Below are positions 1 through 64,000 of a DNA stretch of 64,000 bases, in pieces. The DNA is taken from positions 1-64,000 of the forward strand of contig NZ_JAAKEI010000011.1 of NCBI RefSeq assembly GCF_011039085.1. The letters run 5' to 3'. A program made the translations under genes and the position numbers. The notes under the pieces were generated by a model. The model made no database searches. It was given only the letters and a program-made list of their open reading frames with translations, and had not been told where the DNA came from. The stretch comes from Desulfovibrio sp. ZJ369 (lineage in GTDB: Bacteria > Desulfobacterota > Desulfovibrionia > Desulfovibrionales > Desulfovibrionaceae). Positions within the stretch are counted from its first letter, which is position 1, and every line of letters starts with the position of its first letter.

Positions 1-388
1 TGTATCTTTGAGTTAATCCCCCTTTTGTGCGCCCCATATCCTGGCTGCCGCCTTTTGCGCCCATTCCATCATGATGAACCTTTATATATGAGGCATCAAT
101 CATAAGCCATTCAAAATCTGGTTCATCTATCAATATTTCGAGAAGTTTTTCCCATACGCCCTTGTCCCGCCAGCGACAAAATCTGCGATGTGTATTTTTC
201 CAGTCACCAAAATCAGGAGGCAAATCCCGCCATGGCGCGCCAGTACGCATAATCCAGAAGACTGCGTTTATGAAGAGACGATTATCCTTTGCAGTTACTC
301 CCCTGACGCCCTCTCTGCCCGGCAAGTGTGGTTTCAAAATTTCCCAAAGGCCATCAGATATATCGTGGCGACGGTGAGCTGGTATCAT
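1..388 (-). CDS. IS5-family transposase, 5' part (cut by window edge)
   Basis: Reading the minus strand from the ATG at 388 gives 129 codons that run off the window. The product begins MIPAHRRHDISDGLWEILKP and continues with the GAPWRDLP block and the RRFCRWRDKGVWEKL block, typical of the N-terminal half of IS5-group (IS427-like) DDE transposases. A later MIDASYIKVHHDGMGAK stretch carries the first catalytic Asp of the DDE triad. GGGAGG lies just upstream of the start. An ATG four bases earlier is out of frame and closes quickly. Whether the element is intact cannot be seen. The 8-bp direct repeat GTAATTAT at 416-423 and 430-437 lies near the expected end of the element, but I could not define the terminal inverted repeat. 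Confidence 0.85.
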   Translation of the reverse strand, partial: MIPAHRRHDISDGLWEILKPHLPGREGVRGVTAKDNRLFINAVFWIMRTGAPWRDLPPDFGDWKNTHRRFCRWRDKGVWEKLLEILIDEPDFEWLMIDASYIKVHHDGMGAKGGSQDMGRTKGGLTQRY

Positions 389-454
389 TCATCCTCCCAG
401 GTTGGTAGAGAGGAAGTAATTATTCGTCAGTAATTATCAAATGACGACACACCC

Positions 455-491
455 TAGGACTGTTTGCTACTTTCATTGGCAAAACGCTCTA
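455..491. repeat. TAGAGC palindromic repeat, degenerate left arm
   Basis: The right arm GCAAAACGCTCTA is intact. The left arm reads TAGGACTGTTTGC instead of TAGAGCGTTTTGC, so this copy has decayed on one side. Confidence 0.6.
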
Positions 492-582
492 AACAGGCGC
501 GGAGAGAGGCGCTGTCAGCGGCAATGCTGCGGGCGGTCGGCGCTTTCTCGCCGGCACCGTGGCTCACATGGAAAACTCCAGG

Positions 583-620
583 GCCGCAGAAGAGGATTCG
601 TTTCTCATCTGCGGCTTTTT
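583..620 (+). terminator. Terminator-like hairpin
   Basis: GCCGCAGA (583-590) pairs perfectly with TCTGCGGC (608-615) and is followed at once by five T. It would stop plus-strand transcription arriving from the IS side, or attenuate a long leader of the dehydrogenase gene. Confidence 0.5.
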
Positions 621-708
621 CGCAAAAAAGTTTTTTCCGTCCTGTAACTCCAACGTAGCAGCTTTGTTCAAGTATTTTATTGTTTGTGCGATCATTCCAG
701 GCTTGTTC

Positions 709-730
709 AAAAAAGAACGCGTTCTTTTTT
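709..730. promoter_or_regulatory. 22-bp perfect palindrome upstream of the alcohol dehydrogenase
   Basis: The left half AAAAAAGAACG is followed directly by its exact reverse complement, centred about 125 bp before the ATG at 845. Uninterrupted palindromes of this kind are typical of operators; the terminal T-run would also allow a short terminator. Confidence 0.4.
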
Positions 731-844
731 CCAGAGACGCCTTGCAACACTGTTGGACATGCGATAATCTGTTTGTAAGCTCTATTTTCTATCACCATGG
801 GGTTTCTCCATGCGGGGAGGCCGCGCAACAGCAAGGAGTCGCTG

Positions 845-2044
845 ATGAGCACGGATGTCAAGAGCATGCACATGGGGCAGATTACTTCATTTTTCATTCC
901 CAATGTCACGCTTGTGGGCGAAGGCTGTTCCAAAGAGATTCCCGCGCGCCTGAAAAGCATCGGCGGCGCCAAGCCGCTGATCGTCACTGATCAGGGCATC
1001 GTCAAGGCCGGCATCCTGAAGCAGATTACGGATATTCTGGACAAGGCCGGCATGCAGTACGCCATTTTTGATCAGACCGTTCCCAATCCCACGGACAAAA
1101 ATGTGGAAGCGGCCTATGCCGTGTACCAGAACGAAAAGTGCGACAGCCTGATCACGCTCGGCGGCGGCAGCTCCCATGACTGCGGCAAGGGCGTGGGCTT
1201 TCTGGCCGGCAACGGCGGCAAAATCCATGATTACGAAGGCGTGGACAAATCCGCCAAACCCTTCCCGCCGTATGTGGCGGTGAACACTACCGCGGGCACG
1301 GCCTCGGAAATGACCCGCTTCTGCATTATCACCGACACTTCGCGCAAGGTAAAAATGTGCATTGTCGACTGGCGCTGCACCCCCAGCGTGGCCATCGACG
1401 ATCCGCTCCTGATGATGGGCATGCCTCCGGCCCTGACGGCCTCCACGGGCATGGACGCCCTGACGCATGCCGTGGAAGCCTATGTGTCCACCGCGGCCAC
1501 GCCCATGACCGACGCCTGCGCGGAAAAAGCCATTGAATACATCAACCGCTATTTGCGCCGCGCCGTGGCCAACGGCAGGGATAAAGAAGCCCGCGAGGGC
1601 ATGTGCTACGCGCAGTATCTGGCGGGCATGGCCTTCAATAACGCCAGTCTCGGCCATGTGCACGCCATGGCTCACCAGCTCGGCGGCTTTTACGATCTGC
1701 CGCACGGGGAATGCAATGCCATCCTCCTGCCGCATGTGAGCCAGTACAATCTGATCTCCAGCCGCCGCCGTTTCGCGCGGATCGCGCGCCTGCTGGGCGA
1801 GCGCACGGACGGCATCAGCGCCAATGAAGCCTCGCAGAAAGCCATTACCGCCATCAACATTCTCTCCAGGGATGTGGGCATCCCCGACGGTCTGGTGGCT
1901 CTGGGCAAAAAGTACGGCAAAAACGTGCGTGAGGAAGATATTCCGATCATGACGGCCAACGCCCAGAAGGACGCCTGCGCCCTGACCAATCCGCGGATCA
2001 TGACCGACGAGGCCGTGGCCGCCATTTACAGGGCGGCCCTGTAG
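845..2044 (+). CDS. Iron-containing (group III) alcohol dehydrogenase
   Basis: A 399-residue NAD(P)-dependent dehydrogenase of the Fe-ADH family (FucO/AdhB type), which interconverts alcohols and aldehydes in the cytoplasm. The GGGSSHDCGK nucleotide-binding motif and the NTTAGTASEMTRF motif are present. Metal-ligand motifs GMDALTHAVEAY, GHVHAMAHQLGG and DLPHGECNAILLP supply the Asp and His residues. The start at 845 is preceded by AAGGAG with 6-nt spacing; an upstream in-frame ATG has no such site. The stop TAG is the first triplet of a TAGAGC palindrome. The substrate cannot be read from sequence: ethanol-type alcohols are likely, and reduction of sulfoacetaldehyde to isethionate (SarD-type role) is possible because tpa lies 6 kb downstream, but it is not in the same operon. 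Confidence 0.9.
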   Translation: MSTDVKSMHMGQITSFFIPNVTLVGEGCSKEIPARLKSIGGAKPLIVTDQGIVKAGILKQITDILDKAGMQYAIFDQTVPNPTDKNVEAAYAVYQNEKCDSLITLGGGSSHDCGKGVGFLAGNGGKIHDYEGVDKSAKPFPPYVAVNTTAGTASEMTRFCIITDTSRKVKMCIVDWRCTPSVAIDDPLLMMGMPPALTASTGMDALTHAVEAYVSTAATPMTDACAEKAIEYINRYLRRAVANGRDKEAREGMCYAQYLAGMAFNNASLGHVHAMAHQLGGFYDLPHGECNAILLPHVSQYNLISSRRRFARIARLLGERTDGISANEASQKAITAINILSRDVGIPDGLVALGKKYGKNVREEDIPIMTANAQKDACALTNPRIMTDEAVAAIYRAAL

Positions 2045-2078
2045 AGCGTTTTGCTCATGAAATGAGCGAAACGCTCTA
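2042..2078. repeat. TAGAGC palindromic repeat (canonical copy)
   Basis: TAGAGCGTTTTGCTCAT pairs with ATGAGCGAAACGCTCTA around a GAA loop. The first three bases are the stop codon of the dehydrogenase. A second strong stem follows (2087-2100 with 2111-2124), so the two hairpins may jointly end transcription from both sides. Confidence 0.8.
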
Positions 2079-2236
2079 AGACGAAGGCCCGCACCGGCCG
2101 TGGTCCTCCCCGGCCGGTGCGGGCAAGCGTGCCGTTGCCGCTGCCGGGAAGAACTCCCGGCGCGGCAGAACAGAAAAACGGCATGCGCAGCGACATCCCG
2201 TTTTTCCTGTGCAAGCGCCCGCGCTTTGTCTGCGGT

Positions 2237-2842
2237 TCAGGGGCGGATGATCTTGTCGGCCAGATCCAGACTGGTGACAATATCCAGCATATTGGAGGTC
2301 TCCCCCACGGCTTTGGCGGCCAGCAGCCCGTAATGCGCGAGGCATGTGCCGCAGACCAGCACGCTGACGCCGTTTTGCGCCAGAGCCTGCAAGGCCTCCA
2401 GGGCCGGCCCCGGCCTGGTGGCCAGCTTGACGCCGCCATTGATCAGAATCAGCCGCCACAGTCGCGGCCCCAGTTCCGGCAGGGTAGCCAGAAAGTTGTC
2501 CATCAGCCTGCTGCCCAGGCTGTCGTCGCCCCGGCCGATGGTTTCCGTCGTAATCAGCACCAGAGTTTTCCCTTCTTCGGCGCTGTCCGGCACAGCGCAG
2601 CGCCCGATCGAGGTCTCGCTCACGCCTTCTGTTCCGGCGCGCGCCGTGAGCCGCCAGCAGTTTTCGCCCGCCTGTTCACAAGCCACGGCATACCCCCGGC
2701 CCGCCAGAAAGCGGCGGACATTCTCCACGGCAGGCTCATTGTCCACCAGGACTTCCAGGCGGCGTTCTCCGGCGTCCGCGGCCGCGCGGCAGCGGATCAC
2801 CGGCTGGGGGCAGGGGATATTGCGGCAATCAAGGCTTTTCAT
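2237..2842 (-). CDS. yedF: YedF-type sulfurtransferase-like selenium metabolism protein
   Basis: 201 residues in two parts: an N-terminal TusA-like domain with the CPxP signature in MKSLDCRNIPCPQPV (residues 1-15), and a C-terminal DsrE-like domain carrying LVCGTCLAHYGL (about 165). This architecture defines the YedF family linked to selenium metabolism in selenocysteine- or selenouridine-using bacteria. Likely role: cytoplasmic persulfide or selenide handling. AAGGAG lies 10 nt before the ATG at 2842. It converges on the dehydrogenase gene, with the hairpins at 2042-2124 between them. No selenoprotein was recognised in the window. Confidence 0.85.
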   Translation of the reverse strand: MKSLDCRNIPCPQPVIRCRAAADAGERRLEVLVDNEPAVENVRRFLAGRGYAVACEQAGENCWRLTARAGTEGVSETSIGRCAVPDSAEEGKTLVLITTETIGRGDDSLGSRLMDNFLATLPELGPRLWRLILINGGVKLATRPGPALEALQALAQNGVSVLVCGTCLAHYGLLAAKAVGETSNMLDIVTSLDLADKIIRP

Positions 2843-2952
2843 GGCCAGGCATCTCCTTGTATATTGAGAATTATTTTTATTTACATCAGGTATGCTTATA
2901 GCGTATTTTCAAGACGTCCGATAAGCAAGGCAAACGTTGCAGAGGTTGAACG

Positions 2953-4617
2953 ATGGGGATTTTGTTGCAAATCGTGATTATTGCACTGCTGGGGGTGCTG
3001 GCCGCCCTGCAGCCGGAAGGCGTCTGGGCCTGGATGATAACGGCGGCGGCCGCCGTCTGCGCGGGAGCCGACGCCTGGCTCTGGCTGAGGGCGGGGCAAA
3101 AAAGGGCCGACCTGCTTTCCTTTGCCCAAACATTGCTCGGATCCGATGCTCCGAGTTCTTCCGGGGAGCCCGCGCAACGTTTGCGTCACTGCCTGGAGGC
3201 ATTGCAGAACGAGCGCCGAAAAGCGCAGGAACAGGCCGCGGCCGCAGCCGAGAGGTTGCGCACTGAGGCGCAGGCTCTGCGGGCCGAGTCGCTTGCCGCG
3301 AGCGACCGTGAGAGGACCCTGGCGGACAAGATCTCGCAAAGCGCGCCGGTGCTGGAAAAAGCCCATAATGTCTGCAACAGGCTTTCCACGGAGGTGCGCC
3401 GCCTTTCCGAGCTGGTGGGCGATGTGGAGAAAGGCGTGGAGGTGCAGCGTGACCGCCTCGGCGAAACCAGCGCGGTCATGGAACGCGTGGCCGAAGCCGC
3501 GCGGGTTTCTTCGGATCGGGTGCGCGGCGTTACGGACAATGCGGAAGCCTCGCGCGGCAAAGCCGTCACCGGAGAAAAAGAAGTGCATGAGGCCGTGTCT
3601 TCCATTGAAGAGGTCAAAAGCACGGTCATGCACCTCAAGGAAGCTATGGCCGGGCTGGGAGAAAAAGCCAGCAACATCGGGCAGGTCATGAGCGTGATTA
3701 ACGAAGTGGCGGATCAGACCAATCTGCTGGCCCTGAATGCCGCCATTGAGGCGGCCCGCGCGGGCGATGCCGGGCGCGGTTTCGCGGTTGTGGCAGACGA
3801 AGTGCGCAAGCTGGCCGAAAAGACGATGGGGGCCACCAGGGAGGTTGAGGAAGCTGTTCTGGCCATTCAGGAAGAAACCCGCGTCAATGTGCAGACAGTG
3901 GAAAAAGCCGCCCTGCTGATTGTGGAAGGCGCGCAGCGCGCCTCCAGCGCCGGCTCCTTTATGGTCGATATCGTGCGGGACATGGAAGGGACGGCGGAGC
4001 ATCTGAAAATCATTGCCCAGGGCGCGGCCGAACAGTCGGAGAGCAACGCGCGGACCAACGGCGCGCTGGAGGAAATCCGGGATGTGGCCGAGCGCACGGC
4101 CTCCAATATGGAGACATTCACAGCGGCTCTGCTCTCGTTCAAGACCGGCATGGAAGATTTGGACATGATCGTCAATGCCCTGGTGACGGGGGACTACGCC
4201 CAGGCTTCCTCGGACAAGTTCGTGCAGTGGACGTCCAAGCTGGATTTGCATGTCCCGGTCATCGACAGGCAGCACAGAATGCTCTGCGGCTATATCAACG
4301 AGTTATACACGGCCATGCGCAACAACCGCACCGGCGAGGAGCTGCGGGCCATTGTGAAGAAGCTGCGTGATTATACGGCCTCGCATTTCAGCGAAGAAGA
4401 AAAACTTTTTGCGCCTTCAGCCTATCCCGGCACGGCAGAACACAAGGAAATCCACAGAAAATTCGTGGCCAGGCTGGATGAATTTGAAGAACAGCTCAAG
4501 AACGGCACGGCCACGGTGAGCATGGATCTGCTGAGCTTCCTCAAGGATTGGCTGATCAACCATATTGCGGGCACTGATCCCGGCTATGTGCCCTATCTGC
4601 CGGAGACGGCGCGCTAA
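2953..4617 (+). CDS. Methyl-accepting chemotaxis protein with C-terminal hemerythrin domain (DcrH-like)
   Basis: 554 residues. Two hydrophobic segments at residues about 3-45 form a minimal membrane anchor with almost no periplasmic domain. A coiled-coil signalling region follows, with the MCP hairpin tip around [37 protein letters not shown] in the middle of the protein. Residues about 420-545 are a bacteriohemerythrin domain: [21 protein letters not shown] and INHIAGTD supply the expected His, Glu and Asp ligands of a di-iron O2 site. D. vulgaris DcrH has the same design, so cytoplasmic oxygen sensing for aerotaxis is the likely role. A strong terminator follows the stop. Confidence 0.92.
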
Positions 4618-4638
4618 AATTGAGGACCGGATCTTTCA

Positions 4639-4662
4639 AGCGCCCCGAACGGGGCGCTTTTT
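4639..4662 (+). terminator. Rho-independent terminator after the chemoreceptor
   Basis: AGCGCCCC / GGGGCGCT stem with a GAAC loop and a run of T, 22 nt after the stop codon. Confidence 0.9.
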
Positions 4663-4694
4663 CCATGTGCGAAAATTCCCCGTCAGGTGGGCTG

Positions 4695-4742
4695 CGTCAG
4701 GTGGTCTGTCCCCCTGCCTGCTGAAGGGGCAGACCACCTGAC
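4695..4742. other. Long hairpin between convergent genes
   Basis: CGTCAGGTGGTCTG at 4695-4708 pairs with its reverse complement ending at 4742, with an extra CCCC/GGGG pair inside. A near-copy of the left arm also lies directly before it (4681-4694). It sits between the chemoreceptor terminator and the end of pdxT and may terminate pdxST transcription, though no T-run follows on that strand. Confidence 0.5.
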
Positions 4743-4777
4743 GGCGCGGGACTGTGCAATATATGAGGGATCGGCGG

Positions 4778-5356
4778 CTATTTCCTGCACATTTCAAGAA
4801 AGTAGCGGTGCAGGCGCACGTCCGGAGTCAGCTCGGGATGAAAAGAGGTTGCCAGCACATTGTCCTGGCGCACGGCCACAGCCTGCCCCTTGACGTTGGC
4901 CAGAACCCGCACCCTGGACCCCACGCCGGTCAGCACGGGTGCGCGAATGAAGACCGCCGGAAAAGGCGGGAGGCCGAGTTCCGGCATCTCCAGATCCGTT
5001 TCAAAGCTGTCCACCTGGCGGCCGAAGGCATTGCGCCGCACCGTGGCGTCGAGCACGCCCAGCCGGGGCTGGTTCGAGTTCTCGATTTCCCGGCAGAGCA
5101 GGATCAGGCCCGCGCAACTGCCATAGACCGGCATGCCCTTTTCAATGCGCTCCCGCAAGGGATCAAGCATGCCCCATTCCACAAGCAGCTTGCCTATGGT
5201 GGTGCTCTCGCCGCCTGGGATGATCATGGCGTCAATGCCGCTCATGTCCTTGAGCTGGCGCACTTCGCGCGCTTCGGCTCCCAGGCGGGCCACGGCGGCC
5301 GCGTGCTCGCGGAAAGCGCCTTGCAGGGCCAGAACGCCCACAAGCGTCCGGGCCAT
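4778..5356 (-). CDS. pdxT: Pyridoxal 5'-phosphate synthase glutaminase subunit
   Basis: 192-residue class I glutamine amidotransferase that releases ammonia from glutamine and passes it to PdxS. Visible motifs: the oxyanion region PGGESTTIGKL (residues about 47-57), the nucleophile in YGSCAGLILL (about 77-86), and the catalytic His-Glu pair in SFHPEL (about 172-177). The start at 5356 gives the canonical MARTLVGVLALQGAF N-terminus and lies one base after the pdxS stop, so the pair is translationally coupled. A longer upstream extension in the same frame merely overlaps pdxS. Confidence 0.95.
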   Translation of the reverse strand: MARTLVGVLALQGAFREHAAAVARLGAEAREVRQLKDMSGIDAMIIPGGESTTIGKLLVEWGMLDPLRERIEKGMPVYGSCAGLILLCREIENSNQPRLGVLDATVRRNAFGRQVDSFETDLEMPELGLPPFPAVFIRAPVLTGVGSRVRVLANVKGQAVAVRQDNVLATSFHPELTPDVRLHRYFLEMCRK

Positions 5357-5357
5357 C

Positions 5358-6239
5358 TTACCAGCCCCGTTCCTGCATGCGCTCGGCATCCGGGATGGAG
5401 GAAATTTCAATGCCCACCATCGGCTCGCCCAGATCTTTGGATATTTCTGCCAACATCGCGTAATCATTATAATTGGTCACGGCCTGCACAATGGCTTTGG
5501 CCCGTTTGGCCGGATCGCCGGACTTGAAGATGCCCGATCCCACGAACACGCCGTCACAGCCCAGGTGCATCATCAGGGCCGCATCAGCCGGCGTGGCGAT
5601 ACCGCCAGCCGCAAAGTTGACCACAGGCAGGCGGCCTTCTTTGCGCACGCGCATGGCCACTTCCAGAGGCGCGCCGCACTCCTTGGCGAAATTGGGCACT
5701 TCGGCGTCGGGCAGGGCGCAGAGCATGCGGATTTCATCCATGACCTGACGGCAGTGGCGCACGGCTTCCACCACGTTGCCGGTGCCGGGCTCGCCCTTGG
5801 TGCGTATCATGGCCGCGCCCTCGGCAATGCGGCGCAGGGCTTCGCCCAGGTTGCGGCAGCCGCAGACAAAGGGCACGGTAAAGTTGCGCTTGTCGATGTG
5901 GTAGCGGTCGTCGGCCGGGGTGAGCACTTCGCTCTCGTCAATATAATCCACGCCCAGGGCTTCCAGAATGCGCGCCTCCACAAAATGCCCGATGCGCGCC
6001 TTGGCCATTACAGGAATGCTGACCACCTCCATGATCTTTTTGACGATGGTGGGATCAGCCATGCGGGCCACGCCGCCGGCAGCGCGGATGTCGGCCGGGA
6101 CGCGCTCCAGAGCCATGACGGCGCACGCGCCGGCCTGCTCGGCGATTTTCGCCTGATCGGGAGTGGTGACGTCCATGATCACGCCGCCCTTGAGCATTTC
6201 AGCCAGTCCGGTCTTCAGGCGGATGGTGCCCTGTTCCAT
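5358..6239 (-). CDS. pdxS: Pyridoxal 5'-phosphate synthase lyase subunit
   Basis: 293 residues, the usual length for PdxS, a TIM-barrel enzyme that builds PLP from ribose 5-phosphate, glyceraldehyde 3-phosphate and ammonia. Family blocks are visible in order: [74 protein letters not shown], and [18 protein letters not shown] precedes the ATG. First gene of a pdxST operon; the product is the cofactor of the nearby aminotransferase Tpa and of the glycogen phosphorylase, though no co-regulation is visible. Confidence 0.96.
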
Positions 6240-6640
6240 AATCTCTACTCCTTCTCTGCCGGGTGCGGCCCGACGGGTGATTTGCGGGTAGCCGCTTTGT
6301 GGCGGCGATGCTGGCGTGTTTATATGCGATAATCATGCGCCTGACAATATGCCCGAAGGTGGGAAGGATTCACTTAAAAAAACGAATCCTTCCGCCTCAG
6401 GCCGGGCTTGTGGCGGACGCGCCGTCGACGTATCCTTTATGGGAGCCGGGCAGGCGCAGTAGTCCTCCAGACCTTTTTGCCGCGCCTCTTTTACGCGTGC
6501 CGGGCGGTCCTGCGCTGCCCCGGCACGCAAAGACGGCCGGGCCGCGGGCCCCGCGCGCTGCGCCGCGTCCTGTCCGGGCCGGAAGGCTGAGCTTGAAGTT
6601 GCGAAGATGTTACAGCGAATCACAATAGAAGGAGAAGAAC
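6240..6640. other. Divergent intergenic region, pdxS / BMP-family gene
   Basis: No gene supported. It contains a perfect inverted repeat GGAAGGATTC (6362-6371) / GAATCCTTCC (6384-6393) with a 12-nt A-rich loop, which could be an operator or an RNA hairpin, and TGCGATAATC near 6322, repeated upstream of the first alcohol dehydrogenase. Promoters for both divergent genes must lie here. Confidence 0.4.
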
Positions 6641-7744
6641 ATGCAATCCATCCCCTGCCGGAGCTTTCCCCTGATTCCGGCCTGCCTGATCTGGGCCGTT
6701 CTGACATTGGCAATGCCGCTTGCGGCTGCAGCCGCTGCGTCGGGCGCGCCTTCAAACGCTGCCGGCAATCCAGCGCGCCCTTTGCGCGTGGCCCTGCTGT
6801 TGGAGCACGGAGGCCCGGCAGGCGCGGGCAACAGTTGGACAACACTGCTCAACGCGGGTCTGGACAGGGCGGCCCGGGACTTTTCCCTGCATACCGAAAC
6901 TCTGGCCGCAGCGCCGGGTACGGATCAGGAGGCTGTTTTCCGCAGGGCCGCGCGCGATTTTGACCTCGTGCTGGTGGCCTCGGACGGCTTTCATACAATT
7001 TTGCGCGAAAATGCCGCCAACTTCCGCAACACCTTATTCGGCTGCATTGATGCCGGCATACGCGCGCCCAATATCATGTGCGTGACCTTTGCGGATGAGC
7101 AGGCCGCCTTTCTGGCAGGAGCGGCGGCAGCCATGCTGACCGGGCAGACCGGTCTGCCCGGCATTAATCGGGAAAAAATCATCGGCTGGCTGTCCGGCGA
7201 GGATGTGCCTGCCATGCGTTCTCTGCTCAACGGCTTCAGCGAGGGCGCGCGCCTGATCGATCCGCAAGTGCGGGTGATCAACACGGTGACCGGCTCCTTC
7301 GGCGACGCCGCTGCGGGGCGCGAAAAGGCACGCGGGCTTTTGGAACAGGGCGCGGACGTGCTGGTTCTGGCTGCCGGCCGGGGCAATGCCGGCGCGCTTG
7401 AGGAGGTACGGGAGCGCAACGCCTATGCTGTGGGCCTGGATGCCGATCAGCGCGCGCTGCTGCCCGGCCGCATGCTGACCTCCATTCTGAAGGGGGCGGA
7501 CAAAGCTGTGTATGAAATTGTGGCCGCAGCCGCTGCCAATGGTTTCAGGGGCAAGGAGATCATCGTGTATGACCTGAAGAACGGCGGCGTGGGGATCGCG
7601 GATATGGCTCCCTTCAAGGCGGTTGCAGGTAAAAATGCGCCCCCGGATCTGGAACGCCGCCTGAAAGAACTGCGCGGAGAAATTCTTAACGGCTCCATCC
7701 GCCTTAAATCCTTGCGTGCAAGGACGCTCTGCGATTGCCGCTGA
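6641..7744 (+). CDS. BMP-family (Med/PnrA-like) periplasmic binding protein
   Basis: 367 residues with a cleavable N-terminal signal (hydrophobic to about residue 30, Ala-rich cleavage region). The body follows the basic-membrane-protein fold: RVALLLEHGGPAGAGNSWTTLLNAGL near the N-terminus, the FADEQAAFLAGAAAAMLTGQTG block, and the GFSEGARLIDPQVRV and GADVLVLAAGRGN blocks. Relatives bind nucleosides or act as sensors feeding ABC importers, but no permease or ATPase gene is adjacent, so it may be a stand-alone receptor. AGGAG lies 9 nt before the ATG. There is no lipobox Cys, so it is soluble periplasmic rather than a lipoprotein. Substrate unknown. Confidence 0.75.
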   Translation: MQSIPCRSFPLIPACLIWAVLTLAMPLAAAAAASGAPSNAAGNPARPLRVALLLEHGGPAGAGNSWTTLLNAGLDRAARDFSLHTETLAAAPGTDQEAVFRRAARDFDLVLVASDGFHTILRENAANFRNTLFGCIDAGIRAPNIMCVTFADEQAAFLAGAAAAMLTGQTGLPGINREKIIGWLSGEDVPAMRSLLNGFSEGARLIDPQVRVINTVTGSFGDAAAGREKARGLLEQGADVLVLAAGRGNAGALEEVRERNAYAVGLDADQRALLPGRMLTSILKGADKAVYEIVAAAAANGFRGKEIIVYDLKNGGVGIADMAPFKAVAGKNAPPDLERRLKELRGEILNGSIRLKSLRARTLCDCR

Positions 7745-7987
7745 AACGCCGTTGTTTTTTTCGGCAAGAGCCGCCGCAGTGGAAAAAAAGAAAATTTTGC
7801 AGCCACTGACCGCTCTTCCTGAAAAATTATATTTGAAAAGCACTGAAATGCGCCTCCAGGCATTGCTGTTTGAAGTGAAAGCAGGTAAGGCTTTGCCTGA
7901 CAAGGCGGAAACCGGCGGCAATAATTGTTTTGCGCGCATCACAAGGCAAATTTTTTTGCCATGTTTTATAAGTCGATTTTGCATTGT

Positions 7988-8048
7988 GAGTCTAATTCGA
8001 CTCGACATTGAGCAGCCTCCCTGTGACAAACCAAGTCGAATTCGACTT
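7988..8048. promoter_or_regulatory. Paired palindromic operators upstream of tpa
   Basis: A perfect 16-bp palindrome AAGTCGAATTCGACTT (8033-8048) and a near-palindrome GAGTCTAATTCGACTC (7988-8003) have centres 45 bp apart; a further half-site AAGTCGA is at 7970-7976. They lie about 120 and 165 bp upstream of the start point predicted from the sigma-54 element, the usual distance for enhancer-binding-protein sites. Confidence 0.7.
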
Positions 8049-8131
8049 ATGAAATTTGAAAAGCCTTGCGCCATGCGCCATGCGACTGAAATAACTATTT
8101 GCTATTGCATGGTATCTCCGGCACGTTCGAT

Positions 8132-8147
8132 TTGGCACAAGGCTTGC
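8132..8147 (+). promoter_or_regulatory. Sigma-54 (-24/-12) promoter of tpa
   Basis: TTGGCACAAGGCTTGC matches the consensus TTGGCAC-N5-TTGC with the GG and GC doublets exactly 12 bp apart. Predicted transcription start is near 8159. Confidence 0.8.
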
Positions 8148-8376
8148 GTAGACTAAAACGTTCGGAACAGCGTAAAGACGCAGGCGGCAATACTGCCGAG
8201 ATGCAAACAAAAGTGCGCAGGCGCGGCGGGGCATGCTTGCCGCCCGCTTTGCTCTTCAGCCGCCCCTTGTGACGCGGCACTGTAACGACGATCCCCGTGC
8301 TCCTGCCGCATACTCGACCGGAGCCTGAAAATGAGGCGCATTTTTTCCGAAATCTTCTCACCCTTTGGAGGCTCAC

Positions 8377-9753
8377 ATGGCTCAGTCTTTTAATGCGGCT
8401 GAATTGATTGCCGATGATAAAAAATACGTCTGGCATCACCTCACCCAGCACAAAGTCTTTGAAAAAGCCGATCCCACCATCTTTGTGGAAGGCAAGGGCA
8501 TGCGGATCAAAGACATCCACGGCAAAGAATATCTGGATGCCGTCTCCGGCGGCGTCTGGACGGTCAACCTCGGCTACGGCAACGAAACCCTGGTCAAAGC
8601 CGTGAACGATCAGCTCATGCAGCTCTGCTATTTCGCCAACGGCTACGGCAACATCCCCACCATTAAGTTCTCCAAAAAACTGATTGAAAAAATGCCCGGC
8701 ATGAGCCGCGTGTATCTTTCCAACTCCGGTTCGGAAGCCAACGAAAAGGCCTTCAAGATCGTCCGCCAGATCTCCCAGCTCAAGCACGGCGGCAAAAAGT
8801 ACAAAATCGTCTACCGCAACCGTGACTATCACGGCACCACCATCACCACGCTGAGCGCCTGCGGCCAGGAAGAGCGCAAAAACCAGTATGGCCCCTTCAC
8901 TCCCGGCTTTGTGGAATTCCCGGCATGCTCGGTATACCGCTCGCCCTACCCCGAAGGCACGGCCAATCTGGGCGAAAAGTTCGCGCGCGAGCTTGAAACC
9001 GTAGTGCAGAAAGAAGATCCGGACACCGTGGGCGCGGTGATCGTGGAGCCGATCACTGCCGGCGGCGGGGTGATCGTGCCGCCTGACGGCTATTACGAAA
9101 CCCTCACCGAAATCTGCAAAAAGTACGGTCTGCTGCTGATCATCGACGAAGTGGTCTGCGGTCTGGGCAGAACCGGCAAATGGTTCGGCTACCAGCACTT
9201 CAACGTCAAGCCCGACATCGTGACCATGGCCAAGGGCGTGGCCGCGGGCTACGCGCCCATTTCCTGCACGGTCACCACCGAGGAAGTCTTCCAGGACTTC
9301 ATTGCCGATCCCGCGGATCGTGACAGCTACTTCCGCGACATCAGCACCTTCGGCGGCTGCACCGCGGGCCCTGCCGCCGGTTACGCCAACATCAACTACA
9401 TGGAAGAGCACAAGGTCCTCGATAATGTGGTCAAAATGGGCGACTACCTGATGGACGGCCTGAAGGCTCTGGAAAAGAAGTACGAAATCATCGGCGACGT
9501 GCGCGGCAAGGGCCTGTTCTGCGGGCTGGAGCTGGTCAAGAACCGCGCCACCAAGGAGCCCGTATCCGAAGCCGTGGCCGGTCAGGTTGTGGGCGAATGC
9601 ATGAAGCAGGGCGTGATCATCGGCAAGACCAGCCGCTGCTTCCGCGAACTGAACAACACCCTCTGCCTGGCCCCGGCGCTGATCGCCACCACGGCCGAGC
9701 TTGACGAAGTCCTGAAGGCTCTGGACAAGGCTTTTCAGGTCGTAAAGGCGTAA
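8377..9753 (+). CDS. tpa: Taurine:pyruvate aminotransferase
   Basis: 458-residue class III PLP aminotransferase that transfers the amino group of taurine to pyruvate, giving sulfoacetaldehyde and L-alanine. Visible: the PLP-phosphate motif SNSGSEANEKAF (about 111-122), YRNRDYHGTT (about 147-156), the Asp in LLIIDEVVCGLGRTG (about 250-264), and the Schiff-base Lys in VTMAKGVAAGYAPIS (about 285). Length and N-terminal motifs fit Bilophila-type Tpa; related omega-amino-acid aminotransferases remain an alternative, but the sulfonate-type ABC importer downstream supports taurine. GGAGG precedes the ATG at 8377; an in-frame TTG at 8365 overlaps that ribosome site and is less likely. Expression appears sigma-54 dependent. 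Confidence 0.88.
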   Translation: MAQSFNAAELIADDKKYVWHHLTQHKVFEKADPTIFVEGKGMRIKDIHGKEYLDAVSGGVWTVNLGYGNETLVKAVNDQLMQLCYFANGYGNIPTIKFSKKLIEKMPGMSRVYLSNSGSEANEKAFKIVRQISQLKHGGKKYKIVYRNRDYHGTTITTLSACGQEERKNQYGPFTPGFVEFPACSVYRSPYPEGTANLGEKFARELETVVQKEDPDTVGAVIVEPITAGGGVIVPPDGYYETLTEICKKYGLLLIIDEVVCGLGRTGKWFGYQHFNVKPDIVTMAKGVAAGYAPISCTVTTEEVFQDFIADPADRDSYFRDISTFGGCTAGPAAGYANINYMEEHKVLDNVVKMGDYLMDGLKALEKKYEIIGDVRGKGLFCGLELVKNRATKEPVSEAVAGQVVGECMKQGVIIGKTSRCFRELNNTLCLAPALIATTAELDEVLKALDKAFQVVKA

Positions 9754-9804
9754 TCGGCGGGCCATTGCCTGTTCCTCACGTCCTTTAGCGCAAATCTACC
9801 CGAA

Positions 9805-9836
9805 GTTTTCCCGCGCCACGCGCGGCGCGGGAAAAC
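9805..9836. terminator. Perfect hairpin after tpa
   Basis: GTTTTCCCGCGCC (9805-9817) and GGCGCGGGAAAAC (9824-9836) form a 13-bp stem with a 6-nt loop. Its A/T-rich base allows termination in either direction. It separates tpa from the pnt operon, so the latter probably has its own promoter or is reached by read-through. Confidence 0.6.
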
Positions 9837-10044
9837 ACGGAAAAAAACGGGGACAAGCCGAAAGGATGCCGCCGCATCCGGCTTACCCCTGTGCAGCAAC
9901 GGCAAAGCCCGGCATTTTGCCCGGTTGTTTTGCGGTTGCCCTTGCAAGGCCCGGTCGCACGGGCAGTGATCGCCGTGCCCTGCCAGAGGCAGCCGGAAGA
10001 ACGCTCCAAAACAATAAGCGGTTCCAACGAAAAGGAGTGCATCC

Positions 10045-11214
10045 ATGAAATTTTCAGGTATGACCATCGGCGTTCCCAAAGAAATCATGCCCGGCGAGGG
10101 CCGCGTCTCCTCCACCCCCGAGACCGTGAAAAAGATGGTCGCCGAGGGCGCCACCGTGCTTGTGCAGAAAACAGCCGGCGAAGGCTCCTTTTTCTCCGAT
10201 CAGCAATATGTGGACGCGGGCGCGTCCCTTGTGGACGGCGCGGAAGAAATCTTTGCCAAAGCCGACGTGATCCTCAAGGTGAAAGAGCCCCTGTTCAACA
10301 AGGACGTCAACAAGCACGAGAGCGACATGCTCCGCGACGGGCAGTACCTGATCACCTTCCTGCATCCTGCCGCGCCGGTGAACCGCGAGCCCATGAAAAA
10401 ACTCCGCGACACCGGCTGCATCAGCCTGACCCTGGACGGCATTCCGCGTATTTCCCGCGCGCAAAGCATGGACGCCCTGACCTCCATGAGCACCGTGGCC
10501 GGCTACAAGAGTGTGCTCATGGCCGCCAACTACCTGGGTAAATTCCTGCCCATGGTCGGCACCGCGGTGGGCGTGATCAAGCCCGCCAACGTGGTGGTCA
10601 TCGGCACGGGCGTGGCCGGCTTGCAGGCCGTGGCCACCGCCAAACGCCTGGGCGCCGTGGTCACAGCCATCGACATCCGTCCCGACGCCGCCGAGCAGGC
10701 CAAGTCCCTGGGCGCCAAGGCCTTTGACACCGGCGTGCCCGCCAGCGTGGCCATCGGCGAGGGCGGCTACGCCCAGCGTCTGCCCGAAGAATGGCTGGCC
10801 AAGGAAATCGAGGCCATCAAGCCTGTGATCAAGGACGCCGACGTGCTGATCCTCTCCGCGCTGATTCCCGGCAAGCTGGCGCCTGTGCTGATTACCGAGG
10901 AAATGGTCAAATCCATGGCTCACGGCTCGGTCATCGTGGATATCGCCATTGACCAGGGCGGGAACTGCGCGCTGACCGAAGCCGGCGAGGAAGTGGTGCG
11001 CCACGGCGTGACCATCAGCGGTATCAAGAACATCCCCGGCATGCTGCCCACCAGCTCCACCTGGATGTTCGCCAACAACATTTACAACCTGCTGGCCTAC
11101 CTGGCCAAGGACGGCAAGATCGTGCTGGATCGCAACGATCCCATCGTTGCTTCCACCCTGACCACCATCAATAAGGAAATCGTGCACGCCGGCGCCAAAG
11201 AAGCCGGGCTGTAG
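10045..11214 (+). CDS. pntAA: NAD(P) transhydrogenase subunit alpha, domain I (PntAA), with alanine-dehydrogenase-like residues
   Basis: 389 residues of the AlaDH/PNT fold. The transhydrogenase-specific loop PRISRAQSMDALTSMSTVAGY (134-154) carries the Arg, Gln and Asp that contact the NADP domain; the NAD Rossmann motif GTGVAGLQA is at 187-195; SALIPGKLAPVLITEEMV (271-288) is diagnostic of PntAA. The three-gene order with pntAB and pntB confirms a split-type transhydrogenase. Unusually, positions that serve pyruvate binding and catalysis in alanine dehydrogenase look retained: Arg20, Lys in KVKEP (78-82), His107 in TFLHPAA, Asp303 in AIDQGG, and Asn329 in KNIPG. Since the gene follows tpa, which produces alanine, a dual role is possible but unproven. 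AAGGAG precedes the ATG. Confidence 0.88.
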   Translation: MKFSGMTIGVPKEIMPGEGRVSSTPETVKKMVAEGATVLVQKTAGEGSFFSDQQYVDAGASLVDGAEEIFAKADVILKVKEPLFNKDVNKHESDMLRDGQYLITFLHPAAPVNREPMKKLRDTGCISLTLDGIPRISRAQSMDALTSMSTVAGYKSVLMAANYLGKFLPMVGTAVGVIKPANVVVIGTGVAGLQAVATAKRLGAVVTAIDIRPDAAEQAKSLGAKAFDTGVPASVAIGEGGYAQRLPEEWLAKEIEAIKPVIKDADVLILSALIPGKLAPVLITEEMVKSMAHGSVIVDIAIDQGGNCALTEAGEEVVRHGVTISGIKNIPGMLPTSSTWMFANNIYNLLAYLAKDGKIVLDRNDPIVASTLTTINKEIVHAGAKEAGL

Positions 11215-11225
11215 GCAATTGCGGA

Positions 11226-11283
11226 GCATGAGAAGCTTGCTTCTCATGCCCCCGGCTCCTGCGCCGTTGCGGCGCAGGAGCCG
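11226..11283 (+). other. Two tandem perfect hairpins between pntAA and pntAB
   Basis: GCATGAGAAGC/GCTTCTCATGC (11226-11249, 2-nt loop) and CGGCTCCTGCGCC/GGCGCAGGAGCCG (11253-11283, 5-nt loop) fill the 93-nt gap. Neither has a T-run, so RNA processing or 3'-end protection of the pntAA message is more likely than termination. Confidence 0.7.
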
Positions 11284-11307
11284 CATCAACCATACGGAGG
11301 CGTCCCC

Positions 11308-11589
11308 TTGAGCACATTCATTCTTTTACTGGTCTTCATTGCTTCGCTGGTCATCGGCTACAAGGTACTCAGCCATATTCCAAGCCTGCTGCACACGCCG
11401 CTGATGTCCAGCATGAACGCGCTCGACGGGGTCATCATTCTCGGCGCCCTGACGGCCACCCATCTGGCCGGTTCCACCGTGGGCGTGTTCCTGGGCGCTT
11501 TCGGCATTGCACTGGCCGTGACCAACGTCTTCGGCGGTTTTGACATCACGCACAAGATGCTGAAAATGATCGCGGGCAAAAAGCGCTAG
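11308..11589 (+). CDS. pntAB: NAD(P) transhydrogenase subunit alpha 2 (PntAB), membrane part
   Basis: 93 residues, almost entirely three membrane helices (residues about 2-20, 38-58, 60-80), matching the small PntAB subunit that contributes helices to the proton-conducting domain II. The start is a TTG at 11308 with CGGAGG 9 nt upstream; no ATG in this frame keeps the first helix. Lies between pntAA and pntB in one operon. Confidence 0.93.
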   Translation: MSTFILLLVFIASLVIGYKVLSHIPSLLHTPLMSSMNALDGVIILGALTATHLAGSTVGVFLGAFGIALAVTNVFGGFDITHKMLKMIAGKKR

Positions 11590-11646
11590 CAGGCTCTTTT
11601 CGCTGACGTCCCGAATGACCCCTAAAGATAGAGAGTTGTTTGCGAA

Positions 11647-14600
11647 ATGAGCACACTATACTACAATATCATTGCCGCGGTCCTCGCCCTTGCCATTCTT
11701 TACGGCCTGCACCTGATGAGCAACGTCCAGACGGCCGTGCGCGGCAACAAGCTGTGCGCCATATCCATGGCCCTTGCCATCCTCATCACCATGTACAGGG
11801 ACAGTTCGCTCGGCTCTCCGGCCCTTTGGGTGGCCATAGCGTTGGGCACGGCATTCGGACTGTTTTTGTCCAACAAGGTGAAGATGATCCAGATGCCGCA
11901 GCTGGTGGCCTTTCTGCACGGCTTCGGCGGCGGCGCGGCGGCCATCGTGGGCCTGATCATGCTTCTGGACGTGGGCACCGCCTCCGCATTCCACCGCATT
12001 GACGCCTGCCTGGCGCTCTGTTCGGGCATGACGACCATCGCGGGTTCCTTTGTGGCCGCGGGCAAACTGCATCAGCTCCTGCCGCAAAAACCCATTGTGC
12101 TGACCAATCACAGCAAGATCATCAACGTCATTCTGGGCGTGATGCTCGTCTCCCTGTGCATTTACAACATTGCACCGAATTTTCTCCCCTCGTTTTTCAT
12201 TTTCCTGATGTTCGCCACGGGCATTCTCTTCGGCATCGTCTTCACCATTCGCGTGGGCGGCGCGGACATGCCCATCACCATTTCGCTGCTCAACTCCATG
12301 GGCGGCATTTCCTGCGCCATTGCGGGCTTTGCCGTGGCCGACCCGCTGCTTATCGCCGTGGGCGGCATCATCGGCTCCGCCGGTCTGATGCTCACGCGCG
12401 TCATGTGCAAGGCCATGAACCGCACGCTGATGCCCATCCTGCTGGGTCAATCCTCCGTAACCGGCAAGCCCGCCGCTCCGGTCGCGGCCGCGCCCAAGAC
12501 ATCCGCGCCCAGGGCATCCGCGCCCAAGGCCGAAGCGGCCGCGCAATCCGCCGGGCAGAAAGACGCTGCCATCGCCCAACTGCTGACCACGGCCAAAAAC
12601 GTGATCATCGTGCCCGGTTATGGCATGGCTCTGGCCCAGGCCCAGCACAAGGTCAAGCAACTGGCCGACGCCCTGGAAGCCAGAGGCGCAAAGGTCGAAT
12701 ACGCCATTCATCCGGTGGCGGGCCGCATGCCCGGGCACATGAACGTGCTTCTGGCCGAAGCCAATGTCGATTATGAGCATTTGCTGGAAATGGACACCGT
12801 CAATCCCATGTTCCCGGACGCGGATCTGGTGATTGTGGTGGGCGCCAACGACGTGGTCAATCCGGCGGCCAATACGGCCGAGGGAACGCCCATTTACGGC
12901 ATGCCCATTCTGGAGGCGGACAAGGCCAAGGCCGTGATCATCTGCAATTATGACGAAAAGCCGGGTTACGCGGGCGTGCCCAATCCGCTGTACACCAAGC
13001 CCGGCGTCTTCATGCTGCTGGGCGACGCGGCCAAGACCGTGGCGACGCTGGCAGGCTATGCCGCCGGGCAGGCTCCGGCCGCCGGGGCGCAAACGAACGT
13101 CGCGCCCAATGCCGATGCCCAGGCCGCCCAACTGCTGACCACGGCCAAAAACGTGATCATTGTGCCCGGCTACGGCATGGCTCTGGCCCAGGCCCAGCAC
13201 AAGGTCAAGCAACTGGCCGACGCCCTGGAAGCCAGGGGCGCAAAGGTCGAATACGCCATTCATCCGGTGGCGGGCCGCATGCCCGGGCACATGAACGTGC
13301 TTCTGGCTGAAGCCAATGTCGATTATGAGCATCTGCTGGAAATGGACACCGTCAACCCCATGTTCCCGGACGCGGATCTGGTGATCGTGGTGGGCGCCAA
13401 CGACGTGGTCAATCCGGCGGCCAATACGGCCGAGGGAACGCCCATTTACGGCATGCCCATTCTGGAGGCGGACAAGGCCAAGGCCGTGATCATCTGCAAT
13501 TATGACGAAAAGCCGGGCTATGCGGGCGTGGACAATCCGCTGTACACCAAGCCCGGCGTGATCATGATGCTCGGCGACGCGGCCAGGACCGTGGACAATC
13601 TTGTCAAGCTGGCTTCCGGTTCCGCGCCCGTGGCTGCGGCCCAGGCGGACGTCGCGCCCGATGCCGATGCCCAGGCCGCCCGACTGCTGACCACGGCCAA
13701 AAACGTGATCATCGTACCCGGCTACGGCATGGCTCTGGCCCAGGCCCAGCACAAGGTCAAACAACTGGCCGACGCCCTGGAAGCCAGGGGCGCAAAGGTC
13801 GAATACGCCATTCATCCGGTGGCGGGCCGTATGCCCGGCCACATGAACGTGCTTCTGGCTGAAGCCAATGTAGAGTATGAGCATTTGCTGGAAATGGACA
13901 CCGTCAACCCCATGTTCCCGGACGCGGATCTGGTGATCGTGGTGGGCGCCAACGACGTGGTCAATCCGGCGGCCAATACGGCCGAGGGAACGCCCATTTA
14001 CGGCATGCCCATTCTGGAGGCGGACAAGGCCAGGGCCGTGATCATCTGCAATTATGACGAAAAGCCGGGCTACGCGGGCGTGGACAATCCCCTGTACACC
14101 AGGCCCGACGTGATCATGATGCTCGGCGACGCGGCCAAGACTGTGGACAATCTCGTCAAGCTGGCTTCCGGTTCCGCGCCCGTGGCTGCGTCCGAAGCGC
14201 CCAAAAAGGAAGCCGCGCAAGATGCCCTGCAGGCCCTGAAGACCGCCAAAAACGTGATCATCGTGCCCGGTTACGGCATGGCTCTGGCCCAGGCCCAGCA
14301 CAAGGTCAAACAACTGGCCGACGCCCTGGAAGCCAGAGGCGCAAAGGTCGAATACGCCATTCATCCGGTGGCGGGCCGCATGCCCGGGCACATGAACGTG
14401 CTTCTGGCTGAAGCCAATGTAGAGTATGAGCATCTGCTGGAAATGGACACCGTCAACCCCATGTTCCCGAACGCGGATCTGGTGATCGTGGTGGGCGCCA
14501 ACGACGTGGTCAATCCGGCGGCCAATACGGCCGAGGGAACGCCCATTTACGGCATGCCCATTCTGGAGGCGGACAAGGCCAAGGCCGTGATCATCTGCAA

Positions 14601-14721
14601 TTATGACGAAAAACCGGGTTACGCGGGCGTGGACAATCCCCTGTACACCAGGCCGGGCGTAACTCTGATGCTGGGCGACGCAAGCGCCTCCTTGGACAAA
14701 CTTCTGGCAATGGTGCGCTAA
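11647..14721 (+). CDS. pntB: NAD(P) transhydrogenase subunit beta with four tandem NADP(H)-binding domains
   Basis: 1024 residues against about 460 for a normal PntB. Residues 1-275 form the membrane domain II, with the conserved His in QMPQLVAFLHGFGG and Asn in MPITISLLNSMGG used in proton translocation. An Ala/Pro/Ser linker (about 276-308) leads to domain III, present four times in frame: the shared NVIIVPGYGMALAQAQ motif begins near residues 318, 502, 686 and 869. Each copy keeps the NADP fingerprint GYGMALAQAQ, HPVAGRMPGHMNVLLAEA, VVGANDVVNPAANT and YAGV-NPLYT. Copies are near-identical in DNA (period 549-552 bp) but are joined by different Ala/Pro-rich linkers. All four look competent to bind NADP(H). 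The subunit should sit in the inner membrane with PntAB and recruit PntAA. Confidence 0.95.
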   Translation: MSTLYYNIIAAVLALAILYGLHLMSNVQTAVRGNKLCAISMALAILITMYRDSSLGSPALWVAIALGTAFGLFLSNKVKMIQMPQLVAFLHGFGGGAAAIVGLIMLLDVGTASAFHRIDACLALCSGMTTIAGSFVAAGKLHQLLPQKPIVLTNHSKIINVILGVMLVSLCIYNIAPNFLPSFFIFLMFATGILFGIVFTIRVGGADMPITISLLNSMGGISCAIAGFAVADPLLIAVGGIIGSAGLMLTRVMCKAMNRTLMPILLGQSSVTGKPAAPVAAAPKTSAPRASAPKAEAAAQSAGQKDAAIAQLLTTAKNVIIVPGYGMALAQAQHKVKQLADALEARGAKVEYAIHPVAGRMPGHMNVLLAEANVDYEHLLEMDTVNPMFPDADLVIVVGANDVVNPAANTAEGTPIYGMPILEADKAKAVIICNYDEKPGYAGVPNPLYTKPGVFMLLGDAAKTVATLAGYAAGQAPAAGAQTNVAPNADAQAAQLLTTAKNVIIVPGYGMALAQAQHKVKQLADALEARGAKVEYAIHPVAGRMPGHMNVLLAEANVDYEHLLEMDTVNPMFPDADLVIVVGANDVVNPAANTAEGTPIYGMPILEADKAKAVIICNYDEKPGYAGVDNPLYTKPGVIMMLGDAARTVDNLVKLASGSAPVAAAQADVAPDADAQAARLLTTAKNVIIVPGYGMALAQAQHKVKQLADALEARGAKVEYAIHPVAGRMPGHMNVLLAEANVEYEHLLEMDTVNPMFPDADLVIVVGANDVVNPAANTAEGTPIYGMPILEADKARAVIICNYDEKPGYAGVDNPLYTRPDVIMMLGDAAKTVDNLVKLASGSAPVAASEAPKKEAAQDALQALKTAKNVIIVPGYGMALAQAQHKVKQLADALEARGAKVEYAIHPVAGRMPGHMNVLLAEANVEYEHLLEMDTVNPMFPNADLVIVVGANDVVNPAANTAEGTPIYGMPILEADKAKAVIICNYDEKPGYAGVDNPLYTRPGVTLMLGDASASLDKLLAMVR
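12574..14721 (+). repeat. Four tandem ~552-bp coding repeats inside pntB
   Basis: The same reading-frame position (GTGATCATY after GCCAAAAAC) recurs at 12601, 13153, 13705 and 14254, so the period is 552, 552 and 549 bp. Cores of about 165 codons are nearly identical; differences cluster in the linkers (for example around 13070-13130, 13610-13680 and 14165-14240). Confidence 0.95.
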
Positions 14722-15082
14722 GCACGTCAACTGCAAACAAACGGGGCGGCATGACTGCAGCTCTGCCGCCCCGCAGGGACGAGAATATGTCTGTTGTTGT
14801 GTCGGTGCATGTGCTTTCTTTCACATTCTGACGCCCTTCGGTTCAAAGGAGATGACAATGCTCAAATAATCCACAATGCTAGTAAGCTTGACAGCAGCGC
14901 CGGAGAACACCGGGCGCTTGCAGAGAGGCGAGAGCTTGAGGCCGCCGGGCAGATGTTCCGGAGAGCGGCCAACAACACCTGTAATGGACTGATTTTTTTT
15001 CTTTTTACAGTTTTTACGGTTTAGGCGAACCCCGGGCCGGGGTTCCTGAAGGAGTTCCACACGTCAACAGAAGGAGCTGCCA
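14722..15082. other. Intergenic region between pntB and the ABC importer operon
   Basis: A hairpin CGGGGCGGCA (14742-14751) / TGCCGCCCCG (14764-14773) follows pntB, without a T-run. A T-rich stretch lies near 14990-15020. A TTGACA at 14888 has no convincing -10 partner at normal spacing. No gene is supported; the importer promoter is probably in this interval. Confidence 0.4.
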
Positions 15083-15838
15083 GTGCCCTGTCAGGATGAA
15101 GCTGACGTCAAAATCCGGGTGAATAATCTCACCAAGCGTTTTGGCGATCTCACCGTTCTTGATGGCATCAATTTCACCATCAAAAATGGAGAGCTGCTGG
15201 CCATCGTCGGCCCCACCGGTTGCGGCAAGACTACATTTTTGAACTGCCTTTCCAAACTCATGCCCGCCACTGAAGGCGATATTCTTATCGACGGGCAGGA
15301 AGCCAACCCCAAAAAACACAATATCGCCTATGTCTTTCAGGAGCCCACCTGCCTGCCCTGGCGCACGGTGCGCGAAAACGTGGCCTACGGCATGGAGGTC
15401 AAAGGCGTCGGCAAAGAGGAACGCTTCCAGCGCGCCTCGGACATTATGGACCTTGTGGGCCTTTCCTCCTGCGCCGATCTTTACCCCAATCAGGTTTCAG
15501 CCAGCATGATGCAGCGCATCGCGGTTTCCCGCGCCTTTGCGGTGAACCCCGACCTCTTGCTGATGGACGAGCCTTACGGCCAGTTGGACGTGAAGCTGCG
15601 CTTCTACCTTGAAGACGAACTGGTCAACCTCTGGCAAAAGCTGAACAGCACCATTCTCTTTGTCACCCACAACATTGAGGAGGCTGTCTATGTGGCCGAG
15701 CGCATCCTTGTGCTGACCAACAAGCCCACCAAGGTCAAGGCGGAAATCCAAGTGGATCTGCCCCGCCCCCGCAAACTCATCGACCCCAGATTTGTGGAAC
15801 TGCGCAGGCAGGTCACGGAGCTTATCCGCTGGTGGTAG
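15083..15838 (+). CDS. NitT/TauT-family ABC importer ATPase 1 (degenerate signature motif)
   Basis: 251-residue ABC ATPase of the SsuB/TauB/NrtD type. Walker A GPTGCGKT (43-50), Q-loop VFQEPTCLPW (84-93), Walker B LLLMDEP (158-164) and the switch His in FVTHNIEEA (His196) are intact. The ABC signature, normally LSGGQ/M, reads VSASM (138-142). GTG start at 15083 with AAGGAG 6 nt upstream. First gene of a run of six same-strand genes with short gaps. The motif pattern is complementary to that of the second ATPase at 17657, so the two probably form a heterodimer in which this protein's Walker/His side builds the active site. Confidence 0.9.
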   Translation: MPCQDEADVKIRVNNLTKRFGDLTVLDGINFTIKNGELLAIVGPTGCGKTTFLNCLSKLMPATEGDILIDGQEANPKKHNIAYVFQEPTCLPWRTVRENVAYGMEVKGVGKEERFQRASDIMDLVGLSSCADLYPNQVSASMMQRIAVSRAFAVNPDLLLMDEPYGQLDVKLRFYLEDELVNLWQKLNSTILFVTHNIEEAVYVAERILVLTNKPTKVKAEIQVDLPRPRKLIDPRFVELRRQVTELIRWW

Positions 15839-15880
15839 GCTTTGGCCCGCCCCCGCAAACGCAGCCGCCCGGAGGATGTT

Positions 15881-16675
15881 ATGGCTTACCAAACTGTTGT
15901 GGTCAAAGAACCGCCGCTGCTTCGAGCGCTTCCCTATATCAGCGTCATTGCTTTCTTTCTGATTTGGGAAACCGCAGTGCGCTCGGGCATGATTCCCCAG
16001 ACCCTGCTGGCCTCCCCGACGCAGGTCTTCCATGCTTTTATCGACAAGCTGACCAACCCCAATCCCGACGGGGCCGTGATGCTGACCCACTTCAAAACCA
16101 GCCTGACCGAAGCTTTCATCGGCTATGTGCTGGCGCTGCTGGTGGGTCTGCCCCTGGGGCTGGCCATGGGCTGGTTTAAAGTGGCCGAGGGCCTCTTCCG
16201 GCCTATTTTCGAGCTGATCCGGCCCATCCCGCCCATTGCCTGGATTCCGCTGACCGTGTTCTGGTTCGGCATCGGGCTGACAGGCAAGGTCTTTATCATC
16301 TGGATCGCGGGCATTGTGCCCTGCGTGATCAACGCCTATGTGGGCGTGCGCATGACCAATCCGGTTTTGATCCAGATGGCCAGGACCTACGGAGCCAACG
16401 ACTGGCAGATATTCACCCAGCTTTGCATCCCGTCCTCCCTGCCCATGGTTTTCGGCGCGCTGCAACTTGCTCTGGCCTACTGCTGGACCAACCTGGTGGG
16501 CGCCGAGCTGCTGGCCGCCGATTCCGGCCTGGGCTTTCTGATCACCATGGGCGGCCGTGTGGCCCGGCCTGATCTGATCGTGCTCGGCATGATCTGCGTG
16601 GGCATTTCGGGCGCGATCATCGGGATCATCATCGACTATGTCGAAAAACGACTGCTGGCGGGCATCAGGAGGTAA
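15881..16675 (+). CDS. NitT/TauT-family ABC importer permease 1
   Basis: 264 residues, about six membrane helices, with the SsuC/TauC-type blocks FELIRPIPPIAWIPLTVFWFGIG and the EAA-loop region MARTYGANDWQIFTQLCIPSSLPMVFGALQ that couples to the ATPase. The ATG at 15881 has GGAGG 5 nt upstream; an in-frame TTG at 15842 lacks a site. Its partner is the distinct permease encoded 3 nt downstream, so the channel is likely heterodimeric. Probable cargo: an alkanesulfonate such as taurine, judged by family and proximity to tpa. Confidence 0.9.
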   Translation: MAYQTVVVKEPPLLRALPYISVIAFFLIWETAVRSGMIPQTLLASPTQVFHAFIDKLTNPNPDGAVMLTHFKTSLTEAFIGYVLALLVGLPLGLAMGWFKVAEGLFRPIFELIRPIPPIAWIPLTVFWFGIGLTGKVFIIWIAGIVPCVINAYVGVRMTNPVLIQMARTYGANDWQIFTQLCIPSSLPMVFGALQLALAYCWTNLVGAELLAADSGLGFLITMGGRVARPDLIVLGMICVGISGAIIGIIIDYVEKRLLAGIRR

Positions 16676-16678
16676 TTC

Positions 16679-17527
16679 ATGAGCGGTTCTTCATCCATTG
16701 CCAACGAAACCGTTGACCACGCCGCAGAACGCGGACGGTTTACGTTCTACAAACTGATCACCAATACCTACTTTTTGTACGCCGTCTCGATTCTCGGCTT
16801 TTTCTGGCTCTGGCACTGGACGGCGGCCGAAAAGATCTTCCGGGACTCCCTGGCCACGCCCAAGGAAGTGCTGGACATGATGATCCGCCTGACCAGCATG
16901 AATTTCGCGGGCAGCAATCTCTGGGGCCACATCTGGGCCAGCTTCCAGCGCGTGCTCATCGGCTTTGTGCTGGCGAGCATCGTGGCCGTGCCCCTGGGCC
17001 TGTTCATGGCCCTGAACAAAACCGTGAACAGCATCGTCAAGCCGCTTTTCGACCTGTTCAAGCCCATGCCGCCCATCGCCTGGGTGTCCATTGCCATTCT
17101 CTGGTTCGGCATCGGCGAGTTTTCCAAGGTGTTCATCATCATCATCGGCACGTTCGTGCCCTGCCTGTTGAACGCCTACAACGGCGTGCGCCTGGTGGAT
17201 CCGGACCTGTACGACGTCATCCGGGTGCTGGGCGGCACGCGCAAGGACGAGATCTTCCATGTCTGCTTTCCGGCCTCCTTTCCGGCGGTCTTCGCGGGCC
17301 TGCAGATTTCGCTCAGCGCGGCCTGGACCTGCGTGCTCGCCGCCGAGCTGATGAACTCCCGCGACGGCCTGGGCTTTTTGATCAAGCGCGGCATGGACAC
17401 GCACCAGCCGTCCCTGGTTCTCAGCGGCATGCTGCTGATTGCGGCCGCGGCTTGGATAAGCTCCCTGGGCGTGGGCTTGCTGGAGCGCAAGCTCTGCCCC
17501 TGGAAGCGCAGCATTGACAATGTCTGA
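16679..17527 (+). CDS. NitT/TauT-family ABC importer permease 2
   Basis: 282 residues with an N-terminal cytoplasmic stretch and about six membrane helices. Diagnostic blocks: LFDLFKPMPPIAWVSIAILWFGIGEFSKVFII and the coupling loop VIRVLGGTRKDEIFHVCFPASFPAVFAGLQISLSAAWTCVLAAEL. AGGAGG precedes the ATG. It differs clearly from permease 1, which argues against simple duplication and for a heteromeric transporter. Confidence 0.9.
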   Translation: MSGSSSIANETVDHAAERGRFTFYKLITNTYFLYAVSILGFFWLWHWTAAEKIFRDSLATPKEVLDMMIRLTSMNFAGSNLWGHIWASFQRVLIGFVLASIVAVPLGLFMALNKTVNSIVKPLFDLFKPMPPIAWVSIAILWFGIGEFSKVFIIIIGTFVPCLLNAYNGVRLVDPDLYDVIRVLGGTRKDEIFHVCFPASFPAVFAGLQISLSAAWTCVLAAELMNSRDGLGFLIKRGMDTHQPSLVLSGMLLIAAAAWISSLGVGLLERKLCPWKRSIDNV

Positions 17528-17540
17528 TGCCACGGCCCGC

Positions 17541-17567
17541 AGCAATTTTGCTTTGAAAGTGCTCTGG
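17541..17567. repeat. Degenerate TAGAGC-family palindrome inside the ABC operon
   Basis: AGCAATTTTGCTTTGAAAGTGCTCTGG resembles the copy at 53008-53038 with several mismatches. It lies in the 129-nt gap between permease 2 and ATPase 2. Confidence 0.4.
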
Positions 17568-17656
17568 CGCCTGCCCGAGCAAACGCCGCCACCAAGGCGC
17601 GCGCACCACGGTTGCGCGGTTCACCGCCGAAGCGGGCGTAGTAAAAGGATAGACAC

Positions 17657-18442
17657 ATGAGCGAGCAGAACGACAAGTGTGCGCCCACGCTGAAAATCCA
17701 CTGTGAGGACATCAGCAAGACCTTCATTCAGAAGGGCAATCAGGAAGTGCCGGTGATCAGGGACATCACCCTGGATGTTTACGAAAACGAATTCCTGGTC
17801 GTCCTGGGTCCGGGCCAGAGCGGCAAATCCACGCTGCTGAAGATTATTGCCGGGCTGGAAATTCCGGACAAGGGCTATGTGACCCTGGACGGCGAGCCCG
17901 TGACCGGCCCCGGGCCGGATCGCGGCATCGTGTTTCAGAGCTACATGCTCTTTGCCTGGAAAACCGTGCGCGATAACGTGGAACTGGGCCTCAGACTGCG
18001 CGATGTGCCCGCGGCCGAACGGCACAACATCGCCGACCACTACATCAAGATGGTGGGCCTGCAAGGCTTTGAGAATCATTACCCCCACCAGCTCTCCGGC
18101 GGCATGAAACAGCGCGTGGGCATTGCCCGGGCCTATGCCAACTCGCCCAAGGTCATGCTCTTGGACGAGCCCTTCGGCCAGCTGGACGCCCAGACCCGCA
18201 TGTACATGCAGGTGGAGACGGCCCGGATCTGGGAACAGGACAAACGCACCGTGCTCTTTGTCACCAACAATATCGACGAAGCGCTGTACCTGGGCGATCG
18301 CATTGTGCTGATGGAAGGCAAACTGCCGGGCACCATCAAGACCGAATACCCCATCAACCTGCCGCGGCCGCGCGAGCATACCTCCATGGAGCTTTTGGAA
18401 CTGCGCGAGGAAATCATCGCCAATACGGAGCTGATTCTCTGA
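17657..18442 (+). CDS. NitT/TauT-family ABC importer ATPase 2 (His-switch replaced by Asn)
   Basis: 261-residue ABC ATPase of the TauB/SsuB type. Walker A GPGQSGKST (51-59), Q-loop VFQSYMLFAW (92-101), signature LSGGM (146-150) and Walker B VMLLDEP (166-172) are intact. The switch-loop His is Asn204, in FVTNNIDEA, where the usual sequence is THD/THN. The defect lies on the opposite face from that of ATPase 1, so both fall into the same composite nucleotide site of a heterodimer. 129 nt separate it from permease 2. Confidence 0.9.
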   Translation: MSEQNDKCAPTLKIHCEDISKTFIQKGNQEVPVIRDITLDVYENEFLVVLGPGQSGKSTLLKIIAGLEIPDKGYVTLDGEPVTGPGPDRGIVFQSYMLFAWKTVRDNVELGLRLRDVPAAERHNIADHYIKMVGLQGFENHYPHQLSGGMKQRVGIARAYANSPKVMLLDEPFGQLDAQTRMYMQVETARIWEQDKRTVLFVTNNIDEALYLGDRIVLMEGKLPGTIKTEYPINLPRPREHTSMELLELREEIIANTELIL

Positions 18443-18443
18443 T

Positions 18444-18914
18444 ATGGCTGCGGGCACGCTGATCTTCAGCCTGCTGGCCGGGGGCCTGGGCGCGATCCTG
18501 GTCTGGTGGGCGGCGCGCGCCGTCTGTGCGCGTTTTGCCGCCGGGGTCGCCCTTCGCGGCAATGCGGAAGGCAACGGGCGGCCGCAAGAGGCTGCGGCCT
18601 TGGACAGCGGGCAGATCAGCACGGAAGAGATCAAGGCCGTCTACCGCCGGGTCTTTTGGCGACGCGTGGGCGGCATGCTGCTCTGCCTGGCGGCTTTTGG
18701 GGCATGGCTCATGGGCGCGCACTGGCTGACGAGCCTGCTGCTCGCGGGCATGGGCTGCCTGCTGCAATATCTTGCATACCGCTTGCGCACCTGCTATGCT
18801 TTGCGTATAGCTCAGCAAAAGCAAGAACAGGAGATGACGGCCATGAGCGGCGTCGCAACAGCCGGACCGCCCAGGGCTTCAATGGAAAAGAAACACCGCT
18901 GCCCGGTGTTGTAG
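18444..18914 (+). CDS. Small membrane protein of the ABC importer operon, unknown function
   Basis: 156 residues, not recognised. One hydrophobic segment at residues about 4-24, a soluble Gln/Glu-containing stretch with STEEIKAVYRRVFWRR (about 58-73), then two hydrophobic segments (about 75-112), and a short charged tail. The ATG lies one base after the stop of ATPase 2, so translation is coupled. Position between the transporter core and its binding protein suggests an accessory or regulatory subunit, but nothing in the sequence identifies a function. Confidence 0.75.
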   Translation: MAAGTLIFSLLAGGLGAILVWWAARAVCARFAAGVALRGNAEGNGRPQEAAALDSGQISTEEIKAVYRRVFWRRVGGMLLCLAAFGAWLMGAHWLTSLLLAGMGCLLQYLAYRLRTCYALRIAQQKQEQEMTAMSGVATAGPPRASMEKKHRCPVL

Positions 18915-19055
18915 AAGCGTATGGGGAAAGACGGCTCCCTGGAGCTGCCGACAGTTTGCGTCGAGGGTTACAGCCGTTGCCGTGGACGGCCCGCGTCCGG
19001 GCTTTTACGGAGTGCGAACGGACCCGGACTTAACGTGTTATTCAGGAGGATATGT

Positions 19056-20135
19056 ATGTTGAAAAAATGGATTTCTCTGGCGCTGACCGCCGTCTTTGTG
19101 CTGAGCATCGCGGGCATGGCCATGGCCGCGGACAAGCTGGTCAAAGTGCCCACTGCCTGGATGGACGAGCATGAGACCTTTCTGATGTGGTATGCCAAGG
19201 AAAAAGGCTGGGACAAAGAAGCCGGCCTGGACGTTGAAATCAAATACTTCAACTCCGGCGCGGACATTCTGAACGCCCTGCCCTCCGGCGAATGGGTGTA
19301 TGCGGGCATGGGCGCGGTTCCGGCCATGCTGGGCAATCTGCGCTACGACACCATTGTCATTGCCAACGGCAATGACGAATCCATGACCAATGGCGTGGTA
19401 GTGCGCAAGGACAGCCCCATTGCCAAGGTCAAGGGCTGGAACAAAGACTATCCCGACGTGCTGGGCAGCCCCGAAACCGTGAAGGGCAAAACCTTCCTGG
19501 TCACCACCGTGAGCTCGGCCCACTATGCGCTTTCCTCCTGGCTTAACGTCCTGGGCCTCAAGGACAGCGACGTGGTGATCAAGAACATGGATCAGGCCCA
19601 GGCCGTGGGCGCCTTTGAAAACAAGATCGGCGACGGCGTGGCCCTCTGGGCGCCGCACCTCTTCTTGGTTATGGACAAGGGCGGCGTGCTTGCCGCGGAT
19701 CTCAAGATGTGCAAAAAGGGCAACCCCATCGTCTTGATTGCCGATGCCAAGTATGCCAATTCTCATCCTGAAATCACCGCCAAATTCCTGGGCATCTATC
19801 TGCGCGCCGTGAACATGCTCCAGAAGGAGAGCGCGGAAAGCCTGGTGCCCGAATACCGCCGCTTCTTCCTGGAATGGGCCGGCAAGGATTATGACAAGAA
19901 GCTGGCGCTCAAGGACATCCAGAAGCATCCCGTGTACAACCTGGACGAGCAGCTGGTGATGTTCGACGACTCCAAGGGCCAGAGCCAGGCCCAGGAGTGG
20001 CAGGGCGAAATCGCCGACTTCTTTACAACCGTGGGTCGCATCACTCCTGCGGAAGCCAAGAAGGTCCAGGACGGCAAGTATGCCACCAACAAGTTCCTGA
20101 AGATGGTCAAGACCCCGATCCCGGCTTACAAGTAA
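19056..20135 (+). CDS. NitT/TauT-family ABC importer substrate-binding protein
   Basis: 359 residues with a clear signal peptide (MLKKWISLALTAVFVLSIAG, cleavage after AMA, residue about 24). The mature protein is SsuA/TauA-like: VPTAWMDEHETFLMWYAKEKGWDKEAGLDVEIKYF, GADILNALPSGEWVYAGMGAVPAM, and GKTFLVTTVSSAHYALSSWL. The start at 19056 is favoured by AGGAGGAT and by the signal peptide; the frame is open further upstream without either. It closes the operon and is followed by a strong terminator. The ligand is probably an organosulfonate or a related small anion; taurine is inferred from context. Confidence 0.9.
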   Translation: MLKKWISLALTAVFVLSIAGMAMAADKLVKVPTAWMDEHETFLMWYAKEKGWDKEAGLDVEIKYFNSGADILNALPSGEWVYAGMGAVPAMLGNLRYDTIVIANGNDESMTNGVVVRKDSPIAKVKGWNKDYPDVLGSPETVKGKTFLVTTVSSAHYALSSWLNVLGLKDSDVVIKNMDQAQAVGAFENKIGDGVALWAPHLFLVMDKGGVLAADLKMCKKGNPIVLIADAKYANSHPEITAKFLGIYLRAVNMLQKESAESLVPEYRRFFLEWAGKDYDKKLALKDIQKHPVYNLDEQLVMFDDSKGQSQAQEWQGEIADFFTTVGRITPAEAKKVQDGKYATNKFLKMVKTPIPAYK

Positions 20136-20168
20136 GTCTGAAGCGGCATAAAGCGCCGCGCTGACTGA

Positions 20169-20205
20169 AGGGCCTTCTCCCCTTGGGGAGAAGGCCCTCT
20201 TTTTT
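20169..20205 (+). terminator. Rho-independent terminator of the ABC importer operon
   Basis: A perfect 14-bp stem AGGGCCTTCTCCCC / GGGGAGAAGGCCCT with a TT loop, followed by C and seven T. Confidence 0.95.
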
Positions 20206-20298
20206 GCGGCATTCAGCCCGGACAACGCGTTTCCGGCAGAATCCATGCCGCTTGGCGGCTCCTGTCGCTTTGCGCCAGACTGGAAAAGGCAGCGCATC

Positions 20299-20439
20299 TA
20301 GAGCAGATTACCTTTGACTTTTTATGAAAGTCAAAGGTGGCATTCAGGCGAAAAACGCGGTTTTCGCCTGAATGTACGCCGCGTTGCGGCGGCTGCCGCT
20401 TTCGCGTCAGCAGAGCATTTTCAAAGAGAAAACGCTCTA
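20299..20439. repeat. 141-bp composite TAGAGC repeat, copy A
   Basis: Starts TAGAGCAGATTACCTTTGAC and ends GAAAACGCTCTA. Internal inverted repeats include CCTTTGACTTT/AAAGTCAAAGG, CATTCAGGCGAAAA/TTTTCGCCTGAATG and GAGCATTTTC. Copy B at 23849-23989 differs only in the last bases. The final CTA (minus TAG) is the stop codon of msrBA. Confidence 0.9.
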
Positions 20440-21486
20440 CTGCGCCGGGCTGCCGTCGGCGCGGCGCTCAAAGCGCGGCACGGGCAGATGGCAGCCGCCC
20501 CGGCCCGTGCGCTCCGCAAAGCGCTGATGGTACGCTTCCGCCGGGTAAAAGGGCCCGGCCGGGAGCACTTGGGTGACTACCTTGTAGCCCAGGTCTTTGA
20601 GGCGGGCGATCAATTTTTCGGCCACGGCCTTTTGCTCGTCGTTCAGATAAAAAACGGCCGAGCGATACTGTGAACCCACATCCGGCCCCTGCCTGTTGAG
20701 CTGCGTGGGATCATGCACTTCAAAAAAACGCCGCAGGATGTGCTCATACGAAACGCGTGAAGGATCAAAGCTGACCCGCACGGCCTCGGCGTGCCCGGTA
20801 TCGCCCCGGCTGACATCCTCATATCTCGGATTTGCCGTCCGGCCGCCTGTATAGCCCGAAACAGCGTCGCAGACACCGGGCAGTTTGCGGAAGGCGTCTT
20901 CCACGCCCCAGAAGCACCCTCCGGCCACTATGGCCGTGCCGGAGCAGGGCGCGGCCCGCGCTGCCCGCGCGAAAGCGGCCTTTTCCTCCGGGCTGCCCGC
21001 AGGCGCAAAGCTCATGGACAGGGAATTGACGCAATGCCGGGTGTTCTTGCGGGTAAAGCCCTCGCCTTCAAAAACATGGCCCAGATGGCCGCCGCAATGG
21101 GCGCAGAGAATCTCCACCCGTTGCCCGTCTGCATCGGGCATGCGCCGTACCGCGCCGGGCACGGCATCGTCGAAAGCAGGCCAGCCGCAGCCGGAGTCGA
21201 ATTTGTCTTCGGAATGGTAAAGCGGCATACCGCATTGGCGGCAGATGTACGTCCCGACGGCATGATTGTTCACATACTGCCCGGTATACGGGGCCTCGGT
21301 CGCCTTTCGCAACAAAACGTCCGCCTCGCGTTGCGTGAGCGGAGGCATGGGGAATGCAGCAGTCATATGCGCCTCTTGCGCGGCATCAGGCTGGGCCGCT
21401 GTTGCCGCCATGACCGGCCAGACCGGCCAGAACAGCAACAAGGCCGCAACAGCGCGCCGCAGCATGCTGAAAATTTTCTGATTCAT
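20437..21486 (-). CDS. msrBA: Exported methionine sulfoxide reductase MsrB-MsrA fusion
   Basis: 349 residues with an N-terminal signal (MNQKIFSMLRRAVAALLLFW, cleavage near VMAATA). The MsrB domain comes first: zinc pairs CRQCGMP and CAHCGGH, and catalytic Cys in RHCVNSLSMSF (about 150). The MsrA domain follows, with catalytic GGCFWGVEDAF (about 185-195), YTGGRTANPRYEDVSRGDTGHAEAV, and FEVHDPTQLNRQGPDVGSQYRSAVF. It reduces both methionine sulfoxide epimers of periplasmic proteins, an oxidative-stress repair role. The start at 21486 gives the signal peptide; the open frame continues 42 codons upstream without one. The stop lies in repeat copy A. Confidence 0.92.
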   Translation of the reverse strand: MNQKIFSMLRRAVAALLLFWPVWPVMAATAAQPDAAQEAHMTAAFPMPPLTQREADVLLRKATEAPYTGQYVNNHAVGTYICRQCGMPLYHSEDKFDSGCGWPAFDDAVPGAVRRMPDADGQRVEILCAHCGGHLGHVFEGEGFTRKNTRHCVNSLSMSFAPAGSPEEKAAFARAARAAPCSGTAIVAGGCFWGVEDAFRKLPGVCDAVSGYTGGRTANPRYEDVSRGDTGHAEAVRVSFDPSRVSYEHILRRFFEVHDPTQLNRQGPDVGSQYRSAVFYLNDEQKAVAEKLIARLKDLGYKVVTQVLPAGPFYPAEAYHQRFAERTGRGGCHLPVPRFERRADGSPAQ

Positions 21487-21822
21487 ACTCGTCCCTGCGC
21501 GCCCCAGGGCCGCAAAACGCGACCGGCGCGGGTTGTTTGTGGCAAGCAGCAACCGTTCCGCTGCTTGTATTTCCTGTATATGCCGCCCGCCTTGCCAGGG
21601 CAAGAGCCGCACATGCGCCGCAGCAGATTCCTGCTGCTCTAACGCTGTCGCCAGAGCGTTTTGCTGATTTCATTAGCAAAGCACTCTAAGGGCTTCAGTT
21701 GCGTGCAGAATAGTTTTACATCGCGCTTTCAAATTGCAAATTAATTTAGTTTATATCATAATACATTCTTAGAGGATGTTTATCCTTACAAAAATACTAG
21801 AGAAGATAAAAAGAGGCTCCGC
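21487..21822. other. Divergent region msrBA / DUF2254 gene
   Basis: No gene. Contains the repeat at 21652-21688 and an AT-rich segment (about 21700-21800), a plausible promoter region for the DUF2254 gene. Confidence 0.4.
21652..21688. repeat. TAGAGC palindromic repeat
   Basis: CAGAGCGTTTTGCT...AGCAAAGCACTCTA. It is preceded by CTAACGCTGTCGC, which also precedes the copy at 23597. Confidence 0.8.
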
Positions 21823-23037
21823 ATGTCCATCTCGAAAATATGTACTTTCTGGTCCAGGTGCACCCGCCGTCTTTGGTTTTATCCGGCCGTGTGCAGTGTG
21901 ATTTCCATTCTCGCTGTCCTCTTCGCCGCCTTCGCGGACACTTTTCTGCCGCGTGATACCGCGCCCCTGGTCGACAAAGACATGCTCCAGGGCCTGCTCA
22001 CCTTCATAGCCCCCACCATGCTGACCATCAGCACTTTTTCCCTGTCCATCCTGTATGCCACCTTTTCCTTCACCAGCAGCCACACCTCGCCGCGCGCCAC
22101 AGACGTGCTGATCAGCGACGGCAGGGCCAATGAGGCCATTTCCGCTTTTGTGGCCGCCTTCATTTTCTCCCTGGTGGCGATCATCGCTCTGGGCCTGGGC
22201 TATTACGGCGCCACGGGCCGTCTGGTGCTCCTGCTGGAAACCGTCGTGATGCTGACATTTGTGCTCCTGGCCTTTCTGCGCTGGCTGCGAACGCTCTCGC
22301 TCTTCGGCAAATTGGATTATATCGTGGAACGGCTGGAAAATGTGACGTCCAGCGTCATGCGCAAGCACTTGCAGCGCCCGACCCTCGGCTGCCGGCCGGG
22401 ACCGGAAGACACGCCCGCCGGCACGCCTCTTCATGTGCAGGGCACAGGCTACCTCCAGGAAATGGATTTAGGCGCGCTCAACACTCTGGCCGACGAGCTG
22501 GACACAAGCCTGCACCTGCTGGTGCGCAGCGGGCAGCGCGTGCATCCGGCTCTGCCGGTGGCGGTGCTGGCAACTTCCTCGCGGCTGACGGAAAAGCAGC
22601 AGCAAATCGTGTCCAGGGCTTTTACTCTGGGGCAAAGGCAGAACTTTACCCTTGATCCGTCCTTCGGCCTGCGGGTTCTGGCGGACATAAGCCAACGTTC
22701 CCTGGGCAAGAATGATCCGGGCACGGCCATGCACGCCGTGGACGCCGTGGGACGTATTCTGATTGACAATTTCAGCGAGGGCCTGGCCCCGGAGGTTGAT
22801 CGGAGCCTGCGCTACCCTCGCCTGACCGCAAGGCCGCTCCAGACGCGCAGGTTTCTTGAGGACATATTTCCGCTGCTTACGCGCAATGCTGCTGATTGGC
22901 CGGAATTCACCGCCTGCCTGCGGGAGATGCTGGCCGCCGTGGCCGAGAATTGTCCGGGCCCGCTGGCGGACGCCGCACGGGCTTGCCTTCGGGCTCACGC
23001 CGCCGCCGATGCGGCAAAAACGGGCGCTGCCCAGTAG
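21823..23037 (+). CDS. DUF2254-family membrane protein
   Basis: 404 residues. Four hydrophobic segments in the first half (about 18-40, 60-80, 105-130, 135-155) are followed by a soluble C-terminal domain. Blocks such as PTMLTISTFSLSILYATFSFTSSHTSPRA, VRSGQRVHPALPVAVLA, FTLGQRQNFTLDPSFGLRVLADI and SLGKNDPGTAMHAVDAVGRIL match the DUF2254 family of inner-membrane proteins of unknown function. The start follows an A-rich leader without a strong ribosome site. The stop TAG is the first triplet of another repeat. Confidence 0.8.
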   Translation: MSISKICTFWSRCTRRLWFYPAVCSVISILAVLFAAFADTFLPRDTAPLVDKDMLQGLLTFIAPTMLTISTFSLSILYATFSFTSSHTSPRATDVLISDGRANEAISAFVAAFIFSLVAIIALGLGYYGATGRLVLLLETVVMLTFVLLAFLRWLRTLSLFGKLDYIVERLENVTSSVMRKHLQRPTLGCRPGPEDTPAGTPLHVQGTGYLQEMDLGALNTLADELDTSLHLLVRSGQRVHPALPVAVLATSSRLTEKQQQIVSRAFTLGQRQNFTLDPSFGLRVLADISQRSLGKNDPGTAMHAVDAVGRILIDNFSEGLAPEVDRSLRYPRLTARPLQTRRFLEDIFPLLTRNAADWPEFTACLREMLAAVAENCPGPLADAARACLRAHAAADAAKTGAAQ

Positions 23038-23104
23038 AGCATATTGCTTTTGAAATGCTCGCGCCGTGAAGCGCCGGAGCGAGCGTTTCAAAAAATATGC
23101 TCTG
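23035..23104. repeat. TAGAGC repeat variant with inner inverted repeat
   Basis: TAGAGCATATT at the left pairs with AATATGCTCTG at the right; an inner pair GAAATGCTCGC / GAGCGAGCGTTTC flanks GCCGTGAAGCGCCG. TAG at 23035-23037 is the stop codon of the DUF2254 gene. Confidence 0.7.
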
Positions 23105-23483
23105 CGATGCGTTGTAAGTGGATGATTTTACATATCCAAGTATAATAATTGATTATTTTTTGCTCATGCTGAAAATTTGACGGCATGGCTGTGCTCAGGG
23201 GAGTATGAGAACTTCGGTCATAGAAAGAAGCACTAAAATATAAATTATTCAATAAAACTGTATTGATAAAAAAATATAAAAATTTTTAAAAATATTTGTT
23301 TACAACTTCAAAAATATACTTTATCTGATTCCTGAACCAACCTACTCTTTGTCACCGGGGCAGTCCCTTCCCCCCCAAAGGGGCTGCCCCCCCTCCCAGG
23401 CAGGCCTTACGCCGCGCGGTGGGAGTGAAAACGAGGTCGCCAGCGTATGGGTGAAAAAACACGTTCCACATGGAAAATCTCCT

Positions 23484-23577
23484 TAGAGCACTTTTTGATT
23501 GAAAATATCCATTTTCAATCACTTCGCTGCCATCATTTCGCGTCCAGAAAGCGGTATGGACGCTCATTCGGCGCGGG
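23484..23577. repeat. TAGAGC repeat, GATTGAAAAT subfamily, copy 1
   Basis: TAGAGCACTTTTT is followed by the palindrome GATTGAAAAT/ATTTTCAATC, then CTTCGCTGCCATCATTTC and a tail CTCATTCGGCGCGGGC. It shares these blocks with 32244-32356. Confidence 0.75.
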
Positions 23578-23596
23578 CCCCAGCTAACGCTGTCGC

Positions 23597-23633
23597 CAGA
23601 GCGTTGAGCTCATTTCATGAGCAAAACGCTCTA
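23597..23633. repeat. TAGAGC palindromic repeat
   Basis: CAGAGCGTTGAGCTCAT / ATGAGCAAAACGCTCTA with a TTC loop. Confidence 0.8.
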
Positions 23634-23848
23634 AAACTGAATGCACCATAAGGCGCATGCAGTTTATTGCACTCCCAAAATACCTGCCCCCTCTCACACC
23701 TCCCTCCCTTTGTCATGGGGCCGACTCATTGCACTACTGAGTCGGCCCTTTCTTCACTGTTCGCTGCCCTCGGCTTGCAGAACGAAAAAGAAGCTCAGTT
23801 GCCTGTGCGCAGCTGGCGGGATGGAACGAGACACGGTTTTTCTTTTCT

Positions 23849-23989
23849 TAGAGCAGATTACCTTTGACTTTTTATGAAAGTCAAAGGTGGCATTCAGGCG
23901 AAAAACGCGGTTTTCGCCTGAATGTACGCCGCGTTGCGGCGGCTGCCGCTTTCGCGTCAGCAGAGCATTTTCAAAGAGAAAATGCTCTG
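23849..23989. repeat. 141-bp composite TAGAGC repeat, copy B
   Basis: Base-for-base the same as copy A (20299-20439) except for two positions in the final GCTCTA arm. Same orientation; together the copies flank msrBA and the DUF2254 gene. Confidence 0.9.
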
Positions 23990-24173
23990 CCAGGGAAGCT
24001 GTGCACAGCCGATCTCTTCCATCTGGAGTTGCGGTTTGTTTATGGTGCAGCGCACGCAACAGAAAACGTCTAATGCATATTTTATAGATTAATATATATT
24101 TGATGCGAAAGCATATGCCCTGGCAGGCCATACGCGGCGGAATGCATCATTTTGTCTGAAAAAAAACCGCATA

Positions 24174-24190
24174 TGTCGCATTTGCGATAG
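24174..24190. promoter_or_regulatory. Operator-like site upstream of the TRAP operon
   Basis: TGTCGCATTTGCGATAG contains the interrupted palindrome TCGCA-TT-TGCGA and is identical over 17 bp to the site at 28551. It is about 235 bp before dctP. A binding site for the Crp/Fnr protein at 31551 is inferred. Confidence 0.65.
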
Positions 24191-24424
24191 TACGCATGTT
24201 CCGCAAAGAGTAATGTACCCTTACATCTTTCAGTAAATATTCCATTGTCACTTCTGCGTCACGCCCGGCGGACGCTCCCCAAAAGCTCCACCGAAGCATA
24301 GCGGTTTCCCGTGCCGCCAGAAACGCAACACGCCGAATCCCGCGCGAAAGCGCACGGCGAAAGGAGGAAAAAGAAAATCACACAGGCTTTGTTCGATCAT
24401 CACCACCCCAAGCGAGGAGTCGTC

Positions 24425-25540
24425 ATGAAGAAACTGTTTTCACTGTTTTTATCCTTGGCTTTTATCCTGTCCTGCGGGTTTTCCACGGCGTCGGCAAAGA
24501 CCTATGAGCTGAAAATCCAGACCTCCCTGGCCACCTCAAGCATGTATTTCAAGACGCTGGAGCGCCTGAAAAAAAATATTGAGGAGCTCTCTCAGGGACA
24601 AATCAAGGTCGAACTGTTCGCGGACGGCGCCATTGTCAAAGGTTTCGAGATTTTCGACGCCGTAAGCGAAGGCCTGGTCAACGGCGGCATGAGCTGGACG
24701 CACTGGGCCTCGGGCAAGCACCCCGCGGGCACGCTGTTTTCAGCCCCCATCGGCGGCCTGGGTTACGGCCTCGACCAGATGGCGCAGCTCTCCTGGATGT
24801 TTGAAGGCGAGGGCCTCAAACTGCTCAACGAATACTATCAGAACATCCTGAAGCTGGACATGATGTCCTGGCCCGTGCTGCCCATGGGTCCCGAATGCTT
24901 CGGCTGGTTCAACAAAAAATACACGTCCCACACGGAGATCAACAAACTGACGTTCCGGGCGCCTCCGGGCGTGCCCGCTGAAGCCTTCAAGGCAATGGGC
25001 ATGCCCGTGGTGTCCATGGCCGGCGGCGATATCATCCCGGCCGCGCAGCGCGGCGCCATTGACGCGGCCGAATGGATCGCCCCGGGCGAGGACATCGTCA
25101 TGGGCTTTCCCGAAATCTGGAAGCACTACTATCTGCAGGGCCTGCACCAGGCCATTTCCATCGGCGACGTGTACATCAACAAGACCTGGTTCGAGGCGCT
25201 GCCCAAGCACCTCCAGGCGGCCATCAACGTGGCCATGAAGGCCTGCGTCACCGATCAGTTGCTGAACGGCATCAAGGTCAACTCCCAAGCTCTGGAAAAG
25301 ATGGTGCGCGAAGACGGCGTGGTCATCGAGGAAACTCCGGCCGACTACTACCCCGCCTTCATGAAGGCGGCGCGCACGGTCATCGCCAAGTACGCCAAGG
25401 ATCCCTTCTTCAAGAAGGTGCACGACTCCCAGATCGCCTGGGCCAAGCTCACCGTGCCTTTCCAGGTGCGTTCCAACGGCCTGTATTACATGATGGGCAA
25501 AACCGCCATGGATGAGGGCATCATCACCGACTACAAATAA
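24425..25540 (+). CDS. dctP: TRAP transporter periplasmic substrate-binding protein
   Basis: 371 residues with a signal peptide (MKKLFSLFLSLAFILSCGFS, cleavage after ASA). The mature protein is DctP/TakP-like: LFADGAIVKGFEIFDAVSEGLVNGGMSWTHWASGKHPAGTLF, and the signature arginine region NKLTFRAPPGVPAEAFKAMGMPVVSMAGGDIIPAAQRGAIDAAEW, where the conserved Arg usually binds a carboxylate. The closest-looking group binds 2-oxo or hydroxy acids, often with a cation. GAGGAG precedes the ATG at 24425. It heads a dctPQM operon, with dehydrogenases downstream that suggest the cargo is an alcohol or hydroxy acid. Confidence 0.9.
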   Translation: MKKLFSLFLSLAFILSCGFSTASAKTYELKIQTSLATSSMYFKTLERLKKNIEELSQGQIKVELFADGAIVKGFEIFDAVSEGLVNGGMSWTHWASGKHPAGTLFSAPIGGLGYGLDQMAQLSWMFEGEGLKLLNEYYQNILKLDMMSWPVLPMGPECFGWFNKKYTSHTEINKLTFRAPPGVPAEAFKAMGMPVVSMAGGDIIPAAQRGAIDAAEWIAPGEDIVMGFPEIWKHYYLQGLHQAISIGDVYINKTWFEALPKHLQAAINVAMKACVTDQLLNGIKVNSQALEKMVREDGVVIEETPADYYPAFMKAARTVIAKYAKDPFFKKVHDSQIAWAKLTVPFQVRSNGLYYMMGKTAMDEGIITDYK

Positions 25541-25678
25541 ACGACTGGCGCGAACGCGCGGGAACCCTTGCTCCCGCGCGTTCGCGGCATGCCGCGCACG
25601 TCGACGGAAAACGTCGGTTTTTTCGCCGGACCGACCGCCCCGCACAACGACGGGAGGCTTGTTGCACAGGAGGACGTT

Positions 25679-26263
25679 ATGTCTCAATCGCTTGAACTGG
25701 CCATGGCGCAGGTAGCGCCGGGCCCCAAAAAAATCGTCGCCGCCGTGGACGGGTTCAATGCCGGCGTGGGCAAGCTTACCGCATGGCTGGCCATCCCCAT
25801 GATGCTTTCCATCATGTACGAAGTGATCATGCGCAATATCTTCACCGCGCCCTCCATCTGGGCCATGGACATGGCCATAATCCTCTACGCCATCCACTTC
25901 ATGCTCGGCTCTCCTTACTGTCTGCTGACCGGCAACCACATCCGCACGGACTTCTTCTACCACGCCTGGTCGGTCAAAACCAAAGCCGCGGTGGACATGG
26001 CCAACTACATCATCTTTTTCTTTCCCGCGCATCTGGTCTTTCTGTATATCGCCATCGCCTATGCCTGGAAATCCTTCATACAGAATGAGGTTTCCGTCAC
26101 CAGCCCGTGGATGCCGGTCATCTGGCCAGCCAAGTTCGCCATTCCCGTATGCGTGGCCCTGACCCTGCTGCAGGGAGTCTCTGAAGTGATCAAGTGCTGG
26201 TACCGCTGGAAGACCGGCCAAAATCTCTGGAACAGCGACCAACTCGGCGAAGCCAAGGACTAG
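25679..26263 (+). CDS. dctQ: TRAP transporter small membrane subunit
   Basis: 194 residues with four membrane helices, the standard DctQ layout. VGKLTAWLAIPMMLSIMYEVIMRNIFTAPSIWAMDMAIILYA and GSPYCLLTGNHIRTDFFY (after the first two helices) match the family. AGGAGG lies 5 nt before the ATG at 25679. It has an N-terminal cytoplasmic stretch of about 25 residues. Works with DctM in sodium- or proton-driven uptake. Confidence 0.9.
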   Translation: MSQSLELAMAQVAPGPKKIVAAVDGFNAGVGKLTAWLAIPMMLSIMYEVIMRNIFTAPSIWAMDMAIILYAIHFMLGSPYCLLTGNHIRTDFFYHAWSVKTKAAVDMANYIIFFFPAHLVFLYIAIAYAWKSFIQNEVSVTSPWMPVIWPAKFAIPVCVALTLLQGVSEVIKCWYRWKTGQNLWNSDQLGEAKD

Positions 26264-26297
26264 CCGCCGGTCAGGGCATCTGAAGGAGATCACCCTC

Positions 26298-27620
26298 ATG
26301 GATATATCAAATGAAATGCTGGCGGTCCTGTCTATCATCTCTATGTTCGGCCTGTTCTGTACGGGCTTCCCCATTTCCTACACCATGATTTTCAGCGGCC
26401 TGCTGTTCGGCTTTCTCGGCTTCGGCAAGCTGGTCTTCCACCTGCTGACCATCCAGTTCTGGCAGGTCATGAGCGACCCGGTCATGGGCGCCATCCCCTT
26501 CTTTCTGCTCATGGGCTATCTTCTGGAAGGCGCCGGGCTCATGGACAGGCTGTTCCGATCATTCCAGTTGCTGCTGGCGCGGCTGCCCGGCTCCCTGTAC
26601 GGGGCCATCAGCCTGACGGGCACCATTTTCGCCGCGGCCACGGGCATTGTGGGCTCTTCGGTCAACCTGCTCTGCATCATGGCCGAGCCCTCCATGCGCC
26701 GCAGCGGCTACGACATCCGCATGGGCGCGGGCTGCATCGCCGCCGCCGGAACCCTGGGCATTCTCATCCCGCCCAGCATCATGCTGGTGGTGCTCGGCCC
26801 CATCATGGGTCTGCCCATCACGGACCTTTTCGCCGCCGCCATCCTGCCCGGCCTTCTGCTGGCGGGCATTTACATCGCCTATTCGCTGATCAGGTGCGCC
26901 ATCTGGCCCAAGTACGGTCCGCCTCTGCCCAAGGAGGAGCGCGCCACCAGCATGGTTCGTGTATTCAAGGAGCTGTTCATCGGGGCGGTGCCGCTGGCCC
27001 TCCTCATTTTCGCCACTCTGGGCAGCATTCTCTGCGGCATCGCCACGCCCACCGAAGCCTCGGCCTGCGGGGCCTTCGGCGCGCTGGTTCTGGTGATCGC
27101 CTACGGCAAATTCACCTGGAAGGGAGTGTCCAAGGCCCTGCACAGCACCATTCTGCTTTCGTCCATGATCCTGATCATGATCGCCTCCTGCAATTTCTTC
27201 GGCGCCGTGTTTTCCCGTCTGGGCGGCGCGGTGGCTCTGTCCAACGCCCTGCTGGGCATGGATATCGCCCCCATGTTCATGCTGGTTCTGATCATGGCCA
27301 TCATCTTCTTCATGGGCTGGGCCATGGAGTGGGTGCCCATCGTGCTCATCTTGGTGCCCCTGCTGATTCCCGTGGTGGAAGCCATGCACTTCGACAAGCT
27401 GTGGTTCTGCCTGGTGGTGGCCGTGACCTTGCAGACTTCCTGGCTCTCGCCGCCGGTGGCCCTCTCCTGTTACTTTATCAAGGGAAGCCTGCCGCACTGG
27501 CCGCTGAACGACATCTATAAAGGCATGTTTCAGTATATCGGCTGCCAGTTGGTGGGGCTTATCCTGATCATCATGTTTCCCGCCATCGTGACCTGGCTGC
27601 CCAATTATCTGAAACAATAA
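26298..27620 (+). CDS. dctM: TRAP transporter large membrane subunit
   Basis: 440 residues and about 12 membrane segments, the usual DctM length. Visible family blocks: GFPISYTMIFSGLLFGFLGFG, GAIPFFLLMGYLLEGAGLMDRLFRSFQLLLARLPG, AATGIVGSSVNLLCIMAEPSMRRSGYD, AAAGTLGILIPPSIMLVVLG, and GIATPTEASACGAFGALV (cation-site region). AGGAGAT precedes the ATG. 34 nt after dctQ. Confidence 0.93.
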   Translation: MDISNEMLAVLSIISMFGLFCTGFPISYTMIFSGLLFGFLGFGKLVFHLLTIQFWQVMSDPVMGAIPFFLLMGYLLEGAGLMDRLFRSFQLLLARLPGSLYGAISLTGTIFAAATGIVGSSVNLLCIMAEPSMRRSGYDIRMGAGCIAAAGTLGILIPPSIMLVVLGPIMGLPITDLFAAAILPGLLLAGIYIAYSLIRCAIWPKYGPPLPKEERATSMVRVFKELFIGAVPLALLIFATLGSILCGIATPTEASACGAFGALVLVIAYGKFTWKGVSKALHSTILLSSMILIMIASCNFFGAVFSRLGGAVALSNALLGMDIAPMFMLVLIMAIIFFMGWAMEWVPIVLILVPLLIPVVEAMHFDKLWFCLVVAVTLQTSWLSPPVALSCYFIKGSLPHWPLNDIYKGMFQYIGCQLVGLILIIMFPAIVTWLPNYLKQ

Positions 27621-27681
27621 CATCCGCCCGTGGGCGCGGCCGCGTCTTGGCCGCGTCCACGCCAACACCCGGAGTGCGCCC

Positions 27682-28398
27682 ATGCGCATCAGCACCGTCC
27701 TGCTGCTCCTCTGCCTCCTGCTCCCGGCCGTGGCGCTCTTCCGGCCTCAGGCCGCTTTTGCCGGTCGCGAGATCCCCCGGACCTGCGTCACGGCAGCGCA
27801 ATGCGCCACGGATCGAAAAAGCCAACCCGTACTCTTTGCCTCCTACATTTTCGGGCTGCCCAGGGCGCAGGCTGTGAAACTGCCGGGCGCGCGGCCCGGC
27901 CAGGGGGAATTCGCCAACGACGTCATCCTGCCCGAAGCCTCGTTCGCCGGGCTGTCCTGGACCGTGCGACTGGAGTTCCGCGAGGATGCGCTGGTGCGCG
28001 TGAGCCTGATGGGGGCCGGCGACGCCCAACGGCTTGCGGCGGTCAACAGCAGCCTGCGCGAGATGGGCTTTGAAATGCTGGCCATGCTCGCGGACGGCGC
28101 GCGTCTGGACTTTCCGGCCATCCTCAAGACCGGGGGCCCCGACGAATTGCAGCGCCGGATTAAAAATCTGCACGACAAAAAAAATCCGGTCCGCCTGAGC
28201 TACGCCTGGTTCGACACCCGGCAGATCAGCCGCGAGACAAAAGTCATGGCGCGCAATCTCTCCGAACTTTTGCAGGTGGTAGCGGCCGAAACGCGCGAAG
28301 CCGAGGTGACCCTGCTGGGCGACGGCAAGGGCAATGTGGTCCATATACTCGTGGATTTCAGCCTGCCGGTGCTGGAGCTGCAAACCTATAACCGGTAA
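27682..28398 (+). CDS. Exported protein of unknown function at the end of the TRAP operon
   Basis: 238 residues, not recognised. A signal peptide covers residues 1-28 (hydrophobic LLLLCLLLPAVALF, cleavage near AAFA). The mature part contains RTCVTAAQC and is otherwise soluble, with mixed alpha/beta character; the C-terminus reads VHILVDFSLPVLELQTYNR. It starts 61 nt after dctM on the same strand and is followed by a terminator, so it is probably the last gene of the dctPQM transcript and may act in the periplasm with DctP. Confidence 0.7.
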   Translation: MRISTVLLLLCLLLPAVALFRPQAAFAGREIPRTCVTAAQCATDRKSQPVLFASYIFGLPRAQAVKLPGARPGQGEFANDVILPEASFAGLSWTVRLEFREDALVRVSLMGAGDAQRLAAVNSSLREMGFEMLAMLADGARLDFPAILKTGGPDELQRRIKNLHDKKNPVRLSYAWFDTRQISRETKVMARNLSELLQVVAAETREAEVTLLGDGKGNVVHILVDFSLPVLELQTYNR

Positions 28399-28456
28399 AG
28401 CAGAGCCATTTTCCCAACGCAACCCACTCCAGGCAGCTCCGTTTTTATGACGGTGG

Positions 28457-28495
28457 AAAGGCCTGCCCGGCAACTGGCCGGGCAGGCCTTTTTTC
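28457..28495 (+). terminator. Rho-independent terminator of the TRAP operon
   Basis: A 15-bp stem AAAGGCCTGCCCGGC / GCCGGGCAGGCCTTT with a 5-nt loop, followed by a T-rich run. Confidence 0.93.
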
Positions 28496-28550
28496 TTTTG
28501 AAATTATTCTCATGGCCGGTTCCCGGCCTTTTCTCCGAAAAAAAGATGCG

Positions 28551-28567
28551 TGTCGCATTTGCGATAG
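28551..28567. promoter_or_regulatory. Operator-like site upstream of the dehydrogenase operon
   Basis: Exact copy of the 17-bp site at 24174 (TGTCGCATTTGCGATAG), again preceded by an A-run. It is about 127 bp before the dehydrogenase ATG and follows the TRAP terminator, as expected for the start of a separate co-regulated transcript. Confidence 0.65.
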
Positions 28568-28692
28568 AAAAACAGCCCCAAAAAGCAAAAACATGATGGC
28601 AACCGCCGGAAGGTGGAAAGCCTGCCGCATTGCCGCGGCATCCGTTCAGCCCGCCGCCGGGATCACTTCAGTATCAGGAGGAGTGCAAGACT

Positions 28693-29844
28693 ATGTTTTC
28701 GAGTTTCCAAACCGTTGAGCGGGTGGTGTACGGCCGGGGCGTCGCGGCGAAACTGGGCGACGAGGTTCTGCGCCTGGGCTGCCGCAGCGTCGCCGTGATC
28801 ACGGACAAGGGCCTGGTGAACGCAGGCATCCACACGCCGCTGCTCGAATCCCTCAAAAACGCGGGCGTGGACGCTCTGCTCTATGACAAGGCGGAGCTGG
28901 ATCCCACGCCGGAATCCATTGAAAAGGCCGCGGCCTGGGTCAAGGCGAACAAGGTCGATCTGCTGGTGGGCCTGGGCGGCGGCAGCTCCCTGGACAGCAC
29001 CAAGGCCACGGCCCTGCTGGCCGTGCATGAGGGCCCCATGAGCCGGTACTTCGGCCTGCATAAAGTGCCCTCGGCCTGCATGCCCACCATCCTGATTCCC
29101 ACCACCGCGGGCACGGGCAGCGAAATGACCTCCAATGCGGTGCTCAATGATCCGATCACCAACTCCAAGCAGGGCACGGTCAGCGATTATCTCTACGCCA
29201 GGGTGGTCCTTCTGGATCCGGAACTGACCGTGGGCCTGCCGCCCTTTTACACGGCCATCACCGGTCTGGACGCCCTGGTGCACTGCATTGAGTCCTATGT
29301 GAGTCTGCATGCCACGCCCTTCACGGATGCCCTGAATCTTCAGGCCATGCGCATGATCTCGGACAACATCCGCAGGGTCTACGCCAACGGCGGCAATATG
29401 GAAGCGCGCGAGCAGATGCTCTACGGCGCGGCCATCAGCGGCATGGGCTTTTCCAACACTCAGAACGGGATCATTCACGCCCTGGGCATGTCCGTGCCCT
29501 CGGAGCATCATATCCCTCATGGCCTGATGATGGCGGTCTGCGCGCCCATGGGCATGACCTTCAACGCCCTGGCCGCGCCGGAGAAGTTCGCGGTCATTGC
29601 GGAAATCCTGGGCAGCGCGCCTGCCGGAGCCTCCACGCGCGAAAAGGCCAAGAGCGCCGCCGCGGGCTTTGTCAGCCTGATGGATGACCTGGACATCAAG
29701 CAGGGCCTGTCCAATTACGGCATCCGCCGCGAGGAGCTGCGCACCGTGGCCGAGCTGGGCGCGGCCTACAAGCGGCTGATGGACAGCAATCCGCGCAAGG
29801 GCACGGCCGACGTGCTCGAAAAGCTTTTGGAACAGTTTTATTGA
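28693..29844 (+). CDS. Iron-containing (group III) alcohol dehydrogenase 2
   Basis: 383 residues. Fe-ADH motifs: GLGGGSSLDSTKATALL (nucleotide-binding), IPTTAGTGSEMTSNAVL, and metal-ligand blocks ITGLDALVHCIESYVS, GIIHALGMSVPSEHHIPHGLMMAV. Only moderately like the first Fe-ADH of the window, so not a recent duplicate. AGGAGGAG precedes the ATG at 28693; an upstream in-frame ATG is weaker. With the aldehyde dehydrogenase 118 nt downstream it probably oxidises the TRAP-imported substrate to an aldehyde. The reverse reaction (for example reduction of sulfoacetaldehyde) cannot be excluded. Confidence 0.88.
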   Translation: MFSSFQTVERVVYGRGVAAKLGDEVLRLGCRSVAVITDKGLVNAGIHTPLLESLKNAGVDALLYDKAELDPTPESIEKAAAWVKANKVDLLVGLGGGSSLDSTKATALLAVHEGPMSRYFGLHKVPSACMPTILIPTTAGTGSEMTSNAVLNDPITNSKQGTVSDYLYARVVLLDPELTVGLPPFYTAITGLDALVHCIESYVSLHATPFTDALNLQAMRMISDNIRRVYANGGNMEAREQMLYGAAISGMGFSNTQNGIIHALGMSVPSEHHIPHGLMMAVCAPMGMTFNALAAPEKFAVIAEILGSAPAGASTREKAKSAAAGFVSLMDDLDIKQGLSNYGIRREELRTVAELGAAYKRLMDSNPRKGTADVLEKLLEQFY

Positions 29845-29962
29845 GCAACGCTCGCGGCCGAGAACAGCGTAAACAGTCCGCACGGCCCTGCAACGCCACA
29901 GAACGCGGCAACACCCTCTCCGCGCGAACATGCAACTGCCCTTTGAGGCACAGGAGTTGACG

Positions 29963-31495
29963 ATGTCCGACTTATCCTACGTCAAAATCAAAAACTTCAT
30001 CAACGGCCAGTGGCGCGAGGAGCCGGGCGCGCCGGTCAAGCCACTGTACAATCCCTCCACCGGCGAGCAGATTGGCGAAGTGCCCATGTCCGGGCCGGAA
30101 GCCTGCGAGGCGGCCATCGCCACCGCCTGGGAAGCCTACCAGACCTGGCGCGAAGTGCCGGTGGCCAAGCGCGTGGCCTATGTTTTCAAACTGCGCGAGG
30201 GCATGATCCGCAATCATGAAAAGCTGGCCCAAGGCATTGCCTGGGACCAGGCCAAGCACATCTCCGAAGCGCGCGGCGAAGTGCAGCGCGTCATTGAGAT
30301 TCTGGAATCCGCGTGCGGTACGCCCTCGCTGATCCAGGGCGACGTTTTGGATCAGGTCTCGGGCAACATTTCCGTCAAGGTGGTCAGGCAGTCCCTGGGC
30401 GTGTTCGGGGGCGTGGCGCCCTTCAACTTCCCGGCTCTGGTCTTCGGCTGGTTCATTCCCTACGCCATTGCCGCGGGCAATACCTTCATCTTCAAGCCTT
30501 CCACCCAGTCGCCCTATTTCATGCAGTTGATCTGCGAGCTCTTCCAGGAGATCGGGCTGCCCGCGGGCGTGGTCAACGTGATCCACGGCGACCGCTCCAT
30601 CCCCGGCACCTGGTATGAAGATCCGCGCATGGCCGGGGTCTGCCTGGTGGGGTCCACTCCCACGGCCAAAAAGATGGCCGAGGGCTGCGCACGCGGGGCC
30701 AAGCGTTCCATGCTCCTGGGCGGGGCCAAAAACATGCTCCTGGTCATGGAAGACGCCAACATGGACATCTTTGTGGATAACTTCCTGAACTCCTGCTACG
30801 GCTCGGCCGGGCAGCGCTGCCTGGCCGGTTCCATTGTGGCCGCAGTGCCCGAGATCTACGACACGGTCATAGAGCGCATTCTGGAAGCCTCCAAAACCGT
30901 CAAAGTGGGCGACGCCTTTGATCCCGACGTCTACATGGGCCCGCTGATCTCCCGCGCCGCGGCCGACAATGTGGCGAAATATGTGGACATAGCCCTTGCC
31001 CACGGCAAATGTGAACTTATTCTGGATGGGCGCAACCCTGTCCTGCCCGAAAAGAACAAGAACGGCTATTTCGTCGGACCCACGATCATCAAGGACGTGA
31101 CGCCCTGCAATCCGCTGTTCACCACCGAGGTCTTCGGGCCGCTGGTGGCCACCATCAAAGTGGCGGACATGGACGACGCGCTCAACCTGATCCGCGCCTC
31201 GGAATTCGGCAACGGCGCGTGCATCTTCACCCAGAACGCCTATTACATCGAGCGTTTCAGCCGCCTGGCCGACGTAGGCATGGTGGGCGTGAACGTGGGC
31301 ATCTGCGCCCCTCATCCCTATGTGCCCTTCGGCGGCATCAAGGGTTCCCTTCTTGGCACAAACAAGGTACAGGGCAAGGATGGCCTGAACTTCTTCACCC
31401 AGAACAAAGTTACAACGGTGCGCACGCACCATCCCAAGGGCGCGACGCCCAAAGCCTCCACAAACAGCTCGGTACGATCCTGCGTGGCCTCATAA
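29963..31495 (+). CDS. Methylmalonate-semialdehyde-type (CoA-acylating) aldehyde dehydrogenase
   Basis: 510 residues. The catalytic Cys is in YGSAGQRCLAGS (about residue 284). The region that carries the general-base Glu in ordinary ALDHs (ELGGK) reads LLGGAKN, as in CoA-dependent MmsA/IolA enzymes, which lack this Glu and transfer the acyl group to CoA. Other blocks: PSTGEQIGEVPMS, FNFPALVFGWFIPYAIAAGNTFIFKPS, FTTEVFGPLV. Likely reaction: semialdehyde + CoA + NAD to acyl-CoA, with decarboxylation if the substrate is a (methyl)malonate semialdehyde. CAGGAG precedes the ATG at 29963. A short basic tail (PKASTNSSVRSCVAS) extends past the usual C-terminus. Confidence 0.87.
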   Translation: MSDLSYVKIKNFINGQWREEPGAPVKPLYNPSTGEQIGEVPMSGPEACEAAIATAWEAYQTWREVPVAKRVAYVFKLREGMIRNHEKLAQGIAWDQAKHISEARGEVQRVIEILESACGTPSLIQGDVLDQVSGNISVKVVRQSLGVFGGVAPFNFPALVFGWFIPYAIAAGNTFIFKPSTQSPYFMQLICELFQEIGLPAGVVNVIHGDRSIPGTWYEDPRMAGVCLVGSTPTAKKMAEGCARGAKRSMLLGGAKNMLLVMEDANMDIFVDNFLNSCYGSAGQRCLAGSIVAAVPEIYDTVIERILEASKTVKVGDAFDPDVYMGPLISRAAADNVAKYVDIALAHGKCELILDGRNPVLPEKNKNGYFVGPTIIKDVTPCNPLFTTEVFGPLVATIKVADMDDALNLIRASEFGNGACIFTQNAYYIERFSRLADVGMVGVNVGICAPHPYVPFGGIKGSLLGTNKVQGKDGLNFFTQNKVTTVRTHHPKGATPKASTNSSVRSCVAS

Positions 31496-31510
31496 AGGCC
31501 GCGGCCTGAG

Positions 31511-31536
31511 CGGCGGGAGGGGCGTCCCTCCCGCCG
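31511..31536 (+). other. GC-rich hairpin between aldehyde dehydrogenase and regulator genes
   Basis: CGGCGGGAGGG pairs with CCCTCCCGCCG over a 4-nt loop, with no T-run after it. It may partly uncouple the regulator from the dehydrogenase transcript. Confidence 0.5.
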
Positions 31537-31550
31537 GTTCGGAGCAGTTT

Positions 31551-32246
31551 ATGGATATTGCAGCGACTCCAAAAAACATCTTAGACAGTGAAATGGCCCG
31601 CATCGGACATGTGGCGGATCTCAACCGGGAATGGGAAGACGTGCTGCACTATGCGGTCAAAGTCGTTTATCCCAAGGGCGCCGTCATCCCCCATCAGAAA
31701 GCCCGGGGCATATACTATCTGGCCAAGGGCTCGGTGACCATCTCCTACACTTCCTCCTGCGGGCGCGGGCGTCTGACCCTGTACATCGAACCCGGCTGCC
31801 TGTTCAACGAGGCGCGCACCCTTTCCGGCTATGATCCGGACGGGCGCTTTGTCTGCACCTCGGATGTGGAGGTCTGGCGCTTTCCCGAACATCTGCTGGA
31901 AAATGCCGACTTCGTGCGCGAGCATCCCGCGCAGATCGTCAACCTGCTGCGTTCCATGGGCGTGAAAATGCTCATCCACTACACCTTTCTCGCGGACATG
32001 GGCATCGGCAGCCATGTGGTGCATCTGTGCCGCTTTATTTTGAGCCTGGCGCGCAAGAACAGGAACAGCACAACCTTTCCCTGCCGCATGACCCAGCAGG
32101 AGGTGGCGGATCTGCTGGGCATCCACAGGGCCACGCTGGCCAGAGCCCTGCAGCGGCTCAAGCGGAGCGGCGCAATCACTTCCTTCACGTCCCGCAAGGT
32201 GCAGATCAGCGACTGGAACCTCCTGGTCGCCCTGGCCAGCCAATAG
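31551..32246 (+). CDS. Crp/Fnr-family transcriptional regulator
   Basis: 231 residues: a cyclic-nucleotide-binding-type beta-barrel sensor domain (about 20-140; GAVIPHQKARGIYYLAKGSVTISY), a dimer helix (about 145-170) and a C-terminal winged helix with MTQQEVADLLGIHRATLARALQRLKRSGAI (about 183-212). The sensor lacks the FNR N-terminal cysteine cluster, so the signal is unknown, perhaps a metabolite or heme ligand. It lies directly downstream of the dehydrogenase pair, and the duplicated palindrome at 24174 and 28551 is the best candidate operator. The stop TAG belongs to the repeat at 32244. Confidence 0.88.
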   Translation: MDIAATPKNILDSEMARIGHVADLNREWEDVLHYAVKVVYPKGAVIPHQKARGIYYLAKGSVTISYTSSCGRGRLTLYIEPGCLFNEARTLSGYDPDGRFVCTSDVEVWRFPEHLLENADFVREHPAQIVNLLRSMGVKMLIHYTFLADMGIGSHVVHLCRFILSLARKNRNSTTFPCRMTQQEVADLLGIHRATLARALQRLKRSGAITSFTSRKVQISDWNLLVALASQ

Positions 32247-32356
32247 AGCGTTTTTTGATTGAAAATATCCATTTTCAATCAGTTCGCTGCCATCATTTCC
32301 CCGCAAGCGGGACAAGCGCCTGAAAAGCGTGATTTTCAGGCTCATTCGGCGCGGGC
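32244..32356. repeat. TAGAGC repeat, GATTGAAAAT subfamily, copy 2
   Basis: Starts with the stop codon of the regulator (TAGAGCGTTTTTT), continues with GATTGAAAAT/ATTTTCAATC and TTCGCTGCCATCATTTC, and ends CTCATTCGGCGCGGGC, as in the copy at 23484. Confidence 0.75.
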
Positions 32357-32467
32357 GGCTCTGCTTCCGGGGCCGCCTTTGCGCGGCAATGCGCCGCAAG
32401 GGCCTTGAAAGCCGCGGCGCGGCTCTCTTTTGAACAAGGTGGCCCCCATGCGGCGGCCGCGTCGGGC

Positions 32468-33454
32468 TCAGCGGGCATAGCCGTGAGGATGGTTTTTGTG
32501 CCACTCCCAGGCAGAAGCGATCATGTCTTCAAGGCCGGTTTCGGGCCGCCAGCCCAGAACTTTTGCCGCCCTGGCCGCCGAGGCCACCAGCCGGGCCGGA
32601 TCGCCCGGTCGCCGCGGCCCGGCCGCGATTTTGATCTCCCGCCCGGTGACCCGGCGCGCTGCCGCGATCATTTCCATGACGGAAAAGCCCCGGCCATTGC
32701 CCAGATTGCAGATTTCGCTCGCCCCGCCGCGCCGCAGGTAGTCCACGGCGCGCAGATGCGCGTCGGCCAGATCCGTGACATCCAGATAGTCGCGGATGCA
32801 GGTGCCGTCCGGGGTAGGATAGTCCTGGCCGAAAACGGTGATTTGCTCGCGCAGGCCCAGAGGAACTTGCAGGATCAGCGGGATCAGATGGCTCTCAGGC
32901 CGGTGATCCTCGCCGATCTCCCCGCCGGGCCAGGCTCCGGCCACGTTGAAGTAGCGCAGGGAGACCGAACGGATGTGGTGAGCTTTGCCCACCCAGCGCA
33001 TTATCGTCTCCATAATCAGCTTGCTCTCGCCATAGGGATTGCAGGGCCGGGTCGGATCGCTCTCCTCAATGGGCGTCCGTTCCGGCTCGCCGTAAACCGC
33101 GGCCGAAGAGGAAAAAACAAGTTTGTCCACATCATGCCGCAGCATGGCTTCCAGGAGCCTCTGCATGCCGTGCACGTTGTTGTTGAAATATTTCAGAGGG
33201 TTTTCCATGCTTTCGCCCACCAGGGAACTGGCCGCGAAATGCAGCACCGCGTCAATGTCGTTTTCGCCGAAGACCTGGTCCAGGATCGCGGCATCGCGGA
33301 TGTCGCCCTCATAGAGCCGCGCCCCGGCAGGCACAGAACCGCGGTGCCCGGTCAGGAAATTGTCGATGATGATGGTTTCCTCGCCGCGCGCCAGCAGCGC
33401 GCGCACGTTGTGCGAGCCGATGTAGCCGGCCCCGCCGCAAACCAGGATGGCCAT
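32468..33454 (-). CDS. galE: UDP-glucose 4-epimerase
   Basis: 328 residues. NAD-binding GGAGYIGSH (7-15), catalytic SSSAAVYGEP and the YGESK Tyr-Lys pair (about 142-146), RYFNVAGAWPGGEIGEDH, and the C-terminal GRGFSVMEMI and RRPGDPARLVAS blocks are typical of GalE. It interconverts UDP-glucose and UDP-galactose for polysaccharide or LPS synthesis, and also links to the glycogen genes through UDP-glucose. GGAGGAG precedes the ATG. It is a single-gene unit between repeats at 32244 and 33493. Confidence 0.93.
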   Translation of the reverse strand: MAILVCGGAGYIGSHNVRALLARGEETIIIDNFLTGHRGSVPAGARLYEGDIRDAAILDQVFGENDIDAVLHFAASSLVGESMENPLKYFNNNVHGMQRLLEAMLRHDVDKLVFSSSAAVYGEPERTPIEESDPTRPCNPYGESKLIMETIMRWVGKAHHIRSVSLRYFNVAGAWPGGEIGEDHRPESHLIPLILQVPLGLREQITVFGQDYPTPDGTCIRDYLDVTDLADAHLRAVDYLRRGGASEICNLGNGRGFSVMEMIAAARRVTGREIKIAAGPRRPGDPARLVASAARAAKVLGWRPETGLEDMIASAWEWHKNHPHGYAR

Positions 33455-33890
33455 GCTTTCACTCCTCCCTCAATTGCCGCGCCGTCGGCATCAGAGCGTT
33501 TTGCTACTTTTAGTAGCAAAGCACTCTACATGCAATAATTTTGTCATGTTAGCATAAACGCGGGTAAGAGCCGCTTCGGCGGCGCGCGCTTCGCTCCCGC
33601 GAAGCCTGCGGAGAACCGGGAAAACTCTTGCCAAAACAGGGTAAACTATTTAAGACTCAAAAGCGTTTCCCGGCCGCTTTTTGAACCGGCAACGTCTGTA
33701 ATGCGGCGTTTTCTCTCCACGATGGATTAGGAATATCCGAAGCGGAATAGAGACGGGCGTGCCGTGCTTGCAGCAAAAATGCGATCCGAGGCGCACAGAA
33801 AGCGAAGGTAAAATTGAAATACAGATTATAAGCGCCGCGATAGACGTTTGCATCTGCCGCAGGCCGCCCCTGGTCCTGGAGGATAGCGAT
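33455..33890. other. Divergent region galE / sugar symporter
   Basis: Holds the repeat at 33493-33528 and a GC-rich inverted repeat near 33585-33605 (GCTTCG...CGAAGC). No gene is supported, though the symporter frame is open back to 33759. Confidence 0.4.
33493..33528. repeat. TAGAGC palindromic repeat
   Basis: CAGAGCGTTTTGCTAC / AGTAGCAAAGCACTCTA, immediately 5' of galE. Confidence 0.8.
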
Positions 33891-35276
33891 ATGACGCAAA
33901 AGAAAAATATGATCTTTGTCATCTTTGTGACGTTTACCGGGGCCCTGGCGGGCCTTTTGTTCGGCCTGGACATCGGTTCGGTTTCCGGGGCCCTGCCCTT
34001 TGTCGTTCAGGAATTCGCCATTGATCCCGCCGCCGAGGGCTGGGTGGTCAGCGTGCTGATGGTCGGCGCGGCCGTGGGCGCGGTGGGCGGCTCCTGGTTC
34101 TCCAAAGCGTTCGGGCGCAAAGCCGGTCTGCTCATGGCGGCCGCGCTCTTTGTCTGGGGCTCGGTGCTGGCGGCCTGGGCCCCGCTGGCGGGCTGGCTGA
34201 TCGCGGGCCGCTTTGTGCTCGGTCTGGCCGTAGGCGTGGCCTCGTTCACCGCGCCGCTCTATCTTTCGGAAATCTCTCCGGTCCGCTTCCGGGGCGGGAT
34301 CATTTCCCTGTACCAGTTGATGATCACCATCGGCATTCTGGCAGCCTATCTCATTGACACGGCTCTGAGCTCTTCCGGGGCCTGGCGCTGGATGTTCGGC
34401 ATTCCCGCCATCCCTTCGGCCATGCTGCTTGCGGCCGTGCTTTTTTTGCCGCGCAGCCCGCGCTGGCTGGCCATGCGCAATCGCACGGACGAGGCGCGCG
34501 CAGTGCTGGCGCGCCTGCGCGAAACGCCCGGGGAAGCGCAGCAGGAAATGGACGAAATTCAGGAAAGCCTGGCCGTGAAGCAGGAAGGCTGGAAGCTTTT
34601 CAGGGCCAGCCCCAATGTGCGGCGCGTGGTGGGCCTGGGCATGCTCTTGCAGATTATGCAGCAATTCACGGGCATCAACGTGATCTTGTACTACGCTCCT
34701 AAAATCTTTCAGGAAGCGGGCTACGCCGGCATCCAGCAGCAAATGTGGGGCACGGTCATCGTGGGCCTGATCAATGTGCTGGCCACGTTCATCGCCATCG
34801 GGCTGGTGGATCGCTGGGGCCGCAGGCCCATGCTCACGCTCGGCTACACGGTCATGGCCCTGAGCATGGGACTGCTGGGCCTGCTGTTTCATCTGGGCAC
34901 GGCCACGCCCGGGGCGCGTCTTTTCTCGGTGATGGTGCTGCTGGTTTTCATCATCGGCTTTGCCATGAGCTCCGGGCCCCTGGTCTGGGTGCTCTGCTCG
35001 GAAATCCAGCCTCTGAAAAGCCGCGAATTCGGGATCATGTGCTCCACGACAACCAACTGGCTGGCCAATGCCTGCATCGGCTACATATTCCCGGTGCTTT
35101 TGCAGTGGCAAGGCGCTGCAACGACCTTTTGGCTGTTCGCAACGTTCAACGCCCTGTTCATCTGGCTCACCGTCCGCCTGACGCCGGAAACCAAAGGCGT
35201 GAGCCTGGAACATTTGGAGCATAATCTTATGGCTGGAAAAGCCCTTCGGCATCTGGGCCGGCCGGTGGACGCCTGA
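33891..35276 (+). CDS. MFS sugar:proton symporter (GalP/XylE type)
   Basis: 461 residues, 12 membrane helices. Sugar-porter signatures: GLDIGSVSGALPF in helix 1, GRKAG and GRRPM in the 2-3 and 8-9 loops, PRSPRWLAMR after helix 6, QQFTGINVILYYAPKIF in helix 7, and PETKGVSLEHLE at the C-terminus. Cargo is probably a hexose or pentose. GGAGG lies 10 nt before the ATG at 33891; earlier in-frame starts add a non-hydrophobic leader without a ribosome site. A possible carbon source for the glycogen block, without direct linkage. Confidence 0.92.
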   Translation: MTQKKNMIFVIFVTFTGALAGLLFGLDIGSVSGALPFVVQEFAIDPAAEGWVVSVLMVGAAVGAVGGSWFSKAFGRKAGLLMAAALFVWGSVLAAWAPLAGWLIAGRFVLGLAVGVASFTAPLYLSEISPVRFRGGIISLYQLMITIGILAAYLIDTALSSSGAWRWMFGIPAIPSAMLLAAVLFLPRSPRWLAMRNRTDEARAVLARLRETPGEAQQEMDEIQESLAVKQEGWKLFRASPNVRRVVGLGMLLQIMQQFTGINVILYYAPKIFQEAGYAGIQQQMWGTVIVGLINVLATFIAIGLVDRWGRRPMLTLGYTVMALSMGLLGLLFHLGTATPGARLFSVMVLLVFIIGFAMSSGPLVWVLCSEIQPLKSREFGIMCSTTTNWLANACIGYIFPVLLQWQGAATTFWLFATFNALFIWLTVRLTPETKGVSLEHLEHNLMAGKALRHLGRPVDA

Positions 35277-35343
35277 ACCGCATACGGACCGCAATCCTTC
35301 CGGATGGCGGCCCGTACTTTCGGGGGATTGTCATGTTGCAATC

Positions 35344-35401
35344 TAGAGCGGTTGCCGTTTTCAACAGCAAACCGCTCTAATGAAATGAGCAAAACGCTCT
35401 G
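35344..35401. repeat. TAGAGC repeat plus adjoining half-copy
   Basis: A full palindrome TAGAGCGGTTGC...GCAAACCGCTCTA (35344-35379) is followed by a right half ATGAAATGAGCAAAACGCTCTG (to 35401). On the minus strand this supplies the last codons and the stop of the radical SAM gene. Confidence 0.75.
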
Positions 35402-36744
35402 GCGCGGGGTTCGGGCATGATCCACTGGCCCGGCAGGGGCGCGCTTATTTCCGCCCTGTCGCCCAGATAAGGATTGAAATAGCCGTAACGCAGCCAGGGG
35501 CAGAGCTTTTTGAGCCGTTTCATGAAGACCGCCAGCCCCATGCTCGGAGGCGCGGCGCAGGCCTGGTCGCCCTGGCCGCTGCTGATCAGCCTGATGTACC
35601 ATTCAGGATCAATGTTCAGGTTACGCCACTGGACCATGCTCACCCCGTTTTCCCCAATCAGCCGGGCCAGGGCGGCCAGTTCTTCCTCGGTATCCGTGAC
35701 GCCGGGAAAGAACAGGAGATTCAGCGAAACAAAAATTCCGCGGGCGCGCGCTTCCCGGATGGAGGCCCGCACATCGGCAAAGGTGTAGTCCACAGGCCGG
35801 TAATAGCGTTGATACAACGCCTCACGGGCGCTGTTGCAGCTCACCCGCAGGCTGGTCAGCCCGGCCTCGGCCAGCCTGGCCACGGCCTCTGGTCGTGAGG
35901 CGTTGGTATTGCAGTTCACCGTGCCGCGGCCGCCGCCGGCCCGGAAGAGACGCACGCTTTCCGCCAGCAAATCCGCGTTGATCAACGGATCCCCTTCGCA
36001 GCCCTGGCCGAAGGAATACACAGGACTGCCTGTTTCCCGGCGCTCATGCAGTTGCATGACTTCCACGATCTCAGCCGCTTCCGGGGTGAAGGTCAGGCGG
36101 CACTGCGGCGTCACGGTCAGGGGCGAATCCTTGTCCTGCGCGGAAATACAGCCCACGCAGCGCGCATTGCAGGCCCGCGAGGTGGGCAGCGGGGCCTCGA
36201 AACGGCCCAGGGCGAAGTTGCGCGCCGCCGGGCAATCATAGCGCGCCACGCAATTATCCAGGATATGCCGGATCAGGCGATTGGCGGGGTGATCCCGCAA
36301 AAGATCGCGCGCGCATTTTTCAATGCGCCGGCGCGGGATGTTCCGAAATTGCTGGCGCGGATCCGCATCCACCTTGCGCGCGCAGACGTAAAAGCGCCCG
36401 CGGGCAAAGCCCACGGCTCCATACGCGAAGAGAGGCAGCAAAGGCGCATGGGCGTCGCTTTTGAAGGCCGGGTGCGCCGAAAGCGTGTGCGCGGGCGCGG
36501 CAAAAGCGGCCACGGCCAACTCCTCCTGGATCTCGATCTCGCCGCTTTGCGGATCAAGGCCTGCGGCCCGGCGACCCGGCAGGAGAAAAAGCTCGCTTTC
36601 CTCCGGCAGGGGCATGAGCTCGTCAGGCCGCGGCAGGCCCCATTGCGCGCCCCTGCGGCAAACCATCAGCAAATCCGGGTGATCATAGATATTGCCGCGC
36701 TCGTCGGCCATGACCAGATGCGGCTCAAGACGCTGCGCGGCCAT
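35377..36744 (-). CDS. Radical SAM protein
   Basis: 455 residues. The [4Fe-4S] motif CNARCVGC (CxxxCxxC) lies near residue 189, followed by TPEAAEIVEVMQ, SFGQGCEGDPLINADLL (GGE-like region), NCNTNASRPEAVARLAEAGLTSLRVSCNS and FPGVTDTEEELAALARLIG, all standard positions in the radical SAM barrel. An N-terminal domain of about 180 residues has no recognised family. The substrate is unknown. AAGGAGG precedes the ATG. The last residues (RAFCSFH) and the stop are encoded by the palindromic repeat at 35344-35401, suggesting an altered C-terminus. Confidence 0.82.
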   Translation of the reverse strand: MAAQRLEPHLVMADERGNIYDHPDLLMVCRRGAQWGLPRPDELMPLPEESELFLLPGRRAAGLDPQSGEIEIQEELAVAAFAAPAHTLSAHPAFKSDAHAPLLPLFAYGAVGFARGRFYVCARKVDADPRQQFRNIPRRRIEKCARDLLRDHPANRLIRHILDNCVARYDCPAARNFALGRFEAPLPTSRACNARCVGCISAQDKDSPLTVTPQCRLTFTPEAAEIVEVMQLHERRETGSPVYSFGQGCEGDPLINADLLAESVRLFRAGGGRGTVNCNTNASRPEAVARLAEAGLTSLRVSCNSAREALYQRYYRPVDYTFADVRASIREARARGIFVSLNLLFFPGVTDTEEELAALARLIGENGVSMVQWRNLNIDPEWYIRLISSGQGDQACAAPPSMGLAVFMKRLKKLCPWLRYGYFNPYLGDRAEISAPLPGQWIMPEPRARAFCSFH

Positions 36745-36851
36745 AAAACCTCCTTGCCCAAGCCGGAATGAGCGTATATAAGCGGAACAGCGACACGCGG
36801 TCGCATCTTCCGAGGCCGCGTCCCACGCACAGCGACGTTGCGAGGCCCGCC

Positions 36852-37181
36852 ATGTTTTCCATTATGCTGTTCATTTTTTTGTGTTTCTCAGGGATGCTGG
36901 CTGTATTGTACCACCTGCTGCGCAGCCAGGAGCGGCTCTGCCGCGCGTTGCGCGACGAACACGCCCAGTTGCGCGTGCTGCTGCGGGCCGTGGAATCACG
37001 CCTGGACAGGCTTGACGGCAGCACGGCCCCAAGGCCCACGCCGACGCAAGCCGCCCCTGCGGACGATCCCTTGCTGCATCTGAGCTTTGAAGCGCCGCGC
37101 CCGGTGCAGACGCCCGTCACCGATCCGGCTCTGGATCTGCACTTTGACCCGCCCACGAACGGGCGGGCAGGCGACTCCTGA
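36852..37181 (+). CDS. Small membrane-anchored coiled-coil protein, unknown
   Basis: 109 residues. One N-terminal membrane helix (MFSIMLFIFLCFSGMLAVLY) is followed by a charged heptad-like stretch (SQERLCRALRDEHAQLRVLLRAVESRLDRL, about 23-52) and a Pro-rich tail ending in DLHFDPPTNGRAGDS. GAGG precedes the ATG at 36852 with 6-nt spacing. The layout recalls small phage-shock-like or envelope-stress membrane proteins, but no family is recognised. The stop almost touches the end of the convergent glycosyltransferase gene. Confidence 0.65.
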   Translation: MFSIMLFIFLCFSGMLAVLYHLLRSQERLCRALRDEHAQLRVLLRAVESRLDRLDGSTAPRPTPTQAAPADDPLLHLSFEAPRPVQTPVTDPALDLHFDPPTNGRAGDS

Positions 37182-37182
37182 T

Positions 37183-38205
37183 TCACGCCTCCATGCCCGC
37201 CAGGCCAAAGCGCCCCCTGGCCGCGGCCAGATAGGCTTCTCTGAGCCCGGGCGCGGCCAGTTCCTCTGCCCAGAGCAGATAGGGCATCTTCAGGCAATTC
37301 TCACGGATGGCCTCGGCTTTTGCCTGTCGCGTGGCCACCAGAGTCCGGGCATCCTGCATCCAGAGATCGCAGAGCCGATCCGTGAAGGCCTGGGCCCTGT
37401 GCGACGCACGGTGCGCCTCATCGATTTTCGCCAGGGCCGTCCGGCCGATATATGCCGCCAGAGGGGGATTGTTCAGCAAAAATTCGATGCGGTACAACGC
37501 ATCCCCCACATCATCGGGCGCATAGCCCACCAGATGCTCGCCGTCCACAAAAAGTTGCGCCAGGCCATGCCCCACGCGCGGCGTCACCAGGCAACCGCCA
37601 CAGCCCATGGCCTCAAAGACCCGGAAATTCAAATCTCCGTGCTCGCAATGGTTCAGCAGCACCCGGCCCTGGGGATACAGCTCGCGATAATTGCCGCGCG
37701 TCACATGCAGGCCCGGCAGGCGCTGCCCCAGCGCCTCAAGAAAAGCCGCGCGGCGCGGCAGATCGGCGTTGACCGTGCCCACAAAGAGGCAGTCCCAGCG
37801 TTTGGGCGCGGCAGGATCGGGGCGATCCGCATCCCCGGCAAAGGGCGGGGACCACCAGATCCGTTCCGGGGGCAGATACGGGCCCGCGAACCGGGCCAGA
37901 TGATCGCGCAGGGAAAGCAGACAGGCGTCAAAACCCTGGGCATACAGCGGCTGCCAGCTATGGATATGCGAATCCACACCGTAAAAGACCGTCAGGCAGG
38001 GAAAACGCTCCATGCCCAGCACAAAGGGCGGGCGGCTCTTGTCGGCCACAACCAGCACGTCCGGCGTAAATCCGGCCAGGCGCACCAGTTCCTCCCAACA
38101 GAAGACGCGGGCGTCTTCAAAATTATACAGCGCCACATCCTGCCAGCCGCAGGATTGCAAAGCCGGGCCGAAAAAAGGACTGCCAATCCATAGCAGACGT
38201 TGCAT
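37183..38205 (-). CDS. Glycosyltransferase (CgeB/GT4-like)
   Basis: 340 residues. The C-terminal half contains FRVFEAMGCGGCLVTPRVGHGLAQLFVDGEHLVGYAPDD (about 195-235), the usual acceptor/nucleotide-sugar loop of CgeB-like and GT4-type transferases with the conserved Glu in FEAMGCG. The N-terminal half starts MQRLLWIGSPFFGPALQ. Probably a cytoplasmic transferase for glycan or protein (for example flagellin) glycosylation. Monocistronic on the minus strand. Confidence 0.75.
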   Translation of the reverse strand: MQRLLWIGSPFFGPALQSCGWQDVALYNFEDARVFCWEELVRLAGFTPDVLVVADKSRPPFVLGMERFPCLTVFYGVDSHIHSWQPLYAQGFDACLLSLRDHLARFAGPYLPPERIWWSPPFAGDADRPDPAAPKRWDCLFVGTVNADLPRRAAFLEALGQRLPGLHVTRGNYRELYPQGRVLLNHCEHGDLNFRVFEAMGCGGCLVTPRVGHGLAQLFVDGEHLVGYAPDDVGDALYRIEFLLNNPPLAAYIGRTALAKIDEAHRASHRAQAFTDRLCDLWMQDARTLVATRQAKAEAIRENCLKMPYLLWAEELAAPGLREAYLAAARGRFGLAGMEA

Positions 38206-38460
38206 AGCCCCCCGGAGCGAAAAAGCTCATGTACGCGGAAAGGCACATGATCCGCGGCCTCTCCGCGCGTTATCGTATGCCGTTGCTTTCCCCGCAAGCG
38301 GCTCTTCCCAGCGATTATGACAACATAGCAAAATTATTGCGCATAATAATCAGATGCGTCAGCCCTGGGCAAGGGCCGCGAGGTTGCCAAACACGGCAAG
38401 ATGCAATACCGTTGAAGCCTAGCCTTCACGCCCTCTGGCGTCAAGGCGCGAGATATTGCC

Positions 38461-41400
38461 ATGTTGTTGACCGCCCGCCGCCTACGCTTTCTTGCACGCA
38501 TTTTCCTGGCGCTGATTCTGTCGCTGTCGGCACTGCTCGGAGTGGCCGTTTATCTTTTGCAGCGCAATCCCGAAGCCCTTACCCGGCGCTTTCTGGACGA
38601 ACTTTCCCAACGCACGGGCCTGACGTTCAGCGTGGAAGCCGTTGACGTGGTGATTTTTCCCATGCCTTCCATAGCCATCAGCAACGGCACGGTGGAAGGG
38701 CCGGATCTGCATTTTTCCGTGGCCTATGCCACCCTGCGCCCGGATTTTCCGGCTTTGCTGCGCGGGGAGCTCGCGCCGCGCAACATTTCCCTGCTGCGGC
38801 CCCGCCTGCGCGGCGGCATTGCTCTGCCTCTGGGCGATCCCCAGGCGCTCCTGGCGCACTTGCGCAAGGGCGGGGGCAAGCTGCCCACACTGCCCGACGA
38901 CTGCCGCCTGACCATCGTCCAGGGCGAGGCCGATCTCACGGCAAGCGACAGATCCCGCCTGCAGCTCACAAATCTGCAGTGCCGCCTGGACACGGACGCG
39001 CCGGCCGGGATCAAGGGCCGCCTGCATCTGGGGACGGCTCTTTTACAACCGGTTGACGCCCCTCCCCTGCGGCTGGCCAATGTGCTGGCCGAGGGAAAAA
39101 CCAGTCTGGCCGATCCTCTGACAGCCACGCCGCATCTCAAAGCAGGCGGCGCGCTGCGCCTGCCCGGCCGTCTGGATCGGCTCGACTTCAGCCTTCAACT
39201 TCAGGGCGGAACAGGCGGCTGGACAGCCGAAACAGCGCTGCGCGGCGAAGTGAGCAAGGATCAGGCCCTGCTGCCCTTCTTTTTGGAAGGCACGGCGGCC
39301 ATGCGCAACAGCCGGGATCGGATCATCAATCTGGAACAGATCCGGCTCGGCCTCGGCCATGACAGCGGGCAGCTCAGCGCGGTTCTCAGGCTTGGCGATC
39401 CAGGCGCGGAGCAGGCCGCAACCGGCGGCGAGAGCACACTGGCGGACAAAGAAGACAGCAAAGGCCAGGACCAAAGCAGAGGCTTCGCCCTGGACGGGCG
39501 CTTGCTGCTGCACCGCGTCAGCCTGACGCAATGGCTTGGCTTTGCCCGCAATCTGGCGCCTGGTTTGCAGCTGGCGCTGGATAACATCACGGACGGCAGC
39601 CTGGATTTTCATCTTGACGGCCAGGGCCTTGTGGTGCCGCGCATTGTGGCGCACTGCGCAGGCAGCCGCTTTACCGGCTCCGGCGGCGTGCCCAGTTGGA
39701 AAAAACCGGAAGTGGTTCTGGATCTGAGCACCCGGCGCATCAACCTGGGCCTGGCCATTCCTGAGGCCGTGGGCAAGGCTCCCGACCATCCCTGGTTTCC
39801 GCATGCCACGCTGACCCCCATGCCGGGCGGCCCGCGCGAGCCCGGCGCCGTCGGCGTGGATTACAATATCCGTCTGGGCGCGCAGACCGTGGACTACGGC
39901 CCGCTCCTGCTCAACGAGGCCGAGGTTGTCATCCGGCAGGGCAAGATGGATAAAAACGGGCTGGAAGATACCCTGCTCTTCATAAACGGGCGGCTTTACA
40001 ACGGCACGGTGAGCGGGGAAACCATTCTGGGCGGCGGCAGCCAGAGCCCGTATGCGATCAAGGTGAACTTCCGCGACGTGGAAGGCGCGCCGCTGGCGGC
40101 CGCTTTGGATGTGCTGCCCCTGACCCGCGGCCGCTTGCGGGCCGATGTGGAGATCATGAGCCAGGGCCAGACGCTCACGGAATTTCTGGATAAGCTCAGG
40201 GGCTCGGCAACAGTGCGCGCGGATCAGGGAGTTCTGCGCCTGTCCCGGTCGGGCGCAGGCGGCGTTGCACGCTTCAAAAGTCTGGAGGCCGGGCTCAGGC
40301 TGCGCGGCGGCACATGGGACAAACAGGGGCTTGGGCTGAACGGCCAGTGGCAAGGCCGCTTTGAGGGCGAAGGCCTGGACGCCCGCGCGGATCTCGACGG
40401 CATGATCCGGTTCAGCGGCGACGGCGGGGGCAACGGCAATCTTGATTTCCAAAACCTGCCCGGCTCGCTCTCCCTGCAAATGAGTCCCGATCGCAGTTCC
40501 CTGCCCCAGGGGCTGCATGCGGATCTGGCGGGCGAGTTTTCCTGCCGGGGAGCGCGCAATATGCTCTCCGTAAGCAATGCCCACGGCAACGCCCTGGGCA
40601 TTGAGGCGCGTGGTCAGGCCCAGCTCGTCAACGGCAAGGGCGGGATGGCCTGGCAGGGCAACCTTTTTGCGCAGAGCGCCGATCTCGGCCGGACCCTGCG
40701 CCTGGCGCGCGGCCTGAATTTCAAACTTCCTTCCGGGCTGCGCGCAATGCGGCTGGAAGCCGACTTCAAGGGCGACGCCAACGAACTGGCGCTCAGCGGG
40801 ATCCGCGCCAGGCTGGACCAAAGCAGCATCAGCGGCTCGTTTTTTGCCTCCTGGCGCGAGCAGTTGAGCCTTGCGTTCCAGCTCACGGTCGATGCGCTGG
40901 ATCTGGACCGCTATCTTGACGCTCCGGGCCATGCGGCCAAACAGGCCTCTCCGGCGGTCGCGAGCGCGCCGGGAAAGCGCTGGGATCTGCGTTTTTTGCG
41001 TGAGTTCAACGCAGAAGGGGAACTGCGCATCAAGCTCCTGACCGCCTGGCGCTTCAGGCTTCAGGAGGCCAGATTTCCGATCAAGCTGGAGAACGGCCGC
41101 CTGACCTGCGCGCCTGTGACCGGGCGCTTTTACGGCGCGCCTCTGCAAAGCCGGGGCAGCATTGATTTCAATAACGGCCTGCGCTTTGCGAATTCCCTTT
41201 CCGTGGAAAATTTCGATCTGGGGGCGGCCAGCCGGGATCGGGGCGGCAGCGCCGCGCTGGGAGGCCGCGCGGGCCTCAGCTCCGAAATGCGGGCCAGCCT
41301 GACCGGCCCCGGCCAGTTGCCGGCCGCCCTGGACGGCAAGTGGCGATTCATGGTGCGCAACGGCTCATATCAGCAACGCGGCCCGGACGGGCGGCTCAAG

Positions 41401-41730
41401 GGCAAGCCCACGCTTTTCCGGACGGCCGGGGCATCGGGCGTCGTTACGGCCGGAATCGCCCGCAGCAGCGACTTTGATCTCCAGGGGCCCGGGCTGAAAG
41501 TCCACGGCGGCGGCTGGATCAATCTGAACACCGACACCCTGGACTGCACGTTCACGGTGAACATGAAAAATCTGCCTGATTTTCCCCTGCGGCTCTACGG
41601 CAGCCTGGACAACAGCAAGACCTCCATCGGCACGGGCAAATTGATTCTGAACACCCTGGGCGGCATTACGCAAGGTTTTGTGGATGTGCTCGGCGGCATT
41701 GTGCGGGGCACATGGCGGCTCTTTCGATAA
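38461..41730 (+). CDS. AsmA-like envelope protein (TamB/AsmA superfamily)
   Basis: 1089 residues: one N-terminal membrane anchor (about 8-34) and a long periplasmic region rich in short beta strands. The N-terminal block TGLTFSVEAVDVVIFPMPSIAISNGTV and the C-terminal block GPGLKVHGGGWINLNTDTLDCTFTVNMKNLPDFPLRLYGSLDNSKTSIG are typical of the AsmA family, whose members form beta-taco channels that help carry phospholipids or outer-membrane components across the periplasm. The C-terminus (GGIVRGTWRLFR) matches the AsmA-like C-terminal domain. The ribosome site before 38461 is weak. A nearby downstream partner is adk, 209 nt away. Confidence 0.85.
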   Translation: MLLTARRLRFLARIFLALILSLSALLGVAVYLLQRNPEALTRRFLDELSQRTGLTFSVEAVDVVIFPMPSIAISNGTVEGPDLHFSVAYATLRPDFPALLRGELAPRNISLLRPRLRGGIALPLGDPQALLAHLRKGGGKLPTLPDDCRLTIVQGEADLTASDRSRLQLTNLQCRLDTDAPAGIKGRLHLGTALLQPVDAPPLRLANVLAEGKTSLADPLTATPHLKAGGALRLPGRLDRLDFSLQLQGGTGGWTAETALRGEVSKDQALLPFFLEGTAAMRNSRDRIINLEQIRLGLGHDSGQLSAVLRLGDPGAEQAATGGESTLADKEDSKGQDQSRGFALDGRLLLHRVSLTQWLGFARNLAPGLQLALDNITDGSLDFHLDGQGLVVPRIVAHCAGSRFTGSGGVPSWKKPEVVLDLSTRRINLGLAIPEAVGKAPDHPWFPHATLTPMPGGPREPGAVGVDYNIRLGAQTVDYGPLLLNEAEVVIRQGKMDKNGLEDTLLFINGRLYNGTVSGETILGGGSQSPYAIKVNFRDVEGAPLAAALDVLPLTRGRLRADVEIMSQGQTLTEFLDKLRGSATVRADQGVLRLSRSGAGGVARFKSLEAGLRLRGGTWDKQGLGLNGQWQGRFEGEGLDARADLDGMIRFSGDGGGNGNLDFQNLPGSLSLQMSPDRSSLPQGLHADLAGEFSCRGARNMLSVSNAHGNALGIEARGQAQLVNGKGGMAWQGNLFAQSADLGRTLRLARGLNFKLPSGLRAMRLEADFKGDANELALSGIRARLDQSSISGSFFASWREQLSLAFQLTVDALDLDRYLDAPGHAAKQASPAVASAPGKRWDLRFLREFNAEGELRIKLLTAWRFRLQEARFPIKLENGRLTCAPVTGRFYGAPLQSRGSIDFNNGLRFANSLSVENFDLGAASRDRGGSAALGGRAGLSSEMRASLTGPGQLPAALDGKWRFMVRNGSYQQRGPDGRLKGKPTLFRTAGASGVVTAGIARSSDFDLQGPGLKVHGGGWINLNTDTLDCTFTVNMKNLPDFPLRLYGSLDNSKTSIGTGKLILNTLGGITQGFVDVLGGIVRGTWRLFR

Positions 41731-41939
41731 AAAAGACGGAAAAGCCGCGCTGTACGCCGAGCGCCGCAAAGCCCGCCCTTTTGGCGCAACGCCGCCCCGA
41801 CAACAGGCGCGGCAAATCCGCCATGTATGTGGCCTTGCGCTCCAACCCCGTTGACAGGATGCGCTTTCAAGGATAGAAAAGCAGATGCCTTTTGTACTTT
41901 TTTGCACAAATTTTCACGCTTCCGCCAAGGAGAGCAACG

Positions 41940-42611
41940 GTGAACATTCTGATTTTCGGACCCAACGGCAGCGGCAAGGGCACCCAGGGCAATCTGATCA
42001 AGCAAAAATACAATCTTGCCCATATCGAATCCGGAGCCATTTTCCGCGAGCATATCGGCGGCGGCACGGAACTCGGCAAAAAAGCCAAGGCCTATATTGA
42101 CCGCGGCGACCTGGTTCCCGACGAGATCACCATCCCCATGGTTCTGGAAACGCTCAAGAGCAAAGGCAAAAACGGCTGGCTGCTGGACGGCTTCCCGCGC
42201 AATATGGTGCAGGCCGAAAAATTGTGGGAAGCCCTGCAGAAAGAAGGCCTCACGCTGGATTATGTGGTGGAGATCCTGCTGCCGCGCGAGACGGCCAAAA
42301 ACCGGATCATGGGGCGCCGTCTGTGCAAGGAGAACAACAATCATCCCAACAACATCTTTATCGACGCCATCAAGCCGGACGGCGACAAGTGCCGCGTGTG
42401 CGGCGGCGAGTTGAGCTCCCGCAGCGACGATCAGGATGAAGCCGCCATCAACAAGCGCCACGACATCTACTACAACACCCAGGACGGCACCCTGGCCGCG
42501 GCCTATTTTTTCAAGAAACTGGCGGGCGAAGGCAAAACCAAATACATTGAGCTCAACGGCGAGGGAAGCATTGACTCGATCAAGGAGACGCTGCTCTCCA
42601 AACTGGCCTGA
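41940..42611 (+). CDS. adk: Adenylate kinase, metal-binding LID type
   Basis: 223 residues converting AMP + ATP to 2 ADP. P-loop FGPNGSGKGT (6-15), AMP-binding SGAIFRE (31-37) and LLDGFPRN (81-88). The LID carries Cys129-X5-His135-X15-Cys151-X2-Cys154 (RLCKENNNHP ... KCRVCGG), the unusual Cys/His metal site described in Desulfovibrio gigas adenylate kinase, which binds Zn, Co or Fe. The start is GTG at 41940, with AAGGAGAG upstream and the expected MNILIFGPNG N-terminus. A strong terminator follows. Confidence 0.96.
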   Translation: MNILIFGPNGSGKGTQGNLIKQKYNLAHIESGAIFREHIGGGTELGKKAKAYIDRGDLVPDEITIPMVLETLKSKGKNGWLLDGFPRNMVQAEKLWEALQKEGLTLDYVVEILLPRETAKNRIMGRRLCKENNNHPNNIFIDAIKPDGDKCRVCGGELSSRSDDQDEAAINKRHDIYYNTQDGTLAAAYFFKKLAGEGKTKYIELNGEGSIDSIKETLLSKLA

Positions 42612-42630
42612 GCCGGACGTCGCCGCATAC

Positions 42631-42661
42631 AAAAAGCCCCCCCCCTGCGGGGGCTTTTTTT
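42631..42661 (+). terminator. Rho-independent terminator after adk
   Basis: AAAAAGCCCCC / GGGGGCTTTTTTT hairpin, bidirectional, serving adk and perhaps the end of the convergent liv operon. Confidence 0.93.
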
Positions 42662-42691
42662 AAGTGGCGCAGGGCGCACGCCTTCCCTTAT

Positions 42692-43402
<711 letters not shown>

Positions 43403-43405
43403 GTC

Positions 43406-44176
43406 TCACCACTTCTCATCATCAACGCCGAGATAGGCCTCAATCACTGCCGGATGTCGCCGCATGGCCTCGGGCGCGCCCTCGGCGATCAGGGTGCCGT
43501 GCTCCAGAACCACCAATTTTTCACAGATCTGCATGACCAGGCGCATGTCGTGCTCAATGAGCAGCACGGTAATGCCCCGTTGGCGGATGGCCCGGATAAT
43601 CTCCACCAGACCGGCGGTTTCCTGATCGTTCATGCCTCCGGCTGGTTCGTCCAGAATCAGCAAGCGGGGGTCCGAGGCCAGGGCGCGCGCGATTTCAAGC
43701 AAACGCTGGTTGCCGTAGGACAGGCCGCCCGCGGCCTCGGCATGGCGATCGGCCAGGCCCACAAAACGCAGTTCTTCCATGCAGCGGGCCACGGCGGCCC
43801 TTTCTTCACGCCGCTGGCCCCTTGTATGCAGCATACAGGCCAAAAGCCCGGCCTGCATCCGGCAATGCCGCCCGGCCAGCACGTTTTCCAGAACCGGCAG
43901 CTTGCCGAACAAACGGATGCTCTGAAACGTCCGCGCAATGCCCAGCTCCACAATCAAATGCGGCTTGAGGCCGGTAATGGATGCGCCCTCAAAGAAAATA
44001 CGGCCGTTCTCGGGCGTGTAATTGCCGGTAATGCAGTTGAACACCGTGGTCTTGCCCGCCCCGTTGGGCCCGATCAGGCCCACAATGCTGCCCGCTTCCA
44101 CCGAGAAGGAGAGATCATTGACCGCGATCAGGCCGCCAAAGATTTTGGTCACATCCTGCAAAGCCAGAAGACTCAT
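43406..44176 (-). CDS. livG: Branched-chain amino acid ABC transporter ATPase
   Basis: 256 residues. Walker A IGPNGAGKTT (about 35-44), the LivG insert with IARTFQSIRLFGKLPVLENVL, signature LSYGNQRLLEIARALA (about 151-166), Walker B LLILDEPAGGMND and LLIEHDMRLVM. The start at 44176 overlaps the livM stop by 4 nt (ATGA) and has GGGAGG upstream; a longer frame into livM is not used. Confidence 0.95.
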   Translation of the reverse strand: MSLLALQDVTKIFGGLIAVNDLSFSVEAGSIVGLIGPNGAGKTTVFNCITGNYTPENGRIFFEGASITGLKPHLIVELGIARTFQSIRLFGKLPVLENVLAGRHCRMQAGLLACMLHTRGQRREERAAVARCMEELRFVGLADRHAEAAGGLSYGNQRLLEIARALASDPRLLILDEPAGGMNDQETAGLVEIIRAIRQRGITVLLIEHDMRLVMQICEKLVVLEHGTLIAEGAPEAMRRHPAVIEAYLGVDDEKW

Positions 44177-45192
44177 GCGGGCCTCCCGGCGGCCGCGACA
44201 CCGCCGCTTTCCCGATTCTTCCGGGCGCAAGGGCCTGGCGCGTCGGGAGAGGCGGGCGAGCCGCTTTCTCCGGCCAAGGGGTAACGGCGCGGCCTGGGCG
44301 GCAACAGGCCCTGCGGCCGCCAGATCATCATGATCATCATGGCCAGGCCGAAAATCAGCATACGCGCGTTGGAAAATTCACGCAGCACTTCCGGCAGGCC
44401 TATGAACAAAAACGCGCTGATCAGCACGCCCAACTGGCTGCCGCCGGAGAGGATGACCACCGCGAAAATGATCACCGATTCCATGAAATTGAAGGATTCC
44501 GGCGCGATAGTGGTCATTTTGGCCGCATAGAGCGTGCCGGCCATGCCGGCCCAGAACGCGCCCAGCACAAAGGCCGCGAGCTTATAGCGGGTGACGTTCA
44601 CCCCGCAGCCCTCGGCCGCGATGTCGTCCTCCTTGATGTAGTTCAGCGCCCGCCCGAAGCGCGAGTGCCAGAGCCCGTAAAAGAGCAGCAGGCTCACCCC
44701 GGCCATGCCCCAGACCAGATAGTAAAACTGCACGCTCCTGACGATTCTGTAGCCCAAAAACTGCGGGCGGCTGATGCCGAAAATGCCGTTGGCCCCTCCG
44801 GTCAGGCCGAAGACGTCATTGATCAGGGCAATGCGCACGATCTCCACAATGCCGATGGTCACGATCAAGAGGTAGTCGCCGCGCAGATGAATGATCGGCC
44901 GGGCCACAATCAGGGCGAAGAGCGCGGCCGCGGCCCCGGCCAGCGGCATGGTCCAGAATATGGGCCACTGCTGCACAGTGTTCAGAATGGCCGTCACATA
45001 CGCGCCCACGGCAAAAAAAGCCGCGTGCCCCATATGAAAAATGCCCGCCTGCCCCAGAATCACGTTCAGCGAGAGCGCCAGCAGGGCATAAAGCCCGATG
45101 CTCACGCACACATCCAGCCAGTAGGCGTTGCAGACAAGCGGCAAGGCGCAGAGCGTCAGCCCCAGGGCAATGCAGAACGGCGTGCGGCTCAT
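44173..45192 (-). CDS. livM: Branched-chain amino acid ABC transporter permease
   Basis: 339 residues with about ten hydrophobic segments. LivM blocks: LNVILGQAGIFHMGHAAFFAVGAYVTA, HLRGDYLLIVTIGIVEIVRI, and the coupling region NYIKEDDIAAEGCGVNVTRYKLAAFVLGAFWAGMAG. The C-terminal tail beyond PQGLLPPRPRRY is Pro/Ser/Gly-rich and unusually long. Starts inside the livH stop (ATGA overlap). Confidence 0.94.
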   Translation of the reverse strand: MSRTPFCIALGLTLCALPLVCNAYWLDVCVSIGLYALLALSLNVILGQAGIFHMGHAAFFAVGAYVTAILNTVQQWPIFWTMPLAGAAAALFALIVARPIIHLRGDYLLIVTIGIVEIVRIALINDVFGLTGGANGIFGISRPQFLGYRIVRSVQFYYLVWGMAGVSLLLFYGLWHSRFGRALNYIKEDDIAAEGCGVNVTRYKLAAFVLGAFWAGMAGTLYAAKMTTIAPESFNFMESVIIFAVVILSGGSQLGVLISAFLFIGLPEVLREFSNARMLIFGLAMMIMMIWRPQGLLPPRPRRYPLAGESGSPASPDAPGPCARKNRESGGVAAAGRPA

Positions 45193-46094
45193 AGCTTTTC
45201 CGCCGTGCGTTCGCCCAAAATGCCCGTGGGCCGGATGATCAGAATCAGAATCAGCACCAGAAAGGCAATGGCGTCCTTCCAGGCAATGGCGATATAGCCC
45301 GCGGCCAGGGCCTCTATCACGCCCAGCAGAAGGCCGCCGATCATGGCGCCGGGAATGTTGCCGATACCGCCCAGGATGGCGGCGGTAAAGGCCTTCAGCC
45401 CGTAGCCCCAGCCCATTGTGAAGTCGAGCTGGCCGTAGTAGATGCCCACCATCAGCCCGGCCGCGCCGCCCAGGCCCGGCCCGATCAGAAAAACCAGGGA
45501 AATCACCCGGTCCACATTGATGCCCATCAGCCGGGCCGCGCCCGGATCAATGGCCACGGCCCGCACGGCCGCGCCCATGCGGGTACGCTGGATGAAGGCC
45601 CAGAGCCCGATCATCAGCAGCACACTGGCCGCAATGACCAGCAGGCGCACGCCGGGCACCGCATAGCCCAGAAGATGCACGGTGAAATCCGGGCGCAGAA
45701 AGTCGGGATACACATAGACGCGCGCGCCGTAAATCAGCATGATCGCGTTCTGAAAAAAGATCGAGGCCCCCAGGGCCGAGACCACAGCCGAAAGACGACC
45801 GGCGGTGCGCAGAGGACGATAGGCGGCGCGCTCCAGCAGACAGCCGATCAGCGCCACCAGCAGGCCCACCATGACAAACACGGCCAGCACCGCCGCCACC
45901 GGGGGCAGCAGCCCGGCCAGGTTGCAGCTCACCAGCAGGGTCAGACCCAGGTACGCGCCGATGGTGAACAAATCCCCGTGCGCAAAGTTGATCAGCTTGA
46001 GCACGCCGTACACCATGGTGTAGCCCAGGGCCACCAGCGCGTAAATGCCGCCCACGGCAAGGCCGTTCAGAAGTTGCTGAAAGAATTGTTCCAT
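45189..46094 (-). CDS. livH: Branched-chain amino acid ABC transporter permease
   Basis: 301 residues, about eight membrane helices. QLLNGLAVGGIYALVALGYTMVYGVLKLINFAHGDLFTIGAYLGL at the N-terminus and the coupling region RAVAIDPGAARLMGINVDRVISLVFLIGPGLGGAAG are diagnostic of LivH. It is 309 nt downstream of livK, a gap that holds a long hairpin. Confidence 0.95.
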   Translation of the reverse strand: MEQFFQQLLNGLAVGGIYALVALGYTMVYGVLKLINFAHGDLFTIGAYLGLTLLVSCNLAGLLPPVAAVLAVFVMVGLLVALIGCLLERAAYRPLRTAGRLSAVVSALGASIFFQNAIMLIYGARVYVYPDFLRPDFTVHLLGYAVPGVRLLVIAASVLLMIGLWAFIQRTRMGAAVRAVAIDPGAARLMGINVDRVISLVFLIGPGLGGAAGLMVGIYYGQLDFTMGWGYGLKAFTAAILGGIGNIPGAMIGGLLLGVIEALAAGYIAIAWKDAIAFLVLILILIIRPTGILGERTAEKL

Positions 46095-46180
46095 AGTGTC
46101 CGTAGATGAGCGTCCCTGTCCGGCGCTTGCTTGGCGTATGCCTTCCGGATTTTGGGCGTATTTTATAAAAACAGCCGATC

Positions 46181-46266
46181 CCCCGCCGGCGTCAGGCCTG
46201 TTTTTCGGGGCGCGCGTAGTTTACGCGCGTCCAGGCTCCAAAAACAAGCCTTGCGTGCCGGCGGGG
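46181..46266 (-). other. Long structured inverted repeat in the livK-livH gap
   Basis: CCCCGCCGGC (46181-46190) pairs with GCCGGCGGGG (46257-46266). Inside, GTCAGGCCTGTTTTT pairs imperfectly with AAAAACAAGCCTTGCG, and at the apex CGCGCGTA/TACGCGCG. The rest of the 46095-46403 gap shows no gene. Likely a livK 3'-end stabiliser or partial terminator that lets livK be made in excess. Confidence 0.65.
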
Positions 46267-46403
46267 AAATATCTTCTTTTCACAAAATGCGTCCCCAACG
46301 TTGCCGTCGCCATATGGCAAGGCGGCTCAGGCCGCCACCGCAACCTACTCCGCCCGCATGGCCGGGGCGCGCCGCCGCGCGCGGGCCAAAGAAGCGACTG
46401 CCG

Positions 46404-47525
46404 CTATTTGGGTTGCAAAACGAAAACGCCCTTGCCGTCCACCTTGTAGGTGCGGTAAAACTCGCCCACGCGGTCGCCCTTGGCGTCAAAGCCCAGGGGA
46501 CCGGAAAGACCCGGCAGATCCTTGAGCTGCTTGAGCCAGGCCGCCATCTGCGCGGGCTCGCTCTTGCCCGCGGCCAGAGCCGCTTCCACGGCCTTGTAAG
46601 CATCCCCGGCCAGCACGGCCCAGACCGAGACAGGCACGCTCTTGTGCCTGGCCTTGTAGGCAGCCAGGAAGTTCGCGGCTTCCGGCGTGTCCATGTCCTG
46701 CGGCAGGGGCGGGCTGATGAAAAAATACCCGGCAGCGGCCTCGGACCCGGCGATCTTGACCAGGTCCTGATGATTGGCCGCGTCGCCGCCCATCATGGGC
46801 ACATCCCAGCCCATTTCCTTTTTCTGGCGCAGCAGCATGCCGGTTTCAGGATAATAGCCCGTGAAAAAAACCAGATCCGGCCCGGCGGCCTTGAGCTTGG
46901 TCAGAATGGCGGTGTAATCGCGCTCGCCCGGGGTCAGGGCGTCGTAAAACACCACCTTGACGCCCGCCTTGTCGAGGATGGCGCGGGTCTCCTCGGCCAG
47001 CCCCTTGGCATAGGAAGAATTATCATGCAGCAGGGCCACGGCCTTGTATCCGCCCCTGACAATGGCCGCGGCCGCGGACTTGCCCTGGGCGTCATCGCGC
47101 GGGCAGGTGCGGAAAAAGAACGGCAGCCCTTTTTCGGTCAGCCGCACGCTGGTGGAGCCCGTGCCGATCTGCACCAGGCCCGCCTCGTCCAGAATGTTCT
47201 GGCTGGCTTCGGTCACGGCCGAGCCATAGGTGCCAATCACGGCCACCACGCCGGCCGAGGCCAGCTTTTGCGCGGCCAGAGCCGCGCTGCGGGGATCGCC
47301 CGCGTCGTCTTCCACCACCAGCTCGATCTTCTGACCGTTGATGCCGCCCCTGCTGTTTGTTTCATCCACCAGCAGGGAGACGATGTTTTTCATATCCTGA
47401 CCTTCAGAGGCCCACTTGCCCGTGAGCGGGCACATCAGGCCCACCTTGAGATCCGCGGCCACGGCCGCCGCGGGCAGAAACAGGGCAAGGGCAAGCGCGC
47501 CCAGCCAACGACCCGGTACTTTCAT
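46404..47525 (-). CDS. livK: Branched-chain amino acid (Leu/Ile/Val-type) binding protein
   Basis: 373 residues with a signal peptide (about 1-24, cleavage after AVAA). Type I periplasmic binding fold: LKVGLMCPLTGKWASEGQDMKNIVSLLVDETNSRGGINGQKIELVVEDDAGDP, GVVAVIGTYGSAVTEASQNI, YDALTPGERDYTAILTKLKAAGPDLVFFTGYYPETG. GGAGG precedes the ATG. First gene of the operon. The ligand may be branched-chain or another amino acid. Confidence 0.93.
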   Translation of the reverse strand: MKVPGRWLGALALALFLPAAAVAADLKVGLMCPLTGKWASEGQDMKNIVSLLVDETNSRGGINGQKIELVVEDDAGDPRSAALAAQKLASAGVVAVIGTYGSAVTEASQNILDEAGLVQIGTGSTSVRLTEKGLPFFFRTCPRDDAQGKSAAAAIVRGGYKAVALLHDNSSYAKGLAEETRAILDKAGVKVVFYDALTPGERDYTAILTKLKAAGPDLVFFTGYYPETGMLLRQKKEMGWDVPMMGGDAANHQDLVKIAGSEAAAGYFFISPPLPQDMDTPEAANFLAAYKARHKSVPVSVWAVLAGDAYKAVEAALAAGKSEPAQMAAWLKQLKDLPGLSGPLGFDAKGDRVGEFYRTYKVDGKGVFVLQPK

Positions 47526-48029
47526 GGAATACCTCCATTCCGGTCAGCGCAGTTTTCAGGAAGCTGAGAGCTTACCCCAAAACAGGAGAAAGCAAAAGCC
47601 CCGGACGGCAACCTTTTCCGCGGGCCCTGCACGCGGGCTTTCCATCCCTGCCCGCCGGCCCGGCGCAAGCGGAGGCCGCGGGCCCGCGGCGAAAAAACGC
47701 GACAAAAAAAAGAGCCTCCCGGCGGCATTTCACTCCAGCCGCCCCTGTGAGGGGCAAGGCGGATTTTTTTCAATCAATTCCTGCAAGAAAACGGTAAACC
47801 TTGACAGCTAAAAAATTTTACCATAGAATACAATCTATATTATCAGCGGAGAAATGCCTTGATAAGGGGAAGTGTTGGAATGCGCCGCATTCCTCCCCTG
47901 CCGCACCGCTGAAAGCCGGCCTGTCCGGCGCGTTTTCACGGGCTACGCGCTGCCCCCTGCTCCGAACTTTCTGAACCTCCAGCAGCACCGATCGGCCGTC
48001 ATTCTTAACCTGTACGCCAAGGAGGCCGT
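47526..48029. other. Divergent region livK / glycogen block
   Basis: 504 bp with no supported gene. An AT-rich core (47790-47860) carries the sigma-70 promoter for the glycogen genes. The livK promoter was not identified. Confidence 0.5.
47801..47829 (+). promoter_or_regulatory. Sigma-70-type promoter of the glycogen block
   Basis: TTGACA (47801-47806), a 17-bp spacer, then TAGAAT (47824-47829): consensus -35, optimal spacing, one mismatch at -10. It leaves a leader of about 190 nt before 48030. Confidence 0.75.
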
Positions 48030-50132
48030 ATGCGGTTCAGTTTTGATAAGGCCGCCTGCCAGAACATCCGCAGAGCATTACGCAAGGAATGGCTGCTGAC
48101 CAACGGTTTGGGCGACTACGCAAGCAGCAGCATCCTGTGCTGCAATACACGCAAATATCACGGCCTGCTCACGGTCAACACCCCGCTGGGCCGCCATGTG
48201 CTGCTCTCCGCCCTGGAAGAGTCGGTGCGCGGCGGGGGCAAGGAATTTTTTCTGTCCACCCGGCAGCATCCCAACGTCCTGTACCCGGACGGGCATGAAT
48301 ACCTGGAAAGCTTCCGCCTCGATCAATGGCCGGAATTCACATACCGGGTGGGCGACGTGCACCTGCGCCGCGAAATATTTCTGCAGCGGGGCAAAAGCCG
48401 CCTGGTGCTGCGCTACTCCCTCAAAGGCCGTTCCGAGCTGCCGCCGTTGAGCCTGCGTCTCAAGCCTCTCCTGGCCTATCGGCATTTTCATGCCCTGACA
48501 CGCGCCAACCCGCAGGTGCAGACAAACGTCGAAACCGTGCCCCAGGGATTCAGAATCGAGCCCTATGCGGGCCTGCCGCCGCTCTTTTTCCAGGTGCACG
48601 GCGCGTTCACCTTCACCGCCTCGCCGGACTGGTTTCACAATGTGGAATATTTTCAGGAGCAGGAACGCGGCTTCCCCGCCGAGGAAGATCTTTTCCAGCC
48701 CGGCATTCTGGACATCCCCCTGCCGCCGCTGCCCGAGGGCGGCAGCGTCTATCTGGCCGTCGGCGTGGAGCCCGTGGAGCAAGACCTGGAGGAACTGTGG
48801 GAAGCGGAAAGCCGATCCCGCATCAGGGCGCACAAAGCCGGCGGCGGGCTGATCGGCAATCTGGCCCAGATGGGCCGCCAGTTCTGCATTGAGACGCCTT
48901 CCCGCACTCCCGCGGTGCTGGCCGGGTATCATTGGTTCGACGCCTGGGGCCGGGACACGCTGATCGCCCTGCCGGGCCTGGCCTTTTACGGCGGCCGCAG
49001 CGAGTTCGGGTTGCGCGTTCTGGCGCAGGTGGCCAAAAGCCTGAAAAACGGGCTGGTGCCCAATTTCTTCGCCGAGGACGGCAGGCACGCCTACAATTCG
49101 GCCGACGCCGCGCTCTGGTATGCCTGGGCCGTGCAATGCTATCTGAAGGAAAATCCCGACGGCCTTGCCTGGATACGGGAATATGCCTGGCCCGCGCTCA
49201 AGGCTATTGTCAAAGGCTACCGCGCCGGGCCGGGCATGGGCATCTTTGTGGATGAAAAGGGGCTGCTGCACGCGGGCGATGAAAAAACCCAGCTTACCTG
49301 GATGGACGCCCAGGCCGACGGCAGGCCCGTGACGCCGCGCCACGGCTGCCCGGTGGAGCTCAACGCCCTCTGGTACAACACCCTGGCCTTTGTGGATTTT
49401 CTGGCCGCCAAATTCCACGAGCCCACATGGGACGAAACGCAGGCCCTGCGCGATCTGCGGGTCAGCTTTTTCGAGCATTTCTGGGTCGCGCGCGGCGGCG
49501 GCTATCTGGGCGACGTCTGGCGTGACGGCTTTCTGGATCAGAGCGTGCGGCCCAACCAGATTTTCGCGGTCTCTCTGCCCTATCCCGTGCTGGAAGAAAG
49601 CTATCAGGCTTCAGTGGTGGAATGCGTGCGCAACAAACTGCTCACGCCTTTCGGGCTGCGCACTCTTGCGCCCGACGATCCCGGGTACAAGGGCCGCTAC
49701 GAGGGCGGCCCGGCGGCTCGCGATGCCGCGTACCACCAGGGCACGGTCTGGCCCTGGCTGCTCGGCCATTACGGCGACGCCCTGCTGCGCGTGGCCTGGG
49801 ACGTGGACGGCGCGGCGCAGGGCCTGCTTGACACCCTGACCCCGCTGTACTGCGATCACCTGACCGACGCGGGGCTGGCGAGCATTTCAGAAATTTTCGA
49901 CGCATCCCCCCCATACAGACCCAACGGCACTATTGCCCAGGCCTGGAGCGTGGCGGAATGCCTGCGTCTCCTGATCCTGCTCAAGCGGGCGGCGCCCCCG
50001 GTCTATGCCGCCTGGGAAGAACGTGCTGTCTATCGCCTGGCTCATCCTGTTTCCGGGGATACGGCCGGGGTCTGCAGAGTCACCATGACGCTTGGAAACA
50101 ACACAGAAAACACTACCGTCGGCACGCGCTGA
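48030..50132 (+). CDS. Glycogen debranching enzyme (amylo-alpha-1,6-glucosidase)
   Basis: 700 residues. An N-terminal GDE domain (about 1-260; KEWLLTNGLGDYASSSILCCNTRKYHGLLT) is followed by a GH133-type (alpha/alpha)6 barrel with GYHWFDAWGRDTLIALPGL (about 302-320), LLHAGDEKTQLTWMDAQADGRPVTPRHGCPVELNALWYN and YHQGTVWPWLLGHY. It removes alpha-1,6 branches from glycogen. AAGGAGG precedes the ATG. First gene of a four-gene glycogen block; the next gene starts 45 nt downstream. The C-terminus (ending NNTENTTVGTR) is low in homology and may be variable. Confidence 0.93.
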   Translation: MRFSFDKAACQNIRRALRKEWLLTNGLGDYASSSILCCNTRKYHGLLTVNTPLGRHVLLSALEESVRGGGKEFFLSTRQHPNVLYPDGHEYLESFRLDQWPEFTYRVGDVHLRREIFLQRGKSRLVLRYSLKGRSELPPLSLRLKPLLAYRHFHALTRANPQVQTNVETVPQGFRIEPYAGLPPLFFQVHGAFTFTASPDWFHNVEYFQEQERGFPAEEDLFQPGILDIPLPPLPEGGSVYLAVGVEPVEQDLEELWEAESRSRIRAHKAGGGLIGNLAQMGRQFCIETPSRTPAVLAGYHWFDAWGRDTLIALPGLAFYGGRSEFGLRVLAQVAKSLKNGLVPNFFAEDGRHAYNSADAALWYAWAVQCYLKENPDGLAWIREYAWPALKAIVKGYRAGPGMGIFVDEKGLLHAGDEKTQLTWMDAQADGRPVTPRHGCPVELNALWYNTLAFVDFLAAKFHEPTWDETQALRDLRVSFFEHFWVARGGGYLGDVWRDGFLDQSVRPNQIFAVSLPYPVLEESYQASVVECVRNKLLTPFGLRTLAPDDPGYKGRYEGGPAARDAAYHQGTVWPWLLGHYGDALLRVAWDVDGAAQGLLDTLTPLYCDHLTDAGLASISEIFDASPPYRPNGTIAQAWSVAECLRLLILLKRAAPPVYAAWEERAVYRLAHPVSGDTAGVCRVTMTLGNNTENTTVGTR

Positions 50133-50177
50133 GCTGGTCTTTAACAAGCGCGGTTGCCCGTAAACAAGGAAAAAATA

Positions 50178-51497
50178 ATGCGAGTGCTCATGTTCGGCTG
50201 GGAGTTTCCGCCGCATATCAGCGGCGGTCTGGGCACAGCCTGTTTCGGCATGACCCAGGCCCTGGCCAAAAAAGGCGCGGAGATCATCTTTGTGCTGCCG
50301 CGCACCGGCGACGGCGGCCGGAATGACTTTTTGCGGCTGGAATCCGCATCCGGCACGCCCATCAGCGTTGCTACGGCGGAACGCGTGCGCCGGGCCGGGC
50401 ACGATGTCTGGCAAAGCAATATCCGTTTCCTGCCGGTGGACAGCCCGCTTTCTCCCTATATCACCCCGCAGGGCTACAGCGAATCCCTGCAATGGCTCTC
50501 ACGCACGCCTGACGGCGAATCCCTGCGCCTGCATCATAACGCGCCGTTCACGTTTCAGCTCAAGGGCGGCTACGGGCCGGATCTGATGAGCGAAGTGCGG
50601 CGCTACAGCCGCCTGGCGGCGGCCATTTCCCTGCGCGAGCGCTTTGACGTGATCCATGTGCACGACTGGATGACCTACCCGGCCGGCATGCTGGCCAAAA
50701 CCCTGACCGGCAAGCCTCTGGTGGCCCATATCCACGCCACGGAATACGACCGCAGCGGCGAAAACGTCAACGAGCAGGTGGCGTCCATTGAGCGCGCCGG
50801 CCTGCTGGCCGCGGATCTCGTGGTGGCCGTGAGCCGGCTGACCCGCAAGACCGTCATTGAACGGTACGGCGTGCCCGCGGAAAAAGTGGTTGTGGTCTAC
50901 AATGCCGTGGCCCGCCACGAGGTGGAGCGCCATTACGTCATCCCGCCGCGTATCAGGCACGAAAAACGGGTGCTCTTTCTGGGCCGCGTCACCTTTCAGA
51001 AGGGGCCGGAATATTTCATGGAAGCGGCGCGGCTGGTGCTGAATCGCATCCCCAACGCGCGTTTTTTCATGGCCGGGAGCGGCGACATGCTGCCTCAACT
51101 GATCCGCCGCGCCGGGCAGTTGCGCATCGGGCAGCGTTTCCATTTCGCCGGCTTTCTGCGCGGCGAGGATGTGGATCGCATGTTCGCCCTGAGCGATCTC
51201 TATGTCATGCCTTCAGTCTCCGAGCCCTTCGGCATCACCCCGCTGGAAGCCATGCTCTACGATGTGCCGGTGCTTCTCTCGCGCCAGTCCGGCGTTTCCG
51301 AAGTATTAAAGCACGCCTTGAAGGCTGATTTCTGGGATATCCGCGACATGGCCGACAAAATCTGCGCGGTTCTGCGTTATCCCTGCCTGGCTCAGGAACT
51401 GGTGAAAAACTGCCGTGAAGAAATGAAGTCCATCCGCTGGGAAAACGCCGCGGATCAACTGATGGCCGCTTACCGCAGCGTATCCGGAGGTAACTGA
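50178..51497 (+). CDS. GT4-family glycogen/starch synthase-like glycosyltransferase
   Basis: 439 residues. N-terminal MRVLMFGWEFPPHISGGLGTACFGMTQAL gives the GGLG nucleotide-sugar motif; IHVHDWMTYPAGMLAK and HIHATEYDRSGENVNEQV follow, and the C-terminal domain has RVLFLGRVTFQKGPEYFMEAARLV, SDLYVMPSVSEPFGITPLEAMLYDVPVLLS with the conserved EPFGITPLEA loop. Its pairing with GDE and GH57 genes is seen in other deltaproteobacteria-type genomes and suggests alpha-glucan synthesis from a nucleotide-sugar. The start at 50178 has AAGGA upstream; an earlier in-frame start lacks it. Confidence 0.88.
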   Translation: MRVLMFGWEFPPHISGGLGTACFGMTQALAKKGAEIIFVLPRTGDGGRNDFLRLESASGTPISVATAERVRRAGHDVWQSNIRFLPVDSPLSPYITPQGYSESLQWLSRTPDGESLRLHHNAPFTFQLKGGYGPDLMSEVRRYSRLAAAISLRERFDVIHVHDWMTYPAGMLAKTLTGKPLVAHIHATEYDRSGENVNEQVASIERAGLLAADLVVAVSRLTRKTVIERYGVPAEKVVVVYNAVARHEVERHYVIPPRIRHEKRVLFLGRVTFQKGPEYFMEAARLVLNRIPNARFFMAGSGDMLPQLIRRAGQLRIGQRFHFAGFLRGEDVDRMFALSDLYVMPSVSEPFGITPLEAMLYDVPVLLSRQSGVSEVLKHALKADFWDIRDMADKICAVLRYPCLAQELVKNCREEMKSIRWENAADQLMAAYRSVSGGN

Positions 51498-52969
51498 TGC
51501 CCGCGCTCTGTCTTTGCTTTGAGGTTCATGAGCCGTACAGGCTGCGCCGCTATACTGTTTTCGACATGGGCCAGAACTCGATCTATGAGGACGACGATCG
51601 CAACTGTGACGCCCTGCTGTATGCGGCGCGGACCTGCTATCTGCCCATGAATGATTTGTTGCTCAAAATGATCCGCCGCCACTCGCAGGACTTCAAGGTG
51701 GCCCTTTCCATTTCCGGCACCGCGCTTGATCAATTCGAGCAGTACGCGCCCGAAGTCCTGGACGGCTTCAAGGCTTTGGCCGACACGGGCTGCGTGGAAT
51801 TCATGGCCGAAACCGCGCCGCACTCCCTGGCCTTTCTGTATTCCAGGGAGGAATTCGAGATCCAGGTCAGGGAGCAGTGCGCCCGCATCAAAAGCCTGTT
51901 CGGGAAAAAGCCCGTGACCTTCCGCCACACGGAATTTGTCTACAACAACGATCTGGCCGCGGCGCTGGAAAAAGACGGTTTCAAAACCGTACTGGCCGAA
52001 GGCGCGGATCATGTGCTCGGCTGGCGCAGTCCCAATTATGTGTACCGTCCTGTCTCCGCTCAGAAGCTGCGGCTCTTGCTGCGCAACTCTGCCCTCTCCA
52101 CGGACATCGGCCTGCGCTTCAGCAACCGCGACTGGAACGAATGGCCCCTCACGGCCGAAAAGTTCGCCTCCTGGTGTCACAGCCTCGCGGGTTCGGCGGA
52201 AATTATCAACATATTCAATGATTACCATGTATTCGGATTGCGTCACAACCGGGATTCAGGCATTTTCGACTTTATGGAGGCCCTGCCCGCGGCCATTCTT
52301 GGACACAAGGATTTCAGCTTCCTCACGCCCGAACAGGTAAGCCGGAAAATCGCCCCGGTGGGCGAGGTGGACGTGCCCGATTTCATGTCCTGGGCTGATG
52401 AGGAGCGCGATCTTACCGCCTGGCTCGGCAACGACATGCAAAAGGACGCCATCCACGCCCTCTACGGTCTCACCGGCCGCGTGCGCAAGCTGGGAGCCCC
52501 GGATTTGCTGCATGATTTTCAACGCTTGCAAACCTCGGATCATTTCCATTATATTTCCACCAAGTGGTTTGCCGGGTATCTGCCGGATCGGGCCAATCCC
52601 TTCGGCAGCCCGTATGACGCGTACATCACCTATATGAATGTGCTGGCCGATTTTGAAATGCGCCTTGCCGCGGCGGAGCACGCCGCCCTGAACGCGGCCA
52701 AACCGCGCTCGCGGGCTGAAGCGGGCACAGCCGGGCGCAAGGCAGCAGCCAACGCGAAGTCACGCCCCCCAGCGGCGGAAAAGGCTGCCAAAGCCGAGAA
52801 AAAACCCGCGAACCCCGGCAAAAAAGCCGCGGCAAAGCCCAAGCCCTCTCCAGGCCGGAAAACTGCCGAAGGCACGGCAAAGCCCAAGGCCGCGCCGGCC
52901 AAAAAAGCCGCCGGGGCCGCGCCCAAAAGCGCTCTCACGCTCAACGGCGGAAAGAGAAAAATGTCCTGA
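51497..52969 (+). CDS. GH57-family glycoside hydrolase with histone-H1-like tail
   Basis: 490 residues. The first 400 match GH57: CLCFEVHEPYRLRRY at the N-terminus (catalytic-domain His), ISGTALDQFEQYAPEVLDGFKALADTGCVEFMAETAPHSL, FRHTEFVYNNDLAAALEKDGFKTVLAEG (around the nucleophile region) and a distal Asp/His block DYHVFGLRHNRDSGIFDFMEALP. GH57 enzymes are alpha-amylases or branching enzymes acting on alpha-glucans. From about residue 400 the protein becomes a Lys/Ala/Pro repeat tail (AAKPKPSPGRK, AAPAKKAAGAAPK), like histone H1 or AlgP-type tails. The ATG overlaps the previous stop by one base (TGATG). Confidence 0.87.
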   Translation: MPALCLCFEVHEPYRLRRYTVFDMGQNSIYEDDDRNCDALLYAARTCYLPMNDLLLKMIRRHSQDFKVALSISGTALDQFEQYAPEVLDGFKALADTGCVEFMAETAPHSLAFLYSREEFEIQVREQCARIKSLFGKKPVTFRHTEFVYNNDLAAALEKDGFKTVLAEGADHVLGWRSPNYVYRPVSAQKLRLLLRNSALSTDIGLRFSNRDWNEWPLTAEKFASWCHSLAGSAEIINIFNDYHVFGLRHNRDSGIFDFMEALPAAILGHKDFSFLTPEQVSRKIAPVGEVDVPDFMSWADEERDLTAWLGNDMQKDAIHALYGLTGRVRKLGAPDLLHDFQRLQTSDHFHYISTKWFAGYLPDRANPFGSPYDAYITYMNVLADFEMRLAAAEHAALNAAKPRSRAEAGTAGRKAAANAKSRPPAAEKAAKAEKKPANPGKKAAAKPKPSPGRKTAEGTAKPKAAPAKKAAGAAPKSALTLNGGKRKMS

Positions 52970-53280
52970 GCGTCTGCGAGCGGGCTTCAGCAAGCCCGCG
53001 CACAGAGCCAGAGCAATTTCACTTTGAAATTGCTCTGGCGGCCGCGGGAGCGGACGCCCGCGTTTTCACCCCGGCGTTTTTGCTGTCGCGCTCCCCTGCG
53101 TCATGTTGCCGCGCCCCGGAGCAGATTGCCTTTGAAATGTTGCGCTTTTGCAAAGGCTCATGCAGCCGGCAGCCTGGGCAGGTTGGAAAACGACGGCGGC
53201 AAAGCCGCGCTGTCGGCCGCCTGACGCCATGAGCCTGTCAATAACCGAGCGGATCCGCGGGTCCGTTTTAAGGAGCCTTT
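52970..53280. other. Intergenic region inside the glycogen block
   Basis: 311 bp without a gene. It holds the palindrome at 53008-53038 and a second, looser TAGAGC-type stretch near 53118-53160 (GAGCAGATTGCCTTTG...CAAAGG). Confidence 0.5.
53008..53038. repeat. TAGAGC-family palindrome (CCAGAGC variant)
   Basis: CCAGAGCAATTTC (53008-53020) and GAAATTGCTCTGG (53026-53038) form a perfect 13-bp stem with a 5-nt loop, 39 nt after the GH57 stop. Confidence 0.75.
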
Positions 53281-56200
53281 ATGGATTTCGACAACGTCCC
53301 TGTAACCCTCTTTGAAGTGAGTTGGGAAGTTTGCAACAAGGTCGGGGGCATCTACACCGTGGTCAGCAGCAAGGCCCTGCAGGCCGTGGAGACCTTCGGC
53401 GAGGATTATTTTCTCCTGGGCCCGGCCCTGCAACAGAACGCGGACTTTGAAGAAACCGACGAGCATATCTGGGACTCCCTGCGGCTTGTTCTGAACAGCC
53501 GGGATCTCAAATGCCGCCTGGGCCGCTGGAACATACCGGGCAGGCCCAAAGCCATTCTGGTGGACTTTTCCAAACGCTACGCCACCAACCAACTGCTCTA
53601 CGATCTCTGGAAAAATTACGGCGTGGATTCGCTTTCCGGCGGCTGGGACTATACTGAGCCGGTGATGTTCGCCACGGCCTGCGGCGAAGTGATCGCCGCG
53701 ATACATGAAAGTCTGGTGCATCCCCTGGGCGGCCGCTCGGTGGGGCTTTTTCACGAATGGATGTGCGGCGCCGGGCTGCTGACCGTGAAAAAAATGGCGC
53801 CGGAAGTGGGCACGGTCTTTACCACCCACGCCACCATCCTCGGCCGCTCCCTGGCCGGCGCCGGACGCGATATTTACAGCAACCTGCGCGGCATCAACCC
53901 GGCCAATGAGGCCGCGGCCGCAAACATCACGGCCAAATGGTCCATGGAAAGCGCCTCGGCCCGCGAGGCAGACGCTTTCACCACCGTGAGCCCGATCACC
54001 AGCGAGGAATCCACGGTGCTTCTGGGCCGCCAGCCCGACGTGATCACGGTTAACGGCCTGGACATGGCCGTGATTCCCGATTTTTCGGAAGATCGCCGCG
54101 AACCCCTGGCAAACCGCGCCAAAATCCTGGAGGCGGCCGGCCGCTTCCTGCGCTGCAAAATGCCGGAAAACACCCGCATTTTCGCCATTTCCGGGCGCTA
54201 CGAGATGCACAACAAGGGCGTCGACGTCTTTTTGGAAGCCCTGGCCCGCGCGGATCAAAACCTGGCGGGCACGGAAACCTCGATCCTGGTGCTCTGCCTG
54301 GTCATGGGCGGCCACACCGGCGTGAACCCGGCCGCGGTTTCCGGCGATCCCGCGGCCAACGACAACGGGCGGCCCTTCATCAGCACCCATTTCGTCTGGA
54401 ACGCGCCGCAGGATCCGATCATCAACGCCTGCCGCCGTCTGGGTCTGGACAACAGTTGCGACAAGCACGTCAAGGTGATCTTTGTGCCGGCCATGCTGGA
54501 CGGCAACGACGGTTTCCTGAACATGCCCTATGAACAGGTCATCGCGGCCTGCGACATCGGCTTCTTCCCTTCCTGGTACGAGCCCTGGGGCTATACCCCG
54601 CAGGAATGCGCGGCCTGGTCCGTGCCGACCCTGACCACGGATCTTTCGGGCTTCGGCATGTGGGCCCGCCAACTTACCCAGGAATGGACCGAGCCGCGGC
54701 CCGGCGTGCAGGTGATGCCCCGGCGCGGCAGCAACTTTGATCAAACCGTGGCGGCCCTGCACGAGTATGTGCTTCAGGGCGCGGCCTGCCCGCCGGATGA
54801 GCTGGCCCTGTGGCGCAAAAACGCGCGCGCCGTGGCCGAGCAGACGTCCTGGAGCTACTTTTTCGACAACTATCTTCAGGCCTTCCGGCTGGCGCTGGAA
54901 AAGGCCGCGGAGCGCGGCAGCCATGAGCTGAACAGCCGCGAGTCCCTGAACCGGATTCTTACGGCCTCCTGTTCTGTGACGCCCTTTCTGCGGCCGATCA
55001 TGGCCGTGGCCGAAGTGCCCAAGGCCCTTGCGCGCCTGCGCGAGCTGGCTGCAAACCTCTGGTGGTGCTGGCACGACAATGCCAAAGCCCTGTTCATGGC
55101 CATGAGCCCCCAGCTTTGGGACGAATGCCGCAACCCCATCCGGATGATCGAAGAGGCTGCCCCGGAACGCCTCAATTACCTGATCTCCAATGAGGAATAC
55201 ATGCGGCTCTACAACGAGACGCTGGCCGAGTTCGACGCCTATATGGCCGAGCCGCAACGCGCCCTGAGCGAAAACGTGACGCCCGATCATCCCATTGCCT
55301 ATTTCTCCACCGAGTACGGGCTGCATGAGTCCATTCCCATTTATTCCGGCGGGTTGGGCGTGCTTTCCGGGGATCATCTGAAATCCGCCTCGGATATGGG
55401 CGTGCCGCTGATCGGCATCGGCCTGCTCTACAAGAACGGCTATTTCAAACAGGAAATCGACCCCAACGGCCGTCAGATAGCCCAGTACCCCCTGAACAAC
55501 TTCGGGCAACTGCCCGTCAGGCTGGTCTATGACGACGCGGGCGCGCCCGTCTTTGTCCAACTGGAGCTGCCCGGGCGGATTCTTTTTGCCCGCGTCTGGA
55601 AAATGCAGGTGGGGCGCGTCACTCTCTACCTCATGGACACGGACACCCGCCGCAATACCGAAGAAGACCGCCAGATTACCGACAAGCTGTATGAGGCCAA
55701 CCGCGAAATACGGCTCTTGCAGGAAATGCTGCTGGGCATGGGCGGCATGCGCCTGATCCGCACCCTGGGCCTTGCCCCGCATGTCTACCATATGAATGAA
55801 GGCCATTCGGCCTTTATGGTCATTGAGCGCCTGCAGGAATGCATGAGCATGGGCATGAGCTATGACGAGGCCGCGGTACGGGTGCGCTCCAATACGGTGT
55901 TTACCACGCATACCCCGGTGCCTGCGGGCAACGAGGCCTTTTCGCTGGATCTCATGGGCCGCTATTTCGGCGGCATTGCCGCCAGTCTGGGCCTTTCCTG
56001 GCAGCAGTTCGTGCAGCTCGGCCAGATGGAGGGCGGCAACAGCCAGGCGTTTGAAATGACCGTTCTGGCCCTGCGCCTTTCGGGCAAGGCCAACGGCGTG
56101 AGCCGCCTGCACGGCGAGGTTTCGCGCCACATGTGGAACAAGCTCTGGAAAAGCCTGCCCCTGGCCGAGACGCCCATCGGCCATGTGACCAACGGCGTGC

Positions 56201-57531
56201 ATACGCCCTCCTATGTGGGCATGCATATGCACGAGCTTCTCAATCAATACCTGGGCCCGGACTGGCTTTCGGCCCGGCCGGACTCCCCGGTCTGGGACAA
56301 GGTGGACGCCATCCCGGACGAGCAGTACTGGACGACGCGCATGACCCAGAAAGAGGATCTTCTGGACTTTCTGCGCGCGCGCATTCCGGGCTTTGCGCAA
56401 AAATTCAAGCTCGCCAGAGCCCAGCAAGAGCGGATGGAGAGCCTGCTCAAACCCAACACCCTGATTATCGGTTTTGCCCGGCGCTTTGCGCCCTACAAGC
56501 GGGCCACCCTGCTCTTTGCCGATCCCGACAGGCTGGCGCGGATTCTGAACACTCCCCAGCGTCCGGTCTGCCTCGTCTTTGCGGGCAAGGCGCACCCGGC
56601 CGACGAAGCGGGGATCAATCTGATCCAGGAAGTGCTGCGCATGAGCCAGGACGAGCGTTTTCTGGGCCGGATCTTCTTTATTGAAGATTACAGCCTGGCA
56701 GTCTCCCGGGTCATGTCCCAGGGCTGCGACGTCTGGCTGAACACCCCGCGCCGCCCGCATGAGGCATCGGGCACCAGCGGCATGAAGCTGACGGTCAACG
56801 GCGGCATCAATCTGAGCATATCCGACGGCTGGTGGTGCGAGGGCTATAACCGGCAAAACGGCTGGACCATCGGCCCGGTGGTCACCACCGAACTGCCCAG
56901 CGGCGAGCAGAACGACTACGCGGATGCCGAATCCCTCTATTCCCTGCTGGAGACAGCCGTGCTGCCGCTCTACTTCGACACTGACAGCGCCGGGCTGCCC
57001 GCCAGTTGGATCGCCATGTCCAAGCGCTCCCTGAAAAGCCTTACAGCCATGTACAGCAGCAACCGCATGCTCCATGACTATATCCAGCAGGCCTATCTGC
57101 CGAGCGCCAAACGCCGCGACCTCCTGGCCGAAAACGACTGGGCGCTCTGCCGCGAGCTGGCGGCCTGGCTGAGCAACCTGCCGGTACGCTTCGGCACGGT
57201 GAAGATGGAAGAGATCATCATCAGCGGCGCGGACGGCAACACCATGACCTGCGGCGAGCCGATCAGCGTGCGGGTGCACGCGCATCTGGGCGAGATGCAG
57301 CCCGAGGAAATCCTGGCTCAACTGGTCATCGGCCCGGCCCACGGCAACGGCAACTTCCGCCAACCGCCGGAAGTGTTGCGCCTGCGGCCCCGGCAGTCCG
57401 AGAACGGCATGGAATACTCCGTGACCTATATCCCCACGCACAGCGGGCATTACCGCTACGGCATCAGGCTTCTGCCCGTGCATAAGGGCCTGGGGACGCC
57501 CCTGGACACCGGCCTGGTGCTCTGGGGATAA
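53281..57531 (+). CDS. Glycogen synthase (GT3-like) - alpha-glucan phosphorylase (GT35) fusion
   Basis: 1416 residues, two enzymes in one chain. Residues about 1-550 resemble the eukaryotic-type GT3 glycogen synthase: VSWEVCNKVGGIYTVVSSKA, GLFHEWMCGAGLL, GRYEMHNKGVDVFLEALARA, WYEPWGYTPQECAAWSVPTLTTDLSGFG. From about 575 a short-type phosphorylase begins with LRELAANLWWCWHDNAKALF, then STEYGLHESIPIYSGGLGVLSGDHLKSASD, HMNEGHSAFM, VTNGVHTPSY, RRFAPYKRATLLF, and the PLP-Lys at about 1169 in GTSGMKLTVNGG. It probably joins glucan elongation and phosphorolysis for flux control. A CBM-like domain ends the chain. The ribosome site before 53281 reads AAGGAG. Confidence 0.93.
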   Translation: MDFDNVPVTLFEVSWEVCNKVGGIYTVVSSKALQAVETFGEDYFLLGPALQQNADFEETDEHIWDSLRLVLNSRDLKCRLGRWNIPGRPKAILVDFSKRYATNQLLYDLWKNYGVDSLSGGWDYTEPVMFATACGEVIAAIHESLVHPLGGRSVGLFHEWMCGAGLLTVKKMAPEVGTVFTTHATILGRSLAGAGRDIYSNLRGINPANEAAAANITAKWSMESASAREADAFTTVSPITSEESTVLLGRQPDVITVNGLDMAVIPDFSEDRREPLANRAKILEAAGRFLRCKMPENTRIFAISGRYEMHNKGVDVFLEALARADQNLAGTETSILVLCLVMGGHTGVNPAAVSGDPAANDNGRPFISTHFVWNAPQDPIINACRRLGLDNSCDKHVKVIFVPAMLDGNDGFLNMPYEQVIAACDIGFFPSWYEPWGYTPQECAAWSVPTLTTDLSGFGMWARQLTQEWTEPRPGVQVMPRRGSNFDQTVAALHEYVLQGAACPPDELALWRKNARAVAEQTSWSYFFDNYLQAFRLALEKAAERGSHELNSRESLNRILTASCSVTPFLRPIMAVAEVPKALARLRELAANLWWCWHDNAKALFMAMSPQLWDECRNPIRMIEEAAPERLNYLISNEEYMRLYNETLAEFDAYMAEPQRALSENVTPDHPIAYFSTEYGLHESIPIYSGGLGVLSGDHLKSASDMGVPLIGIGLLYKNGYFKQEIDPNGRQIAQYPLNNFGQLPVRLVYDDAGAPVFVQLELPGRILFARVWKMQVGRVTLYLMDTDTRRNTEEDRQITDKLYEANREIRLLQEMLLGMGGMRLIRTLGLAPHVYHMNEGHSAFMVIERLQECMSMGMSYDEAAVRVRSNTVFTTHTPVPAGNEAFSLDLMGRYFGGIAASLGLSWQQFVQLGQMEGGNSQAFEMTVLALRLSGKANGVSRLHGEVSRHMWNKLWKSLPLAETPIGHVTNGVHTPSYVGMHMHELLNQYLGPDWLSARPDSPVWDKVDAIPDEQYWTTRMTQKEDLLDFLRARIPGFAQKFKLARAQQERMESLLKPNTLIIGFARRFAPYKRATLLFADPDRLARILNTPQRPVCLVFAGKAHPADEAGINLIQEVLRMSQDERFLGRIFFIEDYSLAVSRVMSQGCDVWLNTPRRPHEASGTSGMKLTVNGGINLSISDGWWCEGYNRQNGWTIGPVVTTELPSGEQNDYADAESLYSLLETAVLPLYFDTDSAGLPASWIAMSKRSLKSLTAMYSSNRMLHDYIQQAYLPSAKRRDLLAENDWALCRELAAWLSNLPVRFGTVKMEEIIISGADGNTMTCGEPISVRVHAHLGEMQPEEILAQLVIGPAHGNGNFRQPPEVLRLRPRQSENGMEYSVTYIPTHSGHYRYGIRLLPVHKGLGTPLDTGLVLWG

Positions 57532-57573
57532 AAACGCGCGGCTTGCCCTGCGCGTGCAGGGCAAGGCATGATT

Positions 57574-57610
57574 TAGAGCGTTTTGCTAATTTTATTAGCA
57601 AAACGCTCTA
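57574..57610. repeat. TAGAGC palindromic repeat (perfect)
   Basis: TAGAGCGTTTTGCTAAT and ATTAGCAAAACGCTCTA around TTT: a perfect 17-bp inverted repeat, the best-preserved copy in the window. Confidence 0.9.
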
Positions 57611-57615
57611 ACTTA

Positions 57616-57660
57616 TTTTTTTGATTGAAAATATTCATTTTCAATCAAAAAAACGCTCTA
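57616..57660. repeat. TAGAGC repeat, GATTGAAAAT subfamily (short)
   Basis: TTGATTGAAAAT/ATTTTCAATCAA core followed by AAAAACGCTCTA. On the minus strand its TAG is the stop codon of the amidohydrolase gene. Confidence 0.75.
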
Positions 57661-58866
57661 ATAGGTCAGGGCCTGCGGCAGCACGCAGAAGGTTGCCGGG
57701 GCGCCGGGCGTCAGGCGGCCGCCTGCGGCAAGGCCCAGAGCCGCCGCGCCGTTGACCGTCAAAAGCCGCACCAGGGCTTCCGGGGGCACGTCCAGGGTTT
57801 CGCGCAGATAGACGGCCTCCCGGCGCACATCCAGATCGCTGTTGGAGGTCAGCCCGTCCGTGCCCAGACAGAGCAGGCCGCCGTTTTCCATCAACGCGCG
57901 CACCGGCGGCGTGCCCACGCCCAGATTGCGGTTGGAGCGCGGGCAAAGGCACAAGGCCGTGCCCCCTGCGGCCAGAGCTTCCACCTCCTGCGCGTCCAGC
58001 TGCACCCCGTGCACAGCCAACGCGCCCGGCCCCAGAAGGCCGAGCGAGGCCGCATAGGCCAGGGGCCGCATGCCCGGCGGCCGCCAGCCTTGCGGCAAGA
58101 CCACATTTTCGTAGCAGTCGCGCAAGGGGCCGTCGCCCGTGGTCAGCAATTGCGTTTCTTCCGGCGATTCGGCCAAATGGAAGCTGAAAACCTTGCCGCG
58201 CGCCGCGCAGGCCTTTCGCGCCGCGCGCAGCACGTCTGGAGCCGTGGAATACAGGGCATGCCCGGCAGGCGCGCAGCGGGCCGCCAGAAAAGGCTGTGCA
58301 GCCAGGGCGGCGCGGCAGCGCGGCGGCCAGGGGCGCGCATCATCCACAAAGGGCGGCCCGAAGCCGAACCATTCGCAGAAATGGCTCACGTCCAGGCCCA
58401 TCTCGCGGCAGGCTTTGTCCGCCAGGGCCAGACCGCGGGCCAGAGAGCCGGTCACATTGCCCGCATGCGCCGTGCCCGTGCCCGCCAGATCCGCGCAGGC
58501 GCTTGCCAGAGCCTCGGCCACCTCATTCTCTGAGGATGCGCCAAGCAGCGGGATGAGGCTCGCCAGCCAGGGCGTGAAGCCCTTGCCCCAGAGCGTGCGC
58601 CCGGCCAGGTGCGAGAGCTCCAGATGCAGATGCGCGTTGACGCAGCCCGGCGCCAGACAGACCGGCCCCACGTCGCGCACGCGCGCGCCAACGGGCAGAC
58701 GGGCCTGCGCCCAGGGGCGCACGTCTTCCACCAGCCCGCCGCGCACCAGGATCACGGCGTTGTCGATCTTTTTCAGGGCCGCGAAAAGCTGCGCGCCTCT
58801 GGCCGGGCTTTCGCCGGCCAGGGTCAGCACGCTTTTGGCCCGGATGGCCAGAACCGGCGCAGTCAT
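57658..58866 (-). CDS. Amidohydrolase-family deaminase-like protein
   Basis: 402 residues of the amidohydrolase superfamily (SsnA/TrzN/guanine- or S-adenosylhomocysteine-deaminase branch). Metal motif CVNAHLHLEL (His-x-His, about 78-81), distal His in FSFHLAESPEE (about 228) and AVHGVQLDAQEVEAL (about 280), and Asp in LCLGTDGLTSNSDLDVRREA (about 335). It probably hydrolyses a C-N bond in a purine or modified nucleoside; the exact substrate is unclear. It lies 21 nt downstream of the YitT gene in the same operon. The stop codon is part of the repeat at 57616-57660. Confidence 0.8.
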   Translation of the reverse strand: MTAPVLAIRAKSVLTLAGESPARGAQLFAALKKIDNAVILVRGGLVEDVRPWAQARLPVGARVRDVGPVCLAPGCVNAHLHLELSHLAGRTLWGKGFTPWLASLIPLLGASSENEVAEALASACADLAGTGTAHAGNVTGSLARGLALADKACREMGLDVSHFCEWFGFGPPFVDDARPWPPRCRAALAAQPFLAARCAPAGHALYSTAPDVLRAARKACAARGKVFSFHLAESPEETQLLTTGDGPLRDCYENVVLPQGWRPPGMRPLAYAASLGLLGPGALAVHGVQLDAQEVEALAAGGTALCLCPRSNRNLGVGTPPVRALMENGGLLCLGTDGLTSNSDLDVRREAVYLRETLDVPPEALVRLLTVNGAAALGLAAGGRLTPGAPATFCVLPQALTY

Positions 58867-58887
58867 GGCTTGCCCCGCCCGCTGGTC

Positions 58888-59754
58888 TCAATAACTTCTG
58901 CGGGCAAACTGGCCGCCGGAGACGTAAAACGTATTTTCCACGATGAAGAGCGCATGAGGATCAATGGCATAGACCAGATTTTCCAAACGCTTGAGAGCCA
59001 CATTGTTGGTCACGGTGAGCAGAATTTCGCGATCCGAGCCGGAATAGGCCCCCTTGCCCCGCAGCATGGTGGCCCCGAAACGCTCGCTGACCAGAATGCC
59101 CTCGCCGATTTCCTCGCCGTGATCGGAAATGATCAGCACCAGCTTGCGCCGGTTGAACATGCCCAGCACATATTCCAGGGTATTGGCGGAAATGAACATC
59201 ATGATCATGGAAGCCACGATCAGATCCAGCGAAAGGCGGAACGCGCCGATCATGAAAATCAGGGCGTTGACCCCGAAACTGAACTGGCCGATGGGGATGT
59301 TCCAGCGCTCTTTCAGGGCCACGGCAATAATGTCCGTGCCGCCGCCGCTGCCCAGGGTGCGCAGCATGATGCCCACGCCCGCGCCGTGCAGCACCCCGGC
59401 CACCACAGCGGCGTAAAGCTCGTTGTCCACGGGTATCCGGAAGGTGATGAACATGCCGAACACAAAGGTGCAGACCGTGCCGTAGGCCGTATAGAGCAAA
59501 AAACGCCGCCCCACGAAAAACCAGCCCCATACGCAGATCGGCACGGAGAGCAGCAGATACCAGCTCAGGGGCGTGAGCAGATCCGTGCAGTACCAGATCA
59601 GCAGCGCCACGCCCAGAATGCCCCCGGCCAGAAAGTCGTGCGGCGCGGCCACGCTCTGAATGCAGACGGTCACCAGCAGCGCGCCCAGCGTGAGCCAGAG
59701 CAGATTCCACCAGACGGATTCGGCCAGCCGGCGATTATAGGTATACAGCTTCAT
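58888..59754 (-). CDS. YitT-family membrane protein (DUF161/DUF2179)
   Basis: 288 residues: five to six membrane helices (about 15-175) including AGGILGVALLIWYCTDLL and GVLHGAGVGIMLRTLGSGGGTDIIAVALKER, then a soluble DUF2179 domain (about 205-285) with SERFGATMLRGKGAYSGSDREILLTVTNN. Members are putative transporters or regulators of unknown substrate. Upstream partner of the amidohydrolase; the two may form a small operon. Confidence 0.88.
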   Translation of the reverse strand: MKLYTYNRRLAESVWWNLLWLTLGALLVTVCIQSVAAPHDFLAGGILGVALLIWYCTDLLTPLSWYLLLSVPICVWGWFFVGRRFLLYTAYGTVCTFVFGMFITFRIPVDNELYAAVVAGVLHGAGVGIMLRTLGSGGGTDIIAVALKERWNIPIGQFSFGVNALIFMIGAFRLSLDLIVASMIMMFISANTLEYVLGMFNRRKLVLIISDHGEEIGEGILVSERFGATMLRGKGAYSGSDREILLTVTNNVALKRLENLVYAIDPHALFIVENTFYVSGGQFARRSY

Positions 59755-59894
59755 CTTCTCTCTTGTGCGCCCGCAAAAGGGCAGGCAGCTTTTCGGATCC
59801 GGTCCATGCCGCGGGCAGCAAAGCGGCGGGAAGGCGGATTGCCGCGCCCTGTGCCGTGAAGCCGCGCTTTTTGCGCGGGCCCCCTACGGGAACC

Positions 59895-60692
59895 CTACAG
59901 GATGCCCCAGAGCATTTTCATGGCCACGATGATCAGAAAAACGGCAAAAGCGCGCTTGAGTTTGGCCGTGGGCAGGGAGTGGGAAAGCCGGGCCCCCAGC
60001 GGGGCCGTGAGATAACTGGCCACGGCAATGCCCAACAGGGCCCAGAGATGCACGAAACCCAGGGTGTACGCGGGCAGATCCGGCCGCCCCCAGCCGCCGA
60101 TGATGTAACTCAGAGAGCCTGCCACGGCAATGGGAAAGCCGATGGCCGCCGAGGTGCCCACCGCTTCATGCAGGGGAACATTGCAAAAACTCATGAAAGG
60201 CACGGAGAGCGTGCCGCCGCCGATGCCCACAAAGCTCGAAATCAGGCCGATGCCCGTTCCCGCGGCGCTGGTGCCGGGAAAGCCGGGCATATTGCGGCTG
60301 GCCGGGGGCCGGTAGTTGGAAAGCATCTGAGCCGAAACCACCATCAGAAAGCAGATGAAGAATATCTTCAGAAAAAGCGTGGGCATGTGCGTGGCCACCA
60401 GGCCGCCCGCAAAGGTGCCCAGCAGGATGCCCGGCGTGATGTTGCGGAAAATGTCCCAGTGCACGGCCCCCCGCGCGTTGTGGGCGCGGGCGCTGGAAAT
60501 GGAAGTGATCACGATGCTGGCCAGCGAGGTGCCCAGGGCCAGCTGCTGCACATACTGCGGCGGCACGCCCTGGGAAGGAAAGATGGCCACCAGCATGGGC
60601 ACGATCACAATGCCGCCGCCCACGCCCAGAAGCCCGGCCAGCACGCCCGCCACCGCGCCACAGCAAAGATAGACCGCAAGAGAAAGTAGCAT
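59895..60692 (-). CDS. TauE/SafE-family anion exporter
   Basis: 265 residues, about eight helices. The repeated motif GLLGVGGGIVIVPML (about 19-33) and SFVGIGGGTLSVPFMSF (about 145-161) with LHEAVGTSAAIGFP is diagnostic of the TauE/SafE family, which exports sulfite, sulfoacetate or related anions. In a sulfonate-using organism it could release sulfur oxyanions, but it lies 50 kb from tpa. The start at 60692 has AGGAG upstream; a longer frame from 60752 lacks a ribosome site and a hydrophobic start. Confidence 0.88.
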   Translation of the reverse strand: MLLSLAVYLCCGAVAGVLAGLLGVGGGIVIVPMLVAIFPSQGVPPQYVQQLALGTSLASIVITSISSARAHNARGAVHWDIFRNITPGILLGTFAGGLVATHMPTLFLKIFFICFLMVVSAQMLSNYRPPASRNMPGFPGTSAAGTGIGLISSFVGIGGGTLSVPFMSFCNVPLHEAVGTSAAIGFPIAVAGSLSYIIGGWGRPDLPAYTLGFVHLWALLGIAVASYLTAPLGARLSHSLPTAKLKRAFAVFLIIVAMKMLWGIL

Positions 60693-61060
60693 GGATGTCT
60701 CCTGAAAATGTGAAAAAGGGGCCGGAACCTGTCCGCTTTTCATCGGAAGCATCCGGAAAAAACGCTCCGGGAATACGCGCTGTGCAGCCCGCGCCGGGTG
60801 ATTTGCGACGCACCCGGCCAGACCGGCACAAAGCCTTCCGTTTCCTGGAAGTCATTGCAGGAATGACTTCTCCTGTCAGGCGAGAGCCTGACGCGGCGGC
60901 ATAGCCGCCGGGAACGAGCCGAAAACCGCGTTTTTTGGCGAAGTGCCCCGCATACATCGTCCAGAGGGCGATTTGTAAGATAAGTTCTAGTCAAAGCCCT
61001 TCCCAGCGTCAACAGACTTTTTTCTTTACAAAGCTCCGCAGCGCGCCTAACATTTTTGGC
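60693..61060. other. Divergent region exporter / pyrimidine genes
   Basis: No gene supported. GC-rich first part, then an AT-richer stretch (60960-61060) that probably contains the pyr promoter; no clear -35/-10 pair is visible. Confidence 0.4.
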
Positions 61061-61204
61061 ATGAAGCCGTTTGAAGCGCATCTGCCGAAAATTTCCGGGC
61101 CCAGACCGAAACATGCCGGAACGGCCGGATGCTTCGGCATTTCCGGGTCCGCGAGCTGTTTGTTTTTCATTTTCCCCGTTGACGCCAGCGGGGCTTTTTT
61201 TTAA
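61061..61204 (+). CDS. Candidate pyrL-like leader peptide of the pyrBC operon
   Basis: A 47-codon ORF starting MKPFEAHLPKISGPRP and ending CLFFIFPVDASGAFF just before pyrB. Its 3' part overlaps a T-rich stretch (61159-61176) and then the terminator hairpin at 61174-61202, with the Phe codons falling in the T-runs. E. coli pyrL has the same plan: a U-rich pause site, a terminator inside the leader coding region, and a GAFF near the T-run. Start choice is uncertain because no good ribosome site precedes 61061; the frame remains open upstream to 60935. Confidence 0.55.
   Translation: MKPFEAHLPKISGPRPKHAGTAGCFGISGSASCLFFIFPVDASGAFF
61174..61202 (+). terminator. Attenuator-like terminator immediately upstream of pyrB
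   Basis: CCCCGTT (61174-61180) pairs with AGCGGGG (61187-61193, one G-T pair), loop GACGCC, then C and eight T ending 21 nt before the pyrB ATG. A factor-independent terminator inside the leader would block pyrB unless overridden. Confidence 0.75.
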
Positions 61205-61222
61205 CCGCGAGGGCCCGCGCCC

Positions 61223-62191
61223 ATGACTACCGACAACCGCTATCACTGGCCTCACAAGGATCTGCTGGACGTCACCCAGTTGAGCAGGGAGGACGTGCTG
61301 CATGTGCTGGATCTGGCCGCCCGCTTCCGGGAAATCAACCGCCGCCCCATCAAGAAGGTGCCCACGCTCAAGGGCAAGACCGTGGTGCTTTTTTTTGTGG
61401 AAAACAGCACCCGCACCAAAACTTCCTTTGACGTGGCGGGCAAGCGCCTGTCCGCCGATACCTATTCCCTTGCCAGAACCGGCTCCAGCCTGAACAAGGG
61501 CGAAAGCCTCAAGGACACGGCCCTGACCTTGCAGGCCATGGGGCCGGACGTGATCGTGATCCGCCACTCCAGCAGCGGCGCGGCGGCCTTTCTGGCCGAT
61601 CTGCTGCCCTGCGGCATCGTCAACGGGGGCGACGGCTGGCACGCCCACCCCACCCAGGCCCTTCTGGACTGCTTCAGCCTGCGCGAGACCTGGGGCGACG
61701 ACTTCGCCGGACGCAGCCTGTTGATTCTGGGCGACATCGCGCACAGCCGGGTGGCCCGCTCCAATGTGCATCTGCTCAGCCTGCTTGGGGTCAAGGTCCG
61801 GCTCTGCGCGCCGCGCACCCTGCTGCCCGCGGGCGTGGAAACCTGGCCGGTGGAGGTCTTTTGCGATCTGCGCAGCGCCGTGCGCGACGTGGACGCGGTC
61901 ATGTGCCTGCGCCTGCAACTGGAACGCCAGCAGGCCGGGCTCTTGCCGGATCTGGCCGAATACTCGCGCCGCTTCTGCCTGGGCCCGGCGCATCTGGCCC
62001 TGGCTCGGCCCGATGCCAAAGTGCTGCACCCCGGCCCCTTGAACCGGGGTCTGGAAATCTCCCCTGAAATAGCCGACGCGCCCGCCAGCCTGGTGCTCAA
62101 CCAGGTGGCCGCGGGCGTGGCCACGCGCATGGCCGTGCTCTATCTGCTGGCCAGGCGCGACGCGGCAGGAGAGCAAGAGGGAAACTGCTGA
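61223..62191 (+). CDS. pyrB: Aspartate carbamoyltransferase catalytic subunit
   Basis: 322 residues condensing carbamoyl phosphate and aspartate, second step of UMP synthesis. Carbamoyl-phosphate loop [12 protein letters not shown] (about 59-70; more commonly EPSTRTRxSFE), [40 protein letters not shown], and [11 protein letters not shown] (about 275-285). Ribosome site GAGGG is weak, in line with coupling to the leader upstream. pyrC follows after 135 nt; no pyrI regulatory subunit is seen. Confidence 0.95.
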
Positions 62192-62326
62192 CCCGGCGGC
62201 AGGCCCGCAGGCGCGACGGTTGCGCCGCCCGGCGCGGCCACACGCCTGAATTGCGGGCGCGGTCGCCGCTCAAACAGTCTGGCAGCTCCCGCAGCGGGCT
62301 TTGTCAACATTCGGAGGAAACAAGGC

Positions 62327-63589
62327 ATGACGCTCTGCATCAAAAACGCCCGCCACCTGGAAGCGCCGGTGGATTTGCTTGTACACGGGGCAGAAATTCT
62401 GACCATGACCCCGGCCGGCCATCATCCCGCGCCCGAGGGCTGCGAAGTTTTCGACGCGCGCGGGCTTGTGCTGATGCCCAGTCTGATCGACGCGCATGTC
62501 CATTTGCGCGAGCCGGGCTTTGAATACAAGGAGGATATTGCCTCCGGCCTTGCCGCAGCGGCCCACGGGGGCTTTGGCGCGGTGCTGTGCATGGCCAACA
62601 CCAGGCCGGTCAACGATACGGCCAGCGTGACGCGCTTCATGCTCGACCGGGCGCGGAGCAGTCACCCGCACGGCCCGCGCCTGTATCCTGTTGCGGCGGC
62701 CAGCGTGGGCCTCAGGGGCGAAGAAATGGCCCCCCTGGCCGAACTCAGGGAAGCGGGCTGCGTTGCGGTTTCCAATGACGGCCGCCCCCTGGAAAATACG
62801 GAACTTCTGCGCCGTATCATGGAATACGCGGCCGATTTGGGCCTGATTCTCATTGATCACTGCGAGGATCCCTGGCTGGGCAGGGGCTGGCTGATGAACG
62901 AAGGCCCGGCCAGCGGCTTGCTGGGCGTCAAGGGGCAACCCGGCGTGGGCGAGGCCGTGCAGGCCGCGCGCGACGTCATGCTGGCCGAATACCTCCATGT
63001 GCCGGTGCATATCGCCCATGTTTCCAGCAGGCTGACCCTGGAGGTGATCGCCTGGGCCAAGGCGCGCGGCGTGAAAGTCAGCGCCGAGACCTGCCCCCAT
63101 TACCTGCTTTTGGACGAAAGCGCGCTGGAGGGCTACAACACCGCGGCCAAAGTCAGCCCGCCCCTGCGCGCGCCCGAGGATCGCGAAGCCCTGCGCCGCG
63201 CGGTCAAAGACGGGCTGATCGACATTCTGGTCACGGATCACGCCCCGCACGCGGCCCAGGAAAAGGAAAGCACGCTGGATGAGGCCCCTTGCGGGCTTAG
63301 CGGCCTGGATCTGGCCGTCAGCCTGACCTGGAGCCTGGTGGCCCAGGGCGTGCTGAGCGAGGCGGATCTGCAACGCCTCTGGTGCCGGAGCCCGGCCGAA
63401 ATTTTTCATTTGCCCTGGAACGGCTTTGCCCCGGGCGATCCCGCGGATTTCTTTCTGCTGGATCCGGACGAGACCTGGATCCCCGGCCCGGAAACCATGT
63501 TTTCCAAAAGCCGCAACACTCCCTTTCTGGGGCAGACGTTGCGCGGCCGCGTCAAGCACCATTGGCTCGGCGGCGCGCGCCTGTTCTGA
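62327..63589 (+). CDS. pyrC: Dihydroorotase
   Basis: 420-residue class I type dihydroorotase, third step of UMP synthesis. Metal site HVHLREPGFEYKEDI (about 56-70), ANTRPVNDTASV (about 88-99), HCEDPWLGRGW (about 181), HIAHVSSRLTLEVI (about 225), and the catalytic Asp in LVTDHAPHAAQEKES (about 303). CGGAGG precedes the ATG by 9 nt. Same strand and pathway as pyrB, so probably one operon under the leader at 61061. Confidence 0.95.
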   Translation: MTLCIKNARHLEAPVDLLVHGAEILTMTPAGHHPAPEGCEVFDARGLVLMPSLIDAHVHLREPGFEYKEDIASGLAAAAHGGFGAVLCMANTRPVNDTASVTRFMLDRARSSHPHGPRLYPVAAASVGLRGEEMAPLAELREAGCVAVSNDGRPLENTELLRRIMEYAADLGLILIDHCEDPWLGRGWLMNEGPASGLLGVKGQPGVGEAVQAARDVMLAEYLHVPVHIAHVSSRLTLEVIAWAKARGVKVSAETCPHYLLLDESALEGYNTAAKVSPPLRAPEDREALRRAVKDGLIDILVTDHAPHAAQEKESTLDEAPCGLSGLDLAVSLTWSLVAQGVLSEADLQRLWCRSPAEIFHLPWNGFAPGDPADFFLLDPDETWIPGPETMFSKSRNTPFLGQTLRGRVKHHWLGGARLF

Positions 63590-63632
63590 ACGCATCCATG
63601 ACTCAACGCCAACCATTGAAGCAAGGTGCCCT

Positions 63633-64000
63633 ATGCCCGACACATTGAAAGATATACGTCTCTTCCGCCAGCAATGCCTGATCAACGGCCAATGGAGCGA
63701 CGCGGACAACAAGGCCGTGCTGAGCGTGAGCAATCCCGCCACCAATGAAAAGCTGGGCGTGGTGCCCGACTGCGGGGCGGCGGAAACCAGGCGCGCCATT
63801 GCGGCGGCCGCCGCCGCATACCCGGCCTGGCGCGCCAGAACTCCGCTGGAGCGCGGCAACCTGCTGCGGGCCTGGGAACGGGCCATCCGGGAAAATCTGG
63901 ACGATCTGGCCCGCATCCTCACCCTGGAAGAAGGCAAGCCCCTGGCTGAAGCGCGCGGCGAAATCCTTCAGGGCGCGTCCTATTTCCCCTGGTACGCCGA
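63633..64000 (+). CDS. Succinate-semialdehyde-dehydrogenase-like aldehyde dehydrogenase, N-terminal part
   Basis: 122 codons before the window ends. MPDTLKDIRLFRQQCLINGQW, VSNPATNEKLGVVPDCGAAETRRAI, and LTLEEGKPLAEARGEILQGASYFPWYA match the N-terminus of GabD/aldehyde dehydrogenase superfamily enzymes. The catalytic Cys and Glu are beyond the window. AAGG precedes the ATG. It starts 44 nt after pyrC on the same strand. Confidence 0.85.
   Translation, partial: MPDTLKDIRLFRQQCLINGQWSDADNKAVLSVSNPATNEKLGVVPDCGAAETRRAIAAAAAAYPAWRARTPLERGNLLRAWERAIRENLDDLARILTLEEGKPLAEARGEILQGASYFPWYA

Follow-up and report, generated by a model that had tools for sequence, protein, structure and literature searches.

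A transhydrogenase-like operon with four tandem dIII domains in Desulfovibrio sp. ZJ369, a candidate proton-coupled alanine dehydrogenase

The pnt locus and its repeated dIII domain

The window, a stretch of 64,000 nucleotides from Desulfovibrio sp. ZJ369 (contig NZ_JAAKEI010000011.1), contains pntAA-, pntAB- and pntB-like genes in this order, which is the three-gene layout of bacterial transhydrogenases, with an aminotransferase gene upstream and two sets of ABC transporter genes downstream (Table 1). The domains dI, dII and dIII of the proton-translocating NAD(P) transhydrogenase are all present. The membrane domain dII has kept the equivalents of E. coli H91, S139, D213, N222, G252 and R265, and the NCBIfam equivalog PRK09444 was matched at 907 bits, above its cut-off.

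Table 1. Features of the pnt locus and its surroundings in the window.
Feature	Position	Strand	Basis or remark
Class-III aminotransferase, putative taurine:pyruvate aminotransferase-like (tpa)	8365..9753	+	
pntAA-like dI, 389 aa	10045..11214	+	AlaDH residues, RQD docking loop
pntAB-like membrane subunit (PNTB_4TM)	11308..11589	+	
pntB-like gene, dII and four dIII	11647..14721	+	Pfam, repeats, AlphaFold
dII membrane/proton-channel domain	11668..12460	+	Pfam PNTB; channel residues
dIII copy 1	12560..13050	+	N-Y-D at 12946-12954
dIII copy 2	13081..13608	+	N-Y-D at 13498-13506
dIII copy 3	13648..14160	+	N-Y-D at 14050-14058
dIII copy 4	14194..14709	+	N-Y-D at 14599-14607
ABC ATPase and two permeases, taurine/sulfonate-like	15083..17527	+	
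Second ABC ATPase and NMT1-like substrate-binding protein	17657..20135	+	

The pntB-like gene is one uninterrupted frame of 1,024 amino acids with an ATG start, and contains four direct repeats at spacings of 552, 552 and 549 nt. Pfam PNTB gave four matches in this gene, one to the full dII and dIII and three to dIII alone. Thus, the first-pass annotation was correct in describing four tandem in-frame dIII copies behind the membrane domain, and the dIII motifs that it listed are present and undamaged in all four; the fourfold repeat is far above chance. The dIII cores are 88–96% identical in amino acid sequence and 90–97% identical in DNA sequence, copy 4 being the most divergent and clustering with the final copies in relatives. 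The AlphaFold model of the product (thin alignment, mean pLDDT 70.8) displayed nine membrane helices followed by four folded dIII domains, which are separated by linkers with a pLDDT below 50. These linkers are 22–32 aa long, with Ala and Pro mostly making up 35–59% of the residues in the Desulfovibrionaceae, which agrees with the flexible Ala/Pro-rich linkers noted before. The linker between dII and dIII in known transhydrogenases is 14–19 aa (PMC5742237).

The likeness to the swinging lipoyl arms of pyruvate dehydrogenase E2, also drawn in the first-pass annotation, stands as an analogy only. Both systems have several near-identical carrier domains that are repeated in tandem, are joined by flexible linkers rich in Ala and Pro, and would serve common active sites. 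However, the two are not homologous, the dIII carrier is a Rossmann domain with a nucleotide instead of lipoate, and it is coupled to a membrane domain.

Occurrence and divergence of the dIII copies

A pntB gene was found in 16 of the 61 genomes of the same genus, and all that were read at full length have three or four dIII copies, which bears out the expectation that the copy number varies. Three of these genomes are single contigs, with four copies in G055 and with one four-copy and one three-copy gene each in G020 and G245. Two further genera of the Desulfovibrionaceae have at least three dIII copies (three in G068; the other is a Mailhella MAG), and four are present in a Riflebacteria MAG. 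A canonical pntB with one dIII occurs in other genera of the Desulfovibrionaceae. The clade defined by these genes consists of multi-dIII forms in the Desulfovibrionaceae and Riflebacteria, and of single-dIII forms in the Clostridia and another family of the Desulfobacterota; a related single-dIII form is also present in one Desulfovibrionaceae MAG. The occurrence of three to four copies in several species and in single-contig genomes rules out a duplication introduced by assembly, and indirectly answers the question of whether long reads would reveal a single dIII.

Differences at four-fold degenerate sites among the dIII copies of the window amount to 0.07–0.14, as compared to 0.22–0.34 at the same positions between the window and its nearest four-copy relatives. 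The copies have thus been homogenized within the gene, and the last copy retains its own lineage. In the Riflebacteria gene, the copies differ at 0.29–0.55 of the four-fold sites, yet are 92–97.5% identical in amino acid sequence, which shows that each copy is under purifying selection and has been kept functional. The earlier proposal of a recent amplification is therefore correct only in part, as the copies of the window are homogenized but the multi-dIII architecture is old and conserved. A recent one-off expansion is likewise ruled out by the presence of the architecture in three genera and by the many silent and few amino acid changes among the Riflebacteria copies.

Each of the complete genomes G020 and G245 has two multi-dIII operons (loci L098, L099, L100 and L101). 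The four-copy gene is located near an alanine racemase gene in G020. The three-copy gene adjoins tpa and xsc and is without the distinct last copy. Between the two paralogues, copies 1–3 are 99–100% identical. Elsewhere, the multi-dIII gene of L014 (genome G017) and of the matching record NZ_RQYH01000004.1 (L040) is frameshifted within the first dIII, which may reflect either a true lesion or an error in sequencing. One pattern hit, L166, was discarded as a 60-aa frame arising by chance.

Residue changes in dIII and dI, and the gene neighborhood

In E. coli, loops D and E of dIII set the preference for NADP over NAD, and the KRS motif corresponds to K424-R425-S426 (PMC9529548). In the window, N-Y-D replaces K-R-S in every copy (Table 1), a change that the first-pass annotation overlooked. 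The motif was N-[Y/F]-D in 62 of 62 dIII domains of the clade (K424N, R425Y/F, S426D) and K-R-S/G in all eight canonical domains, which is a small comparison set. Another change, of N428 to lysine, was also present in all 62 clade domains. The clade-defining changes cluster in loop D (positions 401, 403 and 404) and in the first part of loop E (positions 423–428), with no change to Arg350, Asp392, Tyr431 or the glycine-rich loop. The natural reading of these sequence changes is that dIII in the clade would now bind NAD(H) in place of NADP(H). The previous description of the copies as NADP(H) binders in an ordinary transhydrogenase is opposed by the loss of KRS in every copy, and also by the alanine dehydrogenase (AlaDH) pocket of dI and by operons with alanine-producing or -importing genes.

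The dI protein of the window has R20, K80, H107 and D303 at the positions of R15, K75, H96 and D270, which are essential in AlaDH (PMC10401832, PMC4691113). Canonical PntA is without three of these four residues. All four were present in every complete clade dI that was read, with a single exception of H96 to Q. Clade dI also has the motifs KVKEP (the second lysine of which is K75), FLHPAA, IDQGG and NIPG of alanine dehydrogenases (Ald) from the same genus, where E. coli PntA has KVNAP, FIWPAQ, AQNGG and DLPG. A blind column scan of dI, in which the canonical set was small (6 dI domains), identified 11 conserved columns that are common to clade dI and AlaDH and different in canonical PntA, including K75, H96, S134, D270 and Q271. 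The reverse pattern was found in none of the dI columns.

Clade dI thus resembles Ald (TIGR00518) in R15, K75, H96, M133, S134, D270 and Q271, and in occupying the place of ald beside tpa. It differs from Ald in its mean identity of only 33% (27% for canonical PntA), in a TIGR00518 score for the window dI of 136.8 bits, below the cut-off of 391.85, and in the attached membrane proton channel and dIII. Furthermore, the RQD loop that docks dIII was present in 17 of 17 clade dI sequences, whereas Ald is without it. Clade dI was placed between Ald and canonical PntA in an unrooted tree, on the PntAA side; the RQD loop and this placement rule out that dI is a true Ald misannotated as PntAA. The tree position is as would be expected of an intermediate, with rooting and monophyly unsettled. 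The residues shared with Ald could also represent ancestral retention, from which an equally one-sided pattern would result, yet this leaves unexplained why the kept columns are the catalytic ones.

The closest known systems are PntAB and NNT of E. coli, Thermus thermophilus, Rhodospirillum rubrum and mitochondria, in which dI, dII and dIII are homologous to those of the clade. The channel residues, the RQD loop and the nicotinamide-side motifs of dIII are intact as in these enzymes, and the three-gene layout is that of R. rubrum. Unlike them, the clade has three or four dIII domains instead of one, N-[YF]-D for KRS, AlaDH catalytic residues in dI and alanine-related operons.

The aminotransferase is read as Tpa based on its linkage and family, and its substrate is putative. 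In the known taurine pathway, which consists of Tpa, Ald and Xsc, the pyruvate used by Tpa is regenerated by Ald in Taurinivorans and Bilophila (PMC10507020, PMC8667426). Within the genus sample of 61 genomes, some of which are incomplete, ald and pnt were each identified in 16 genomes with no overlap (hypergeometric P=0.003, ignoring shared ancestry). The tpa gene was identified in 22 of the 61, of which 10 have ald, 12 have pnt, none has both and none has neither (Fisher P=3e-9, ignoring shared ancestry). It adjoins pnt in 12 of 12 genomes with pnt and tpa, and is close to ald in 10 of 10 with ald. Several of the ten tpa and ald clusters also contain a SarD-like gene and an ABC transporter of the type found at 15083..17527 in the window; in relatives, tpa adjoins SarD (699 bits) and ald. 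Xsc was present in all 13 genomes with pnt and tpa that were examined, in one as a fragment, and in both G020 and G245 its gene lies close to pnt and tpa. In G245, the pnt, tpa and ABC genes and an extra ORF form a row with xsc among them. In three genomes (G016, G058 and G020), the four-copy operon is located downstream of an alanine racemase gene, with an amino-acid permease gene in between in G016 and G058.

Two other genes of the window were observed around this cluster. An iron-containing alcohol dehydrogenase at 28693-29841 resembles the sulfoacetaldehyde reductase SarD but scored 517 bits, below the cut-off of 700, which suggests that the sulfoacetaldehyde route in this genome is more likely that of Xsc. 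The other gene, at 2953-4617, lies a few kilobases ahead of the taurine-type cluster and encodes a methyl-accepting chemotaxis protein that carries a hemerythrin domain at its C-terminus.

A candidate proton-coupled alanine dehydrogenase

Judging from residues and gene linkage, we consider it probable that pntAA-pntAB-pntB encode a membrane-bound, proton-coupled alanine dehydrogenase on a transhydrogenase frame, although its substrate, cofactor, coupling, direction and the role of the copy number are all putative. The AlaDH-like dI would oxidize L-alanine with NAD+, yielding pyruvate, NH4+ and NADH, with one tethered, NAD+-loaded dIII docking at dI and accepting the hydride. The loaded dIII would then swing to dII, where the release of NADH would be coupled with proton movement. 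Either the proton gradient would pull the unfavorable oxidation of alanine, or the reverse direction would conserve energy. With NAD+ as the acceptor, the oxidation of alanine costs a few tens of kJ/mol, so that a link to the proton gradient would be sensible. The three or four dIII arms would serve one dI/dII pair, so that loading, hydride transfer and release could overlap. A dI dimer binds only one dIII tightly (PMC5742237), suggesting that the extra arms would queue while slow nucleotide exchange proceeds in parallel. In the window, the complex would replenish the pyruvate used by the taurine aminotransferase and substitute for the absent soluble Ald.

The main weakness of this proposal is that NAD(H) on both dI and dIII would amount to a proton leak if dI exchanges its nucleotide freely, as canonical dI does with NAD(H). 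Coupling would then need a gated or tightly held nucleotide on dI, which is hypothetical. Also counted against the proton-coupled reading are the TIGR00518 score of dI below the cut-off and its place on the PntAA side of the tree, the presence of ald in addition to the pnt complex in G068, a member of another genus with three dIII copies, and an ald fragment in G121. The leak would be removed if dIII binds NADP(H) despite the lost motif. The same machine would then generate NADPH from alanine as a proton-driven alanine:NADP+ oxidoreductase, a reading that retains the evidence from dI, gene context and coupling and has a thermodynamic answer to the leak. Yet, with KRS lost and an acid at position 426 in all copies, we hold this to be very unlikely.

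The same substitutions weigh against an ordinary proton-translocating transhydrogenase that binds NADP(H) on each dIII via other residues, with the extra copies serving only to raise throughput or NADP(H) capacity. Such an enzyme is suggested by the homology along the whole genes, the undamaged dII and RQD residues and the PRK09444 match, and the lysine at position 428 in every clade domain could in principle contact the phosphate. However, it gives no reason for the conserved AlaDH catalytic residues in dI and leaves the linkage to tpa or alr and the replacement of ald unexplained, and we regard it as unlikely. Similarly improbable is a dI that acts as a plain alanine dehydrogenase and delivers NADH to the cytosol, with the membrane part and dIII as an uncoupled scaffold, an NADH reservoir or a regulatory remnant. 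The dI, operon and replacement evidence is the same for this reading, which escapes the difficulty that dI and dIII would both bind NAD(H), but it does not agree with the retention of channel residues, RQD loop and nicotinamide-side dIII motifs across phyla, or with the strong purifying selection on each Riflebacteria copy.

If the proton-coupled alanine dehydrogenase is real, NAD+-dependent, uphill oxidation of alanine would have a direct link to the proton gradient, and we know of no example of an ion-coupled dehydrogenase of this type. The chances are about even that the clade represents an undescribed energy converter, in which NAD(H)-loaded dIII arms of a proton-coupled amino-acid dehydrogenase have been multiplied three- to fourfold. 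Among open-licence papers, we found nothing on point for multi-dIII transhydrogenases, which is weak evidence of novelty, or for transhydrogenase and alanine dehydrogenase with taurine in Desulfovibrio. In Desulfovibrio that use taurine, the complex would also fill the place of the "missing alanine dehydrogenase"; these are relatives of bacteria that produce H2S from host taurine, and the source of the window is a gut-type Desulfovibrio. A form intermediate between alanine dehydrogenase and the NADP(H) transhydrogenase may have persisted in the clade. A proton-coupled complex of this kind would also serve as a natural experiment on the swinging of dIII and on the evolution of a proton pump from alanine dehydrogenase. 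Regardless of the cofactor, enzymes with three or four dIII domains are a ready tool for studying the swinging-domain mechanism.

Among the clostridial members, one MAG (G279; loci L047 and L105) contains a canonical KRS transhydrogenase as well as one of the NYD type; among the clade members read, this NYD-type enzyme alone has H96 replaced by Q and N222 by V. In five clostridial loci (L177, L178, L179, L181 and L044, checked with Pfam in L044 only), pntAA is immediately preceded by a gene for an Lrp/AsnC-type regulator.

Follow-up and report, generated by a model that had tools for sequence, protein, structure and literature searches.

Whether ABC importers must fire both of their ATP sites is a long-standing question. 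It has usually been studied in symmetric machines of the MalK or BtuD type, and single-site mutants are hard to interpret. Here we ask whether an operon of Desulfovibrio sp. ZJ369, whose two ATPases carry complementary motif changes, might encode an importer that hydrolyzes ATP at only one site. It was analyzed within a window of 64,000 nucleotides, by which we mean the whole stretch of DNA considered. With a probability of about 0.6, we favor a heteromeric taurine/sulfonate importer that has one hydrolyzing and one degenerate ATP site.

Gene content of the operon

An earlier note had claimed two different ATPases and two different permeases, and all four genes are present on the forward strand: ATP1 (15083..15838), PERM1 (15842..16675), PERM2 (16679..17527), and ATP2 (17657..18442). 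ATP1 (251 amino acids) was assigned from its open reading frame, a PF00005 match above the Pfam cut-off, and its orthologues, and ATP2 (261 amino acids) from its open reading frame, Pfam and NCBIfam matches, and orthologues. PERM1 and PERM2 are both BPD_transp_1 permeases, the latter assigned from its open reading frame and Pfam. The PERM1 frame opens with TTG at 15842, although translation may actually begin at an in-frame ATG (15881); its closest NCBIfam model was TauC, under the cut-off. A pattern search for coupling loops in PERM1 and PERM2 gave no match. ATP1 and ATP2 are 35% identical and PERM1 and PERM2 are 37% identical. Therefore, these are two distinct genes of each kind. SaoA (NF040729) was the best NCBIfam model for both ATPases, but an SAO-system SaoA identity was rejected, because scores of 211 bits (ATP1) and 243 bits (ATP2) were under its cut-off of 360.

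The operon extends beyond the region of the earlier note, past 18442 and up to a hairpin. ATP2 is followed on the same strand by a small predicted protein (18444..18914), which matched nothing in Pfam or NCBIfam at the thresholds applied but has homologues in some close relatives. Next is a substrate-binding protein (SBP; 19056..20135, forward strand) with the TauA/SsuA fold, assigned from an NMT1_2 match, an SsuA_fam match under the cut-off, and fold and PDB matches. Its N terminus looks signal-like by eye. In some close relatives, the operon is accompanied by two SBP genes. The putative end is a terminator-like hairpin of 13 pairs with a T-run (20169..20198, forward strand). Terminator-like matches in the region were at chance level (5 observed versus 5.9 expected), so the case for this hairpin rests on its position and stem length. 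An ABC_tran ATPase, a BPD_transp_1 permease, and an NMT1-type SBP in one operon (PF00005, PF00528, and PF13379/PF09084, all above Pfam cut-offs) are the gene content of a NitT/TauT-type ABC importer.

Upstream and on the same strand lies a class III aminotransferase gene (8365..9753) that is taurine:pyruvate-aminotransferase-like and matches that of locus L048 at 72%. It reaches no equivalog cut-off and is therefore a putative Tpa. The best model for an iron-dependent alcohol dehydrogenase (28630..29844, forward strand) was SarD sulfoacetaldehyde reductase, at 517 bits versus a cut-off of 700. There is also a TRAP transporter nearby.

Motifs of the two ATPases and their conservation

The motifs could be read as the earlier note had described them, all on the forward strand. 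ATP1 has intact Walker A and Walker B motifs and an intact switch His (His196, 15668..15670), with the signature VSASM (residues 138 to 142, 15494..15508) in place of the normal LSGG[QEM]. ATP2 has an intact LSGGM signature (residues 146 to 150, 18092..18106), with Asn204 (18266..18268) replacing His at the switch (H-loop) position. The earlier note had mentioned neither the unusual ATP2 Walker A, GPGQSGKST (GPGQSGKS at 17807..17830), nor the catalytic Glu that both ATPases keep. Walker A Lys and Q-loop Gln are also intact in both.

Motif letters were counted in 121 nonduplicate loci, which contributed 115 main-type ATP1, 118 ATP1-type, and 106 ATP2 proteins. Gly was never found at signature position 3 or 4 of main-type ATP1 (0/115), and position 4 was always Ser (115/115). 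All 118 ATP1-type proteins have the switch His, and 117 have the Walker A GPTGCGK; the remaining one has undetermined letters there. Every ATP2 has LSGGM (106/106) and, versus GPTGCGK in ATP1, the Walker A form GPGQ[SCA]GK (106/106). The ATP2 switch residue is Asn in 104 cases, Ser in 2, and His in none. Catalytic Walker B Glu (DEP) is universal in both sets (118/118 and 106/106). The odd letters of ATP1 and ATP2 vary as little as the normal letters do, which is more than chance. A frameshift or pseudogene is ruled out by open frames and conserved letters, and sequencing error by identical letters in independent genomes. The earlier note had suggested checking orthologous operons for co-occurrence of the two defects, and they do occur together, with no counterexample in the 103 nonduplicate loci that have both genes.

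The first wide scan used patterns that included the odd signature and an intact switch, and it retained the best 80 of 510 candidates. This favored loci bearing the trait and their close relatives, and so the survey was repeated from ATP2. The ATP2-seeded profile (A3) itself introduces a slight bias, because its switch residue is Asn; it was applied to 297 genomes, many of them in common with the first survey. Nine candidates were scored per genome, so further members could be hidden. There were 63 ATP2 matches, orthologues that scored at least 364 bits and stood apart from all other rows, at 315 bits or less. ATP1 was in the same stretch for 60 of the 63 (52/55 newly fetched, 7/7 earlier loci, and the window). 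Two genomes had ATP2 and no ATP1 that we could find. One is G202 (93% complete, 820 contigs), in which homology to a near-identical relative breaks off inside the SBP gene; the other is G271 (88% complete), in which ATP2 is at a contig start. Four genomes of the genus without ATP2 were examined for ATP1, and it was absent as well. The lower rows, read in part, yielded 20 single-ATPase loci (3 from the ATP2-seeded survey, 10 and 7 from two other searches), all with normal motifs (20/20), and two loci of a sister type; odd members may occur among the other rows. Judged from these sequences, the lopsided two-ATPase design of this importer of sulfate-reducing bacteria, a design more familiar from exporters, is conserved across distant bacteria. 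The operon is also present in a cultured relative, Nitratidesulfovibrio liaohensis (L077).

The sister type has a milder form of the pattern. In 4/4 pairs, one ATPase (ATP1') has [IL]SAGM and His, and the other (ATP2') has [IL]SGGM and Asn. Its genes occur together with corrinoid-methyltransferase-like genes, it has two ATPases and a single permease gene, and the Walker A of its degenerate-switch ATPase is like that of ATP1 (GPTGCGK; GPTSCGK in L205).

Proposed mechanism, substrate, and rival readings

In the standard head-to-tail geometry, the signature, switch, and Walker A changes are all predicted to fall in one composite site. The earlier note had placed the first two there, which is supported, and the ATP2 Walker A belongs to the same site. 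A signature defect in one NBD with switch and Walker defects in its partner is, at the sequence level, the pattern of an asymmetric transporter. However, when two defects are distributed between two subunits, chance alone puts them in one site in half of all cases, and their co-location is accordingly weak evidence per independent origin. Asymmetric ABC transporters commonly, but not universally, lack the catalytic Walker B Glu, which ATP1 and ATP2 retain. Therefore, "degenerate" is a prediction for this site.

We propose that the SBP hands substrate to a PERM1-PERM2 channel, which would be powered by one ATP1 and one ATP2. The consensus site would consist of Walker A, Walker B, and His of ATP1 with LSGGM of ATP2, and it would hydrolyze ATP. 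The degenerate site would consist of the altered Walker A and Asn204 of ATP2 with the xS[AS]S signature of ATP1. It would bind ATP, with slow hydrolysis or none, and its main role would be that of a hinge or clamp. Each transport cycle would then consume one ATP, which might be useful to sulfonate-respiring anaerobes.

The importer is of the NitT/TauT type and probably takes up taurine or a close sulfonate. TauA (6ssy) was the only PDB sequence match of the SBP (E up to 0.01), and a fold search of its predicted structure ranked TauA closest and SsuA next, with 19 to 21% identity in the TauA fold alignment. Every subunit was under the TauABC equivalog cut-offs: TauB, 193 and 221 bits versus 357; TauC, 147 and 165 bits versus 342 for the two permeases; and TauA models on the SBP, 58 versus 304 and 53 versus 490. 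Aminotransferase, alanine dehydrogenase, and Xsc genes recur beside orthologous operons. An aminotransferase or Xsc match was within the stretch in 42/82 orthologous loci, and the window has the aminotransferase too. The genome itself has Xsc and HpsG (sulfopropanediol), both above cut-off.

It is quite possible, if not what we expect, that the mechanism is as proposed and the substrate is a sulfonate other than taurine or some other small anion. Such a substrate is compatible with the one-site mechanism. HpsG and the nearby TRAP transporter fit this possibility, as do the 40/82 loci with no aminotransferase or Xsc match in the fetched stretch (some ended by contig ends) and the corrinoid-methyltransferase-like neighbors of the sister type. 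The available part of PMC10507020 reports TRAP transporters for the studied taurine respirer Taurinivorans muris, which counts against our preferred reading. TauA is the closest solved relative of the SBP by both sequence and fold, and the recurring neighbors argue for taurine as well. If the one-site taurine/sulfonate reading is correct, the operon would offer a candidate route of taurine or sulfonate uptake in sulfonate-respiring bacteria of the gut and the environment, which make hydrogen sulfide.

Hydrolysis at both sites of the heterodimer, with the Ser-rich signature and Asn switch tolerated and the asymmetry a quirk of descent, we consider unlikely. Both ATPases retain the catalytic Glu and the Q-loop Gln, and ATP might therefore still be hydrolyzed at the second site, a point against the one-site reading; Walker A Lys is retained too. 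VSASM also keeps the signature Ser, and the AlphaFold model of ATP1 predicts a helix (140-153) beginning directly after it. However, free tolerance would predict some reversions, and none were seen in 115 ATP1 signatures or 106 ATP2 switches. The fixed odd letters therefore count against this reading. So does the switch His of LptB, which is called essential in the available part of PMC6703430.

It is improbable that the degenerate site is instead a regulatory sensor of the ATP/ADP ratio or another nucleotide, gating uptake and not acting as a clamp. The invariant GPGQ[SCA]GK form of ATP2 would fit altered nucleotide handling, and PDB titles of the related NrtBCD and CmpBCD mention PII and a regulatory domain. 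However, 251 and 261 amino acids leave no room for an extra regulatory domain, and the sister type pairs its degenerate switch with an ATP1-like Walker A. Separate ATP1 and ATP2 homodimers on separate permease pairs are scarcely credible: two permease genes, and the second SBP gene of some relatives, make two homomeric systems imaginable, but the ATPases occur together in 60/63 cases, the sister type has one permease gene for two ATPases, and either homodimer would be crippled by two defective sites, because ATP1-ATP1 would have two xSxS signatures and ATP2-ATP2 two Asn switches.

Recurrence and comparison with known systems

A quick tree grouped ATP2' with ATP1 and ATP1', not with ATP2. In a smaller, careful tree, one clade of ATP2 and ATP2', as expected from a single origin of their Asn, was rejected (AU test, p 0.006), a result that rests on three ATP2' sequences and, as in both trees, includes the trait's own columns. 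These three did not group together in the careful tree, and they formed a single clade in 38% of its 200 bootstraps. Gene conversion between neighboring ATP1' and ATP2' could mimic the separation of ATP2 from ATP2', and one early His loss with regain in ATP1 needs an equal number of changes. We tentatively suggest that one-site ATP hydrolysis might have arisen repeatedly in binding-protein-dependent importers, with His lost at least twice here (ATP2 and ATP2') and independently in LivF opposite LivG, although we hold the contrary to be somewhat easier to believe. If true, a single hydrolytic site per cycle would be a recurrent importer design that saves energy or sets irreversibility, and the graded series from SGG through SAG to SAS would show a route to it.

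LivF/LivG have the same complementary pattern. By alignment columns, from which the switch residues were read, LivG has L[SAP]YG and His, and LivF has LSGGE and a Gln switch, in 25/25 pairs, one of them in the window (42695-44227). An archaeal LivG (1g6h) retains LSGG. However, LivF and LivG are a different ABC ATPase family, with His changed to Gln and not, as in ATP2, to Asn. LivF and LivG of the window are not the closest family, scoring 66 to 75 bits on the ATP1 and ATP2 profiles versus at least 345 for orthologues. Among the titles and abstract openings searched, none described a degenerate site in a NitT/TauT importer or the LivF/LivG pattern. RbsA and NupO are importers with one degenerate ATP site, according to the available part of PMC11466899; these are type II importers in which the NBDs are joined in one chain and the second Walker A has no Lys. 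The pattern, which the earlier note had likened to that of asymmetric exporters, is seen in other importers as well.

The asymmetric exporters TM287/288, TAP, and ABCG5/G8 likewise have their defects gathered in one composite site, and to this extent the likeness to TM287/288 and TAP drawn in the earlier note stands. It does not extend to the catalytic Glu, which is kept in the operon, often changed in the exporters, and not kept in TM287/288-type degenerate sites. The operon also differs in that its product is an importer, built from separate subunits and served by an SBP. ABCG5/G8 has signature plus Walker A changes, similar to the operon, in the available part of PMC7756269, which also reports that Pdr5 lost function on comparable restoration of degenerate motifs.

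The operon resembles TauABC and SsuABC in its TauA/SsuA-fold SBP, TauC-like permeases, and TauB-like ATPase. However, TauABC and SsuABC have one ATPase and one permease, whereas the operon has two of each, and it reaches no Tau or Ssu cut-off. Two different ATPases are not as unusual in this family as the earlier note had supposed, since NrtC/NrtD and CmpC/CmpD are solved heteromeric examples. NrtBCD and CmpBCD likewise have NitT/TauT-type ATPases, and their heteromeric NBD pair would have its counterpart in the proposed ATP1-ATP2 pair, for which the operon has two ATPase genes. They were the best PDB sequence matches of the ATP2 profile, and their chains were the nearest folds of the predicted ATP1 structure. 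ATP1 and ATP2 scored 181.7 and 219.8 bits, under the ntrCD subfamily cut-off of 291.8. NrtC (682 amino acids) and CmpC (665 to 690) include an SBP-like part, whereas ATP1 and ATP2 are far shorter and lack this C-terminal domain. Furthermore, in the letters displayed in the alignment, CmpC, CmpD, and NrtD have a normal LSGG or ISGG and His, unlike the operon. Because the solved NrtBCD and CmpBCD belong to its family, the operon, which may encode a natural single-site importer, could be compared with them directly.

The operon and its predicted composite ATP sites

Four plus-strand ORFs were found at exactly the coordinates claimed for them in the earlier note. They encode two ABC ATPases (ATP1, 15083-15838, and ATP2, 17657-18442; both Pfam ABC_tran) and two permeases (PERM1, 15842-16675, and PERM2, 16679-17527; both Pfam BPD_transp_1). 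The ATPases are 35% identical to each other and the permeases 37%. The operon extends beyond ATP2 on the same strand, through a 156-aa ORF without a family match at the thresholds applied (18444-18914) and a substrate-binding protein gene (SBP, 19056-20135; Pfam NMT1_2/NMT1), to a 13-pair hairpin with a T-run 3' of SBP (20169-20198). The small ORF's product is weakly conserved in close relatives, with 25-55% identity where found. Some close relatives (L039, L043-L046, L048, and L049) have another SBP gene after the first, with 49-57% identity to that of the window. Perhaps it gives the same importer a second substrate.

The motifs also read as first described. ATP1 has a VSASM signature with an intact switch His (Walker A GPTGCGKTT, Walker B LLMDEP, and switch VTHN), and ATP2 has an LSGGM signature with Asn204 at the switch (GPGQSGKST, LLDEP, and VTNN). 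In a standard head-to-tail sandwich, one predicted composite site would join the Walker motifs and His of ATP1 to LSGGM of ATP2, all of them normal. The other would join the odd Walker A and Asn of ATP2 to VSASM of ATP1. By this geometry, therefore, the odd Walker A, the Asn, and VSASM are all predicted to fall in one site. Both ATPases keep the Walker B Glu. Signature and switch defects on different subunits always share a site, which is an even chance for any single origin; the weight of evidence rests on conservation and recurrence.

Conservation and recurrence of the arrangement

A first scan of named genomes, seeded from ATP1, gave 510 candidates, and the 80 best loci among them were mostly in Desulfobacterota, with some in Bacillota (Peptococcaceae, Desulfosporosinus, and others). 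That scan is biased because its search patterns contain the trait. A second survey was seeded from ATP2 and covered 297 genomes of the class, many of them shared with the first scan. It returned 63 rows from 54 genomes at 364 bits or more; the next score, after a gap, was 315 bits. We read all 63 loci (55 new, 7 collected earlier, and the window), and ATP1 was in the same stretch at 60 of them (52 of the 55 new loci, all 7 earlier ones, and the window). The ATP1 signatures in the 52 new pairs were VSASM (30), LSASM (11), ISASM (8), LSVSS (2), and LSSSM (1), always with the switch His (52/52), and ATP2 had LSGGM with Asn at all 55 new loci.

Three ATP2 loci had no ATP1 in the same stretch. For L156 (genome G273), ATP1 was on a different contig, with VSASM and His. 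At L161 (G271), ATP2 is near a contig start, and ATP1 was not found in the 88%-complete assembly. L170 (G202) is the loose end in the pairing. Its DNA is a 99.4% match to L171 until a break inside the SBP gene, and ATP1 was not found in the 93%-complete assembly of 820 contigs. ATP1 was also absent from the four ATP2-less genomes of the genus that were tested (G001, G006, G012, and G020).

Dropping 38 duplicates left 121 loci with an orthologue, 103 of them with both genes. Among 118 ATP1-type proteins (115 of the main, window-like type and 3 of a sister type), the switch His was invariant. No main-type protein had Gly at signature position 3 or 4 (0/115), and position 4 was Ser in every one (115/115). 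ATP2 had LSGGM and a GPGQ[SCA]GK Walker A in 106/106, with Asn at the switch in 104, Ser in 2, and His in none. The co-occurrence of the two defects in orthologous operons, which the earlier note had set as a check, was without exception at the 103 loci with both genes. Loci with a single gene were at or near a contig edge or were of the sister type, in which the second ATPase fell under the score line applied. Later loci (L302-L325), partly from the same genomes, added no exception to the motif pattern. One ATP1 (L253) has Thr for the D-loop Asp. Single-ATPase relatives had LSGG and His at all 20 loci read (L028-L037, L203, L206, L207, and L265-L271).

The system is sparse outside the class. 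An ATP1 profile matched 3 of 249 genomes in one phylum (that of G301) and 11 of 296 in another (that of G302). A profile of the sister-type ATP1' matched 6 of 398 and 14 of 394, in sets overlapping those of the ATP1 profile. The sister type is present in two of the genomes matched outside the class, G584 and G954.

The sister type was found in four genomes (L204, 3724-6016; L205, 3653-5227; L252, 3352-4874; and L303, 691-2247), each with genes for an SBP, a single permease, and two ATPases side by side. ATP2' has [IL]SGGM and Asn, and ATP1' has [IL]SAGM and His. A larger stretch around L204 (L330) encodes two URO-D-type proteins, a B12-binding protein, and CobW, a set that suggests a corrinoid methyltransferase cluster. 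The URO-D-type, B12-binding, and CobW genes are common by homology to the stretch around L303 (L328); around L252 (L331), the sole match, some 8 kb off, was a B12-binding protein relative. Thus, the complementary arrangement recurs in a milder form and a different gene context. Each of ATP1 and ATP2 forms one clade in the trees, and ATP1' is sister to ATP1. ATP2' groups with ATP1/ATP1' and not with ATP2; a single clade of ATP2 and ATP2' was rejected (p 0.006). On the plain reading of these trees, the switch His would have been lost on two occasions. The position of ATP2' could also be explained by gene conversion, by the small size of the sample, or by one loss followed by a regain.

Substrate and neighboring genes

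TauA was the only PDB sequence match to SBP at E ≤0.01, and the nearest folds to the SBP model (mean pLDDT 92.6) were TauA and then SsuA, at 15-21% identity. We surveyed neighboring genes at 82 orthologous loci, with homology labels at E ≤1e-30 and stretches of varying length. A class III aminotransferase matched at 35 loci (20 of these at least 45% identical to that of L048), Xsc at 16 (12 at 60% identity or more), aldehyde dehydrogenase at 19, and alanine dehydrogenase at 15; an aminotransferase or Xsc match was within the stretch at 42. The Xsc of L054 and the alanine dehydrogenase of L109 scored above curated cut-offs. The window has an aminotransferase upstream of the operon that is 72% identical to that of L048, and other contigs of the same genome encode Xsc and the sulfopropanediol dehydratase HpsG, both above cut-off. 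No subunit of the operon reached a taurine-specific cut-off. The substrate is likely taurine or a related sulfonate.

Downstream of the operon (24311-31495) are, in a row, a TRAP transporter (DctP, DctQ, and DctM), an iron alcohol dehydrogenase that is SarD-like but scores below the cut-off, and an aldehyde dehydrogenase, possibly a second sulfonate cluster. One study of Taurinivorans muris reports TRAP transporters and no tauABC cluster (PMC10507020). The window also encodes the beta subunit of an NAD(P) transhydrogenase (11647-14721), in which NADP-binding domain III is present as four copies in tandem. Its four 300-nt repeats lie at 12520, 13072, 13624, and 14173, and the others are 83-93% identical to the reference copy. 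L263 shares the four-copy form, L158 and L159 show three copies in cut ORFs, and L061 has one.

Proposed cycle and comparison with known systems

We propose that SBP would feed a PERM1-PERM2 channel driven by one ATP1 and one ATP2. ATP bound at both sites would close the dimer, and hydrolysis at the consensus site would reset it, while the degenerate site would remain ATP bound or hydrolyze slowly. The structural part of this scheme is based on the general nucleotide-binding domain sandwich and on the ATP1 model, whose nearest folds are NrtBCD and CmpBCD chains. The kinetic part is drawn by analogy from degenerate-site exporters (PMC7756269). These operons represent an importer clade of the NitT/TauT type whose conserved ATPase is probably single-site; the literature searched, with most subscription papers outside it, gave no description of such a clade.

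According to PMC7756269, every human degenerate site has signature changes, and a Walker B Glu change is the second most frequent. Unlike in many exporters, that Glu is intact in both ATP1 and ATP2. ABCG5/G8 combines signature and Walker A changes instead of the Glu change (PMC7756269).

Among importers, CmpC, CmpD, and NrtD are heteromeric but have normal motifs in PDB alignments, unlike ATP1/ATP2. LivF and LivG have a complementary defect pattern, as ATP1 and ATP2 do. At 30 loci seeded with the window's LivF, among many more matches listed, LivF always had LSGGE with Gln at the switch. LivG was found at 25 of these, always with L[SAP]YG and His, including the window's own pair on the minus strand (42695-44227; LSGGE and Gln in LivF, LSYGN and His in LivG). 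The switch of 1ji0, a solved LivF-like protein, likewise reads VEQN, whereas an archaeal LivG (1g6h) keeps LSGG. The part of PMC6703430 consulted has no description of the LivF/LivG pattern. For the importers RbsA and NupO, a degenerate site is described in PMC11466899. The earlier note's observation of complementary motif defects in the two ATPases is confirmed. Its interpretation is borne out in part. Given the 25 LivF/LivG pairs, RbsA, and NupO, the contrast it drew between exporters and importers was too sharp.
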